NCBI RefSeq assembly: GCF_910592395.1
Contig: NC_088309.1
Span: 11,782,599 to 11,846,598, forward strand
DNA length: 64,000 bases
DNA from: Lineus longissimus
Lineage: Eukaryota > Nemertea > Pilidiophora > Heteronemertea > Lineidae
Direction: 5' to 3'
Part shown: positions 1 through 64,000 of the stretch, one piece after another
How the letters are laid out: each line of letters begins with the position of its first letter
How positions within the stretch are numbered: the first letter of the stretch is position 1
Made by a program: the position numbers and the translations under genes
Notes under the pieces: model-generated
The model's input: the letters and a program-made list of their open reading frames with translations, nothing else
Database searches by the model: none
Told to the model about the DNA's origin: nothing

Positions 1-18
1 TTGATGTGGCACAAATAG

Positions 19-181
19 GAGTATCAATCTACGTGTCCTTGATATGCTACACAAGTGTCTTTGCTTTGGTTTGTCTTTATTTGCGGTAATAACCGCCCAG
101 GAGTATCAATCTACGTGTCCTTGATATGCTACACAAGTGTCTTTGCTTTGGTTTGTCTTTATTTGCGGTAATAACCGCCCA
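19..181. repeat. 82-bp tandem duplication (2 copies)
   Basis: The segment starting GAGTATCAATCTACG at 19 is repeated directly at 101. The two copies (19-100, 101-181) look almost identical and end in CGGTAATAACCGCCCA. No coding potential is seen. Confidence 0.9.
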
Positions 182-182
182 T

Positions 183-813
183 ACACTAGCAACTCTCTGT
201 ACCCATTTTAACACCATTGGGGAATACTGACAATTCACCAGGGCAACTTGAATGCACCATGCCCGAATCTGCATTTTGGCTTGAAATCACCTCATGGGAA
301 GGTTGGTGAAAAGTTCACCGTGGTGTATTTGCCTTCAATTCTCAAATGGCCACTGGAACCAAGCCTTTTCACATTAACCCATAATGTGACACACCATTGT
401 GTTTGTATTCACCTCTAGTTTCTGTATCTGTCGCCTAAAGGGGCATTATTGAACATTATCAACCCATTAATAGGTCAAACTCTGCATTGTTCTGAATCAC
501 CTTTAAAATGATCATATGCCATTGGAAGGCCACCAGCAACTCTCTGGTACCCATTTTAACACCATTGGGGAATATTGGCATGTCACCAGGGCAACTTAAA
601 TTAACTATGCCCGATTCTGCATTTTTGCTTGAAATCGCCTTATGGGAAGGTTTGGTGAAAAGCTCACCGTGGTGAGTTTGCCTTCAATTCTCAAATGGCC
701 ACTGGAACCAAGCCTTTTAACATTAACCCATAATGTGACACACCATTGTGTTTGTAATCACCTCTAGTTTCTGTATCTGTCGCCTAAAGGGGCATTATTG
801 AACATCATAAACC
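183..813. repeat. Direct repeat of about 285 bp (183-467 and 530-813)
   Basis: Two diverged copies of one non-coding unit lie about 345 bp apart. Both contain AGCAACTCTCT near the start, CTGGAACCAAGCCTTT in the middle and CGCCTAAAGGGGCATT at the end. The roughly 60 bp between them is unrelated. Unknown repeat family. From 814 to 1176 I see only a C-run at 857-867 and no gene. Confidence 0.85.
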
Positions 814-1176
814 AATTAAGGTGGCACTACATAGTGGTGACGGGGTCCGTTTTGTCCCCCCCCCCCCCGAGAAATGTAGTTCTTAAGACGCAGGCCGTTT
901 CCATGTTCTTGAATGGGTCCATCCTGTTCCAAATACTATTTACTTTGACGCCCTGGTCTTACTTCTCATGTGCAGAGGGATCTTTGGCTATTTTGTACGA
1001 GATGACCCTATGTTTTCACATCAAATAAAGAAACCAGATGCATTTGGCTATCCGCCGGTGGTACGTCATTCCCAAATCATTCATTTGAACCGATTGAGGC
1101 CCGTTTGAAGATTGCACACAACATGCCACTTCTTGGTCAATTATTTACCATTTTCAGGTATTAATGTTTAATGTAC

Positions 1177-1276
1177 TGTATGCTTCCTGATGTGACCTCA
1201 GAGTGTCTTGTGTTGGCGAGAATAAATGTGTTGTGTCGTATTTGCGTCGTCATGTACTTTTATCAGCGAATTATCA
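1177..1276 (+). repeat. 5' LTR of the Copia element (100 bp)
   Basis: It begins TGTATGCTTCCTGATG and ends GCGAATTATCA. It differs from the copy at 16602-16702 by only a few bases. Being about 100 bp, it is unusually short for an LTR. Confidence 0.88.
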
Positions 1277-1277
1277 A

Positions 1278-1290
1278 TGGTAGCAGCAGC
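1278..1290 (+). other. Putative Copia primer-binding site
   Basis: TGGTAGCAGCAGC lies one base after the 5' LTR. It resembles the TGGTATCAGAGC-type sites of many Copia elements, which pair with an internal part of initiator tRNA-Met. Position fits well; the match is partial. Confidence 0.45.
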
Positions 1291-1461
1291 AAAGAACAAT
1301 TTGACGGTGTGGCGTAGTGTGTATGCAAAGCGAAACAAGTGTTTGAAGCGGTCAATGAGGTGAAAACTGACATTTAATTTTGACTGTGTATTTGTGTGTG
1401 AAGGCGTAGTGTCCGAGAAAGGAGTCGAAGTCGTCCGAGATATGTGTATTAAAAACGGCGT

Positions 1462-2073
1462 ATGGACAGTATTGAGCAGTTGAACAGAATTCTTGTAGAG
1501 CCCTCTTTTAGCGACTCTGTGAACCCGCCGGATTATTCGAGCAAAACGTATGAACAATATAAAATAGAACTCCAAGCATGGCAAAAAGTTACGTCATTGA
1601 CCGAAGAAAAGCAGGGCACAGCGGTCGCTCTTTCTTTGCCGGAAAATGACTACACCGCTATTCGGCAACGTGTATTTGAAGAATTGTCGCTTGATGATTT
1701 AGGGAGTAAAGACGGTCTAAAAAAGCTATTGCCATTCTTTGATGAAAAACTGGGGAAAGACGATCTGGCCGACTGCCTAGAGAAGTTTGAGGATTTTGAT
1801 GATTACGTGTGGTTAGACGATCAGGCCATTTCAGACTTTATTACTAAGTTTGATCAGAAATACAACCGAATTATAAAGAAAGTATGACGTTGCCTCCGGA
1901 AATTCTGGCATTCCAACTCTTGAAACGTGCGAAAATAACAGCCGATGAGAAATTGCTCGTTCTCACCGGTATGGATGACAGTAAGAAGAAAACACTCTAT
2001 GATCAAGCGAAAAAGTCCCTTAAGAAATCCAAGGGAAAAGAGACCGGTTGTGGCGAGAGTAGACACCCCGCAA
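1462..2073 (+). pseudogene. gag: Copia gag, N-terminal part (frameshifted, split)
   Basis: This encodes the capsid part of the Copia Gag. The first frame (1462-1887) starts MDSIEQLNRILVEP and contains acidic and helical stretches typical of these Gags (YEQYKIELQAWQKV). A one-base frameshift near 1884 moves the reading to the frame starting MTLPPEILAFQLLKRA, a motif normally continuous with the preceding helix. The frame runs to 2073, where the 11.2-kb insertion begins. The gag frame is recovered precisely at 13298 (IKIEPTFIAENEDAF) if the insert and one CGCAA copy are removed. The function would be RNA packaging and particle assembly. Broken, so annotated as a pseudogene. Confidence 0.82.
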
Positions 2074-2356
2074 TGTTGTGACGATCAGTGATCGTTTGTT
2101 ATTGCGATCAGCTGACTTCTCACTTGACCCGGTTTGACCCCATTGTTGTAATTGTGATTTCCGCGCCAAAAAATTGTTTATCGAGACTTTGAGAGATGTT
2201 GGCGAGACTTGGGTATAGCCCATGTGTATGTGTGTGTAAAACAGCACTTCGACTCCGTCCGCGATTGAGTTAGGATCGCCGCCGGTTCTGTACGCCCACG
2301 ATAGATGACAACGCCCAGAAGTTCGTAGCGAGATGGTTGAAATGGTTTGAAGCAGC

Positions 2357-2544
2357 GTTAAAATGGTGGTAACGTTTTTATGATTGATTAACGCCGTACT
2401 GTACTGATGGAATGGAAAATGCCATAATGTTTACCGGTGTGAAGCCTTTCACGCTTTACGTACATTTGTATACGGCCGATGCACTGACCGTGTGTATCGT
2501 GCTGTGTTTGTAACGTATCACCAGTTTGCGTCTTCCTCTCGCTA
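2357..2544. repeat. 188-bp direct duplication flanking LINE copy 1 (left copy)
   Basis: It is nearly identical to 3355-3542: both begin GTTAAAATGGTGGTAACG and end CTTCCTCTCGCTA, with about two mismatches. The two copies exactly bracket the inverted LINE fragment, so they look like a very long target-site duplication. Confidence 0.9.
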
Positions 2545-3354
2545 ATATATATATATATATTTCTTTATTTCCTCCTTGTTAGAAGATTACAGAACAACAG
2601 TAATGTATAGTTATTTACAACAAGCAACAAATCAAAATTGCACGAGACAAATCAAGAAATTAAAGTAAAGTTGTCTCTGAACTATTTCGCCTTAAACATT
2701 TCCTCACGGCCGCCAGGTGGCGGCAGTATCACCCAGAACTTGTGACATTTCGTCAAAATCGAGGCTATCTGTTTGCCTCCCCAGCAATGTTTCGACCAAA
2801 TCACTGTCCATCATATTCCACAGTTCGCTACTAACATTAACGTCGCATTTTTGCTCAATGCTGTCCCAAAACCGGTCCCTGTTACTGCTAAAGGCAGTGC
2901 ATTGACAAAAAAGTGAAATTGAGGGTCCGTGTAGACGCTGTTACATTGTTCGCAGGATTTTTCGGTTGGTTCGACACGCAGTGTACACAGCTTTGCCAGA
3001 AAGGCATAATTTGATGCTAAGTTCGGATCGTTCTTTGCACAAATCCAGAGCATAGACGGAAAGTCTAGAGACTTTTCAATGTTCAGTATTCTCTGATGGC
3101 CATTTTCTTGGCAGTCTAACACAAATCGTTTATTTTCAAACAGTAATGTTGCTTCGTTCACTATAATTTTCCAGATTCCTTTATCTGGAAAGCTACATGT
3201 ATCCGATTCAAAGTAATCGGTCAGATATTCACGGCAATTATATTTGTCCATAAGCTTTACGAGGTTTGGAACATAGCCTAAACTTTTATTACTGTCTTTA
3301 CCCGCACGTTCGACCATATTGGCATATCGGCATTTTAGAACTTTCAAAGGAAGG
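2545..3354 (-). mobile_element. LINE copy 1: 5'-truncated non-LTR retrotransposon
   Basis: This is a minus-strand fragment of the LINE family seen again at 62132-63711. It consists of the last part of the ORF2-like protein plus the 3' UTR. On the minus strand the 3' end reads GTAATCTTCT, then AGGAGGAAATAAAG, then an (AT)n tail, matching the 3' end of the second copy. It is truncated at its 5' end at 3354. The direct repeats of 188 bp on both sides touch it without a gap. Confidence 0.85.
2704..3347 (-). pseudogene. LINE ORF2 C-terminal fragment with zinc-knuckle-like motif
   Basis: The reading frame 3347-2811 aligns by eye with the protein at 62892-63494: shared LGYVPNLVKLMDKYN-like, NIEKSLDFPSMLWICA and SNYAFLAKLCTL blocks, then CEQC...DPQFHFF (a Cys/His motif, CX2C...H). 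A frameshift near 2900 moves the rest into another frame (FSSNRDRFWDSIEQK, then ELWNMMDSDLVETLLG), which again matches the second copy and ends at a stop at 2704. In LINEs this region follows the reverse transcriptase and is thought to help bind nucleic acid. The RT domain itself is absent here. Confidence 0.8.
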
Positions 3355-3542
3355 GTTAAAATGGTGGTAACGTTTTTATGATTGATTTACGCCGTACTGT
3401 ACTGATAGAATGGAAAATGCCATAATGTTTACCGGTGTGAAGCCTTTCACGCTTTACGTACATTTGTATACGGCCGATGCACTGACCGTGTGTATCGTGC
3501 TGTGTTTGTAACGTATCACCAGTTTGCGTCTTCCTCTCGCTA
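3355..3542. repeat. 188-bp direct duplication flanking LINE copy 1 (right copy)
   Basis: Right copy of the 2357-2544 sequence. It lies immediately upstream of the LINE's truncated 5' end. Confidence 0.9.
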
Positions 3543-4001
3543 TGTATAGCTATCTGTGCATTTAATAGATGTTACATGGTTTTCTATAGTTTGAGAAGGG
3601 GTCTGAAAGGGGGGTGTATTAATATTTGAAGGTGCATTCTGGTATTTGCGGACCAGGTGCTTCGAAAATAGGCTCGCGTAGATCAGGGCCGGCCGCATAG
3701 AAACTCCGCTAGTGAACGGCCCGCTGGTCACTAGCGGGACCTTGTCGGCCGATACCGTGGCGGGGTAATTCTGGAGGCCGCATAGAAGCGTCGATAGGAC
3801 CCCGCTAGTGAAGTCTGCCGACAAGCTGTCGGAAGTTTGCGTATCGGGCTGCCGTCGTGGGCCCCACATGCATTTCACGCGTTATTTTTTCATTTCTCTT
3901 GTCTGCATTTTCGTAATAGGTCCGGTAATAGGTCGCGGATTTCAATTTCGCTATGTGCATGCGGTGTAGGCCTAGTGTTATTCACATGGTAAAGGCGAAA
4001 A

Positions 4002-5259
4002 ATGGCAGAGCATTCGAAGACTAAAACGAAGAGAGCGAGAGCTGCCGACTACAGCGTTGAAGAAAAGCAAACTATCATCCGCTTATTTTCGAAGCATCAC
4101 GAAAAGTTGGATGCCTCTTTCTCGAGTGAATTGTCCAAAAAAGACAAAAACAAAATAAAAGAAGAAATCATTAGCGCAGTGAATGCGGTTAGCCCGACGG
4201 AAAGATCCTGGGACAGCATCATTGACAAATGGGGGAAATTGAAACGCGACGTAAGGGAAGGTGGCGAAAAGACATCGGCAACGTGCAGCGGAGATGGGCA
4301 AAACGGGAGGAGGAGAATGTCCAGCGTTGCAGGAGGAAGATATCGATATACTGACAGAACAGGAAAGGATGATATTTCATTGTCTTCAGCCAGAACAGGT
4401 TACAGGTAAGGAATGTCGAAATGCAAAACCATACCCACTTTGTTTAATGCTAGACACGCGAAACGGTATACCCATAGCTTCGTTAATACTTTATTGCACG
4501 CGTATTTCGCAAAAAATTGCGGGAATATATCCGGATTTTGAAAGGACGTCTGAAAACTAATGTGATTTGTTTAAGCCAATTCAGCACCTTTTAATATTCT
4601 GATTATAATGTCTTTGATCCACACAAAATACACTAAATGCAAAATGTTTAAAGGGATATGATCTGAGTGTACTTCACTCATGGATTTTTAGATAACAAAA
4701 AATGTAATAAAAGATGCTGGGTATCACTTCCCAGTGTGGCAATAGGCCTACTTCTGCATATACTTTTCTCGCTTCAGGAATCCCAGGCGGTGTTACATCG
4801 AACTCTGCTGCGTTTGCTCAGTCTGCGCCTGCCCTCACGCCCGGATTCCGACAGGTTGCAATTAGCAGTACAGCGGATGAATCACGTAGTCGACCGGATA
4901 CGCCAGCAGATGCTCCATCAGACAGGTCATCGGTTCGATCCGACACGCCAGCTTCTCGATCTGATACGCCCCGGCCTATGCCAAAAAAAGCAAAAGTTTC
5001 TTCGGGAACGGAAGGAATGACTTCTTCGCAATACTATGAGAAGATGCTTGAGATTGAAAAGGAAAAGTTAGAGGTAGAGAAAAAGAAGCTAAACATACAG
5101 GAAGATATGTACCATCTGAAAATGTGGTACTACCAGGAAAAGCTAAGGCGTCATTTCACGCCGAACCAGTCTTCAGAAACCGGTACATTCACTGACCTAG
5201 TTCCTGCGCCGAGTGCTAGTGGCACCAACATTTGGCAGCCATTTCCTTCATTTGATTAG
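4002..5259 (+). pseudogene. Harbinger-1 Myb/SANT-like accessory protein (frameshifted)
   Basis: This is the DNA-binding partner that helps Harbinger transposases enter the nucleus and bind element ends. Exon 1 (4002-4405) begins MAEHSKTKTKRARA and holds a trihelix Myb/SANT-like region around residues 15-85 (SVEEKQTIIRLF, then SWDSIIDKWGKLKRD). A one-base frameshift lies near 4240-4260, after which the frame AKRHRQRAAEMGKTGGG continues to QVTG. A GTAAG donor follows at 4406. The acceptor TTCAG at 4777 opens exon 2 (4778-5259), in phase, reading IPGGVTSNSAAF. It has Ser/Asp/Pro-rich repeats (RSDTPASRSDTP) and then a charged coiled coil (KMLEIEKEKLEVEKKK). The stop is at 5257-5259. Confidence 0.8.
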
Positions 5260-5567
5260 CCCGGTTATGCCTAATAAGAAAAGCTGTAGAAGTTTAAAAT
5301 GAGGCATATTGAAATATTCCCGTTGTTACCTTATTTAATAAGTATAGGGACCGTTCACAAATGTCAAAATGTTCACAAGCATACAAGTCAAGTGGTACAC
5401 TTTAGGGGAGGGGGTAAATAAGCTCCGAATGTACACTTCATAAAATGTTTATATGCCAGTCAAAATGTTTTTTTTAGGGGGCGGGGGGGGGCTGGAAAAG
5501 TATTCCACACCGTGTATGTGTGTGAAAATGTTGAAAATTGTGAATGGCCCCTTACCATTAAAACAGT

Positions 5568-6815
5568 TTATTGTCTGCGGGTGAAAACTCGGCGCACAAG
5601 ATCCTCACGTGCACGAGCACCATCATTCCCAACGTTGGGTTCCGGATCATGATTCGGGTCGTCATGCTGCTGATTGATGAGATCCTCGTCAATTTCTTCA
5701 CCTATGGGAATTCCATGTGCAACAGCAAAATTATGCAGTGCACCGCATGCTGCTATAATTTTCGACGCTTTTGCCGGCTGAAACATGTTTGGTTTGGTAA
5801 GGCATCTCCATCTCATCTTCCACACCCCATTACACCGTTCAACGATGGAGCGAATGTGCTTGTGCTGCGTGTTATATCGTTCCTGCGCATCATTTGCTGG
5901 ATTCTGGTATGGTGTCATGAGCCATGGTTTCTGCGGATATCCACTATCGCCGAGGAGCCAGGTATTTGGAATAACCCGCCCTTGTTCGAACATGTCCCAT
6001 ATGTGGGAATTGCGAAGAATGAAGGAGTCGTGGGTTGACCCGGGCCATCTTGCGTCTAAATCAATGATATTCAAGTTCATATCACAAACAATTTGAACAT
6101 TGATTGAGTGGAATCCTTTCCTACAAATGTACACGGCTTCATTAGCAGGTGGAAATGGACCTTGAATAGGTACTTGGCTACCATCGATGAGGCCGACTAT
6201 GCACGGGAATTGAAATCTTTCATAGAATTGCCTCTTAGCTATGCCTATTTCGTCGACTGTTGGCCATCGGATGAATCGGTCCATACGATCACAAATGGCT
6301 TGAGCTACGGTGTGAATGCACTTGCTTGTTACTCTTGGACCGATACCGTGCACATCCCCTACCATTGGCAGGAACCCTCCTTGGGCGAAGTATCGGACGG
6401 CAGTACATAGCTGAAGCGAGCTATCCAACACGTGGGACCTGGAATGATATAGCAGTAAAGATGCAATTCTTAATCAACTAGGCCTACATTAAAAGGGGGA
6501 CTGTATTGTATTCCAAATTAATTTTGTGGTTTTTACAGCATAGGCCGACATGCATGATGGTTGAACATCACTTCCATGTAATCATACTAATTAATGCATG
6601 GATAGAAGTTATTGTTAGTACCTGTGTGTATTTCGCTCAAGGGCCGGCTCGAGAATATCCAGCAGTTCAGTAAATATAGGCTTCGGGAACCTATATTTTC
6701 TGAAAAAGTTATCGTCATCGAAATCCTCAAATGGATTAATTCTTTGCCGAAAATTTCTTGTTTGTTCCACATTGTCTCCATTTCCAAAAAATGCGTCCGC
6801 CGCAACGCGCCACAT
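5568..6815 (-). CDS. Harbinger-1 DDE transposase (HARBI1-like), two exons
   Basis: A nuclease of the DDE_Tnp_4 family that cuts element ends. Exon 1 is 6815-6622 (MWRVAADAFFGNG; then RQRINPFEDFDDDNFFRKYR, the conserved N-terminal motif). Donor CAG|GTAC is at 6621. The acceptor TTCCAG ends at 6439, and exon 2 runs 6438-5568. The join is in phase and gives NTHRSHVLDSSLQ, as expected for the family. The catalytic triad is visible: GLIDGSQV (D), LLGDSGYP (D) and ERCNGVWKMRW (E). The RKGFHSINVQ and RWPGSTHDSF blocks are also present. About 354 residues, close to the usual 350, with no stop or frameshift seen. It faces the Myb-like gene convergently inside the same element. Confidence 0.9.
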
Positions 6816-7519
6816 GTTGACGAATGGCCCTGCACAATCACTAGCGGCCTCACTAGAGGTGCTCCGAGTTCCTCCAGCAAATATGCCTGTCGATAGCGTT
6901 ATCGACAGTCTAGTGGAGTTTCTATGCGGCCCCTTATCGGGACTGGTAGCGGGCCGCCAGCTGACGGAGTTTCGATGCGCTCTCTATCGACGAATGTCCG
7001 CATAGAACCACCGCTAAGGCTCCGTTCACTGTCGACCTACACCGATAGTCACTAGCGGAGTTTCTATGCGGTGGCCCCAGGTCGACCTGAAAACTTTCCA
7101 CTCCACTCTTTTAGGCTTATTTTCGATGAATGTGCTAATAGTAATGTTGTTGAGTCTCGGTTAGAATGAATCTCGTAATCGTATAGTGTTTAGTCCATTG
7201 GTGTTATTGGACATATCCAAACCTGTTAATAGAGAGTATTCGCACCAGTACATTTAGGCCTAACGACTACATTTAGTCATCCGTAACCGTGAAACGGTCA
7301 ACGTTTAATTTATCGTGATTTCGCTGATAGATTCGGTTAGCCTTTACGGATAGTTAATAGACAAGGTTTATGTAAGTTTCCCTTGTAGAAGGCAGGTACC
7401 TTCAATTTGTCAATGGCATTCGACAGGTTAGGTAATTATTTTCTGAACTTTGAACGGGTCATGTCCGAGGAGACCTACAAGTGGTAAAGTGAACAGTCGA
7501 CGCTCACTAGACTTTCAAC

Positions 7520-8572
7520 ATGGACCTTTTACAAATGGCAGTCGAGGAAGAGGATGAAGATCTTCTATACATTCTTTTTCACGATAGACCACAGGAACGC
7601 GCGATTACATACGACCCTCAATGGCCGAGGTTTAATTTGGATGAGCTTACTGATGACCAGTCATGGTTCAACTTTCGGTTTAGGAAGGAAGAACTGTATC
7701 GTCTGTATCGCTTGTTGGGACTTCCTGATGTGATTACTGTAACAAACAGGTGCACGTGCAGCGGACTCGATGCATTGTGTATGGTTTTAAGGCGATTTTC
7801 GTATCCGAACAGACTGAGCGATTTGGAAAGGTTTTTTGGACGACCTGCATCTACCATGTCAATGGTGATTAATGAGACTATAAGCCTTCTGTACAACACT
7901 CATGCTCATCGTTTGAGGACTCTCGACAACCCATGGCTGGGTCCCGCACAACTTCAAATCTATGCAGACCAGATACACGCGAAGGGTGCCCCGCTGCTGA
8001 ACTGCATAGGTTTCGTAGATGGCACGGTTCGTCCTATATGCAGGCCAACACGCCATCAACGCGTGTGTTATAATGGGCATAAGCGTATACATGCGATTAA
8101 ATTTCAGTCAGTAGTCATACCAAACGGGTTGATTACGCATCTGTATGGTCCACTGGAAGGGCGTCGACATGATTGCGCTTTGCTTCGTATGAGTGGACTG
8201 ATGGAGCAAATGGAGGCTAGAGATCTCACTGATAGGAATGGCCTGCCATTTGCAATATACGGCGATCCGGCTTATCCCATTCGAAGGTATCTGTCGAGTC
8301 CATTCAGAGGAGCAAACCTGTGTGCCGCAGAAGAAGAATTCAACAGGAGAATGTCCTCTGTCCGTCAATGCGTGGAATGGGAGTTCGGAAATTTGGTGCA
8401 AAACTACGCGTTTTTGGACTTTAGGAAAAATTTAAAAGTACTGTTGTCTCCAGTAGCCAAGTATTACTTGGTAGGTGCTATTCTGGTCAACTGTCGTACA
8501 TGTGTCTATGGCAATCAGACGAGTCAGTACTTTCAACTGGACCCTCCAACTTTAGAGAACTATTTAGCCTGA
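7520..8572 (+). CDS. Harbinger-2 DDE transposase, single exon
   Basis: A 350-residue uninterrupted frame starting MDLLQMAVEEEDED. It is a DDE_Tnp_4 type endonuclease of a divergent PIF/Harbinger branch. Visible motifs: an N-terminal helix-rich region (SWFNFRFRKEELYRLYRLLG), a helix-turn-helix-like block (SDLERFFGRPASTMSMVI), first catalytic Asp in GFVDGTVRPICRP, then NGHKRIHAIKFQSV and LYGPLEGRRHD, second Asp in IYGDPAYPIRRYL, and Glu in RQCVEWEFGNL. The GPLEGRRHD block distinguishes it from HARBI1-like enzymes. ATG at 7520 is the first start after a leader of about 290 bp. No introns are needed, and it looks functional. Confidence 0.9.
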   Translation: MDLLQMAVEEEDEDLLYILFHDRPQERAITYDPQWPRFNLDELTDDQSWFNFRFRKEELYRLYRLLGLPDVITVTNRCTCSGLDALCMVLRRFSYPNRLSDLERFFGRPASTMSMVINETISLLYNTHAHRLRTLDNPWLGPAQLQIYADQIHAKGAPLLNCIGFVDGTVRPICRPTRHQRVCYNGHKRIHAIKFQSVVIPNGLITHLYGPLEGRRHDCALLRMSGLMEQMEARDLTDRNGLPFAIYGDPAYPIRRYLSSPFRGANLCAAEEEFNRRMSSVRQCVEWEFGNLVQNYAFLDFRKNLKVLLSPVAKYYLVGAILVNCRTCVYGNQTSQYFQLDPPTLENYLA

Positions 8573-8690
8573 ACTTTGCGTTGTAAATGTAGAGAAAATA
8601 TTTGAATTGTGCAAATTACAGACGAAAAGTCCAAATTTATTCTGCGAGTAATTATTTATTTGTCAAATCTTACATCGTTGCGAGCAGCAT

Positions 8691-9837
8691 CTAATTTTTG
8701 TTTTTGTCCAACGCCATCATCATTTCCATCATTTGCTGATCCCTCTGGATCCTCGCCTCTCTTTCCTTCTTTTCTACCTCGAAACGCTCTTTTTCAAAGG
8801 AAAGTTTATCTTTTAGATACGTCACGTACTCTGCAGAATCAGTTCGACGCTTCTTCGTTGCCGGCTTGGTGGTGCAATTCGCAGCTGCAAAAAGAATAGT
8901 GTACCCGCCGTTTAATGCAGAGTCGGGTTATGTTACATGTAATACAATGTACGTATTGTCAATCAGTAGCTGCCATTAAAGCGAGTTTCATACTTTCGTG
9001 AAGAAGAAAAAGTTATTCTTACCTTTCTTTCCATGATGTTCGAGATTTTCATCAGCTCCGTCCAACTCACGATCAAAACCATCCGCGTGTTCTTCCGGAT
9101 CGTCTCTTACTTTCAGCGTCTCCATAGCAGCCTGGCGTATTGGTCGTCCCTGGGCTTCCTTGAGATCGGGTTTTTCTTCCTGCTTTTTGGCCGCCCTTTC
9201 CTCGCTAAGGCTGGCCAACTCAGTAAGCAGCTGGGCTCGCTCGTCGTATTCCTCATCTGTCCCAGACCTAAAAAGTGACACAAAAGTTGATGAGTAACAT
9301 TGCAGGTCCTGATCAAAGGTCAGCGTGACGCATTTTCAGCCGAGAAAGAAACTGGGAGTATAAATTATAAAATAGTGTTTTAATTGGTGCTAAAGCAATG
9401 GAAAAACACATAGTACATGTATATACTTGGACCAATTTTTCCATCAAGAAAATGATATCTCCCTGGTAACTTAAAATCACCAAGGGCCTAATGACACAGA
9501 GTGTATGGGGCCGCTCTTAGCCACATTTGTGTTACACTGCAATGATTCAGTGTTTAAGATATACTTACGCTCTAAGAGATTTCAACTCGTCCTTCGTATG
9601 AGCCTCTTGGAGAGTTTTCACCCTATCCTTGCATGCCCGGAGAGTGACAAAGCTGTCGCGCTTCACCTCCGTCAAAGCTGTGTTCACATGTTGGTGGACT
9701 TCATCCCACGGTGGCTTAGTTGTTGGTTGTACCGCAACCAGTTCTCTGAGAAGAAGAATGTCAAGTGCTGGGAAAAATCGAGTAGGCGCGTTTTTTTTGT
9801 TTGTTGACTTGCTGGTACTTGCACCTTCGGTCGCCAT
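8691..9837 (-). CDS. Harbinger-2 Myb/SANT-like accessory protein, three exons
   Basis: Reconstructed from the minus strand: exon 1 is 9837-9569 (MATEGASTSKSTNKK; a helical Myb-like region with WDEVHQHVN and CKDRVKTLQEAH), donor GTAAGT at 9568. Exon 2 is 9267-9023 (SGTDEEYDERAQLLTELASL), acceptor TTTTAG and donor GTAAG. Exon 3 is 8884-8691 after TTTGCAG. All joins are in phase and give 235 residues, ending in a long charged coiled coil (KDKLSFEKERFEVEKKERE) and MMEMMMALDKNKN before TAG. The layout (DNA-binding N-terminus, acidic linker, C-terminal coiled coil) is that of Harbinger second ORFs. It is convergent with the transposase gene. No disabling mutation is seen. Confidence 0.82.
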
Positions 9838-10511
9838 GCTAAAAGAGAATCATGAAAGTTTTATGCAGGCCTCTTTTAAAATCATAAAATTCCATTTAAA
9901 GAATACGAAATTATTTCCGAAACAAAGGATTAATAACAAATAGCTACTTCTGGCACTGAGATCTACCACCAGAGAAAATCAAGCTACCCGTAGTGTATTT
10001 TACCAAACATGCTAAACGCCATTCACCTTGCGGATATCCAGCTTGTTATGCGTGAAATGCAGACGGCTAGCCAAAAGGCCTCTTAAAGGGCCTGTGTACA
10101 CGTAACGACCGCACAGAAGTCGATGACTTAACAGTGCTGATTTTGTAATCAGTTAAATTGCGAAATGCCTCTTTTGACTGCCTTGGACATCAATGAAAAA
10201 GGCACTTATAGACGGCTATAAACAAGATATTTAAAAGTGAAATAAACATGGATACAAATGCCAGAAACGAAATGTTTCACAAAAATTGCAAAGATATTTG
10301 TTCATTTATGATTTTAAAAGAAAAACTATCATTGTGGGAAGATTTTTTTTGGATAATCATGCTGTTTTGTCAAACCGTTTTTCACTCACGTATTGTAACT
10401 AGCTACGGATAATAATCTCTCCAAACCGTATGTGTAAACGTCATAAGACCGCAATATTTGATGACCTAAATGTAGTCGTTTGGCTAACCGTGCGGGTGCG
10501 AATACTCTCTA

Positions 10512-11396
10512 TTATAGACCGTGTGAACGGATTTCTGGAATATACCATTACAGTGTATATGAAAAACCCAGTTGTATTTTGGGACCAAAAAGATGATTAT
10601 TGTTAAACCACGGTTTTAATCTGTGTATGTTGACTTCAGGTGACTGTTTGATAGTTATAGAGTTAGAAGCCAGTGGGTGTGATTCCATCACTGTCTCTCC
10701 GCTTACGCCAGAAGCCGTGTTCACGAGTTGGACGAGTCTGCCCTGCTGAGATCGCGAAGGCCGAGACCTTGCTGTTGACGTCCCTTCCCGTTTATAGAAT
10801 ACCCGTGGCGGTATAATATCTAATATCTTATTACGGAGTTTTCGGAGCTTTGTCTCACGGATCACGACTTTCCTGCGCACTTTGTTTTTCGTTAAAACTC
10901 AGATAAGTGGTACTTTATGCATGTTTTTAGTCATTTTCGGATCAAAATGATGGAAAGAAAATGAAAGTAAATTAACCCAAACCATGTCCGTTTTTGATTG
11001 GAAAATAAAGTTATTTATAACCCAAACCATGTCCACTTTGTCACTCTCCGGTGCCACCCGGCATCACTCCTCACAGTGAATCCGGCGTCTTCCATCGAAT
11101 ACTTCACTACAGCGATTTTACCTCTCCATAGATGAACCTTGCCTATAATTAAGTGCTGTACTGCGCACTAAAACAATAACAAGGTAAGTTAATAGCGTTT
11201 CATTCAGCATTCCTTGCAAAAGTAAAAGAATACTGTCCAAAAACAACCCAAACCATGTCTGTTGTTTCTTCAATTTGCAAGGGACGAATTCCGCAATGAC
11301 CGTGGAGCGATCGCAAAGACAATGGATGTGCCAATTGAGACACAGCAATTTGTGCACAATTGAACACATGATTATCAGAAACATTCCATAATAGAC
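10512..11396. other. Non-coding or relic DNA between Harbinger 2 and the Helitron duplication
   Basis: A 110-residue minus frame (10880-10548) contains VFYKREG, a string also found in the Copia integrase C-terminus at about 14960, and EVNIHRLKPW, reminiscent of the end of gypsy-type integrases. It may be a remnant of the integrase of the host insertion, at low confidence. The word AACCCAAACCATGTC occurs three times (about 10975, 11017, 11248). The 5' end of the Helitron may lie in here but I could not place it. Confidence 0.35.
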
Positions 11397-11700
11397 CGTG
11401 AGAGAAGCAATGTGCCCACAAATTTTGCATATTTAGTTCACTTCTGGTGATAAATAACTATATTTTGTGCTTGGAAAAAAGAAGACATGGGTTGGGTCAG
11501 TTTTCGAGGCAAGTCCCATGTGCTCTCGAAGTTTCTTTGTTTTCCCGATTAGACTTCAAATCTCGACTTCTTTTACCTAAAGTTTGCAATGGTAAGCTAA
11601 AAACTAAGCTCCAACAATACCCCATATCTATCTCTCTTTTACCTTTTACAAACATGACGAAGTCGGCTACATAAACAAATAAATCATCCCCATAAAACGG

Positions 11701-12051
11701 GATGATGAATTTGACCCAGGCCGGCTGGAGCACATCGCTCCCTCGGATGTGAACTTGCCCTTCATTCTTGAAAGAACTCAATTCCAACTCAGGGTCAGTT
11801 ACTGTATGACAATAAACAAAGCGCAAGGACAAACCTTTGACAAGCTCGGTATCTTCCTTCCGCAGTCAGTTTTCAGTCACGGACAACTATATGTTGCTTT
11901 TTCGAGGGCTAGACGTTTTCAGGACATTACTGTACAAATCAATACAACCACAAAACAAGGATTCCTAGCCGAAGACGCCGTCACACAGAATACACTTCGT
12001 GAGAGAAGCAATGTGCCCACAAATTTTGCATATTTAGTTCACTTCTGGTGA
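11701..12051 (+). pseudogene. Helitron helicase C-terminus, copy 1
   Basis: C-terminal part of the PIF1-like helicase of a Helitron. Visible blocks are RLEHIAPSDVNLPFILER, RVSYCMTINKAQGQTFDKLG and SHGQLYVAFSRARRF, corresponding to the last helicase motifs. The frame is open here but no upstream helicase motifs are joined to it. Because the copy ends at the duplication junction (11992), it runs into unrelated codons (TLRERSNVPTNFAY) and lacks its natural end. Confidence 0.82.
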
Positions 12052-12301
12052 TAAATAACTATATTTTGTGCTTGGAAAAAAGAAGACATGGGTTGGGTCA
12101 GTTTTCGAGGCAAGTCCCATGTGCTCTCGAAGTTTCTTTGTTTTCCCGATTAGACTTCAAATCTCGACTTCTTTTACCTAAAGTTTGCAATGGTAAGCTA
12201 AAAACTAAGCTCCAACAATACCCCATATCTATCTCTCTTTTACCTTTTACAAACATGACGAAGTCGGCTACATAAACAAATAAATCATCCCCATAAAACG
12301 G

Positions 12302-12616
12302 GATGATGAATTTGACCCAGGCCGGCTGGAGCACATCGCTCCCTCGGATGTGAACTTGCCCTTCATTCTTGAAAGAACTCAATTCCAACTCAGGGTCAGT
12401 TACTGTATGACAATAAACAAAGCGCAAGGACAAACCTTTGACAAGCTCGGTATCTTCCTTCCGCAGTCAGTTTTCAGTCACGGACAACTATATGTTGCTT
12501 TTTCGAGGGCTAGACGTTTTCAGGACATTACTGTACAAATCAATACAACCACAAAACAAGGATTCCTAGCCGAAGACGCCGTCACACAGAATATAGTTTA
12601 TCAACAAATACTGTGA
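12302..12616 (+). pseudogene. Helitron helicase C-terminus, copy 2
   Basis: Identical at protein level to copy 1 through VTQN, then ends NIVYQQIL-stop, the usual type of C-terminus for Helitron helicases. It is followed within about 110 bp by the 3' terminal hairpin and CTAG. Confidence 0.82.
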
Positions 12617-12698
12617 TCATTTCCGAGGTAAAAACACATATCACTGTTTTTAATGTCTTGACAATGCCCAGGTGACAATGTAACTGTTTACAAACATT

Positions 12699-12723
12699 CC
12701 GCGCGGAGCGCGGGTTATGCTAG
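12699..12723 (+). other. Helitron 3' terminus (hairpin plus CTAG)
   Basis: A 6-bp GC stem with a 3-nt loop (12699-12713) lies 6 nt before CTAG at 12720-12723; the next base is T. This is the diagnostic end structure that stops rolling-circle transfer. Confidence 0.85.
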
Positions 12724-13292
12724 TTCTTAATTACTGGCTAGTTTATTGTTACGACCTGTCGGCTAGTTAGGACTAGTCTGTTGCCATCTGGGCAGAACCG
12801 GTAGAGTCGAAGTCAATCAAGTTATATAGTCCTAGCTAGCGGTCGGGTTGCGTCAGTCAGCCTGAGTCAATATTACAGACTTTTTGTGTTGTAGCACGTT
12901 GTAAGTTGTGTATGTGAGAAGCATTTTACTATATCTCCCTTAGCGGAAAAAACTTGTATCGATTATATTCCCCTTGGCGGAAAGAGAAATTGACAATCAT
13001 ATATAACCTACTACGCCCTTCTACTGACGTTCCGGGCTAGAAGACCGAAGTCTGCAATCGAACACGAGACGGAGGATAGCCTGCTGTAGATGCCGGAGAA
13101 GAGACACCGCAATCGTGTAAAAAACTAGTACGGAGCCGCCAGCTCTAGGCTGAAGCATTTCCAGCTGTAGTGTGAATTGTAGGTATCTTATGATAGCTTG
13201 TACCATATAAATATACAGTCCTCTTCAAAAGTAATTAACCTCTGGCATAGTTATCTTATCGTCATCTTGTCAATTCGTTGATCGCCAGAACA
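12724..13292. other. Right part of the composite insertion, no gene seen
   Basis: Non-coding sequence with CTAG-rich words (about 12720-12840) and two related TCCC(C)TTRGCGGAAA words near 12937 and 12970. It ends at the inverted terminus CGCCAGAACA. Confidence 0.5.
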
Positions 13293-13297
13293 CGCAA

Positions 13298-13894
13298 TAA
13301 AGATAGAACCGACATTTATTGCGGAGAATGAGGACGCATTTGTTGCGGCTGGATACAGAGTTGTTCCAGTTGACAAATCTCGCGGCTGGCGTGGTCGCAA
13401 TATTCGAAACAGAGGGCCAACACGTGACGCGGTGGTCGAGCGAAAGGTAAACCCCACGGGAAGAGACGGTCGACCGATCACTTGTCGAGCCTGTGGATCG
13501 TTTCGACATTTACTCGCCAACTGTCGTGATAGTTGGGAGAACCAAGGAAAAGGGTCGTTTAACAGTGGTGTGTTGGTAAACGAAGTATTGAATACTGCAG
13601 TGCTATTTACGGGTGATAAGGAGGCTGACATTATGCGTCTTGGCGTGGAATCTCGGTGTTGTGCCGTGTTGGATAGCGCGTGTACCAGCAGTGTGCGGGG
13701 TCGATTGGATGCGATCCTTCCTCGAGTGTTTGGACAGTGTTGAGAGAAAAAAAATGATTAAGAGGCCCGGATTGAAGACTTTCAAATTCGGTGGTGGCGA
13801 AGTGCTGAAATCAAAAGGAGCGTATGAAATCCCGGTTACACACTCGCTGGAAAAAAGGTGTCTATTGCAACGGACGTTGTGGAATCAGATATAA
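13298..13894 (+). pseudogene. gag-pro: Copia gag C-terminus (CCHC) and protease, frameshifted
   Basis: From 13298 the frame reads IKIEPTFIAENEDAF, the exact continuation of gag from 2073. An arginine/glycine-rich linker (SRGWRGRNIRNRG) and a zinc knuckle CRACGSFRHLLANC (CX2CX4HX4C, about 13483-13524) follow. The retroviral-type aspartic protease starts with VLDSACTSSVRG (DSA in place of the common DTG, normal for some Copia elements). Frameshifts near 13735 and 13855 send the remaining protease into two other frames (GLKTFKFGGGEVLKS, then IATDVVESDITLLLS). The protease would mature Gag and Pol; it cannot here. Confidence 0.85.
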
Positions 13895-15079
13895 CCCTTT
13901 TGTTGTCTGCAGTGACAATGAAAGCAGTCAAGGTCAAACTTAACCTTGAGGATGATAAAGCGGAGATCCTGGGGACTGTAGTGGCATTAGACTTGATGAG
14001 CGCTGGTCACTACTGCATTCCAATGGACAATGTGAGCGACCGTACAGTGGAAAGTGTATGCGCGGTGAAGTTGAGTGAATTGGGCGAGGCGGAAAGGGTT
14101 AAAGCCCTTTTAAAGCTGCATCGTCAATTTGCACATCCGCCTACTCAGAAGCTGGTTAGTTTACTCAAGGACGCAGGGGTATGGCAAGACGAGTTCCTGC
14201 AACAACTCGATGCAATACGGGAAAAATGTGACTTGTGCAAAGTGTATGCTCGAACGCCGTCGCGGCCCGTGGTCGCAATGCCTATGGCCCATGACTTCAA
14301 TGAGAAAGTATCTATGGACTTGAAAAAGTGGAAGCATCGTTGGATTCTCTATCTAGTTGACATGTTGTCCCGGATGACTATCGCGGTGTTCATTGATAGA
14401 AAGACATCGAATGAGGTCATAGACAAAATCATGTCGCACTGGGTAGGTGCCGGCTACGGTGTAATGCGAGGATTACTATCTGATAACGGTGGCGAATTCA
14501 GCGCCGACGAAATCCGCGAGGTTGCGAGTGTGTTGAACATCCAAGTGTGCACGACGTCGGCGGACAGTCCTTTTCAGAACGGTCTCTGCGAACGTATCCA
14601 TGGTGTGACTGACAATATATTACTCAAACTTACTGAACAGTACCCCGATACGCCTGCAGAAGTTCTCTTGAGCTTGGCGAATATGGCGCGCAATTCTCTT
14701 CAGATATGACACGGGTATAGTAGCTATCAGCTAGTTTTCGGCAAAAACCCAAACTTGCCGAATGTGATGTCAGAACAACTTCCTTCGTTGCAGGGTGCTA
14801 CAATTAGTGAGGTTCTTGCAAAGCACCTTAACGCTCTTCATGCTAGCAGACAGGCTTTCATCGAGTCTGAAGCCGAGGAAAGAATTCGCCGTGCTCTGCG
14901 AAACAAAATCCGTGCATCTGAGCAGGTGTATCGCAATGGCGATCGAGTGTTCTACAAAAGAGAAGGCCAGAAACGATGGCTATAGGACCGGGGAAGGTTG
15001 TATTCCAGGACGGCCGTGTAGTGTTTGTGCGACATGCACGGTGGTACTTTTGTTAGGGTGTCGCCGAATCGGTTATTGA
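13858..15079 (+). pseudogene. int: Copia integrase (nonsense and frameshift)
   Basis: The frame 13858-14709 begins with the end of the protease and continues with an HHCC-type zinc region (LHRQFAHP ... CDLCKVY). The DDE core follows: VSMDLKKWKHRWILYLVDMLSR (first D), GLLSDNGGEF (second D) and SPFQNGLCERIHG (E). A TGA at 14707-14709 takes the place of a Trp codon before HGYSSYQLVFGKNPN; the same frame continues to 14985 with RNGDRVFYKREGQKRW. Another frameshift near 14980 moves the C-terminal domain (GPGKVVFQDGRVVFVRH) to a different frame. This enzyme would insert the element's cDNA. Catalytic residues survive but the ORF is broken. Confidence 0.88.
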
Positions 15080-15339
15080 AAGCTTCAAGCGATCCAGGAT
15101 GCGATTCTGGTAGGGGGTTAATAGGAAGTTACATGGGTAATCAAGAGAGTCGGAGAGTGTTAGCAGAACACACGTCTGGTGAAACCGCATGTGCGAAATC
15201 TACACCGGTGGTTTCGGAGAACATTGACGTGGACAATACCATGCAGAACGCTCCAATGGGCGAGCCAAGTTTGCACGTGCATGGTGAATCTAATCTGAAA
15301 AAGGACTCGAGGATACAATATAAGATAAAAACCTGAGAA

Positions 15340-16024
15340 TGACTGGACAATGGCTACGGTAAAAAGTAGGGCTGGAAAGGTCACTGGACTATACAGTGTG
15401 TACACTTGGCACAAACTGGACAACATTGAGAATGTGAATGCGAGTCATCAGTGAGAGTAATTCTTGCTGTTGCTGCAAGTAACCAATGGGCTGTTAAAAC
15501 GACCGACATCAAATCTACGTTTCTTCAAGGCAATGCTTTGGATAGGGAAGTGTTTCTAAAGCCCCCAAAAGAAGCTCGTGCGGAAGGGAAAATTTGGCGG
15601 CTCAGGCACTGTCTGTACGGGTTGAACGATGCTGCTCGGCAATTTTATCATAGCGTCAGGGATACTCTTCTGGGGATCGGATGCCAGCAGTCAGTGCATG
15701 ACCCTGCTCTATTTACCCTGATGAAAGATGGGCGGCTACTAGGTGTTATAGGGAGTCACATTGATGACTTCATCCATGCTGGTTGCCTTGAATTTGACAC
15801 GTTGGTGATGGAAATATTGCGTGAGCGCTTCCTGGCGGGTCGTATTGAAGACACAGCATTTACATATGAGTTGACCAGCAAGGATAAAACAATGTACAGA
15901 AGTGTTGTAGGTCGCCTAAATTGGGTTGTTCAGGGCACTAGGCATGATCTTGCATTCGAGATGATTGATCTCAGCACAGAATTCAACAAGGCTAAGGTGG
16001 TTGACATATTGCAGTTAAATCAGG
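15340..16024 (+). pseudogene. rt: Copia reverse transcriptase (RVT_2), internally deleted
   Basis: The pre-RT linker RAGKVTGLYSVYTW is at about 15372. A jump follows: the N-terminal third of RVT_2 is missing and the frame resumes at about 15451 with RVILAVAASNQWAVKTTDIK. Conserved blocks are STFLQGNALDREVFLKPP, WRLRHCLYGLNDAARQFY and the active-site strand GSHIDDFIHAG (about 15750-15782). A second shortening lies near 15865 (AFTYELTSKDKTMYRSVVG). The frame ends past 16010. The family RT is much longer, so this copy cannot be active. Confidence 0.85.
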
Positions 16025-16036
16025 TGGGTGGTTAGA

Positions 16037-16357
16037 TCTACAATTACTGCTGAAGCACTAAGTTTGCGAGAGGCGTGCGAGGACGCTATATATATCTCAG
16101 AGATCAGTTGCATGTGTATTTTGGGACACAGCTTAGAATGCGAATTGATTGCAGTTGTTGACAACAAGAGTGTAGTTGAGTCGTTGGGTTCAACGAAATT
16201 GGTTGATGATAAGCGTTTGCGCCTGGATATAAGTGCCCTTAAGCAGTGCATCGAACGAAAGGACATAAATACTGTGAGGTGGCTCCCAGGAGATTACCAG
16301 GTTGCAAACTGTATGACGAAGAAAGGCGCATCCGCTGATAAGTTGTTGCATGATTGA
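16037..16357 (+). pseudogene. Copia RNase H domain
   Basis: A different frame from the RT gives TITAEALSLREACEDAIYI (acidic RNase H residue in AEAL), ECELIAVVDNKSVVESL (D in VDNKS), KLVDDKRLRLDISALKQC, and VRWLPGDYQVANCMTK. These are the standard Copia RNase H blocks, ending with KLLHD before a stop at 16355. It removes the RNA template strand during reverse transcription. Confidence 0.85.
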
Positions 16358-16569
16358 GAACAGGAAAACTTAAAGACTACTGAGATAGACAAAGTGTTAG
16401 TGGAGATTAAAGCGTGTAATAGACAATGCTTTGAAGGGCTGTGTGATTGATTATTTATTTTAGGTTACGTTTTTTAGAAGTTTACTGTTTTGAAATTTTA
16501 GCCTGCTTCACTTTCTTTTGTCAATTCATTTAGTGGTTATGTTGTGCGCACGTTAATATTTGTATACTT

Positions 16570-16592
16570 AAAAATAAAGAAAGAAAAGAAAT
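16570..16592 (+). other. Copia polypurine tract
   Basis: A purine-rich run (AAAAATAAAGAAAGAAAAGAA) lies about 10 bp before the 3' LTR, where plus-strand DNA synthesis would be primed. The LTR begins at 16602. Confidence 0.6.
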
Positions 16593-16601
16593 TTTGATTA
16601 A

Positions 16602-16702
16602 TGTTATGCTTCCTGATGTGACGTCAGAGTGTCTTGTGTTGGCGAGAATATATGTGTTGTGTCGTATTTGCGTCGTCATGTACTTTTATCAGCGAATTAT
16701 CA
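16602..16702 (+). repeat. 3' LTR of the Copia element
   Basis: TGTTATGCTTCCTGATG to GCGAATTATCA; matches the 5' LTR at 1177-1276 with few differences (for example TGACGTCA here, TGACCTCA in the 5' copy). Confidence 0.88.
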
Positions 16703-16836
16703 TCAGGATCCAAGTGTTGTCAAAGGTGGCGCCACCTTTCGGTGCACTTATAAATTAAATACAATGAAAATGCTGTAGACTTCTTCTCTGAATTCTTACG
16801 AACCCAGAAATGTATAGATTATGGTGCCTGTGATGC

Positions 16837-17013
16837 ATGATTAAGCCTCAGCAGGAACTGAACGACTACCTCGTGTCGGTTGCCCGAAGCCTATTTGACG
16901 CTGCCCTTGACACCGTCCTCCGCACCGTGTACTGCCACCTAAGAAACGTGCCACTCTTTTTGAAACAGGATACAGACGACGGTGACGACGACGGACATTA
17001 CGCTGCTGTATAG
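16837..17013 (+). other. Small unassigned ORF of 58 codons with acidic tail
   Basis: ATG at 16837 opens a 58-residue frame starting MIKPQQELNDYLVSV and ending in an Asp/Gly-rich stretch (DTDDGDDDG) before TAG at 17011. It lies just outside the Copia 3' LTR. I do not recognise it; it could be a chance ORF or a relic exon. Confidence 0.2.
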
Positions 17014-18076
17014 ACGCCCCTATGGTGAGCTAATAAGTGGGCGTGGCAGGCCGGTCTAGACGTGCATGTACTTATCAAAATGATACAAAATTTTGCAGGA
17101 AAATTCTCATCGAAAGGTAGTTTTTCAGGCGGTGAATTGGCATGATCATATTTTTGTAACGATGTTCCCAATCAAGTGCCAAGTCTTTAGTTTCGGATAA
17201 TTCCGCCATACCCTGCGGACTTCTCCCCCGACCTCATTTTGGCGGAACCAACCCACTGATGACGTCATCTGACCACAATGACGTCAGACTACAGAGGGGA
17301 CTCAAGTCATCATACATGACGTGACGTACTCCAACAATTAGGTATCTCTAAATCTTGAAGCGGTCAAACTAGTCGGAGCTACTTCACCTGGTTCCATTCG
17401 TACGTAGGATTTAGATAGACTGAATGCTGTTGGCGGAGGACTCGCTATGTAGAGGTCTTCTCATGTGAACAATGTATGTTTGCGTACCAAAAGCAGATGG
17501 CAGGGAAGTGTTGAAGTATGGATAGGTGTTTGGGACGGGCTGCAAGCTGCAAGAGTGCAAGTTGATATCATTATCAGTTGCACTGGCCATGGAGGTAGGC
17601 TACGTTACAAATTACAATGAATCAGTCATGTCTTGGATCACGGTCGTTGGTGATTTATCTTATTCTTTCACTGTACAAGGGGTACATGTATAGTCCCCCT
17701 TCCCCCTTAATAAGCAAACGATATTTTTCAAATTGGTAACAAATCTTTTATAAATTAATGGGCCTAGGCTATAGCCTAGTTTTCTTCAGGATGGATGATG
17801 ATGAGAACTGTTTCACCATTGACGCTTTCATTTCGAAAGTTTTTCTCAGAATTGTTTTGGACAATGTTTTAACCGACCTCAAATGAATCTGTACATCCTG
17901 TCTCACTGTTTTATATAAAATTATTGTAGTTGAGAAATGTTGCAAATCGCTCTCATTTTCACAATTGCTCTTGGATTTTCAATTCATGAACACTGTGGCT
18001 ATTCTTACGGCAGTCATTTTCCCTTTTAGCCTTAAATCCTAACCCAAACCTAACCCATGAGCCATAGCCTAGCCGT
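17014..18076. other. No gene seen
   Basis: Ordinary AT-rich non-coding DNA. Short TGACGTCA-like words appear at 17260-17330. No ORF, tRNA or clear repeat was recognised. Confidence 0.6.
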
Positions 18077-18786
18077 TGTCGAAATAATACAAAATCAATT
18101 TTGTTGCCGAGATGCTAATGATGTTGTCGAGTTTTATCCAATCAGAAATATGCCACAAATCACATGATATTGATATACCTTAAGCCATGTGATGTAGTCA
18201 AAATGGCAGCCTCAAGCAGGGAATGGTTACTGAGTGAAGTTGAACAACTTATTGCAGTATGGGAAAGTTGTGCCTGTTTATGGGATGTAACATCCAGGGA
18301 ATATAAAGACAAGAACAAAAAGAAAGCTGCTATTCTAGAAATAGCTACAAAATTTGCCCCATGCTGGTGTCTCACATAAATCCATGGTCTTGTCCACACT
18401 CTTTTCTCATCTTTACGTCTTCTTCGCCGTCTTTCAATCAGGATACGTAAAATTATGGCAGAGCCACCGACAATACATCTTCTTCTCTTGGAATCTTCCA
18501 TTGTTTATGACATGTATGAATTTCCCTCCAAAATATTCCCTCCAAAATCCTCATTTCTCGGAAACATTCGACAACAAGTTGCCCAACATGTTGTCGAATG
18601 TTGTCATGTGTATGCAGGGCCAAATTTTCGATAACGTCGCACCTGGACAACATGTTGGCCAACATGTTTCCCAAAATGTTGTCAGTGTGTACAGTACAGA
18701 CATGACAGAGCTTTATCGAAAATGTTGGCAGTGTGTACAGTTCGGAAACATTCGATAACATGTTGTCCAAATGTTGCTCAAATGTT
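18077..18786. mobile_element. Internally deleted Harbinger derivative A
   Basis: It contains the start of a Myb/MADF-like protein on plus (MAASSREWLLSEVEQLIAVW, 18203 onward, to KKAAILEIATKF at about 18352). On minus it contains the start of a Harbinger transposase (MEDSKRRRCIVGGSAIILRI at 18501, an Arg-rich run, then RVWTRPWIYVRHQHGANF). The two fragments converge and almost touch near 18356, so the middle of the element was lost. The right part (18570-18786) is full of ACATGTTG-type words including a perfect 20-bp palindrome at 18649-18668. Confidence 0.7.
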
Positions 18787-19240
18787 GTCGAAATAATACA
18801 ATTTACAAAATCAATTTTGTTGCCGAGATGCTAATGATGTTGTCGAGTTTTATCCAATCAGAAATAGGCCACAAATCACATGATCTACCTGAAGCCATGT
18901 GATGTAGTCAAAATAGCAGCCTCCAGCAAGGAATGGTTATTGAGTGAAGTGGAACAACTTACTTATCGCAGTATGGGAAAGTTGTGCCTGTTTTGATGAC
19001 AGTAGACAGGAGACAGTGGTAGGCCCTATGCTGGTCTCTCCATGGTCTTGTCCACACTCTTTTCTCATCTTTACGTGCTCTTTGCCGTCTTTCAATCATG
19101 ATCAGGATACGTAAAATTATGGCAGAGCCCCCGACAATACGTCTTCTTCTCTTGGAATCTTCCATTTATGAATTTCCGTCCAAAATCCTCATTTTCTCAG
19201 AAACATTCGATAACAAGTTGTCCAACGTCAAAAAGGTGCG
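18787..19240. mobile_element. Internally deleted Harbinger derivative B
   Basis: A second, shorter copy directly after A. The first 170 bp repeat 18077-18245 with few changes (GTCGAAATAATACA, then CTAATGATGTTGTCGAG), including the Myb-like start (EWLLSEVEQL region, now with a lost ATG). The minus frame from 19165 repeats the transposase start (MEDSKRRRRIVGGSAIILRI ... RVWTRPWRDQHRAYHCLL). The internal deletion is larger. Copies A and B are about 710 bp apart head to tail. Confidence 0.68.
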
Positions 19241-19991
19241 TCATTGGTGACTTTCAAAGCTCTCACACAGTTCTCGCACCCGAAAATGCATTTTTGATCA
19301 AAAATCGCATCCGATTCGACCCCCATATCTTACAGGCTTGTCAGAAATGGGATTTAAATGATCCTTGACTTGGGTTGAGATAAAAAGAACCTGAAATAAT
19401 TTGAACAATATCTCTTAAATAGTTATACTTTCTCATTCTGATTTTTGACCATGCAAAGATAGGTAGAAAATAGACGCGCGAGTACAAACATGTGCCATAC
19501 CACTAATATTTGTGATTTTTCATACAAACTGTGAAAATGAGCCAATTCTGAGACTATGACCTGTCATGCCTGAATTACATTAAATGGGGAGATCTTCTCA
19601 AATCAGTTGATTTCATATGGAATGCCTCAGCAGCCAAGGAAGCACCGGTACATCTACATGTACATTCAATTATTACTGCTTCGTAGTTGCATGATTGAGG
19701 CCATCTTCGTATAATATCGAATTTAAAATATGTATATTAGGTGGCTTATGATAATATTCAATAAATAGGAAATAGCGTTGTCATAACGCTGCCTGCCGTC
19801 ATGAGGTTGGCGACCGAAGGACACAACCTGTCAGTGTCAACCAAGACGTCAGATAATTAACGAACCATCCGAAGAGGGTTAAAGCTGACAATGCACTGGC
19901 TTGCCACGCTTATTGTAAATATAAGGAAATAACAGAAGATGCACTGTGGTGTCATTCATGCACTGAATATCTACGTTTGCTTTCTTTATAG
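19241..19991. other. Region upstream of the LRR gene, no gene assigned
   Basis: No repeat recognised. A possible short first exon for the LRR gene lies at 19891-19914 (ATG CAC TGG CTT ...), followed by GTAAAT. A pyrimidine-rich acceptor (TTTCTTTATAG) ends at 19991. The implied intron would be only 77 nt. Confidence 0.35.
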
Positions 19992-22394
19992 GTATATGGA
20001 CATGACACACGTAAGTATTGCTACGTGCAACTTACTGCAGTCGTATGGTTGGTTGTGATGGTGCGTACCATTGAGCCCCAAGTGACAACGCAAGCTCCGA
20101 AAGCAACATGCACAGTGAATTCACCAACGTCGTGTAACACTCTTTACTTCACCGATGTTCTCCCAATCCTTGAAAACTTAACGTCAACTTCAAGTTCAAA
20201 TACTATACGAATAACGTGTACATGCGCTCAATCCTGTGCTGCAGTACACTTGAATGATAGTACCTTCACAGAGAATTCAAAAATTCACCGACTTATTATA
20301 CGCAGTTGCAATATTGTGAGTTTGGCCCCGGAATCTTTAACACCTTTCCAAAACCTGATCTGGCTCGTGATATTCAGAGCTGGCTTGAATAACCTTCCAC
20401 AAGCAGCAATCCGAGGAATTGGAAAGCTTGAAAGTATTAGACTGTATGCAAGTCGCATACGATCTATCACCCCAGGCGCTTTTGTCGAACTAACTACCCT
20501 CAAGGAACTGATGATCAAAACGAACAACATTGCAGTGTTGTCAAATGGGACTTTTGAAGGACTCTGGAATCTAAAATACCTAATAATGTTCAATAATAAT
20601 ATCAGAACACTTAGCCAAGGAGTCTTCTTCCCCCTTGGTAATCTGGAGATTCTCGAGCTAGGTGGAAATAATCTACCATTGCTGAAGGACTATTCGTTTG
20701 ATGGTCTAGGTAACCTCAAACATCTTTTATTCGTTAGGAACAGACTTCAGGAGATAGAGAACGGGACACTTCATGGTCTTGGGATGTTATTAAGTTTAGA
20801 CCTTAACAACAATAAAATTACAGTGTTACCGCACGGTGTATTCACAGGCCTAAGAAGTCTTACTGACCTGTCGATGGAACAAAATTTAATATCGTATTTA
20901 ACGGATGGTTCGTTTTTAGGTCTCCAAAACCTCCAGTCGCTTCGACTAAGCAAAAATAACATCCAGGTGATAGAGAAAGGGGCATTTCGTGATCTCGGCA
21001 AGCTATTACGTTTATATCTCTCTGAAAATCAAATCACGGGTCTGGGGATAGGTCGCTTTGAGGAATTATCTAACTTAAAGTATCTCCATCTTGACTTAAA
21101 CAGCATCACGGCGCTAGAGGAAGGTGCATTTCGTGGATTGGTTGGACTAGACAACCTTGACATCTCATCCAACAAAATTGCAACTTTTTCGAGTGAAACA
21201 TTCACGGAACTAAACAATCTACACACATTGGACTTGTTTTCTAATTTGTTCAACTGCACATGTGCTTTGCAAGGGATTGCTTCATGGTTTAGCGCAAACC
21301 GACAAATGATTGCAGACGCCAGTAATATGACGTGTGACACACCGTCTAACATGCAGGGGATGGTTATCCTGGACATTGATTGGTCTCTCTTGGGATGCAG
21401 TACATGGACAAGTAGCTCTACAATTCCACCCACTGAGGCCACGAATCCACCAGATGACTCATCTCTCTTAGAATCCAGTACATGGACAAGTAGCTCAGCT
21501 TTTCCAACCAATGAGGCCTCGAATCCACCAGATGACTCATCTCTCTTAGAATCCAGAACATGGACAAGTAGCTCAGCTTTTCCAACCAATGAGGCCACGA
21601 ATCCACCAGATGACTCATCTCTCTTAGAATCCAGTACATGGACAAGAAGCTCAGCTTTTCCGACCAATGAGGCCACGAATCTACCAGATGATTCGACGCT
21701 CTTAGAATCCAGTACATGGACAAGTAGCTCAGCTTTTCCAACCAATGAGGCCACGAATTTACCAGATGATTCGACGCTCTTAGAATCCAATACTTGGACA
21801 AGTAGCTCAACAATTCCATCCAATGAGGCCACGAATCTACCAGATGATTCGTTGCTCTTAGAAAACAGTACACTGACACGTCGTTCAACAATTCCACCCA
21901 ATGAGGCCACGAATCTAAAAGATAATTCGTCGCTCTTAGAAGACAGTACATGGACAAGTAGCTCCACAATTCCACCAAACGAGGCTACGAATCTACCAGA
22001 TGATTCGTCGCTCTTAGAAAATAATACATGGACAAGTAGCTCAACAATTCCACCCAATGAGGCCACGAATCTACCAGATGATTCGTCGCTCTTAGAAAAC
22101 AGCACACTGACACGTAGTTCAGCACTTCCACCTAATGAGGACACTAATCTCCCAGATGATTCGTATTTCTCAGAATGCGGTACATGGACAAGAGGGACAA
22201 CAGCTCCAACTAATGAGGCCACGCATCTATCAGACGCAATCACGCAATATGTCCGCTCTGTTTGCATTGTTGTTACAATGCCATTGTCGTTACAATGGCA
22301 ATTGACATTGTTTTCGGGCTTTAGGCGCTCATCAAGAGACTGTACACTTTGGGTAATTGTATTGTTAGCGTCACTCGGATTGTGTCGTCTATAA
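19992..22394 (+). CDS. LRR protein with mucin-like stalk and hydrophobic tail (VLR-like architecture)
   Basis: An open frame of about 790 residues. No in-frame ATG begins it: upstream is a TAG at 19989, the frame meets GTG at 20025 and the first ATG at 20058. The start probably comes from an upstream exon, with a 3' splice site at 19991. Counting from 20025: a hydrophobic segment (residues 3-13, VVWLVVMV) acts as signal; a Cys-rich N-cap (about 29-71); thirteen 24-residue LRRs (about 88-400, pattern LxxLxLxxNxIxxLxxGxFxGLxxL); an LRR C-cap with CTC...C...C (about 405-455); eleven Ser/Thr/Pro-rich repeats of 26 residues (about 456-742); and a C-terminal hydrophobic run (LWVIVLLASLGL) at the very end with no cytoplasmic tail, suggesting a GPI anchor. 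Ligand unknown; recognition or adhesion at the cell surface is inferred. It is the only large host-type gene in the window. Confidence 0.85.
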   Translation, partial: VYGHDTRKYCYVQLTAVVWLVVMVRTIEPQVTTQAPKATCTVNSPTSCNTLYFTDVLPILENLTSTSSSNTIRITCTCAQSCAAVHLNDSTFTENSKIHRLIIRSCNIVSLAPESLTPFQNLIWLVIFRAGLNNLPQAAIRGIGKLESIRLYASRIRSITPGAFVELTTLKELMIKTNNIAVLSNGTFEGLWNLKYLIMFNNNIRTLSQGVFFPLGNLEILELGGNNLPLLKDYSFDGLGNLKHLLFVRNRLQEIENGTLHGLGMLLSLDLNNNKITVLPHGVFTGLRSLTDLSMEQNLISYLTDGSFLGLQNLQSLRLSKNNIQVIEKGAFRDLGKLLRLYLSENQITGLGIGRFEELSNLKYLHLDLNSITALEEGAFRGLVGLDNLDISSNKIATFSSETFTELNNLHTLDLFSNLFNCTCALQGIASWFSANRQMIADASNMTCDTPSNMQGMVILDIDWSLLGCSTWTSSSTIPPTEATNPPDDSSLLESSTWTSSSAFPTNEASNPPDDSSLLESRTWTSSSAFPTNEATNPPDDSSLLESSTWTRSSAFPTNEATNLPDDSTLLESSTWTSSSAFPTNEATNLPDDSTLLESNTWTSSSTIPSNEATNLPDDSLLLENSTLTRRSTIPPNEATNLKDNSSLLEDSTWTSSSTIPPNEATNLPDDSSLLENNTWTSSSTIPPNEATNLPDDSSLLENSTLTRSSALPPNEDTNLPDDSYFSECGTWTRGTTAPTNEATHLSDAITQYVRSVCIVVTMPLSLQWQLTLFSGFRRSSRDCTLWVIVLLASLGLCRL
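21393..22238 (+). repeat. 78-bp coding minisatellite (about 11 units)
   Basis: Units encode the 26-residue stalk repeat (STWTSSSxxPxNEATNxPDDSSLLES). Sequence varies between units mainly in the middle (AFPTN or TIPPN). Because 78 is a multiple of 3, the opposite strand is also open for 472 codons (22447-21029), and another minus frame for 186; these are shadows. Confidence 0.9.
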
Positions 22395-23009
22395 GCGTTT
22401 GACGTAACATTACCTTGAAACAAAACATTCGTGTTTTCTTTAACCAAGTCGCTAAGCTAGGGAATTCTCAGGCTACTAGTAATATTGAGATTGTGATGTC
22501 ACTTTCTTCTCGCCAGACAATTTCATGTCAAGTCCTTTCAGAAGAGGAGATACTTAGAAATCCATGAAACTGTTCTATTTCAAAGCAGACTCAAATTTAC
22601 AAAATAACGTTAAATAACATGTGCTTGCATGCACTATCACTACTTAAAACCCAGGAATAGGAAAAAGGGAAATGTGGCCATTGCCGAGCTTTCTAGGTCA
22701 GCGGTCAGCTACCCCGAAAGATGGCTGGATACCTCTTCAAATCACCATTACAGTTCTGACGTCGCTCAGGGTGTATTCGATTCCATGTTCTCGAACCAAA
22801 AACGATGTACTTGAACGGGTCGAACACACGAGAACGCATTCCGGAGCAAATCCCGTACTCGAATCCAACACCACCTCGGCTGCTGATGCAGCGCGAACGA
22901 ACTCACTGAGAACAATGATGGCGGACAGGGACAGTTCGTTTGCTTTGTAAGTATTGTGGGGAGTTTTATGGGACTTCAAAAAGAAAATAACATCTTGCAG
23001 AGCTCTTAC
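22395..23009. other. 3' flank of the LRR gene, no further gene seen
   Basis: AT-rich sequence with no clear polyadenylation signal close to the stop. Two short ORFs at about 22.6-22.95 kb have no recognisable features. Confidence 0.5.
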
Positions 23010-23096
23010 CAGGGGCCGGTTGCACAAAAGAAAAAAATAGTTAAAAATCACTGTTAGTTTATCTTGGCGTTAACTTAACTCCAAAAAGTTAATTTA

Positions 23097-23180
23097 ATAA
23101 TAATAATAATAATAATTTATTTGATTTAAAGTGCTAAAATAATGGTGCATACATTTTCTAAGCACTGTACATAATATTAA
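23097..23180. repeat. (AAT)n tract plus conserved repeat tail
   Basis: About seven AAT units followed by TTTATTTGATTTAAAGTGCT and an inverted AGCACTGTAC. This is a common tail motif of interspersed repeats in marine invertebrates. It sits in the 5' leader of the Harbinger-3 transposase gene. Confidence 0.6.
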
Positions 23181-23365
23181 ATGAGTACATTAAAAGTGGT
23201 GATTTCATGAGGATAAAAAACAGTTTAAAAACATCCGGAAAATATCAATATTTAATTTGGGTTGCAAGAAAGAAAATTATTTAAAAGTAGCGTTAAGTTA
23301 ACGCTAACTTTAACTGACCTCCTAACCCCAAGATAAATCCCTATTTTGGAGTTAGTTGAAACAAA

Positions 23366-24968
23366 ATGGTGGACAACCAGGCCCTGTTTGTGGCTTTCCA
23401 GCCATTATTTCAAGCTCCACGGCATTTTAGAGAAAGAATCAACCACTTGGAGTTCTTCAATGACAAAAAACTTTTTAAAAGATACCGTTTTTGCAGAGAA
23501 ACCATTGTTTTGATAGTTGATATGCTCAGGGAGGACATTGAAAGTGCCACCAACAGAAGCCATGCAATTTCGCCTGAGGTGCAAGTCTTGATTGCTCTCC
23601 GTTATTTTGCATCTGGAGCTTTCTTTGAAGTTATTGGGGACACTTTCGGTGTAGACAAAGCGAGTGTAAGTCGTGTGGTGCACAGGGTGGCTGGCCTGTT
23701 AGATGCTGCACGGGACGATTTTATTGTGTGGCCCCAGTCGGTGGAGGAGAGGCGTCGAATTCAAGCTGGATTCTATGCGATCGCACATTTTCCCAAAGTA
23801 TTGGGATGCATCGACGGCACGCACATCAGAATAATATGCCCCAGTGAGCCACGTCCTGATGCTGATCACATCCCAGAACCAGCCAATGCTGCTGAGAATG
23901 ACCAGGAGATGCGAGATGACCAGATAGGCCTACATGCTCCTGATCCTGCACATGCACCTGCACTGCCCATGCCTGCAGATCGCGAAGGCGAAGCCATGGA
24001 AGAAGCAGAACAACCCGCGCAAGTTCCTCCAGCTCCAGCCTACGAAGCATCTTTTGTAAACAGGAAGGGATATCACTCCATCAACGTGCAAGCAGTGGTT
24101 GACGATAAGGGTAATTACTTTTATAATTATACCTGAAAACATGCTAAATACTAGGGCCAATATCCATGATAGCGCCACATCCTCGACATCATGACATGCA
24201 CCATGACTGACATGCCTTTTTTGGTAAACGAACGTTGACCAATTCCATGATTGCCTGACCAACAAAACATATGGAATGCCATTTATGCAAAAATTATCTC
24301 TTGTACACTGTTGCTCATAAAGATAGAATACGCATAGTTTTTGTATTTTTTCATCGTTAATTGCATAGAAACTTGTTGATGCTGAAATATGTTGAATATA
24401 ATAAAATACGGAGTGGTCGTGTAATAATGATCAATAGCCCTCCTAACTAAAATGATACATTTCCTTTTCAGGAAAATTCACCAATGTAGTTGCACGTTGG
24501 CCAGGGGCAACCCATGATGCCTTTATTTGGAGGAACAGTGACCTTAAAGAGCACCTGGAACTGACAAACCCCAGAGGTGAAGATGGACTGTTGCTAGGAG
24601 ATAGTGGATACCCTTGTATGCCGTATCTCATCGTCCCGTACGGAGCACCCACAACAGAAGCCCAGCAGAGATTGAACACTTCCTTATGTGCCACAAGAGT
24701 GAGGATAGAACATGCCTTTGGAGTGTTAAAGAGGAGGTTCCATGTTCTCCATGGGGAGATTCGTATGCAGCCAGACCGTGTAGTTAAGATCATCTCTGCC
24801 TGTTTTGTCCTGCATAATATTGCAAAGATGAGAGGAGAACGTGACCCCCGGCCAGAAGACGACGACAGTGATGACGAAGAAGATGATGAAGATGATGATG
24901 AGGAGTATGCTGGCCCAAACTCTGGCAGTGTTTACAGGGACTACCTCGCCAATCGCTACTTTGCTTAA
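23366..24968 (+). CDS. Harbinger-3 DDE transposase (HARBI1-like), two exons
   Basis: Exon 1 is 23366-24110 and exon 2 is 24472-24968. Donor AAGG|GTAATT and acceptor TTTTCAG join in phase to give VVDDKGKFTNVVARWPG. The protein has 413 residues: N-terminal RERINHLEFFNDKKLFKRYR, a helix-turn-helix-like block (FGVDKASVSRVVHRVA), catalytic Asp in LGCIDGTHIRI, second Asp in LLGDSGYPCMPYL, Glu in RIEHAFGVLKRRF. It ends with an acidic tail (EDDDSDDEEDDEDDDEE). Unusual for the family is an insertion of about 70 residues, rich in Pro, Ala, Asp and Glu, between the first Asp and the FVNRKGYHSINVQ block. No stop codons, so it is likely functional: it would excise and insert this element together with the Myb-like partner. 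Confidence 0.92.
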
Positions 24969-25265
24969 TTGACTGTGATCCACTGCAACCTGAGTGAGGG
25001 GATATATCAAAACAGTGGAAGCTACAGCCAGTGAATTTTCCAATTTCAAACTTAAAAACTATAACTATATGTATTGCATAATCAACACTCGCGTAAGAAA
25101 TATACCATAACATTTTCATCATGTCACTGACACTGTAGCTTCTAATTTTGATACATTCCCTTTGTGTTTTAAATAACTTGATATTTACTATATATTTACT
25201 ATTTAATATATTTAATATCTAAAAAATTCAAATCCTATAAACATAGATACTATTTACACATAAAT

Positions 25266-27625
25266 TTACAGTTCAATGCCCGACAGACCCAAGAACTCCT
25301 TTTCCTTCAGCAGAGCAATCTCCAGCTGTAGCTTTTCTATTCGAAGGCCAGCCTCTTTCTGAAGAACTTCCTGAGTACGTGTTGTGGCCTTCTGCGTAAC
25401 AAGAGTTGCCTCAAGGACCTCAAGCTGCATGTTAAATACATCCTGCTGAGTCTTCTGTCGGCACATGGCGTCTGTCAGCAGACCCTTCGCATGTGCTTTC
25501 CTGGCACCTAGGAGAGAATGAAACAAATTATGACGGGTTAAATGGATCACACAGCACTTCAATTTTGTCACTTTGTGAACGGCCAGAGCTCATTTTAGCA
25601 CATTTGATTGATTCATGTAGGGACTGCTTAAAATCAAGAAAGGCTTTCGCCATTCTAGAGTCCCAACTACTCACCAGTGACTTTGCACAGTTTGGCCTTC
25701 TTTTTGGCTGGAGATTTTGGGGCAGTCATTGCAGTGGCTGTCATCGTCTGTTGAGAATCTAGAATAAAAAATGACAGTTCGGCCTATATGATGATAAATA
25801 TCAAATCACGAAAGGTCACAAAATGTTTTGCAACCAAAACTCTGGCAAATATAGATTCAAATATCCAAAATGCAAATGCCTTGATATATGAGGTGTGGGC
25901 CAGGCTATCAGCATCGATGCAGTATTAGACCCCGGGCCTAATAGCCTACTGAAAGACCGAACCTGTATCTAATAGCATACCAAGAATTATTGTGGCTCCC
26001 TCTATGTGTGTTTCGTGTGGTTGACGATCAAAGGTTGCCACAACCACTGCATCTGAGCAGTCGACATCAACATCTGCAGCTTGATTTACTGAAAAATTAA
26101 ATGAAATTATCATAAAAAATAATTTTACTATTTCTAAATTAAAGACGCATGATGTCTAACCGGGTCACTATAGTCGCTTTCTGTTTCTCAGTAGGCCTAC
26201 TTGTATTTCTTCCATTGTATACCGGTACCAATGTAATGTATCATAGTCTAAGAAATACTCGGCTCTTAATTGACATGGGCATATTTATCATCGAGCTTCC
26301 AGCACCTTTAAATTAAACTTACCAGGAGTCCAACCAGCCAGATCAGGTAATGTAACAGGGAGGGAGACTGCTGCTGTAGCCTTTATAGGTGTGGTTACTG
26401 AAAATATTAACAAATGAAAGTTTTAAAGTTTAAAGGGAATGAATCACATAAATTGGCGGGAAAAATCAATAAATTCTAATTAAATCCATTGAAAATCCAA
26501 ATTTCTATGGATATTCCATTAAAACAGGGTGATGTCAGCTTAACAATAGGCCTAATGTGTACAATTGCGATCATTTTGTTAATTCTTTGAGGTAATTCAC
26601 ATGACTTATTGAATAAATTAAAAGTATTAACAAAATATTTATATTGGAACTTATTTCTGTTTCACCCTGTATAGTACTATTTGCAAACTTTGCGTTCCAT
26701 ACACTTACTGGGCATGCTCAGTGCGTTTAGAAATATGGAGTCGGGAAATTTGCAAGCGCGTATTTGGAGCAGCGAATAACCACATTTTCTGTACTTTTGT
26801 GCAGTTGAACTACCTTATCTGCTGATGAATTTGATTTATAGAGCTATGAAGTCAACTACTTGGTACTATTTCTAAGTGACGGTCATGAAAAGCTGTACTT
26901 TCGGCCGCTTGAAAAATGCATGCATGCACTGTCATGTCAGCATGTACACATGGTCGCTATACACACAGGAAGTCCAACAGAAATGGCTGGCAGAGTGCCA
27001 ATATCGATGCAGGCACCAGACGACATACTTTGAACTTAGCCAGGGTAGGGCCGAGTTGAGCTTAATTCCACCAATGTTTTTGAAGATTGACATCAGGCTA
27101 TGAAATCTAGACCTATGTAAGGCTTAGGCCTATGTTCAGAAATATATGCTGGTAGAAGTAGATAGCGTTTTATGGCCTAATTAGGCTAAATCGGAGCCTG
27201 GTGTACCTACCTGCAGACTCAAATCCACCAGTGATGCCTCTGAATGCTGCGTCTTTTTCGAATGTTTCTATTATTCTCTGCAGTGTAGGGTCGGCCTGTG
27301 GCATCTTTCCCCCTCCGCCAGTCCCTCTCTGGTGTTTTTGCTGCAGGGAATGGATCTCTTTCGCCTTTGAAAGCTGCTGGTTCCATTTTTCCCTGCAGTT
27401 ATCCCCGGTCCTTGTGGCCACTCCCAAGGAACTAACCATTAGGGCAATTTCATCCCATTTGTTTTTTTTCATTTTGTTTGTCACATCTGACGAAAACTTG
27501 GATCGCAAGATCCCAAGTTCATTTATGACAACATCGGCTAAAACTTCGGCTTCTGAGTGTGAAAAATTTGGTTTTCTCTCCCTTTTTGTCTTTTGAGATG
27601 AATGATTCTCTATGGAGGCAGCCAT
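25266..27625 (-). CDS. Harbinger-3 Myb/SANT-like accessory protein, five exons
   Basis: Minus-strand exons: 27625-27211, 26397-26323, 26088-25981, 25758-25675, 25507-25266. All introns have GT donors and AG acceptors, and every junction splits a codon after its first base, giving 307 residues with no stop until TAA at 25266. ATG at 27625 (MAASIENHSSQKTKRE) is preferred; an ATG at 27691 is also in frame. The Myb/SANT-like domain is at residues about 20-95 (FSHSEAEVLADVVINELG, then KKNKWDEIALMVSSLG, NCREKWNQQLSKAK). A Gly-rich linker follows, then a Lys-rich stretch (KSPAKKKAKLCK, a likely nuclear signal), then a C-terminal coiled coil (LRIEKLQLEIALLKEKE). It should bind the element ends and recruit the transposase. 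Confidence 0.85.
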
Positions 27626-27850
27626 CTTGCATGTCTTGCTTTCAATATGAGGACCAAATGCATTATGGGAAATGTCCCTAGCAACTAACATTGATTTACT
27701 TAAAAGTAGCGTTAGTTAACATTGGGCCTAACATTGATTTGTGAAACTCAATTTTAGCGTTATGTTAGCTAACGCTAAGTTAGGGACTTTAACATAAAAA
27801 GATAAACTAACATACTTTTATCACCATAACTTTTGTGCAACCGGCCCCAG

Positions 27851-28667
27851 TTCTGAAGCTAAAATTATGTTAATGTGAACTTGTACAAATTGAATTTTTA
27901 ACACTATCAATGAGTCGGTCGTTAAAAAATTTTTTTTTCTTTTGCGGACGGTGTACCACTAACCACGTTGCGCAATTGCATGACAATGCACGAGGCTGTC
28001 TACATGAACACACTGTACACTATCGGTTTTTTGGACAGGCGGACATTTCAGCATGTGTTTTCATCGTTCTGATCAGCTCCAACCAATGGCATTTTGCCGA
28101 CCACGTTATATTGGATGGGTAAAAAATGCACCGACAATTAAGGGTTAATGACCAGTGAAGATATCCAGACTATGGCAATGAGATTTGCTTGATAATAGGT
28201 TCTGATTGTTCTATTCATCGTTAAATTTGATCAGAATAGGTACGATTCTTTTCGATTTATGGCAAAAGAAAGTGCATGTGAAAAATGTGCAGTCTCCAAA
28301 TATCAAGCTACCTGCATACTCTCGTTAAAGGGTAACTCGTGTCAAATTTCACCATATAATGTTTTAGCTGTTTTTGACAAATGACTGCGTCACTTTCTCA
28401 TAAATCGGTAAGGTTTTTGAATCAAAATGCACATTTTCTAGAAATTGATGGTTTAATCCCGCCCGGACGGCTCGCTTCGATGTCGTTGAAATTGCGCTAC
28501 GCCGACGACGTTTTCGTTGATGACGTCACAACATGAAAATGTTCGCGGTCGCGGTGGTTTACATTCCCGCGAAAAAAAAAATCTCATTCGTTTATTTACA
28601 ACTGCCATTGACCATTGACATTCCATCCTGTCCTTACACAATATATACACGATAAGAACTGAAGATT
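27851..28667. other. Region between Harbinger 3 and the THAP-like exon
   Basis: No gene seen. The last part (28460-28600) is CpG-rich with a TGACGTCAC word at about 28519 and could be a promoter for the THAP-like exon; that is inference only. Confidence 0.4.
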
Positions 28668-28805
28668 ATGGTTGTCGGGTGGCGTTGTGCTGCGATGTTT
28701 TGCGGCAACACCAGCAAAACTGAAGGTGTTGGGGTTTTCCACTGGCCTGACCCATCAAAGAACCGGGCCGTCACCATAAAATTCGTGTCAAGAGGTCACC
28801 AGCAG
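28668..28805 (+). CDS. THAP-like first exon (partial gene)
   Basis: ATG at 28668 opens MVVGWRCAAMFCGNTSKT, then GVGVFHWPDPSKNRAVTIKFVSRGHQQ, matching the start of a THAP zinc-binding domain (CX4C, then a short hydrophobic block with FHWP and a basic helix). The frame reaches a good donor CAG|GTAATT at 28806. The second half of a THAP domain (CX2H and AVPTIF) is not found downstream, so this is either the first exon of a gene whose other exons I cannot identify, or a relic. THAP domains occur in host regulators and in P-element transposases. Confidence 0.5.
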
Positions 28806-29030
28806 GTAATTCATCATCTCCTCCTGATGCTCCACCGGAACACAACTTCGAGAACCAACTCCAAATTCGTCTGCCGTTGGGGGTCTTCCAGCACATTTGG
28901 AAAAAATCTCGAAGTAACGAAGTAAGGGAAGGGACGGCCCCTCCCCCAAGTCCACAGTCCTAGTCATTTCATCATAAATTTCCTAAGTCCAACCAGGAAA
29001 ATCCATCGCTGACGTCATGATAATGGTATT

Positions 29031-29270
29031 CCTAAAACTATTTTTAGACCTCATTTAATATTCATTAGATTTTCCTGAGCGTACGCGAACTACTGCGGAT
29101 ATAGCTTCTTCCTAGAGCGAATAGGAAAATATTCGACGGTCTGACTTGTTCCTAAAACTATTTTTAGACCTCGTTTAATATTCATTAGATTTTCCTGAGC
29201 GTACGCGAACTACTGCCGATATAGCTTCTGCCTAGAGCGAATAGGAAAATATTCGACGGTCTGACTTGTT
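29031..29270. repeat. 120-bp tandem duplication
   Basis: Two near-identical copies (29031-29150, 29151-29270), each starting CCTAAAACTATTTTTAGACC and ending TTCGACGGTCTGACTTGTT. TGACGTCATGA words lie just outside on both sides (about 29011 and 29278). Confidence 0.92.
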
Positions 29271-29783
29271 CATGTTGTGACGTCATGAGGTCACGTGACT
29301 TAGTGCGGGTTTTTCAAAACGTCTTCGGCAGTTGGCCAGTCTGACGCGATTAAAACAGCGATTTTATAATAAATCTAATCAAAAATGGAAAATTTGAGCT
29401 TTACATTTGTGATCAACAATTAAAAACGGACGTATTTCCGCAAAGTTGTAAATCACATCATAGTATCACTTTAAGACCGAATGCTCTCCCAAACTTTAGA
29501 GCGCTGTATCTCAAAAAGCATCAAGCTAAATCGTAATGAAAATTCATGCATTTCCTAATCCACATTTTTGCCACAGTGTGTGTAAGTTTCAGTCTTATAC
29601 TGTCGTGGGTGTTTAAGAAATGCGAAATAAAAGAAAAGCCAGTCAAAATCCTGTCGAGTCCGACCGTTGCAGATTACTAACACTAGGTGAAATTGGCCCA
29701 CTATCATGTTGCAATTATGCCCTATGCCTTTTCATCAATGCACCAACGAATGGAAATATTGTTCCAGACTATTAGCTTTATCA

Positions 29784-29988
29784 GTCCAGAAAAAAAGTCA
29801 AAAATTAGTCATACAGGTGGTCCATGACTTTTGGTTGCCACTTGTCCCTAGGGCAACGTCTCTGGGATCTTTTTGGGCTATGACCTTTATCTGTCCAGAA
29901 AAAAAGTCCAAACACAACAATACAGGTGCTCCATGACATTTGGTTGACAGGTGTCCCTTCGGGCAACGTCTCCGAGACCATTTTGGAC
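29784..29988. repeat. Imperfect 109-bp tandem duplication
   Basis: GTCCAGAAAAAAAGTC begins each copy at 29784 and 29893; both contain ACAGGTGSTCCATGAC and GGGCAACGTCTC. The copies are clearly diverged. Confidence 0.8.
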
Positions 29989-30297
29989 ATTGCAAGTTTT
30001 GACAAGGTTTCCTCAATTGGGTGTCAAATAGAGACTAGAAAAGCTTTTTGCGCTGAACTTTTTAAATAAGCGTAGAAATACCAGATCTAAATACCGTAAG
30101 AATTTCAATACCGTCCGTGCAATAAAAGAACCAAGAGTAACCCTTGAAGTTCGGCGCATGTTTTTTATTCACCCGATATATTTTCATATAATTGTCACTT
30201 CATTTTTTATGACAACTCTTGTCAGCATGGTCAGTTCATGCATGTTCTGACCATGCTGACATCACGTAAATTTATATTGGCATGTTTTTTCTTGCAG

Positions 30298-30385
30298 CTC
30301 ATCAGACAGGAAGAGTGTTTGTGTTGATTTCAGTGATGGTGGAGAAGTCTGGACCTGCCAACATAGTAATAGATCATTGAGCAAG
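30298..30385 (+). other. Possible internal exon (unassigned gene)
   Basis: An 88-bp segment sits between a good acceptor (TTTTTTCTTGCAG ending at 30297) and a donor (AAG|GTAATT at 30386). One frame is open throughout (SSDRKSVCVDFSDGGEVW, then TCQHSNRSLSK). It could belong to the gene started by the THAP-like exon. No homology recognised. Confidence 0.25.
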
Positions 30386-30414
30386 GTAATTGCAATTAAA
30401 ATTATGCATGTATA

Positions 30415-31088
30415 TGTGTACTATAGTATGTTATGTGAATACCCGAATGCAAGAATTCGTCTTATTACTTATATTCTCTTATAATTGTCATTGACTTGTG
30501 AGGTATCCTGTAGTATAATGCGGAAGATGTTTTTATCATCATCAGTTTACGCATCTCGATCCTTTGGACGTCTATTCAAGAAGAAGAATGTGTACTATAG
30601 TATGTTATGTGAATACCCGAATGCATGAATCCGTCTTATATTCTCTTATAATTGTCATTGACTTGTGAGGTAACCTGTAGTATAATGCGGAAGATGTTTT
30701 TATCATCATCAGTTTACGCATCTCGATCCTTTGGACGTCTATTCAAGAAGAAGAATGTGTACTATAGTATGTTATGTGAATACCCGAATGCATGAATCCG
30801 TCTTATATTCTCTTATAATTGTCATTGACTTGTAAGGTAACCTGTAGTATAATGCGGAAGATGTTTTTATCATCATCAGTTTACGCATCTCGATCCTTTG
30901 GACGTCTATTCAAAGAAGAAGAATGTGTACTATAGTATGTTATGTGAATACCCGAATGCATGAATCCGTCTTATATTCTCTTATAATTGTCATTGACTTG
31001 TGAGGTAACCTGTAGTATAATGCGGAAGATGTTTTTATCATCATCAGTTTACGCATCTCGATCCTTTGGACGTCTATTCAAAGAAGAA
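30415..31088. repeat. Tandem repeat, 4 copies of about 168 bp
   Basis: Copies begin TGTGTACTATAGTATGTTA at 30415, 30589, 30756 and 30924 and end at TCTATTCAAAGAAGAAG. They are nearly identical except for a small insertion in the first. Not coding. Confidence 0.92.
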
Positions 31089-31378
31089 GTTCTAATTCTA
31101 ATGCATTCGATAAGTTATTCATTCTGGTTTCAGGATCAATTCCAAATGAATAAAATTCTTGCCTCAAAAATCGAAATGCATAATCTGAATCAATTTTTTC
31201 AATGAAATATATCGTTACATTGCGCCTTCATCTGGTAGGTTCTCCTGTTAATGTTTTTATATCTATCCCATGCATTACCAAGACATAGCAAAGAAAATTT
31301 GTCTGAACCAAATGGTAAAATCGCGTTTTAGAGACAGAATTCATTCGGTCCAATGCGTAGGATTGCAGTATCGTATTA

Positions 31379-31763
31379 ATGCAAGTATCAATTCGTTTCT
31401 TGTTCCCCCCCCCCCCCCCCTCCTCAAGGGTAGTTAAGCTATCACCACTAATCTTTGCCGATGCTTGAGTAGTATTTATTTTTCCTTTAGTGAAAATTTG
31501 GCGAAGCTGGAAAGAATAAGGATGCTAATGTGTCGATGTCTTGTCGAACATACAGCCTTACCTAGTAAAATTAGTTCGGTTACTTTATATGACGGTGATA
31601 ACTGATATATTGTTGATGGTGATGTCTTGACGAAAGAAAAAGTAGCATTGGTGAAAAAAGGGTGATGCTTGAGCCTTAAGATGTCGTTATAGGGTGATAA
31701 GGTGTCGTACCCTTGAGGAGGGGGGGGGGGGGGGGGGTACAAGACACGAATCGATACTTGCAT
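31379..31763. mobile_element. MITE with poly-C/poly-G inside its inverted repeats
   Basis: The left arm 31379-31436 (ATGCAAGTATCAATTCG, C-run, CTCCTCAAGGGTA) matches the right arm 31705-31763 in inverse orientation, including the homopolymer, which reads as a G-run of about 20 at 31719-31738. The arms are about 58 bp with around 270 bp between them. No ORF. Confidence 0.8.
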
Positions 31764-32090
31764 AAGTAGTACAACACGTATTTCAGATCGCACAGTACTT
31801 TACAGAAGACAAAAGAACAAGCACACCCTCTAATTCATTCCCAAAACATGTACACCCAACCATTTCAAATATGTGGTTGACTTCTGAGCATCTTGTTATA
31901 AATGCACAGTTTTACGGTTCAGTACTTTTGCAGTTGAAGGAAGACCCCGAGAGGTTCCAATGGCAGTAGCTGATCAGCGCCACCAGTGGTGAGTAATGGT
32001 ATTAGGCTACCTATTCCACTCTTCAGTGTTATGCGTGTTAGAGTTTGGACACATTTTTTAAGTGTGATAATTTAAGTTTTACATGGTACC

Positions 32091-32112
32091 GCACGACGTG
32101 CGGTACAAAAAT
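32091..32112. other. Short perfect hairpin
   Basis: GTACCGCAC and GTGCGGTAC are perfect inverted arms separated by GAC. A 9-bp stem of unknown role. Confidence 0.5.
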
Positions 32113-32355
32113 AATTGTGCAGCTGATTTAAATTGTTCAGAAAGAAGTTTTGATAATGAATATTATGTGGTTTTTGGAAGATGAACCTTCAAGCTATCAT
32201 ACGAACACAATGAGGATAGCATCTGCAGCAACATCAGCTTTTGGGAATGGGTAACATGTCTTGTTCACTAAAATTGAAGAAAACATGCGATTTTTTATAA
32301 AATCTGAAAAGAACTTTGCTACATACATGACATGTCAATTGTTTTTTTGTTTCAG

Positions 32356-32473
32356 ACCAGAGACACCAAAGATGCGAGCACGTCAAGAAGCAAAGCTACT
32401 TGTCGAATTCGGTGCTGAGAAGGAAAACGTATTTACCAGTGAGAGGAGAGTGCACAAAACTCTGTGGAAATGA
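32356..32473 (+). other. Possible terminal exon (unassigned)
   Basis: After an acceptor-like tract (TTTTTTTGTTTCAG ending at 32355) the frame reads PETPKMRARQEAKLLVEF, then GAEKENVFTSERRVHK, to a TGA at 32471. The composition looks protein-like, but no family is recognised and phase with other candidate exons does not match. Confidence 0.25.
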
Positions 32474-32877
32474 TATTGCCACTAAAAAATTGGAAAAAAG
32501 GGTACTCGGTAACAAGGGACAATTGCTCGAATAAATAGAAGTCAACAAAAGGGCCTACAATAAACTGTGACTCTAACATTGGGAATAATCCCAGGGTTAA
32601 CTTGTGCCTGTTGTGAAACATTCGACGAATTGTACGGTCATAACCCATCAACCAGGGCCCGGTTGTTCAAAGCTTGGTTACGTTAGCGACCGCTACGAAA
32701 CTTAGGGTTCTGCTAAAAATGGCGAAGCCCCTGAAGTGCGGTGGCACAGCGGCATACCGCTCATTTTTGCCCTTAACAGCAGCATTACCTAAATTTCCCT
32801 TCCATCATGTTCATTCCGATCGGTCACGTTAATCAGGCACAGGCACGTGAAAATAAGAGCTCAATAGCCTTCACAAC

Positions 32878-33019
32878 CCCCCCCCCCCCCTTCCATTATA
32901 AATGCAGACCGTCAGATGTTCGACATTGTCTGAAATTTTTCAAACGTTTCTATTTTACGTGTGTTGTCAATGGGCTTGTGTTTGTCAGTCGAATCGGGGG
33001 GGGGGGGGGGGGGGGGGGG
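32878..33019. repeat. Poly-C (32878-32891) and poly-G (32997-33019) pair
   Basis: A C-run and a G-run on the same strand about 105 bp apart, able to pair as a hairpin stem. The flanks outside the runs do not match, unlike at 31.4 kb. Confidence 0.7.
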
Positions 33020-33606
33020 CTGTGTGGGGCTAGTGAACTCTTATTTCCACCGGCATGTGCCGCAGGTTGAGCAATCTCACGGATTGATACCCATTATCCT
33101 TGACGAGACCAGCCATATGGCCTCACAGCTCCCACTGATGGAATGGCGTGTGAAAAAAACTACAATCTCTTCATCATCATGGAAAGCAATTACCTCTTTA
33201 ACCATTCATAGACGCAGGCCATTTAAGATTGCTTTGGGATGGTAATAGGCTGATTAAAGTGCCCCGGCTGCAGACAGATACATGTATATACATCTCATCA
33301 TCTCCGATCAGTGAATTGATCTACTAGAAAGTTTCAGTTCCCGCTTTGGTCGTCGCCGACGCTGTAGTCGCATTCGTGTCTGGTAGTGGCGACAAACTGT
33401 CCGTAATCAAGGTATAGCACATACATGTACACACCGTTTTCCATTATTGATTCAATGCCGAACTCTAGGTTGCCATCGGAAGCTTTGGCTTCACTGCCAG
33501 CCCAGGTCGAAAATCCCAAAATGTTTCTAAAAAGATTATTAGATAAGATCGAATTCAGATTCGAGCACATGAACATGAATGTATACATTGATTCCGTGAA
33601 AAGAAC

Positions 33607-33701
33607 CTTGTAAGATTCTCAGCTGAAATCCTAACTAAAACGTCTTACAAGATGCTTGTAGGATTCTGAGCTGAAATCTTAACGGAAATTTGTTAACAAG
33701 G
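33607..33701. repeat. Diverged 47-bp tandem repeat
   Basis: CTTGTAAGATTCTCAGCTGA at 33607 is followed by CTTGTAGGATTCTGAGCTGA at 33654, each continuing AATCYTAAC. Partial further copies seem to follow to about 33770. Confidence 0.6.
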
Positions 33702-33779
33702 ATCTTGTAAATGATACAACGTATACGAACTAAATATAATCTTAACTAGAATTCTATAATTTAGAATCTTATCGATGAC

Positions 33780-34852
33780 CACAGATGTAACCACATCCGT
33801 GGGGAGACGCACAACATCTGTAAATATTGTTTCGATTTCTGCCACCACAGTCTGTTGATTCATATTTGTTGATTCACAGTTGTCAAATGAGTTTCCTCAG
33901 GGACGATAGGTTATTTGCAACAGCAGACCACACCGTTTTTCCTCCAAAGGTATTCTAGGTAAAATTATCCAAATCAGCCTTTATCAGGTTATGTTTGCCG
34001 AACGTCATTACCTACTGGAAGATCCTGACATGAAAATGTTTCCTCGTGATGAAATGTGAACTTGACCTTTAATCAAATATCATATATATCCTTAGCTGCC
34101 ATAAGACAGAACCCCTTCATCCATCCACTGATAGATTAATAATATGTTCAATTTCTTTTGAGAACCAGATTTATTTTCGTGTCTGTCAAAGCCCTGGGAA
34201 ATTTAATAACTAACGTGGTCATGAATCTTTGAGACATCGCCGCTGTTGGCATATATTCCGCATATCAAAACCAAAATGGCTTTTAAAATGCAAATTATTT
34301 TGGTTCGATTTCATTCTGGAACATGATTCTCATACCTCATGAGTCATGTGTTGGAGTAAGATAAGAGCAGCAATGTTTGGAGAGAGTTGTTGGGTGACAG
34401 AGTGCTTGTATGGTAGAATGTTTAAGAAGTAGACCGTCAAATCCTCGCGCCTCATTATATATATATTGAGATTCGCGAATATTTCAAAATAAAACAATTG
34501 TGTCTGGATATATAAATACGAGTATTTATTTTGGCTGATTAAGAAATTTCGTTCGGTTTTTCATTAAAAATAATTTTCGAAACCTTTTTTTTTCGCAAAT
34601 CTCGATAATTCACGAAATCCGAAAGATATGTCCGCGAAAGTTTGGCAGTATACAGTATGTATATTTTCCATTCTATCACATGAAAATTGAGGGAAGCTGA
34701 GCGAGCTTGCTTCGGTGCAAACTGAAACTACTGTAGTGTTTTCAATACAATTCCATGTGGTGGCACATTCTAAAGCTATTACAGAACCCTATGCTTTGAA
34801 CCTACAATTGTGACAGCTGACTGCCAGTTTAACTCAACCTCCTCCTTCTTGA
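33780..34852. other. No gene seen
   Basis: AT-rich non-coding DNA with no recognised repeat or ORF. Confidence 0.6.
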
Positions 34853-35113
34853 TATACTGGATATACTCGCCAATAAGATCCCAAGCCCGACAATACCCGA
34901 TTTCTACTACCGCCTCGATGGGTAGAGCCTAAACAACCGGGCGTAATAGTAGTCATGACTATTCATGACGATTACGTTGTTAACATTTGAATAGATATCC
35001 CACCCCTTTTATGGCTGCGAAAGGCCTACTATTGTTCGGCTGACCCATCGAGGCGGTGATACAAATCGGGAATTGTCGGGCTTGGGAACTTTTTGATGAG
35101 TGGATCCAGTATG
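34853..35113. mobile_element. MITE of about 260 bp
   Basis: Inverted arms of about 75 bp: left ATACTGGATATACTCGCC with CCCAAGCCCGACAAT and ACCGCCTCGATGGGT; the right arm in reverse complement has ATACTGGATCCACTCATC with the same two internal blocks. No coding capacity. Nothing gene-like follows up to 36397. Confidence 0.85.
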
Positions 35114-36397
35114 TAAACGTTTAAAATTGATAAGGACGTCACATTTGAGGAATAGTATACATGTACATATATATTGTAGATTTTTATCTCAGCAAAAATT
35201 GGCAATGTCTCTGTGAAATTTTATTGTCTGAATATTTATCAATCGTTCTCAAGATGAGAAACACTTATACCGACAGTGAGGTATCTATTTCTATTTTAAA
35301 TCATCTCATATTTAAATATGATTTGATTTTGAAATACTTCGACTTCTTCTGTACTTTGCACTAACAAAGCGGTTTTGGTTGTCAACCATAACTGCTGAAT
35401 ACAAAACGAGGCTTCGTCGGCGCATAGGGCATTAATGGAATGGGCGGCTTTTTATTGCAGTATGTTTGTTCTTCCTCTGGTTCATCAGTAAAAACTTTCT
35501 AAACATATTTGATGCTTTTCCAATTTTGTTTCACCTCTTAGATAGTAGAACAACGCGTTATTCGTTATTTCTAGTACGCACAAGTCCTGGCGCGAAAGGC
35601 TTTTCTGGCCACGGGAGTAACGCCGATATCTGAGTTCACGTCACCCGCTATTAAGACGCAACGACATTTCCATATATCGTCGCAGTTGCGGGGTCATCAA
35701 GCGCCATCAGCGTGCCGTCTGAAAAATCGATATCAACACCAAGATGTCACAGGGTAGATCCATGGCTCCAGTAAACGCCTTACAAGTGCATTGTTCCACA
35801 TGGAAAGGGTAGACGCATGGAGATCTAACTCGGGTCGAATCGGAGTCAACATCGAAAAAGCGTGATAATTCAGTCCGGTTTAGAATTGTTCCTGTTTTTG
35901 TGTAATTTGTTGATGGAAACTACTCATGAAGAATAGGAGGTGACTGGGCAGCCGGCAGTTGGGTTATATTTCCCTTAATAGTACCAATGGTCCTTTATTA
36001 ACGAGCAGCGTGCGTAAGGAGAAAGGAGACTTGTCGTCGGTGACAAGCGCTGCCGGGGCGGCCAACTGATGATTGCTTGTTCTCGCTTTCGAATGCATTG
36101 TGCAGTCTAACACTCTTCAGGACGCAGGTGGCTGTGAATCTGACAAGAAGATTGTTCATTAGTGTCAATGGCAATCACAGTGTTCTGACTCTCTTAGATG
36201 AAGATCCTATTTGCAGCTTCATTAACATTAACATGCTCAAATTTGAATGTCATCGCAAAAATATGCAACCAAGACTTACTTCTTCTGGAAAATAGCAAGT
36301 TACTTTATCTCTTGCCTCTTATGACTTTGAAAGACGTCATGTCAGAATATCTTATTCCAAACAGGATTGTGCACTATCCCTTCGTTTTTCTATCGAC

Positions 36398-36530
36398 TAG
36401 TGAGTTTCCGCATCACTCACGAATTACGATTAAAGGAGACCAATGCCTTGTATGTGTGCATAAATTTTGTCGATTGCAAAAAAAATCGTGATCTGTTTTA
36501 TAGTTCGTGAGCGATGCGAAAACTCACTAT
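36398..36530. mobile_element. Small MITE, TIR TAGTGAGTTTTCGCAT
   Basis: Left arm TAGTGAGTTTCCGCATCACT and right arm (inverse) TAGTGAGTTTTCGCATCGCT, about 26 bp, in a 133-bp unit. Similar ends to the elements at 36902 and 59929. Confidence 0.75.
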
Positions 36531-36901
36531 TTATGAAGGAAGCACTTTGTTAGCTTCATCATGATAGTCGCTACGTTAACTGAAGCCAAACTAATCATAA
36601 CCACTGATTATCCTTTGTAAACAACCGTTCAAGTCGTTTTTTATACGTGTAGCTGTTAGAATGACATGTAAAGATCTGAGTTGTTTCACTCGAAGCAATT
36701 TCTTATAAACAATTTTGTGCCGGAAAAGATGAGACGCCTCCGGGAACTTTTCCGCATGTCCTGTGGTGATTGCTATTCCATGGTGGTATAATTCCACTGG
36801 GCTGTTTTTCAGCAGCTGTCAAAACTACTCGCACCTATATCGGATTATGGTCTGACGTGTAATCCAAATTACCCGCCAGGTGAGCGCGGTTGGTTGGAAA
36901 G

Positions 36902-36992
36902 CGTTTGTACAAGGAGTTTTCGCACCCGCAACGTCCACGTGAAAGCCTATCCCATTTCGGGCGGCTTGCGAAAACTCCCTGTCATACAAACG
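36902..36992. mobile_element. Small MITE, TIR GGAGTTTTCGCA
   Basis: Outer CGTTTGTA and inner GGAGTTTTCGCA are repeated in inverse order on the right. The inner part GCCTATCCCATT is shared with the element at 59929-60053, so the two are one family. Confidence 0.75.
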
Positions 36993-37619
36993 ACCGTAAT
37001 TTGATTTATATGTTTATCGAAGTAGACCTATACAAGTTGGAGCCGCGCGTAGTTTTCCCGCAGCTGTCGATCTTTTGTGAGGTACATCCAGGTGGAATCC
37101 GCCGTTCGCGAAAAGTTTGATGGTAACTTCTCATATCAATTCAGATACAACAATAACTCTGTCGAAACTGGCAGTATTCTCGTCATTAATTGGAACCGGT
37201 AGCCGTCCGCGATACGTCTGACAGTCGTTTTATTTAGCTGCAGATACGACAACGACTCGGTTTAAATTGGACTGTACTCTGGCGATTCATATACAACCCT
37301 CTAACCAATTTGGATCAAATGCATGACAGGCAGGGTAGACATAAGGGATATTTATTTCGGAAAAAGGCAGACGTAATTGACGAATCTAGTCTCAGATTAC
37401 AGCCCACACAGCTTCAACATGATCGATCCAACGTCTGATACTTCAGCTCATTCCGAATGATACGACATTAATCACGTCCGGTCTGTAACATTAGCCTTGC
37501 TTTCTTTGTAAGATTTCCACAAGCTAACTGTTCCGCTGCGAACGATCCACTTGCTGCTACAGTCTCTCGTGGATAATAGAACGGCTCACCATTCTTGTAT
37601 GAAATGGTACAGTGCATGT

Positions 37620-37870
37620 ATAGTGGTCAAAGAAGGAAGATCAATGCATATTGGTTAGAGCTTAGGACTCGTCACCAGGAGGTCGTGAGTTCGACTCTCC
37701 GAAGAATTACCCACCGTTGTTTCAGAATCACTGCTGTTTCGTCTCGGTGTCTCTAAACAAAACACTTAACAAAAGATTGTTTTGTCCAAGGAATGAAAGA
37801 TTCCTTTTCCCGAAGGGAAGCAAAAGATGCCAACAACTTGAACAAGCGAGACATAATTTGAATAGCTTGC
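37620..37870 (+). mobile_element. tRNA-headed SINE
   Basis: A pol III A box-like TTGGTTAGAGC (37651) and B box-like GAGTTCGACTC (37687) are spaced as in tRNAs. They are followed by a core with GTGTCTCTAAACAAAACACT, which resembles the widespread GTGTCCTTGAGCAAGGCACTT core of metazoan SINEs. The tRNA part does not fold into a full tRNA. 3' limit uncertain. Confidence 0.65.
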
Positions 37871-37948
37871 AACGGACCTGTTTATGGCAGAAGACGGAGT
37901 CAGACCAATAATTCCAATTGGTGGCTAACTGTAGTGGCACGCCAAATG

Positions 37949-37985
37949 CCCCCCCCCCCCAAATGCCCTTCACGGGGGGGGGGGT
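37949..37985. repeat. Adjacent poly-C and poly-G runs
   Basis: AAATGC(C)n AAATGCCCTTCAC (G)n: a 12-base C-run and a 12-base G-run only 14 bp apart, a potential hairpin. Confidence 0.75.
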
Positions 37986-39603
37986 AGCACTTCCAAGTGA
38001 AGCTGGAGAAAACGCTAGGGAAGAAGAAGTGATGGTTCTTGGGGAAAATGACATATTCACTCGGAAGCTGCAGCTGGTTACTGCTAGATTACCGGAGACG
38101 TATGGGTTCGTCCTGTCTCTCTCGTAATTTAACGACTGTGGAGAACTGGGAGCAGAATTAAGCAGTTGTGGTGTCAAGGGAAATAGCCTAGGCCGCAAGG
38201 CAGACTTCGAGTCCGTTCGAATTGTTGTATGAGGGGTAAAAACATCATACTTCGGTAGCCAGTTCATCAGGCTGATACAAGACTAAAATTGTCGAATCTG
38301 CCTTGAACTTGCTTGATGGAACATTCGATATCATTAATAGTAGCTTTCTTATTAATTTATTGACTGAATGAAGAACACTGAGACACGTTGCTATAATGAA
38401 GGAGTACGCCGTTCGTATTACATGCAGTTGTATTTTCTAATGGCTCAGGAAAATGATTTACATATGCCGTAAAACAGTTATTAGGCATGAAAATACTTTG
38501 ACACTTGGTGTTTAAAGTATTTGTTTTTAGGTTTTGATGCCTATACTTACTATCAATTACACCAAGTTAAGATGAATCCATACTTGATGTATATGTATTC
38601 GTGAATTCGAGCGATCGTGTATGAGATGCTAGAATCCGATCTGGCGGAAGACGTTTGCTCGCAGGAAATCACATTTGGCTGCATTTGGAGATGATAGGTG
38701 AGCACCGTGGTCAATAACTCTCGCCAATACATGTTAGGTAGAACGAGGTATTTGTAGCCCCGGTTTAATTGTAGCCCCTGCCTATGATATTGATTGACAT
38801 CCCCATGCATCAAACAGTGTAGGGACTGCAAATATCCGTCAAGTGCATTGATCAATGAGAAATTAGTTCTATCTGTCATAATCGTTACAGGACTGTAGCT
38901 TGATGAGGGAAATCACGATTGTACGTTCACTGGACAAATTAGTACGTGTTCTGTCGTTGATTGATCGACTTGCCTTTTCTCCCAAACATCGACGAGGACA
39001 CATGCGACATTTTCTTTACCTCCTCGTTAAAGGGATGCGTGCGCACTGACATTGGACGGCCGAAATTAGAAACCAGGTCGGGAAGAAAAGACTAAAGGGG
39101 ATGTTTGCATTAAGTCCGCAGTATATCGGATGTACCAAAGAAAACCGAGTACACCACTAAAAATAATGTCCCAGTAATTATTGTAAACTCAATATAAAAG
39201 GGTTAACCGTCTCAAGAGGTCACTAGAAATTGATTGCAGGGTATCCTCTAGAAGCAATGAATTTAAGCTACACTGCGGAAACCATTGATTTTCGATGGCA
39301 GGTTTGAAAGTCTTTTGAAAGGTCATGCATGCCACGGTTTATACGTCTTCAGAGCATACCGTATAGAGCGGCTCACTGATGGCTGAAACGTCATTATAGT
39401 TCCAGTCTCCCTTCGCTCCAGTCTACCATTAAAGGCCATGGCTCCAGGTATTTGCCATTTCCTGCTGTAAGACGATTTCAAAAGTGCACCTAACAATTTA
39501 TACAATACAGAAAACCCCATGCAATTTGCTCCATCTATTTGAAGATATAGCCATTTATGTGTTTGACAACTCGATTACCTAATCAGGCTAGCAACTGGCT
39601 TGT
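37986..39603. other. No gene supported
   Basis: Short ORFs on both strands (for example 38879-38553 minus) have no recognisable features. No repeat identified. Confidence 0.5.
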
Positions 39604-40184
39604 TAAAACCAGGCGGCGGGTTCACCAAAAGTTGGAATGTAGATCAGGCTATTGCCCTACTTGGGAGGACAAATATCAATTAATGCTCTTAAAATTGAAG
39701 TCTTTTTTTCATTGACATTTTCAATGTTCAAGTATGAAAGCATGCCCATGATAAAATAATGAGTTTATTGCATTCCAAAAAATAATAAATCGAATTTTTA
39801 ATTTTTTATGGAAAACCGGTTAGATGTATTTTATCAGCCAAATGTTACATATAGAAAGTGTTATTAGAGCTGATGCATGAAGTGGGAAAACAAAATCAAT
39901 GCCAAAAACAACATACACCCCCACGAATATGGTCCGATTTAGGTTTTATAGACATAGGCAAATTTATAGAACTAAATTAATTTTTCAAATTCGATTCTTC
40001 TTACAGAAAATTGCATCAAATGCATCAATTTATACAATACTTAAACTGTCAAAATGTATTTCTAATTCAAAGCTACAATATACCTTATAATAAGGTAAGG
40101 TAATAAAGACAAATTTATACTATGTATAGTAAGAAATTCAACATCAGCCTGATCTATATCAGTAAACCTGCCGCCTGAGTTTAC
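39604..40184. mobile_element. AT-rich MITE-like element of about 580 bp
   Basis: Left end AACCAGGCGGCGGGTT ... AGATCAGGCT and right end (inverse) ACTCAGGCGGCAGGTT ... AGATCAGGCT form imperfect inverted repeats of about 45 bp. The interior is very AT-rich with no ORF of note. Confidence 0.7.
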
Positions 40185-40249
40185 TTAGAAACCTTACCAA
40201 GGCTGTTACATAACATGTAAACAAAACATTGGATGCAATCAAAAAAGAA

Positions 40250-40335
40250 GGAATAGAATAGAATAAGGTTTATTGCTCAACAAAATTACATCGCGTAGAG
40301 CACAAAACTACCTATATACAATAGAAATACGAATA
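40250..40335 (-). repeat. Possible LINE 3' tail, reverse orientation
   Basis: AGAATAGAATAGAATAAGGTTTATTG: on the minus strand this is CAATAAACCTTATTC followed by a short (TATTC)n tail, typical of LINE 3' ends with an overlapping polyadenylation signal. The body is not identified. Confidence 0.4.
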
Positions 40336-43300
40336 TACGTGCGAAGGTTTTTTAACATCAACAAAAGAATACGAATTTGCTTACAATATGATTAGAGTAG
40401 TTGGAGAGACTTTGACAAAAATTTAGTTAGTTTTATTAATGTATTCTTTGGCGAGTTCAAAAGTTTTACATATTTAAGGAGTCATGGCCTTTAAACATGT
40501 TAATTATAATGATTTTTGACCACCATGCTTTTACATTTACATTAAGATACGATTATTGTTGAGATACATGTATTTGTTTGATAGACTCATTTTGTCTCCT
40601 TGGTGGTTTCTGGCGCTGAAGTAGAGGAGAACTTGTTCACTTACCCGAGATCTGCTGTTAGAGAAGGCCTTACTACTGAGTCCGCCTCATTCTCAAACTA
40701 AAATTAAAACAACTATTACACCTCTGTATCAAAATTTAGACCGTCGAAGCTCAAATTCAACCCAAACCTTTGGCAAAGGCGCATTAGGATCTACATTTCA
40801 GCTACATCTCACCCGGACTTGATTACAGTACAGACCCGCCTGTGCGTTGTGAACTGTTTAAGCACACAAGGAAATCGCTAGATTCATTGTATTTTGTGTG
40901 GAAGTCTGCCTGTCAGTGTGGGGGTGGCCACAAGTGTTACGTCAGCGTAAAAGAATTATCTTCATTCAGCATAAATACGTGTGACCTCCTGCAGTTGTCT
41001 CCGAAGATAAATTTTTCCAGAAAAGCGAATGATTTGATTATTCCAGTTGCATTCCGAGCAGACGATATCTCCCAGGCAGACGATTATCATTTGACAGATT
41101 ATTCAGTCTGCAATCAGACTATTTTCCAGAGATAAGATAGATTTTACAGACACTGTTTTGATAAACGACCCTCATGGTCGACACAGGCAACCCGCTTTAA
41201 TGTCCGTCCCTGTAGGCATCCTCATTATTACTCAACTAGCATTATACCCGTGGCGCAGGCAGGTTCAAATGGGCTATATCTTGAATAGATTGAATTGCAA
41301 TGAAAATCTAATGCAATATCAAAGGAGCAATATTGAAGAGGCAAATTAAACAAACCATTTGTCCACAAACTCGGACCTAGCTGTGGCGTGCTGTATGTGT
41401 GCATAAAAAGTGTGTCAATTGGTCCGATAGAGATGATGAGGCAATGTCAATATGCCTCGTTCCTTAGTCAGCAATATGCCCCTTTTTATACGGAGAAGAA
41501 GGAGAACTCAGATAGGCCTTCACATGTCGGCTTCCAAATGTCTCGGGCAAGGCACTTCGCGTCGACAGGCAAGCTAGAAGTTCAGCATCGTGAGCAGCTC
41601 CTTGAAGTTGATAAGGCCATGTCAGGTTCAGCGTGCCTCTTCAGATACATCAAGTATTGAAAGCTGTGGTGAGCACATAAACAGACCATGGTAACCTTCA
41701 TTTGAAAATTCCTTCATAATCAAGGGCTAGCTCTGACTAAAACAGCACCCATAAACAATAGACCATCAATTTGACCCCAGCTCCTAACTGCGGGAAAACC
41801 CAAGTCCAGCAACCAAAGTACCAAAAATACCTTTTTGTTTACATTTGAACTGCACACATGCGTTTGTTTACAATTTCATTTCACGCGAAATCGTGGATTG
41901 AGAATAACATTAACCTGGGTTCAGCAGGTCAGCAGGTATACCGGCTGTTCCAATCATCCCCCACAGCCAGCTGTTCAAAAGGTAATGTTATTCACCCCAG
42001 AGGGAGTGCAGATAATTGATTAAGCCCCTGCATAATTTAACAGCAATAAGTGGTAAGGAGAATTGACAGTGTACGATTAAAAATCCCTCATTACTGCTCC
42101 ACTGAAGTAAATTTTTGAACAAAACCAAGACGTTGCATCAGGGTAAGGTGTCACCACAATTCATGCAAAATTTCAAGGCAATCCAACGCCTCTAAGTGTG
42201 ACTTTATTCGTCCCCCTTCCAGTATTATTATATAGATCTTTGGGACCCGTTCAGTCTGAGAGCAGCATGATCATCCCCCACACAAAATCCTGCTCACATC
42301 CCTGGTTCCCTTGTGCGCATGTCTCGGACAATGAATCCTTTTAAACATATTTTCGTTCGAATGTTAAATCTTTGACGCACTTCTGTCACCAGAATATCTT
42401 AACAAAATATGTTTAACTTAAAGGGTGATGCAACATTTATGGAACAAAAGAGCGTACAAAGACAAGCTACTCCTCCGTAGCATACGGTTTGTACACTTGT
42501 GAAAATGTTGCAAACTAGAACCACCATTTGCTACAGGATTAAGACGTCGTCTGCGTTTCTCGCCAATTTCTCCAGAACTTTGTCTGCGTTCCTCGCCAAT
42601 GTCTCCAGGAAACGTAACTCAATCAATCAAAGATGATAGAATGTTTATCTGATAGTCCAGTGTAACATGATTGTGGCCACACCACTCATAACTATGGTAA
42701 TATCTGCGGTATCAGAGAGAACTAATAACAAGAGCAGTCACTGATCAATCTAGTTGAAGCATGGGGAGCAATTCATCATTCTCCAAAAGCACACGTTTCG
42801 CTTGCCTTGAATTCATAGCCAAACATGGTTGGAATGTAATTTTTGAATCTGTCTACAAAATAGTCTCCCGGCGGATCAGGTCCAAGCCTCCCTTCTCCCA
42901 CAAATTGCAGAATGGTGAGCATGTTACTCAGAATAGGTGCGGATCCAGGATTTAGCGTGGGGGGGGGGGGGGTCAAAGCTGCCCCTGCAGTTTTGTGGCT
43001 GTTTAACATGTTTAAGGTGGGCCCCAAAGGCACCTCCGCCGACTGGGTAATAGGGCAAAACTATACAAAAAAGTAGAATGTGCAACAGCCATCAGACTTT
43101 TCACTTCCCAATGTCAGCAATAACCAGGAAATCCTCTGAGATTTTAGGGTTGACCCCAAAGTGTCAGGGGATTCAAATGGGATCTTCTTGACTAGTCTCC
43201 AACGGGCAAACTCATGCATCACATGACCAAATAGATGGGTTTCTTTAAATTTCCAACAACGAAGGTTTTTCAGAGGCTCAAAAACTCGCATTTTAAGAGA

Positions 43301-43997
43301 GTTTATCATGTGTCCGACATATTCCTCTCAGCCGGCGTTGATCAAGGGGTCCCGACCCTATAGCCACGCTTACAGGGTTCAACACTTTTCGATTCATTTA
43401 TGGTCACGCACCTGTAATTAAAGGTTCGATCAATGTTGTACATTAAAAACAGCGAAAATAGTCCATTTAAAAATATTTAATTCCCTTAGTAAGCAGTGGA
43501 TAAGAGTCAGATAATTTTTTAATGTTTTTAAAAATAATATTAGAATTTAGTATGATATGTGGGGCTAAACTTTTTGAAATGTTTAGATTACTACGCATGC
43601 ACAAAGGTTCATGTGAGAGTGTTGGAACCATACAATCAAAAAAGTAGGTCAACGGTGAAAATGATTGAAAAAAAGCGCCCGCTATGTTCAGACCCCCCAA
43701 ACCTTGAATTTATCATGCATAACGTACAACGAAAATCTCATGGTTTTACAGGCTAGGATAGGTCTATTTGCCTGTGAAAGCCTTTCTCCCAGGAAAAAGT
43801 TATGAGCTCATGGATATTGCCTATTCAACTGGAAAACGGCATAAAACTTTATTACGGAAACGTGCCCTCGAATCTTAATTCAAATCCGCCATTGCTGACA
43901 TCATTGGCGCCAAAAACTATTTCTTTTGACCCTGTTGACCTCGCTTCTAAAAACATTTTTGAAAAGCCACTCAAACATTAAAATCAACTACGAACAT
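40336..43997. other. Long gene-free stretch
   Basis: I find no convincing gene here. There is a G-run at 42959-42972. Several ORFs of 60-100 codons lack start context and domain features. Confidence 0.55.
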
Positions 43998-44393
43998 TCT
44001 CTATTATATCACCGAGCTATATAAATACGATTTTTCAAGAAAAATCTGTCCCAATATTGAATTATACGATTAGCTTGGAACTATTTGTACCGAATTACTC
44101 TTCCGCCAGCGTTACCTCGTCACAATCATGACGCTTTTTCAATAATATGGCGACGACTTGAACAACGAAAACCCCGGTCTATCATTGAAGCCTTGATGGC
44201 CACGGCGGTTTGACAGTTGCACTCAGTGGTTTGGTTGGTGACAGGTTCTAAACTCGGCGAATCAGTTTTTTCATGTTTTATTTGTTATTTTCTTATTATT
44301 ATTCATTCATGTATGTTTATCTGGCGCGGATCCAAGCGGGTGCACCAGACGCACGGCTCCTAATTGATGTACACTTTTTTAAATCGACCACGC
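43998..44393 (+). repeat. Interspersed repeat of about 390 bp, copy A
   Basis: Matches 59061-59447 over its full length with modest divergence: TCTATTATATCACCGAGCTA at the start, CTCTTCCGCCAGCGTTACCT in the middle, CTGGCGCGGATCCAAGCGGG near the end. Non-coding, family unknown. Confidence 0.88.
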
Positions 44394-45160
44394 AGATGTG
44401 GGAGAATGGGTTAATGTCTTAAATAGTTGTGCTGCCCATTCCAGATGGCAGCACAGGCTGGTCTTGCCTTTTTCAATACACTAGTTTTAATACCTTTAAT
44501 CATTACATAATATATATACTTATACCTATTTAAGTGAATGTTTGGTGTGGCCCAGTGCCATTCCTTGAGTTTATCACTCTACAACAACCTCATCCTTGCT
44601 TATCCTTAATTCTATGTGCTTGCAGGTGCCTGTATGCCTGCAGCTAATTTGGACACTGGCCGGAAATATCGGCCACATTTGGGGGCTCAGCCGTCCATTG
44701 ACAACAATGATTGAAACCAACCCGGGGAGTCTACCCTACGATATCGATAATGCATGATGATTTGAAGTGACGACGCCTGGATCGTGTAGATACTAGTATT
44801 CGAATAGCTGAAAATCGCGACGCGTACGGGGGGGTGTTCTACCTCCAAGTCATGTGCACATTCGTTTTTTTGTTTGGTTCGCTTAACACTGAGCTGTGTT
44901 GACTACTCAGAGGGATTGACATTTTCGTTTCCTTTGTTTCTTACGTTGAACTGTGACCGCGTTGGAACATTCTTTTTGGTTGACTGACACTGTGAAATTC
45001 ATTTTTGTGTGATCACTGACATTTGATTTAGTTATTCTCATAATGTTGCATGTAACTTATGGCCGGCATGTTCATTAAGTTGTACATTTTGTTGTGAATG
45101 CATTTTAAGTAAATTTTTACAAAATTCAACCATCCCAAATAAATTTTATACATCATCAGA

Positions 45161-46837
45161 ATGGAATCACCATCAATCAAATCGGAAGGGGGAGATGAAA
45201 GGAGGGCCCTGAGGGTACTTAGGGACCTTCGTTTGTTATCCCCAACTATAAAAAACAAAATTATGACTACATTAATGCAAGAAGACACTCCGTCATTCCT
45301 ACAAGACCTTACGTTAGAAGATGCCGAAGAAGGTTCCATTTATGGTACACCAAGGGGCGATTCCATGGAAGGTTGTGGGGTGTTTGACCGTGATGGTTCC
45401 GGTGGGTCAAGGAGAAGGGTTTCATTTGCTGATGGCCCCTCGGAATCTCATGGTCCAGTGGGCTCGGGTCGTCCTTCACATGGTCTCCCCCATCGTAAAC
45501 TTTTCATAAAGCCCTCTCCAACATCGCTATTGCCTCAGGACAGAGTTAGTTCACAACCTGTTCCATCAACGCTTCATCATTCTTCTTCGTCACAACATAT
45601 CCTTCGTAATCCTTTGTCTTGGTCGCAGCCTGTTGGTCATCAAAATGTTCTATCTCGACCTCCCTTGACTACTAGTCACAACCAGTATTCTTCACCACGG
45701 TCTTTGTCACAACCAGCGTCCTCACAGCCTGTCGTTTCTTGCTCCGAGGAGCATGCATTTGCGTCACAACCTGTGTCTTCTCTGCCTGACATATCATACT
45801 CGATGGTACATCCAGGGCATCCTGCCTCACAGCCACGGTCTTTGTCACAACCTGGCATTTCTTCGCATAGGCGGCCTTCTTATCTTCCTCAGCAGTGGTC
45901 AACTCCTGTCTTTCCTGTGTCTTCAGGGCAGACTTCAACTCTGCCCATGTCGCAACCTTGGTCGGGTTACCAGGCACAACCAGTCAATTCCCCAGGCTTG
46001 TCTTTATCTCAGCCTTGGTACAATTCTCAGCCGATTCAAGTTTCTACATATGGTAAGCCGCGTATTGCTACATTCTCCGGCTCAAAGGATGTTAAGAATT
46101 CTGTGTCTTTCAATCAGTGGCGATATGAGGTGAAATGCTTGCAAAAGGCTGAGCAGCCACGCGTTGTGCTGCAGGCCATTCGTCAATCGTTGAAGTATCC
46201 TGCATCGGATGTTCTCTTGCACATGGGTGAAGATGTCACTGTCGAGGAAATCCTCCATAAATTTGATATCATGTTTGGTAATGTCCTGCCAGCGGAGAAG
46301 CTGTTGGAGAAATTTTATGTTGCAGCCCAAGGGGTTGGCGAATCAGTCGCCTCTTGGGGTTGTCGTCTTGAGGATATATTGAATCTGCTAGGAGATGCCG
46401 TCCCTGTCACCAGCCCAGAGATGCTGCGTAGTTAATTCTGGTCTGGATTGAGGGATGAGAGGGTTCGGCTTGGTCTCCGCCATCTTTATGATTCTTTTGT
46501 GCCATATCACCCCTTGTTGTTGCAGGCTCGGGTTTTGGAGCAGGAGTTCGCTGCTCTAGCTCTACCAGCGTCTTTGTCAGCTACTAGTTCTTCTCAAGTA
46601 CATGTTAGTCAGGTCACTGTCGGTTCTGGTCCTGAGTCTGATGTCGTCAAGTCTCTCACTGACCAAGTTCAGCGATTGCAGGGCAAGTTGACTGCCATTG
46701 AGACACATAAACAGAAACGACAGCAAAATGTTGTTTGTTTCAACTGTGGCGAAAAGGGTCATTTCAGTCGAAGGTGCCCTAAGTCTAATAGGAAGGATTT
46801 AAAAGACAATGCTCCAGTGTCGGGGGACAGACACTGA
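45161..46837 (+). pseudogene. gag: Gypsy gag with one in-frame TAA
   Basis: ATG at 45161 (MESPSIKSEGGDERR) starts a Gag of 558 codons interrupted once by TAA at 46433-46435, with the frame continuing unchanged (FWSGLRDERVRLGL). Order: N-terminal helices (ALRVLRDLRLLSPTIKNK), a long Ser/Gln/Pro-rich region (about residues 85-285), a capsid-like domain (FNQWRYEVKCLQKAEQP, then LEKFYVAAQGVGESVASW), and a zinc knuckle CFNCGEKGHFSRRC (CX2CX4HX4C) at 46737-46778. The capsid part resembles the Gag fold shared with PNMA proteins. The terminal TGA is at 46835, just 31 nt after the slippery site used to reach pol. The TAA may be a single point mutation. Confidence 0.87.
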
Positions 46838-46857
46838 GTAGCGAGCCTATTAGTCCC
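46798..46857 (+). promoter_or_regulatory. -1 ribosomal frameshift signal (TTTAAAA plus pseudoknot)
   Basis: The heptamer T TTA AAA at 46798-46804 lies in the gag frame in the exact X XXY YYZ arrangement. Ten nt later a 7-bp stem forms between 46815-46821 (CAGTGTC) and 46830-46836 (GACACTG). Its loop holds GGGAC (46824-46828), which can pair with GTCCC at 46853-46857 to make an H-type pseudoknot. Slipping back one base enters the pol frame, which is open from 46804 to 48594. Confidence 0.82.
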
Positions 46858-49800
46858 AAGGAGCACCTTAGTCGCTGTCATGCTCGTTCTGATCCTAATC
46901 GTACTCGGAGGAGGTCCCCACCTCCAGAACCTCCTAAGGTCCGACCTGTTGTGAGCTCCAAGTGTTTAGCACCCTCTTCTTTGCCTAAGGGGTTAGTTGG
47001 CAAGTCGAACGAGTCGTTCATCAAATTGGAGGGCGAGATTTTGTCATGTCTATTGGATACTGGCTCGATGGTAAGTACCATCTCTGAGCATTGTTACCAA
47101 CAGCACCTCGCCTCACTTTTGCCTATTCTTCCTATTTCTGATCTTCTGTACATTTCAAGCGCCAATGGTAGCCCATTGCCGTACTTGGGTTATGTTGAAG
47201 CGTCCGTAACCTGTCCATTCTCGGATGATGAGCTCTTGGTTCCTATACTTGTGGTTCCCAATACCAAGTATAATCTCAGGGTGCCTGTCTTAGTGGGAAC
47301 CAATATTTTATCCCGCTTTCAACCTGTAGGTACTGTGCCAAAGCAATGGAAACTAGCTTTCTCATCTTTGGTGTCACAGGCTGAACCAATTATAGGCCAA
47401 GTTCAGACAACAAAGCCGATTGTTATTGGTCCAGATTCGAGGGTAACTGTACATGGTATTTGTCATGGTACTTCAACTTGCAAAGTTACATCGGCTATTG
47501 CCGAAGGTATTCCTGGTATTTCATTGCCCGGCGATGTTATAGTTGTTCCAAGTCTGGTCAAAATGCATGGGCAACGGAAGGAGAGGGTTGCAGTTTGTGT
47601 ATATAACCCTGGGAGGAAATCTGTTACTCTCCCTAGTCGTTCTGTGTTTTGTAGGCTGTCTCAAGGCAATACAGTTTGCCACAAAGAGGATCTGTTGTCT
47701 GATTGTACTATGGCTCCTGAATCTTCCACCTTATATTCCATGAATCTGATGTCGGATCGTTTGGGTCCAGGTTCAGCTTGCGACTCTGCTCATAGAAGGA
47801 AAGTGCTCGAGGAAATTGACTTGTCTCATTTGGGGAGCAGTGACGTCTCCAAGCTTGAAGGTCTGTTTGGTCGTTATGACGACATATTTTCTCTATCCAA
47901 TCTGGAAATTGGCAAAACTAGTCTAGTCAAACACCGGATTGAGTTGAACGATCCCATTCCCTTCAAACAGCGTCATCGGCGGATTCATCCCGCCATGTTT
48001 GAAGAAGTTAGACAACACTTAGAGGAAATGTTGCAGGCTCGGGTTATCCGTCATTCGAAAAGCCCTTGGGCCTCCAACATGGTTCTGGTTCGGAAAAAGG
48101 ATGGAAGTTTGCGTTTATGTTGTGACATGCGTCAGCTAAATAAGCGGACTATCCGAGATTCTTATGCCATGCCTCGGATAGATGAAACTCTTGACAGCCT
48201 TGCTGGGGCCAAATACTTCTCGTCGTTAGACTTACGGTCAGGATATTGGCAGGTTGAGTTGGAGGAGGAACATAAATGTCGCACAGCTTTTACTGCTGGG
48301 AATCTTGGTTTCTTTGTCGAGTGGAATTTAATGCCTTTTGGCCTCACGAATGCTCCCAGTACTTTTCAAAGGTTAATGGAGCGCTGTTTACAGGATTTGC
48401 ACTTAAAAGAGTGTCTTGTGTATCTAGATGATATCATTATTTTCTCGGCAACGGTGGAGGAACACCTTCAAAGGTTGGAAAATGTGTTTCAGAAGCTGCA
48501 AGACTGTGGTTTGAAGTTAAAACCCAGTAAATGTATATTATTGAAGGAGAAAAATAAAGTATCTAGGTCACTTGGTTTCAGCGAAGGGCGTTGAGGCTGA
48601 TCCTGATAAAGTCAAAATCATTCGATCATGGCCCACCCCTCAGAATACTGAAGATGTTCGTAAATTTTTAGGGTTTGCAGGCTATTACCGAAAGTTTGTA
48701 AGAAACTTTTCGACGTTAGCCCGTCCTTTAAATGAGTTGTTACCGGCTACTACGCCCAAGAAGGGCAGACCAAAAGTTGCCAACACTTCTTCCTGGACAT
48801 GGGGAGAAAAGCAAGAGTCTGCTTTTGTCTCACTAGTAAAGGAGTTGTCCAGTCCTCCTGTATTATGCTTTGCTGATTTTTCGCTTCCATTTGAACTCCA
48901 CATTGATGCAAGCACTTCAGGTCTCGGAGCTATTTTGTATCAAAATCAGAATAACCAACGTCGGGTTGTTGCTTATGCAAGTCGGAGTTTGAACAAAGTG
49001 GAGCGTAATTATCCAGCTCACAAGTTAGAATTTCTCGCATTGAAGTGGGCTGTGACGGAGAAGTTCTTTGATTATTAGTATGGCAACTATTTTCATGTCA
49101 AGACTGACAATAACCCTCTAACCTATGTTCTTACGTCTGCTAAACTAGATGCCACAGGGCATCGTTGGTTGGCTGACCTCTCTGCCTTTCATTTTGACAT
49201 ATCTTATGTGCCAGGTGCTTCTAATGTGGATGCAGATGCCTTGTCACGGTTCCCTTGGTCCACAGTTGGAATTGAGAGTGTTCAGGCCATTTGCCAGGCG
49301 GCACAGGGTGGAGATGGTTTGGTTGAATCATTATGTATGTCTGTGTCGAATGATTTGTCATCGGCCGAGGTTTTGCTTGTTGATTCCCCTTGGCCTAAGG
49401 TTGATATCAGGGCAGGACAGCAGGCTGATCCTGTTATTTCTGAGCTTTATCATTGGGTCAAATTCCAGCAGCGTCCGAGTCGGGATTTATTGAAGGACAA
49501 GGACAAGGAACTTTTAATATTATGCTCATATTGGGACAGCTTGATTTTACTGGACGGTTTACTCTGTAAAAGGTTAACGTTCAATGGTCAATGCTTTCAA
49601 CAGATCTTGGTCCCATCCTGTCTCCGTCCCCAAGTGATTGAGGGGTTCCACAATCACTTAGGCCATCTTGGACGAGATAGGACACTCGATTTTATTAAAC
49701 GTCGGTTTTTTTGGCCGGGAATGTCAGTTCAAGTTGACAAGTGGGTTCGGAATTGCCTTCCATGTATTAAGAGGAAGCAACCGCAGCTTCAGGAGCGTGC

Positions 49801-51097
49801 TCCACTTGTCAGCATTTGCACTACTCAGCCCATGCAGTTGGTATGCATGGACTTTTTATCTCTGGAACCGTCTCATGGTTATGAAAACATTCTAGTCATC
49901 ACTGACCATTTTTCTAAATATGCTCAGGCTATACCTACCAAAAGTCAGACCGCGGCTACAACAGCGCGTGTTCTCTTCGACAATTATATCGTCCATTATG
50001 GTATCCCTGAGCGTCTTCATAGTGATCAGGGTCAGAATTTTGTTAGGAAGGTCATTTCAGAGCTGTGCAAGCTCATGAATATTTCCAAGTCGCGCACAAC
50101 ACCTTATCACCCTATGGGGAATGGAGTTTGTGAACGTTTTAACCGCACTTTATTAAATATGCTTGGCACACTCCCCACGGATAAGAAGAATGATTGGAAA
50201 CGCTTTGTTCCTAGTCTTGTTCATGCGTACAACTCTTCTTGTCATGATTCTTCAGGGTTTTCACCTTACTTTCTCCTGTTTGGCAGGGAACCTCGTCTTC
50301 CCATTGATGTTCATTTTAGTACTTTGCTCCCGTCTGCTCAGCCACGTTCAAAGGTCGCCTTTGTTGACGATTTACGTTCACGTCTTGCCATTGCATATGA
50401 CCTAGCTCAGAAGCAATTGGAAGCTTCCAGAATCAAGCAGAAGGAGCATTATGATCTTAGGGTACGTGGTGCTACACTTAATATCGGCGACAAGGTGTTG
50501 GTTCGCCGTGTTGGGGACCGTGGCAAACACAAGCTTGCCAACAAGTGGGAAGATGAGTTTTATACTGTGTCTTGTCAGTCTAATCCAGATATTCCGGTGT
50601 TTGTGGTAGAGGCCGAGTCCGGTTCCCGCAAATGTCTACACCGAAATATGCTGCTCCCGATTTCGTGTCAGTCCGACCATCCTTTATGTCAGCCTAGCGG
50701 TGACTCTCAGTTGGCCCGGCCTATTCCTAGGCCAAGACGGTCTTTGAAAAAGTTGGAGTGGGTAACTGAGGGAGAATCCGCTAGTTTGAAGGATGTTCCT
50801 GACACAGCGACGATTCCGTCAACTTTGGTTTCCGATGGGCCATCTCTGGATTCTGACGCGCTGTCGAACTCAGATTCAGAGAGTGCGCGATCGGAGACTC
50901 TTCGTCGGTCAAGTCGACGACGTCGGCCACCGGACTGGCTGCGTCCGGATGGACAGAATGTTTTTTCACAGCATGTTGGTCCTGTTCCGGAATGGCGCCA
51001 GAAGGTGTTATTGATCACTGAGCTTCTTGGGGATAGCAGGTTCCAGAGTCATCCCTCTGCTTTGGAGGCTGCTATCCGGATGATGTCTCCAGTGTAA
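46804..51097 (+). pseudogene. pol: Gypsy pol: protease, RT, RNase H, integrase (frameshift, one TAG)
   Basis: Read by -1 frameshift from gag. Protease: LLDTGSMVSTISE (about 47047) and VLVGTNILSRF. RT: KDGSLRLCCDMRQLNKRT, YFSSLDLRSGYWQVE, MPFGLTNAPSTFQ, and the catalytic VYLDDIIIFS (about 48418). An extra base near 48555 shifts the frame from NKVS to YLGHLVSAKGVE. The connection domain and RNase H follow (FELHIDASTSGLGAIL), broken by TAG at 49076-49078 in FFDY-stop-YGNYF; the same frame goes on to TDNNPLTYVL. Integrase: HHCC zinc motif (HNHLGHLG ... CLPCIKRK), D in MDFLSLE, D in HSDQGQNF, E in GVCERFNRTL. The C-terminal tail is Ser/Arg-rich and ends at TAA 51095. All catalytic residues survive, so the damage is recent. 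Confidence 0.9.
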
Positions 51098-51179
51098 TAC
51101 TGTCAATATTGTTGAATGCTACTGTGCTTACTGGCAATACATTTGTGTGATTTTGTATTGTATATCATGGTTGAGGGAA

Positions 51180-51395
51180 TATATATATGTATATATATAT
51201 ATACGCATACCTATTATATATATTATATATTATACCTAATATATTATATATAATATGTATAATATATATTATATATATTTGTATATATCATATATATTAT
51301 ATATCATATATTATATGTATTACATATAATATATATATATTATATAATATATATTATATATAATATATAATATAATATATATAATATATTATATA
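51180..51395. repeat. AT-rich dinucleotide tract (about 215 bp)
   Basis: Almost pure TATA/ATAT with occasional C or G. It starts where the Gypsy 3' LTR should begin. Confidence 0.9.
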
Positions 51396-51532
51396 CTACC
51401 CCTCTACCCCTACCCCCACCCCCAACCTTAACCATACTACCCCTCCCCAACTCCTAACCCTAACCATACTACCCTACCCCTAAACTTAGAGCCACCATAA
51501 TACAACCCCTAACCCTAACCTAGTGCCCTCAT
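51396..51532. repeat. CCCTAA-like degenerate tract
   Basis: C-rich strand repeats such as CTAACCCTAACC and CTACCCCT, resembling telomere-type sequence, with ACCATACTACCC words interspersed. Confidence 0.75.
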
Positions 51533-51545
51533 GATACTACCTCTA

Positions 51546-52113
51546 AAGGAATGATGTTGGTGAGGGTTAGCAATACCATTAAAGGAAGGGTGTTGGTTAG
51601 GGTTAGCAATAGCATTAAAGGAAGGGTGTTGGTTAGGGTTAGCAATAGCATCAAAGAAAGGGTGTTGGTTAGGGTTAGCAATAGCATCAAAGGAAGGGTG
51701 TTGGTTAGGGTTAGCAATAGCATCAAAGGAAGGATGTTGGTAAGGGTTAGCAATAGCATTAAAGGAAGGGTGTTGGTGAGGGTTAGCAATAGCATTTAAG
51801 GAACGGTGTAGGGTTAGGCTTAGCAATACCATTAAAGGAAGGGTGTTGGTTAGGGTTAGCAATAGCATTAAAGGAAGGGTGTTGGTTAGGGTTAGCAATA
51901 GCATTAAAGGAAGGGTGTTGGTTAGGGTTAGCAATAGCATCAAAGGAAGGGTGTTGGTTAGGGTTAGCAATAGCATCAAAGGAAGGGTGTTGGTTAGGGT
52001 TAGCAATAGCATCAAAGGAAGGGTGTTGGTTAGGCTTAGCAATACCATTAAAGGAAGGGTAATGATGAGACTGAGCAATACCAAAAGGAAGGGTGTTGGT
52101 TAGGGTTAGCTAT
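51546..52113. repeat. 36-bp minisatellite containing TTAGGGTTAG (about 16 units)
   Basis: The unit is AAAGGAAGGGTGTTGGTTAG plus GGTTAGCAATAGCATT. Each unit includes GGTTAGGGTTAG, a telomere-like core. Since 36 is divisible by 3, several frames are open on both strands (12-residue repeats such as VLVRVSNSIKGR); these are not genes. Confidence 0.93.
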
Positions 52114-52448
52114 AAATTTGTCTGGATATCGAGGCAGAGATTTCGGATATTTATTAGATTTTTCTTGAGGTTGCCACAGAACCATCCGGCGCATATGTTC
52201 ACATTGATGGCGCCATTGAAAAAGCCCTCAAGATGGACGGTGGACAAGCCTTCTTCAGGCGAGACTTCGGGTAAAAAGGAAAGAGGAAAACCTCTTAACT
52301 GATATAAGATGTCGTTCTGTTGTCTGTTTCAGCATTTTACACACATCAGCTATAATTGGTATGATATTTACTTATTACATGTATACCAGTAGAAGCCACT
52401 ATTTATGATGGCTGCACATTATGTAGCGTATCACTGTCACATGTTGCA
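52114..52448. other. No gene recognised
   Basis: A 69-codon plus frame (52093-52302) including NHPAHMFTLMAPLKKPSRW has no known match. The rest is AT-rich. Confidence 0.4.
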
Positions 52449-52590
52449 GGAGGATTTGCAGATGCAATGTCTCTTAAGAAGGCATTGAACTTGTCACTGT
52501 CATTCTTCCGAGCTTTTCTCCAAAGATTTTCAGCCAAATATCCAGCATAAAAGTCCTTTCTGCATGAAACAGGTAGAGAGCGTTTAACAT
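52449..52590 (-). pseudogene. Duplicated C-terminal piece of the ISXO2-like transposase
   Basis: The minus strand encodes RSLPVSCRKDFYAGYLAENL, then WRKARKNDSDKFNAFL and RDIASANPPA. This parallels the end of the intact gene (RSLPVSCRKDFYGGYLAEYL, etc.). It is a diverged partial tandem copy just downstream of the intact gene, with no catalytic core. Confidence 0.85.
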
Positions 52591-52661
52591 ATTATTACCG
52601 AGTAGGACTAGCGTATACACAAACGACGCAGTGAAATGCCATTCAAAATCACAAAATTTAT

Positions 52662-53847
52662 TCAGTCGATACATTTATCTGAAGTAGCTGGACGGTAAGC
52701 ACTGGCAATGTCCGAAAGGAAAGCTAAAAAAATGTCCGACTCATTCTTCCTACTCTTGCGCCACAGATACTCAGCAAGATACCCTCCGTAAAAATCCTTT
52801 CTGCACGAAACAGGCAATGACCGTTTAAGATGCCGCCAAGAACCCTCTATTGTATTCGTACATGTCCCGTCGGCTGCTTTGCATTCCACCGAATGGTTCA
52901 CCGTCTTGTGAACGTAACCCTCAGGTAGATCTTCTATACAATCATAGGCGCGCCAACAATCTGAAAATAATTTGATCATGCATGTCAAAAAGTAACCTGT
53001 AACCTGATAATATTCATTCGTCATATTTCACATACCAATGATAATGTTGATGCTTCAAATGCTCCACAGTTATGGTTTTCAATGTACAACTTGTATTTCA
53101 CTCACCAGATGATATAACACTCTTTGGCTCTATCCATTTCTGGATGAGAGAGAGCAGGACCTCTTTCGTTCTGGCCTCAACGGGAACGAGGAACATCTTG
53201 CTGCTGTCATTCTTCTCACATCCTCCAAAGATCCATTGACCTTCAACACGATGGCCCGCATGGTACTTTACTTTCCCGATCTTCGTTTCATCTATCTCAA
53301 CCTCTGTGTCAGGTCCTCCGATTTTCGATCCTTTGGCAATGCAAATTTCCACACAGATTTCCCTGCAGAAATTGCACCAATCTGTGGCTGTAGCGCTTGA
53401 TATTTTCATTTCGTGAATGATGACCTGGTTGCTGCGATTTGTTGCCCACAGGTAGGTAAACTCAACCATTTCGGCAAGCGTAATGTTAGCCTTTCCCATC
53501 CAACTTCCTTTTCGGATCGATCGCGTTACACGTTTGTGTCTTACCCCGTTAATTGTTCTTTGGCATGACCATTCATACGAATCCGAGGAGGGGTTACCAC
53601 TGGTCATCTTCGTCATTTTCATGTCGCACTTACAAATTGGGCATACGTACCGACTGGAAAGAAGTTTTTTCTCCTTCAACCATGCAATCAGGTCCATCTT
53701 CGATTCATCAGTGAGGCGTATGATGTCCCTGTGCGTTGTTGGCCATGTCTTTTCATCACGGTGGTAACTGCCCTTCCAACCGGCCTCAGCAGCTGTATCA
53801 ACCTCTTTCACTTTTATTATCTTTGAACGTGGCGTTTCTTCTTCCAT
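52662..53847 (-). CDS. ISXO2/IS1595-like DDE transposase (Merlin-type), two exons
   Basis: Exon 1 is 53847-53106 (ATG, MEEETPRSKIIKVKEVD) and exon 2 is 52960-52662. Donor TCTG|GTGAG and acceptor TTTTCAG join in phase to give SVISSDCWRAYDC. 346 residues without stops. An N-terminal zinc ribbon (CPICKCDM ... WSCQR), the DDE core with first Asp in EVEIDETKIG, GHRVEGQWIFGG, second Asp in ISSDCWRAY, and TNTIEGSWRHLKR with the catalytic Glu. This fits DDE_Tnp_IS1595 proteins, called Merlin in eukaryotes. It starts about 540 bp from, and divergent to, the DUF3987-like gene. No terminal inverted repeats were found close to it, so it could be a transposase or a domesticated gene. Confidence 0.88.
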
Positions 53848-54388
53848 TTCTCAGATACTGCAAGGTATATACCCCAACTTGTGTCTTATATACACGTATA
53901 TTTTAAATTCGAGTATTATGTAATAGATCACGGTAGGCGTAAACTACATATTTACGAATTAAAATTCAGGGTTAAATGAACAAAATTTTCTTGCGTTCTT
54001 CCAGTACTGTAATTCCTGAAGTTAATAGTTATGAATAAAAAGCCCTTTTACACAGTGCACGCAGGACCGAATCATACTGCGCTGGTATTACCTGATCTGC
54101 TGATGTAACTCCATACCATGACCAGATGGAAGCATGTTCAGTCGGTGTAGCAAAATAGGCTTACATTAACGTCATAAATAAAACATCTAGGACGTTCTTT
54201 TACTATTGGCATTCAGAAAATTATAGGCCTACAAATGTGTAATGGCTGGGCTTGAGGGTTCAATATCAAATAAACATATTGGTTGCAAGCCCTGGTTGTC
54301 CTAAAGCAAGTATAAAGGTAGCTCCACAGCCGCTATCGTCCTCACTTCCTTCGTGTGATGCCGTTTGACGACTTCACTGCATTGCCAT
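53848..54388. promoter_or_regulatory. Divergent intergenic region between transposase and DUF3987-like genes
   Basis: About 540 bp, AT-rich, no ORF. Any shared promoter must be here; no clear TATA element stands out. Confidence 0.4.
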
Positions 54389-54419
54389 GAATAAGGGAAA
54401 CAAGTTCAAATTGTCGGAG

Positions 54420-54911
54420 GTAAATCGCATTTACCGTTCATGCTACAAGATACAATTGCCGTGGGATGAAATACCATCACGAAAACCCAGACCTACTTTC
54501 CATCTGCGATCCCGGCGGTGGAAAATCGCTTGCTTTTGAAAAGATTGTCGAGCCGGTTGCTGAAAGGTATTCCGAAGAAACCGAGGTATGTATGTAAATC
54601 GCATTTACCGTTCATGCTACAAGATACAATTGCCGTGGGATGAAATACCATCACGAAAACCCAGACGTTGGTTGGAGATCTTCGAGAAGGGAACCAACTG
54701 TATCATTCCCTTGACAATGGACTCCCTACTTACCACTGCGAGTGCTCTTTGCGGCCCGAACACCAGTGTCACCACGACGGACGAATCGTTCAAGACATCA
54801 CTAAACACTTACCTACTTTCCATCTGCGATCCCGGCGGTGGAAAATCGCTTGCTTTTGAAAAGATTGTCGAGCCGGTTGCTGCAAGGTATTCCGAAGAAA
54901 CAGAGGTATGT
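54420..54911 (+). repeat. Partial tandem duplication inside the DUF3987-like gene
   Basis: 54422-54491 repeats at 54596-54665, and 54491-54592 repeats at about 54812-54911. The first copy lacks about 146 bp in between, so it jumps from SRKPR into the P-loop segment in the wrong frame. The second copy is complete and by chance begins with ATG at 54588. Confidence 0.88.
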
Positions 54912-55793
54912 ATGATTTGTAATACATGTAATTTGTACATCATTCTTATCTCAGCACAGTTCTTAAATATCGGTGATATTTTACTGTTATCTTTTCTTTA
55001 GGTGCCCCTCATTCTGACGTCTTACAGTTTTGCCGGCCTCCAAAAGCACCTCATTGACTCGAAAGGCTACGCTATCATCACGTGCGATGAAGGACACCGG
55101 CTACTTTCTTCCATTCGCTGTAAAGAAGGCAAAGGGGAGGGCGAACGAGGGCTGCTGTGTCAGCTTTGGGGTGGGAAAGGGGATTCCTCCTCCCTTCTCA
55201 CCGGCCAAAGAATGTTTAAATCGACGTCGCTGTGCATGAACGTGGCAATCCAACCAGACCCTTTCCTTTCGGAACTCTCTCTCATGTCGGGAATCAACGA
55301 CGGTTTTTTGGACCGGTTTTTATTCCTCTGCTCGAGACCGAAGGTTCACCCCCCAAAGACATTGCGCGAAAGTTTAAGACTCCTGAAGCAAACGGCGATG
55401 GCAGATTCTCACGACATTGCAGACATGTTCATGGCCATCTACCATTTACATGAAGCTGGGGCAAAGTATAAGCTATCTGAAGAAGCGCAAGAATCGTACG
55501 ATATACTACTGGAGAAGTACTCCAAGTTGGTGGATGAGAAGTACGACTCCGATTCGGGTAAGTTTAAAAACTGTTTTAAAATGACATTACATTCTCTAGT
55601 ACGATTACACCGCATAAAAATCACATTTACGTTCTTGTTGCTACAGGTGCGGATGGAAACAACCTAACTGCCTCTCAATCGGATGAAGCCGTAACATTTT
55701 CCTGCAGCAAAGATACGACGCACCTCATCCGGCTAACTGCGAGTCTTCACGTATTGTTCAGCGCAATGGACCACAAGTTGTGAAGGAAACCAG

Positions 55794-57428
55794 GGGCCTT
55801 ATTCACAAAAGCCTCGCAAACGCTTCGCAATCGCAAACACCTCGCCTAGCAAAATTTTCTAACCACAAAAGCCTCGCTACGCAATCGCTTCGCCAGGTCG
55901 TCGGTAATTTAGCGAATTCGCAGTGTCTTCACAAACTCCTCGCACGCATTGCGGGTGATTTCATGAAGACATCGCTCACGCTTCGCAATCGCAGTGTGGT
56001 CGCTCAACCCTCGTTAACTCCATAATTTTAGCGAGAGCTTTTGGGCTCTCGCAAAGCATTCACACGAAGAAAACATGGCGCTCCTTCTTGTAATAGAAGA
56101 GGAAAATCAACGACATTTTCGCCGAAATAGGATATTTAGAGACCGGGTAAATCCGCTGGACATTTACGATGACGTAGACTTGATGAAGAGGTTTCGTATG
56201 CCACGTCACGTTATTCTGGAAGTTGTGGATTTGATCAAAGAAGATGTAGAACATCCAACACAACGATCTCATGCTTTACCGGCAAGTTTACAGGTGATGT
56301 GCGCCCTCCGTTATTATGCAACGGGAGATCTGCAGTTTGTAAGTGGGGACCTCAATGGCATTAGTCAAGTATCTGTGTCACGAATTGTTTATAGAGTTTC
56401 CACAGCACTGGAAAGGAAGGCGTCGCAAGTTATAACATTTCCACGAGATCACCATCTCCAACAAGAAGTAAAAGAGGGTTTCTATAATCAAGAGCGCCGC
56501 CGCATACCAAATGTACTTGGCTGTGTAGATGGAAGCTTGGTTGGAATAAAGGCTCCCTCGGTCCAAGAAGAAGCCTACGTCAGCCGAAAACATTCCCACG
56601 CAATCAACGTGCAAGGCATATGTGACCATACCTTGAAGTTTACAAATTTGGTGGCAAAATGGCCAGGTAGTACTCATGATGCCTTTATCTGGAACAACTG
56701 TAGATTAAATCGTAAATTTTAGAACGATGGGCTCCCAAATGGCTTTTTATTGGGTGATAGTGCCTACCCATTGCTTCCTTGGTTGATCACTCCCGTACGT
56801 CACCCACGAGATGCGGCGGAGAACGAATTCAATGCCCACCACAGAAGAATTCGGCAGAAGATCGAGAACGCATTCGGACGATGGAAAATGAGATGGCTTT
56901 GCCTCCACAAATATGGTAAGCTGACACATTATTCAAATGGTCGACTTAATCATCGAATGTGGCCGTCAGGAGGCTGGACTCGTATTCATTAAGTCCCTAC
57001 CATGACTGAAAGCAATTCTTTTGTTGAAACTTTGAAGTACCGGTATATAATAGTACCATGGGATTCCCCCAGACTAAGACCTCCTAAAACATACTTTGCA
57101 CGAGAACAATATAATGAACTAGTAATGGGCCTTTCAATTTTTCCAGGCGGGGTTCTAACCCTTTCCCCAGAAAGGTGTGTTAAGGCTTCCCGGTCAATGC
57201 ATACACGCATCGGTATGAGTCATTCGGACATTGTTAATGGATCACGTAATCAGTAGTCGCGCCTGCGGAACTTTAGCGAATTCGCTAGCAGAGAGGGACA
57301 GCGAAGACATAGCGAAATATTGCGAAGGCCTTTGTGAAACGCTCGCTTCGCTAAGTTAGCGATTGCGCATGGGTCTCGCAAACGCTTCGCTTCGCAAATA
57401 CTTAGCGAGACTTTTGTGAATAAGGCCC
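55794..57428. mobile_element. PIF/Harbinger transposon 4, inserted in an exon
   Basis: Ends GGGCCTTATTCACAAAAG and the exact inverse CTTTTGTGAATAAGGCCC. The flanking triplets are CAG (55791-55793) and CTG (57429-57431). Subterminal regions are packed with CTCGC, CTTCGC and GCGAAG words, probable transposase-binding sites. Only a transposase-like gene is present, no Myb-like gene. A further plus ORF at 57002-57256 (MTESNSFVETLKYRYIIVPW) is unassigned. Confidence 0.9.
56075..56921 (+). pseudogene. Harbinger-4 transposase (TAG, C-terminus missing)
   Basis: ATG 56075 (MALLLVIEEENQRHFRRNR) leads a HARBI1-like frame: FRDRVNPLDIYDDVDLMKRF, a helix-turn-helix-like block (LNGISQVSVSRIVYRVS), catalytic Asp in LGCVDGSLVGIKA, KHSHAINVQGICD, KWPGSTHDAFIWNN. 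A TAG at 56720-56722 interrupts; the same frame continues with GFLLGDSAYPLLPWLITP (second Asp) and IRQKIENAFGRWKMRW (Glu), then reaches a likely donor (ATG|GTAAG) at about 56922. The final exon cannot be identified. It is a non-autonomous, inactive copy. Confidence 0.87.
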
Positions 57429-58434
57429 CTGCTCCTCTGACCATACCAGCGGAAATACCAGAAGCAATGTTTGCCTTTGCAAGAAAACTGTACGTCGCCA
57501 TGACTGAGCAAAAATCGATCTTCTTACAGGTAATGTATGTAACAAAGACCAAAATTGACATAAGATTTAGTTACAAAATTTCAATTGCGTGAGTGTTCAA
57601 AACTTGAGCAACATTGCTTCATGCTCATTAAGCAGCAGGCAGCATTGGATATTTCATTCTTCATTTTCCTTCTGCAGGCCATCCACAATGCTTCGGAGGA
57701 CAGCAAAGCCAGCATCGGGAGAGTCCTCACACTCAGACAGAGGGTAATCAAGGCCATATCTCGAACCAATTCACCGACTATAACCGCAACAGACGTTCGA
57801 CGCCGGATTAAGGGTTCAATTGCAGTGGATGTGAAAGGTAAAAAAAAACTAGCTTTCGTATTTGTCCTAAATAATGTACAAACTCCTGAAAACCTGGTAA
57901 CTTCTGCACATATGAATGTCCTTTCTTGTTCACCACTAAATATCACCCGCCTGAAGTTTACTACGCTTGGCGTACCTAAACCACCTCTAGCATTGTCTTT
58001 GGTATGAATGGTAGGTTTTCCGTTTAATTGACTTAAAAATTAACGGTGCCATAATTTTTTTTCCAGACCAGCTCGAATCCCTTCAGCGGGATGGGTTTGG
58101 AAAATTGACAGTGTCCAAACGCCGGAAAGATATAATCATCTTTTTCAAACCCCATCCCGACATGTTGACCTCTACTAATAAGATATTATTAGAAGGGGGC
58201 GTGCCAGTAGAGATATACCGGGTTCACTTCAATAAGACTGAAGGCATGTCAACACAGATGCGTGCAATCACCAAGGATCATGCACAGTTTGAAGTGATGG
58301 GGACTATTCTAAGTCCGGATGTGGAGGATGACGCCCCGACCGAAAGTGCGGAGGGTGATTGATTCAAATGGCAACGCGATGGATTAGTGTGTACATGATC
58401 TGTAACAGCCACATGGGTATTAACAAGATGAATG

Positions 58435-58440
58435 AATAAA
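58435..58440 (+). terminator. Polyadenylation signal AATAAA of the DUF3987-like gene
   Basis: AATAAA lies 72 bp after the TGA at 58360 and is followed by an A-rich tract (TTGAAATTGAAATTG). Confidence 0.55.
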
Positions 58441-58585
58441 TTGAAATTGAAATTGAATTGTATGAAGTGGACTCATTTGCTCTGTTGAATGTGTGTTCAT
58501 TTTGGTTGAGCCTCGCTCACGTTGAGCATGGGGGGTTCTCTGGCAACACTATGATGAGCCCCGACAGGTTAAAAGCCGACGTTGA

Positions 58586-58975
58586 ACTTGCAATTTGCTA
58601 CCAGCAACTATGCCCCCACTATAGTCTTGTCCCCTTGGACATCCCAAGTTAACTTGCAACTTGCAACTTGCTACCAGCAACCGTGTCCCCCACTAGTCTT
58701 GTCCCCTTCGGCGTCCTAGGTGAATTGCAACTTGCAACTTGCAACCAGCAACTATGTCACCCACTAGTCTTGTTCCCTTTGGCGTATCATGTAAACTTGC
58801 AACTTGCAACTTGCAACCAGCAACTATGTCACCCACTAGTCTTGTTCCCTTTGGTGTATCATGTAAACTTGCAACTTGCAACTTGCAACCAGCAACTATG
58901 TCACCCACTAGTCTTGTTCCCTTTGGTGTACCATGTAAACTTGCAACTTGCTACCATCAACCGTGTCCCCCACTA
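58586..58975. repeat. 71-72-bp minisatellite, about 6 units, with AACTTGC sub-repeats
   Basis: Each unit holds CCAGCAACTATGTCACCC-like, CCACTAGTCTTGTTCCCTTT-like and two or three AACTTGC heptamers. Middle units are nearly identical; outer ones are diverged. Confidence 0.9.
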
Positions 58976-59060
58976 GTCTTGTTCCCTTGGACGTCCAAAG
59001 TAGTTCGGTATTCATTCGCGCCTTGGACCTATACTTCCGATCGGGAATTCTTAAGTCGTT

Positions 59061-59447
59061 CCCTCTATTATATCACCGAGCTATATCAATACGATGTATC
59101 AAGAAAAATCTGTCGCAATATTGAATTATACGATTAGCTGGAACTATTTGTACCCAATTACTCTTCCGCCAGCGTTACCTCGTCACAATCACGGCGCTTT
59201 TTCAATAATGTGGCCACGACTTGAACAACGAACCCCGGTCTATCACTAAAGCCTCGATGGCCTCGGCAGTTCGACAGTTGCACGGCGGTTTGGATGGTGA
59301 CGGGTTCGAAACTCGGCGAATCAGTTTTTTTCATGTTTTATTTTTTATTTTCTCATCATTATTCATTCATGTATGTTTATCTGGCGCGGATCCAAGCGGG
59401 TGCACCAGACGCACCGCTCCTTTTGTAAACTTTTTAAAATCGACCAC
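59061..59447 (+). repeat. Interspersed repeat of about 390 bp, copy B
   Basis: Second copy of 43998-44393 in the same orientation. Confidence 0.88.
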
Positions 59448-59928
59448 TCAAGAAAATTTGAATCACACCTGTCCAGGAACTTTGATGAGAATTGGAAATG
59501 CAGTGCACGCTCCCTCTTCTTCCAGTTGCTAGATTTGCCGGCCCTCTGATACCATCATCTTATACCAATCAAACCATAAATTCGGTTACAAACATTCTTT
59601 GTTGAACGGACAGCTTTGGCATGAGATAGGTTGTTTTTCATGCAAAATAGTTTCATGTAGGACCGTGAGTTCTCAAGGAGCTAAGAGAATTATTGACATA
59701 TCATCAAACTGTAAAAGGAGAGAACTGACTCCGGTTTTTCGAGGATAGATGAATTCTGCACATAATATAACGTCCTTCCCCCATCTTATGGCGGTAGGTA
59801 CCAATTCCCTCCTTTCACACACAGTTAGGAGTTACAGGCTTAGAGCAAAATTGCTGCGGAGTCATTAAGTTTCCCAGGGCTCACTTTCTTTATCGACTAG
59901 CAGAAAGCACGTGCTATTTACTCGTACT

Positions 59929-60053
59929 AGGGAGTTAACGCAAATCCCCGGAAATGCCATCGTGAACGCCTATCTCATTAACTTCCTGATAATGAAGGTG
60001 AACAATGGGATAGGTGTTTAGGTGTCGTTACGGGGGCTTTGCGAAAACTCCCT
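59929..60053. mobile_element. Small MITE, TIR TAGGGAGTTTTCGCAAA
   Basis: Left TAGGGAGTTAACGCAAATCC and right (inverse) TAGGGAGTTTTCGCAAAGCC with further arm similarity (CCTATC, ATT) over about 50 bp. Related to the unit at 36902-36992. Confidence 0.78.
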
Positions 60054-61935
60054 ATTATCCCAGGCATACCAGGTGAAACAGTTATTTACGAGTATTATTT
60101 TATAGACAAAAAGGCACCCCGGATAATCAAAATCCTGAGCTCGGGGCAATTCGTGCCAAGTCCAGATTCCGAATCATCTGATATTCCTGAGTTCCGAGTC
60201 CCTCGGTATATTCCTTGCAAAAATGGCTCTCTCATGGTATACCTAAATATAGTAGTATTCAACTGATGCATACATTTGGATCTAGAGATACCTGGCCTGT
60301 TATGGACTGACTTCAAGTATCTTATCTCTGCTAATAGGGCGTGACGAAGCAAACGATCAATAAGCAAGCAAGAAAAACAAAGGCTTTTCCCTTATTGTAG
60401 CCTATTAGATGCAACCTCTAATATGAAACTTCAACTATCGTGTTCCCCAGTATCCCAAGTGCAGAATGCACAAGTTGAGTTATAACTTTACCGCGTCTTT
60501 GACGGAAAGGAGCGCTGTTTTCCAAGACGACCAATCGTGGGACTCGGAATTCAAGAACCCGAGATGACTCGAAACCTGGATTTGGCACGTAATGCCCGGA
60601 GTTCAGGAATTTGATTCTCCGGGGTGAAATGTACTAAGCAAATAACGTCGAAAATAGAATTAAAAGATACAATCATTTCTTGAAAATTAAGTGTCGCATG
60701 CTCCTTGGTTTGAGTTGTTTATAAAATATTTATGTCGATAACATTATTTCTAATTCCCAAAAACCTTGGTTACAATGTGGATGAAGCACATGTATTAGAC
60801 TCGAGAAAACCTTAACCTCTTGAGTTGGGTATTTAAACAAATATTCTGTCGAAAGCAGCTTCTAGCTCGGTGGATTCTGGCCTAAACTAGTACAGGTTTA
60901 TCAAGTTTGAGGTATTTTGGAGCTCTCACTTCGCCAGGTGGAGCTATCATTTTGCCTTAAACCTCGGTGGCTGCATCCTTCGGTTTAAGCCATCCTCGCG
61001 ATTGTTGGTGAGAAAACCAATACAATTCCTGAAGGATATGTTCGGATTCGTTTTATTCATTGCCGTACGCTGCTGAATTTCTTCCAAGGCAAGCACAAAT
61101 GCACCACAAACCCTGCTGTTAAAATATACTAATATTATTGTGCCATATATCCTCCATTGAAAGTCATTGGTGTCTGAGCGAAAAGGTAATTGCTCCCATA
61201 TTGCTGTTATTAGAATGCACTACCGTCTCTCCTCATATTCACAGCCACCTGCTGCCAAAAGACCATGAGATTGATGAATCCGCTCTGGAAAGAGCAATCA
61301 ACTGGGTTGGACCCGCGGGCAGCACTTGCCGCCAAGGACAAATTAGCTCGGCGCATCGTTAGATATCACTGAAGAAGATAGAGCAACCAAACATCCACAT
61401 GGGCCCGCGAGCGGCCAAGGACGAAGCCACTCTTCTTGCTGCATTTCTTCACGATAGGTGGGTTGTGTATAACTCTGGATTACGTTATGAGGTAATCATG
61501 GATATACATGTAGTCTTATGTTTGAATAAGGATATCTGAACATCCCATGTCAATTCATGACTTTCATGGTGTGACTATTGTGTGACGAAAAGGCAGTTTA
61601 TTCCAAGCATTCGGTAGCCCCCTTTGAACAGATTTGGGCCTTCCAGTCAGTATTCACCAATCATAAGAAAGCGCTCATTCTTTGTCAGCACCTAAATCAT
61701 AGCCATGATTGATCTAGAAGCCAAACGCAGAGTCACATGATGAATACACGCTCAGAAAATGATATAGAGTTGTAAGTTGTAAAACCATTTCATTTAATAT
61801 ATAAGGGCATGACGATAGTAGAAGAGGTCCGTACACCTCTCAGTAAGCAGATGCTTGAACATTTTATTTCATGACCTCTTTCATAAATTGAGAAAATTTA
61901 AACTCTTTTGCCACATAGTTGTCGACATGGTTACC
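60054..61935. other. No gene supported
   Basis: Several short ORFs (for example 61138-61362, including DHEIDESALERAINWVGP) have no recognisable family. No repeat recognised. Confidence 0.45.
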
Positions 61936-62131
61936 ATGACAACCCTTTTTTACTACTTGCTAAAATAAATGGCATGTATTAAAATTGGCCCATCTGCTGC
62001 ACCCTAGAAAAACGCCAAGGGAAAGCACTTTCGATTAGTCTACCTCATAGTGCAGACTACACATGGCAGTTTCAGAGTAAATTGATCATGCTCAAAAGAA
62101 ATCAGCCGAACTAAAAATCCTTTTAAGTGTC
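61936..62131. repeat. 196-bp direct duplication flanking LINE copy 2 (left)
   Basis: From ATGACAACCCTTTTTTACTA to CCTTTTAAGTGTC; repeated at 63712-63906 with a handful of differences. It abuts the 5'-truncated LINE. Confidence 0.92.
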
Positions 62132-63494
62132 ATGGAAAATGATATGTACTCACCGTGGTTCAGCATCAAACATGGCGTTCGTCAGGGTGGAGTGCTCTCC
62201 ACGTGGCTCTATCTGCTGTATATGGACAATCTCCTCTATACCTTAGAGAACACAAATTTTGTCGCAAAACTAGGAGACAAAGAATGTGGTTCCGCCCTGT
62301 CATGCTGACGACCTAACCCTCGTCTCACTTGCCAAATATGGTCTTGATCACATGATGTCATGCAGTTTCAAATATTCAATCAAGTGGAGGTACGACTATA
62401 ACTCAGACCAGTGCATTGTTGTGGTGTTTGGTGAGACACAGCATCAATGGCAAAGCATTTCTCATGAACGAACGTGGACGCTTGGAGACAAACCGGTTAA
62501 GGAAGCCGATTCGCACATACACCTTGTTGTAATACAGAACAAATACAGTCGAACAACGACAACAGCAGTTTCCGCCGCTCAAAAGCTAAAGAAAACTCTC
62601 ATGTGCATACTAGGTCCGGGGATGCAACCCAACAAATTTAATCCGATCTCCAGTTACCATATCTACTGTAGAATATGCCTTCCGAAGGCACTTTACGGCA
62701 GCGAACTATGGTCCAATATGTCTGAACGTGACTTAATGATCTTAGAGCGTGCTCACAGATTTTGTCTCAAACGAATGCAAGGATTTAGCAAAATCACTCG
62801 AACTGTAACAACACAAGCCATGATAGGAAGTATAAGCCTAAAAGCACTCATCGATAAACAATGTCTTCTATTCTTTGGACAGTAAGCAAGAATGCCTGAG
62901 CACCTACTCCCCAGGCGTGTTTTTAATTTTCGGTTCCGCTCAATGTTGAGTAGTTCCGAAACTTGTCTCGGGTATGTGCCAAACTTAATGATAGTAATGG
63001 ACAGGTACAACCTTTCAAACTCCCTAAAAGAGTTCACTGAAAGCGGTCAACTAAGTGTGCCAACTGGTATCCCCTGGAAGTCTTTAGTTCAAAAATCTGT
63101 TCTCAATCAAGAAAACTTAAACTTCAGAGCAGAATGTACACGCAATAATCTTTTCAGAATAAAGAACATTGAAAAGTCTCTGGACTATCCGTCCTTAATA
63201 TGGACATGCGCTCAAACTGATCGGAAGCACAAAAGCAACTATGCCTTCCTAGCTAAGCTAAACACACTACCAGAAACTATCACAGAAACAAAGTGTAATC
63301 GATGTACTCAATGTTGTACCGATCCGCAACTTCATTTTTTCTGTGGATGTTCAGGTTTTTCCTCCCAACGTGAGAAAAGTTGGGAACAAATTGAAAATGA
63401 ATGCCCAGTTGAAATCAGCACAGCACTGTGGAACATGTGCGACGATGAACTCACAGAAACATTGCTCGGGAAACAACTTTCCGCTTTTGATTAG
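62132..63494 (+). pseudogene. LINE RT (C-terminal part) and C-terminal domain
   Basis: The opening frame reads SIKHGVRQGGVLSTWLYLLY (RT motif with RQGG). A frameshift near 62280 moves to CHADDLTLVSLAKYG, where HADD stands for the catalytic YADD. The frame 62286-62885 holds LPKALYGSELWSN and ERAHRFCLKRMQGF, typical of the RT thumb and following domain. A stop at 62883 (GQ-stop) precedes the frame 62892-63494, with LGYVPNLMIVMDRYN, NIEKSLDYPSLIWTCA and a Cys/His cluster CNRCTQCCTDPQLHFFCGC, ending LLGKQLSAFD. Copy 1 conserves the same blocks. The protein would reverse-transcribe at the target; this copy is 5'-truncated and broken. Confidence 0.87.
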
Positions 63495-63711
63495 GAAGAA
63501 AATGTAGCACTTCTCCGGATCAGAGCACATGCTTGAATGTTTAGGCTAATTATCTAAAATGTTTTCCTTGCCAAAGACTACGTATTTTTGACAACAGCTA
63601 GGAGTATGTAAATAGTGTACATGCCACGCACCTTCTCTTCTCACTATTAGTTGTTATATGTTGCTTTGATTTTTTTGTAATCTTCTATATAGGAGGAATA
63701 AACAGATATAT
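62132..63711 (+). mobile_element. LINE copy 2: 5'-truncated non-LTR retrotransposon
   Basis: Starts inside the RT domain (GVRQGGVLS block at about 62171) and runs through the C-terminal domain to a 3' end GTAATCTTCTATATAGGAGG, then AATAAACAG and an ATATAT tail. Same family as 2545-3354. Target duplications of 195-196 bp flank it with no gap. Confidence 0.88.
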
Positions 63712-63906
63712 ATGACAACCCTATTTTTCTACTTGCTAAAATAAATGGCCTGTATTAAAATTGGCCCATCTGCTGAACCCTAGAAAAGGCCAAGGGAAAG
63801 CACTTTCGATTAGTCTACCTCATAGTGCAGACTACACATGGCAGTTTCAGAGTAAATTGATCATGCTCAAAAGAAATCAGCCGAACTAAAAATCCTTTTA
63901 AGTGTC
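63712..63906. repeat. 195-bp direct duplication flanking LINE copy 2 (right)
   Basis: Right copy of 61936-62131. It follows directly on the LINE's AT tail. The remaining 94 bp of the window show nothing recognisable. Confidence 0.92.
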
Positions 63907-64000
63907 GACTTGACACAGACAAGCTGAATTAAAAAACAACCATATTTCGTTAAGAAAATTTATTAAAACACAATTTATGTCCACTTCCAGAAATAAAAAT

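Follow-up and report, generated by a model that had tools for sequence, protein, structure and literature searches.

Two LINE copies and their flanking repeats

The window, by which we mean the whole stretch of 64,000 nucleotides analysed here from Lineus longissimus, contains two 5'-truncated LINE copies, each enclosed by a pair of direct repeats. Copy 2, with its repeats, occupies positions 61936-63906 and is laid out as follows (TSD, target-site duplication):

61936..62131, no strand: probable TSD copy on the 5' side of the LINE, 196 bp (repeat search and genome search)
62132..63711, + strand: 5'-truncated LINE (copy 2), 94.8% identity to the full-length copy L035, element positions 3537-5114
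63712..63906, no strand: probable TSD copy on the 3' side of the LINE, 195 bp (repeat search of the window)

In a self-BLAST of the window, the 196- and 195-bp stretches align as direct repeats with 96.9% identity (E 1.1e-88), and the LINE fills exactly the gap between them, just as a preliminary description of this DNA had reported for a LINE with adjoining duplications of 195-196 bp. Searches with related proteins (tblastn) find LINE homology from 62129 on, at the inner boundary of the left repeat, and the 3' end of the LINE adjoins the right repeat directly. Copy 2 represents the 3'-terminal 1,580 bp of an element of 5.1 kb: the end of the reverse transcriptase domain, the C-terminal Cys-rich part, the 3' UTR and an ATATAT tail, with the reading frame broken by a frameshift and one in-frame stop. 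The genome searched comprises 391 Mb in 30 contigs; within it, the only matches to the repeat are the two stretches themselves, and the left flank together with the repeat (596 bp) matches its own locus alone. This anatomy, together with a target that matches nothing else in the genome, makes it very probable that the copy 2 repeats are a TSD.

Copy 1, with its repeats, lies at 2357-3542, in the opposite orientation:

2357..2544, no strand: TSD copy on the 3' side of the LINE, 188 bp, present singly in the unoccupied paralogous site L064
2545..3354, - strand: copy 1, a 5'-truncated LINE of a related family with an (AT)n tail (alignment, tblastn and its own genome copies)
3355..3542, no strand: TSD copy on the 5' side of the LINE, 188 bp (repeat search and comparison with L064)

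BLAST aligns the repeats as 2354-2544 and 3352-3542 at 98.4% identity; their length is 188 bp when an edge mismatch is excluded and 191 bp when it is bridged. The target of copy 1 (the repeat together with part of the left flank) belongs to a sequence present at least 40 times in the genome, its own copy included, the others being 92-96% identical among the matches listed. This target repeat spans 2074-2356 and continues from 3543 onward, and several of its copies are paired about 8.3 kb apart in an LTR-like manner. In one unoccupied copy, L064, a single 188-bp stretch joins the two copy 1 flanks, and on the basis of this one paralog we take the copy 1 repeats to be a true TSD. Where the preliminary description had proposed a search for empty target sites, the paralog holds one 188-bp stretch, the opposite of an empty site in which both repeats already exist. 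A 5-bp gap in the comparison with L064 falls exactly at one junction (small gaps occur elsewhere), so that the length of this TSD is known to within a few bases. The two repeats differ from each other at two internal positions, at both of which the 5'-side copy matches L064.

The element and its copies in the genome

An alignment of the two LINEs, covering the C-terminal coding part and the 3' end, has 480 identities among 658 aligned positions and a further 160 gap positions, and the 3' end common to both has the form TGTAATCTTCTA..AGGAGGAA(A)TAAA..(AT)n. On the strength of this alignment, we assign them to one clade and to different families; each also has a separate set of close genome copies, with at least 42 matches for copy 2 and at least 40 for copy 1 (window copy included in each case). 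The two had previously been treated as one family, which does not hold. The accompanying statement that they sit in different targets and on opposite strands is correct: a comparison of the two targets finds no likeness, with alignment scores within the range of shuffled sequences, and copy 2 is on the + strand, copy 1 on the - strand.

The full-length copy L035 (5,114 bp) contains two open frames, the first 475 and the second 1,177 codons long. Its intact ORF2 matches RVT_1 (PF00078, E 5e-26), identifying a LINE-type reverse transcriptase, as well as PF03372 (E 5e-9) and PF14529 (E 2e-6), identifying an apurinic-type endonuclease; a search for RNase H in ORF2 returned no match at E up to 0.1. 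By sequence, the nearest solved relatives are L1 ORF2p and R2. Other relatives come from metagenomic and other contigs and are mostly without names; the named ones include proteins from bivalves, sea urchin and mantis shrimp (23-36% identity), and none of the homologs listed bears the name of a clade. No relatives were found in the phage collection or in the viral and prokaryote contig collections searched.

The copies related to copy 2 have a constant 3' end, variable 5' truncation and no LTR, with 23 distinct start positions in 24 insertions; L044 and L045, whose flanks differ, are both truncated at element position 4758. Their targets are altered in the manner of target-primed reverse transcription (TPRT), with a TSD in 8 of the 24, and comparisons with one paralog each cover one TSD (that of copy 1) and two deletions. 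Taken together, these sequence features identify copy 2 as an insertion of an APE-type non-LTR retrotransposon, an ordinary animal LINE type.

The 24 insertions were obtained from 42 match rows, of which 16 were dropped and 26 kept. The rows dropped were L009, L010, L021 and C13:9263554, without a 3' end; L011 and L012, which form the duplicated pair L040/L041; L023 and L024, which share the flanks of L022; L028-L030 and three further matches at 70-73%, assigned to another family; and two matches of a single broken copy on C7 (L048). Among the rows kept, L016 and L018 represent a single insertion (L042), and C17:6050735 is part of L033. The locus with L022, L023 and L024 (G000:C17:1405928-1415988) is tandemly duplicated, with three LINE copies in common flanks at a spacing of 4-5 kb.

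Two further repeats were considered as TSDs and rejected. The 379-386 bp repeat of L040/L041 adjoins the LINE 3' end, but its partner is not at the 5' end and the similarity runs past the repeat at 80-91%; the pair was left out of the count. A 39-bp repeat (87%) in L042 is not adjacent to the 5' end, and this insertion was entered as having no TSD.

Target alterations across sister insertions

A TSD above the null was found in 8 of the 24 independent insertions of the copy-2 family, the window copy included:

L001 (window copy 2): 196 bp
L036: 148 bp
L025: 128 bp
L017: 118 bp
L044: 78 bp
L013: 43 bp
L035: 26 bp
L014: 11 bp (borderline)

The null is the best score among 80 mismatched flank pairs, which was 20 with flank windows shorter than those of the real pairs; the weakest accepted TSD, the one of 11 bp, scores 22 and the next 52. 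Lengths may be up to about 3 bp too long, since the AT-rich tail can extend a match. The remaining 16 of the 24 have no TSD above this null, where TSDs shorter than about 10 bp are indistinguishable from chance and a short-TSD class may be hidden. A BLAST comparison of about 0.9-1.5 kb of downstream flank with the upstream DNA of all 24 insertions found no longer adjacent repeat. Inversion of the 5' end was considered as a cause of missing TSDs and rejected, no inverted LINE sequence being found in the DNA examined upstream of the truncated copies. In the copy-1 family, BLAST with 600-bp flanks detected a TSD in 0 of 12 short truncated copies, which were drawn from the at least 40 matches (8 at 94-100% identity to copy 1 and 4 at 76-85%) and judged without a separate null.

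For two of the 16 copies without a TSD, one unoccupied relative each suggests what happened to the target. The target repeat of L015 also occurs in L021, and in this comparison 23 bp are missing between the flanks (up to about 33 with the tail assigned to the LINE). L045 can be compared with an unoccupied relative in the window itself, at 34849-35117, an inverted-repeat element with 75-bp arms: relative to it, the site with the LINE lacks 50 bp (46-50) and has 4 extra bases at the junction. These two insertions look like target deletions of about 23-33 and 46-50 bp, in which the second break would lie upstream of the first nick if the two relatives reflect the original targets. The outcomes in the copy-2 family thus range from about -50 bp (deletion) to +196 bp, with eight insertions shown and two more indicated. 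Since they cover this range, the second break in this family appears to have no fixed distance and not to be set by the nucleosome repeat.

Insertion mechanism and comparison with known elements

We consider it very likely that copy 2 is a 5'-truncated APE-type LINE inserted by TPRT with a widely scattered second-strand break. The endonuclease of the element would nick the bottom strand opposite a TAT or AT in the top strand; the freed 3' end would anneal to the (AU)n tail that the LINE RNA carries and prime cDNA synthesis. Of the eight duplicated stretches in the copy-2 family, six begin with TAT and two with ATG or ATA, and the LINE tails of this family end in (AT)n; both fit priming on an AU-rich tail by a strand whose nicked end is ATA or AT. 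The top strand would then break about 196 bp downstream. After an early stop of cDNA synthesis, the cDNA end would be joined at the break, in sister copies often through 3-4 nt of microhomology, which fits the overlap of 3-4 nt between TSD end and LINE start in five of eight. Fill-in of the long single-stranded stretch would produce the duplication.

The scatter could instead come from the host, if a genome-wide repair state such as weak nucleotide excision repair (NER) scattered or lengthened the TSDs of all LINEs and the element itself were ordinary. There is a precedent in PMC5223499, where the median L1 TSD is 1,495 bp in NER-deficient human cells and 14 bp in complemented ones. Against this, a long TSD is absent from most copies here, and we regard a host-wide cause as unlikely. 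Matches to other LINE types are present in L036, L047 and L050.

The preliminary description had proposed a second-strand cut beyond a nucleosome, which would make a TSD near 190 bp a trait of this LINE clade. The part of this interpretation that calls the two copies TPRT insertions with long TSDs is supported; the nucleosome-set length is not, and we now find it distinctly improbable. What speaks for it is that both window copies have similar lengths (188 and 195-196 bp), that 0 of 9 TSDs exceed 196 bp and that a uniform distribution up to 196 bp describes the lengths better than an exponential one (log-likelihood -47.5 vs -50.8), a bound that was itself taken from the data. However, seven of the eight copy-2-family TSDs are 11 to 148 bp long, with sister lengths of 148, 128, 118, 78, 43, 26 and 11 bp and two apparent deletions besides, and 0 of the 7 outside the window fall between 180 and 200 bp. 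Instead of a narrow length near 190 bp, the insertions span 11 to 196 bp, and the nine lengths, a small sample with copy 1 included, fit a uniform distribution from 0 to 200 (KS p = 0.94). An exponential distribution of the same mean has its maximum at or below 196 with probability 0.23, and the lack of a detectable TSD in the 12 truncated copies of the copy-1 family also counts against a clade trait. Because the sister TSDs vary and none lies within 180-200 bp, the two window lengths are read as the upper end of a wide spread, and their closeness is most likely a coincidence. From the nine lengths, there may be a ceiling near 200 bp. The searches of the literature, with most subscription papers outside their reach, turned up no report of nucleosome-length TSDs in LINEs.

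That the LINEs inserted between older tandem or segmental duplications, or between LTR-like terminal repeats, has next to no likelihood: the repeats differ between insertions, the single stretch in L064 refutes it for copy 1 and the copy 2 stretch is without another match in the genome. The window does hold local duplications unrelated to LINEs, and of 19 repeat-pair rows (60-400 bp, >90% identical and 0.2-7 kb apart, in the window and the LINE loci, 294,581 bases in all), 13 do not abut both LINE ends; 6 adjoin a LINE of this clade at both ends, in loci chosen for holding the LINE.

TPRT with a scattered second break is best compared with human L1, which the element resembles in its APE endonuclease and reverse transcriptase, 5' truncation, TPRT and occasional long TSDs. 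In PMC5223499, L1 TSDs exceed 100 bp in at most 10% of the events recovered in HeLa cells, in 3 of 9 events in complemented XPD cells and in most events in NER-deficient cells. Here, 4 of 24 insertions fall in this class; leaving out the window copy gives 3 of 23, and adding the 12 copy-1-family copies to these gives 3 of 35. Therefore, long TSDs are not exceptional in themselves, and the unusual part is that no peak is visible. L1 TSDs are described as 'several to several hundred nucleotides' long (PMC1291365), with a peak at 14-16 bp (PMC2912911). L1 differs in having such a peak, whereas the small sample here shows none, and in its poly(A) tail, where this element has (AT)n.

LINEs of the L2, CR1 and RTE types have microsatellite-like 3' tails, as does this element. 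Those of vertebrates also share its 5' truncation and 5'-junction microhomology (PMC4245944 and PMC2666801). According to the former, TSDs peak at 3-5 bp in L2, similarly in CR1 and at 10-12 bp in RTE; such clade peaks are a difference from the present family, in which a 3-5 bp class is below detection. The same paper weighs random-cleavage against element-specific models of the second cut (PMC4245944). For ZfL2-2 in wild-type DT40 cells, PMC2666801 gives one long TSD in 25 inserts. TSDs longer than 20 bp occur in 7 of 24 insertions here, against the one long TSD in 25 for ZfL2-2 (Fisher p = 0.023, with hosts and methods that differ and the window copy included).

R9 elements are site-specific for rDNA and have a single TSD length, reportedly 126 bp. 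A title found in reference lists describes the TSD of these bdelloid rotifer elements as exceptionally long. The long TSD is the likeness, whereas the elements here use unrelated sites and have scattered lengths.

It is conceivable, and we suggest it tentatively, that the element of this clade does not dictate the second cut and that outcomes are spread broadly, the extremes being a target deletion of about 50 bp and a duplication of about 196 bp; an upper limit close to one nucleosome repeat may exist, and the pattern would differ from the peaks reported for L1, L2, CR1 and RTE. This touches the question of whether the second-strand cut of LINEs is placed by the element or at random. The copy-2 family lends itself to testing this, since it combines an intact member with young truncated ones and its target alterations extend from about -50 to +196 bp. 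The similar lengths of two insertions in one window can mislead. In annotation, flanking repeats of about 200 bp can be a TSD and not a terminal repeat or a segmental duplication.

Several other features of the window can be recorded. The direct repeat pairs 1165-1276/16595-16702 and 43999-44394/59063-59450 look like LTRs of nested LTR retrotransposons, and polyprotein-like frames at 13282-16035 and 46792-51097 accompany them. A tandem duplication of about 600 bp at 11387-12593 (99.3% identity) is either recent or possibly an assembly artefact. At 51179-52114, an AT-rich array is followed by 32-36 bp tandem repeats with telomere-like units. Finally, an 800-codon open frame at 19992-22394, which we take to have a leucine-rich-repeat look, contains an in-frame tandem repeat of 78 bp within the 3' half.
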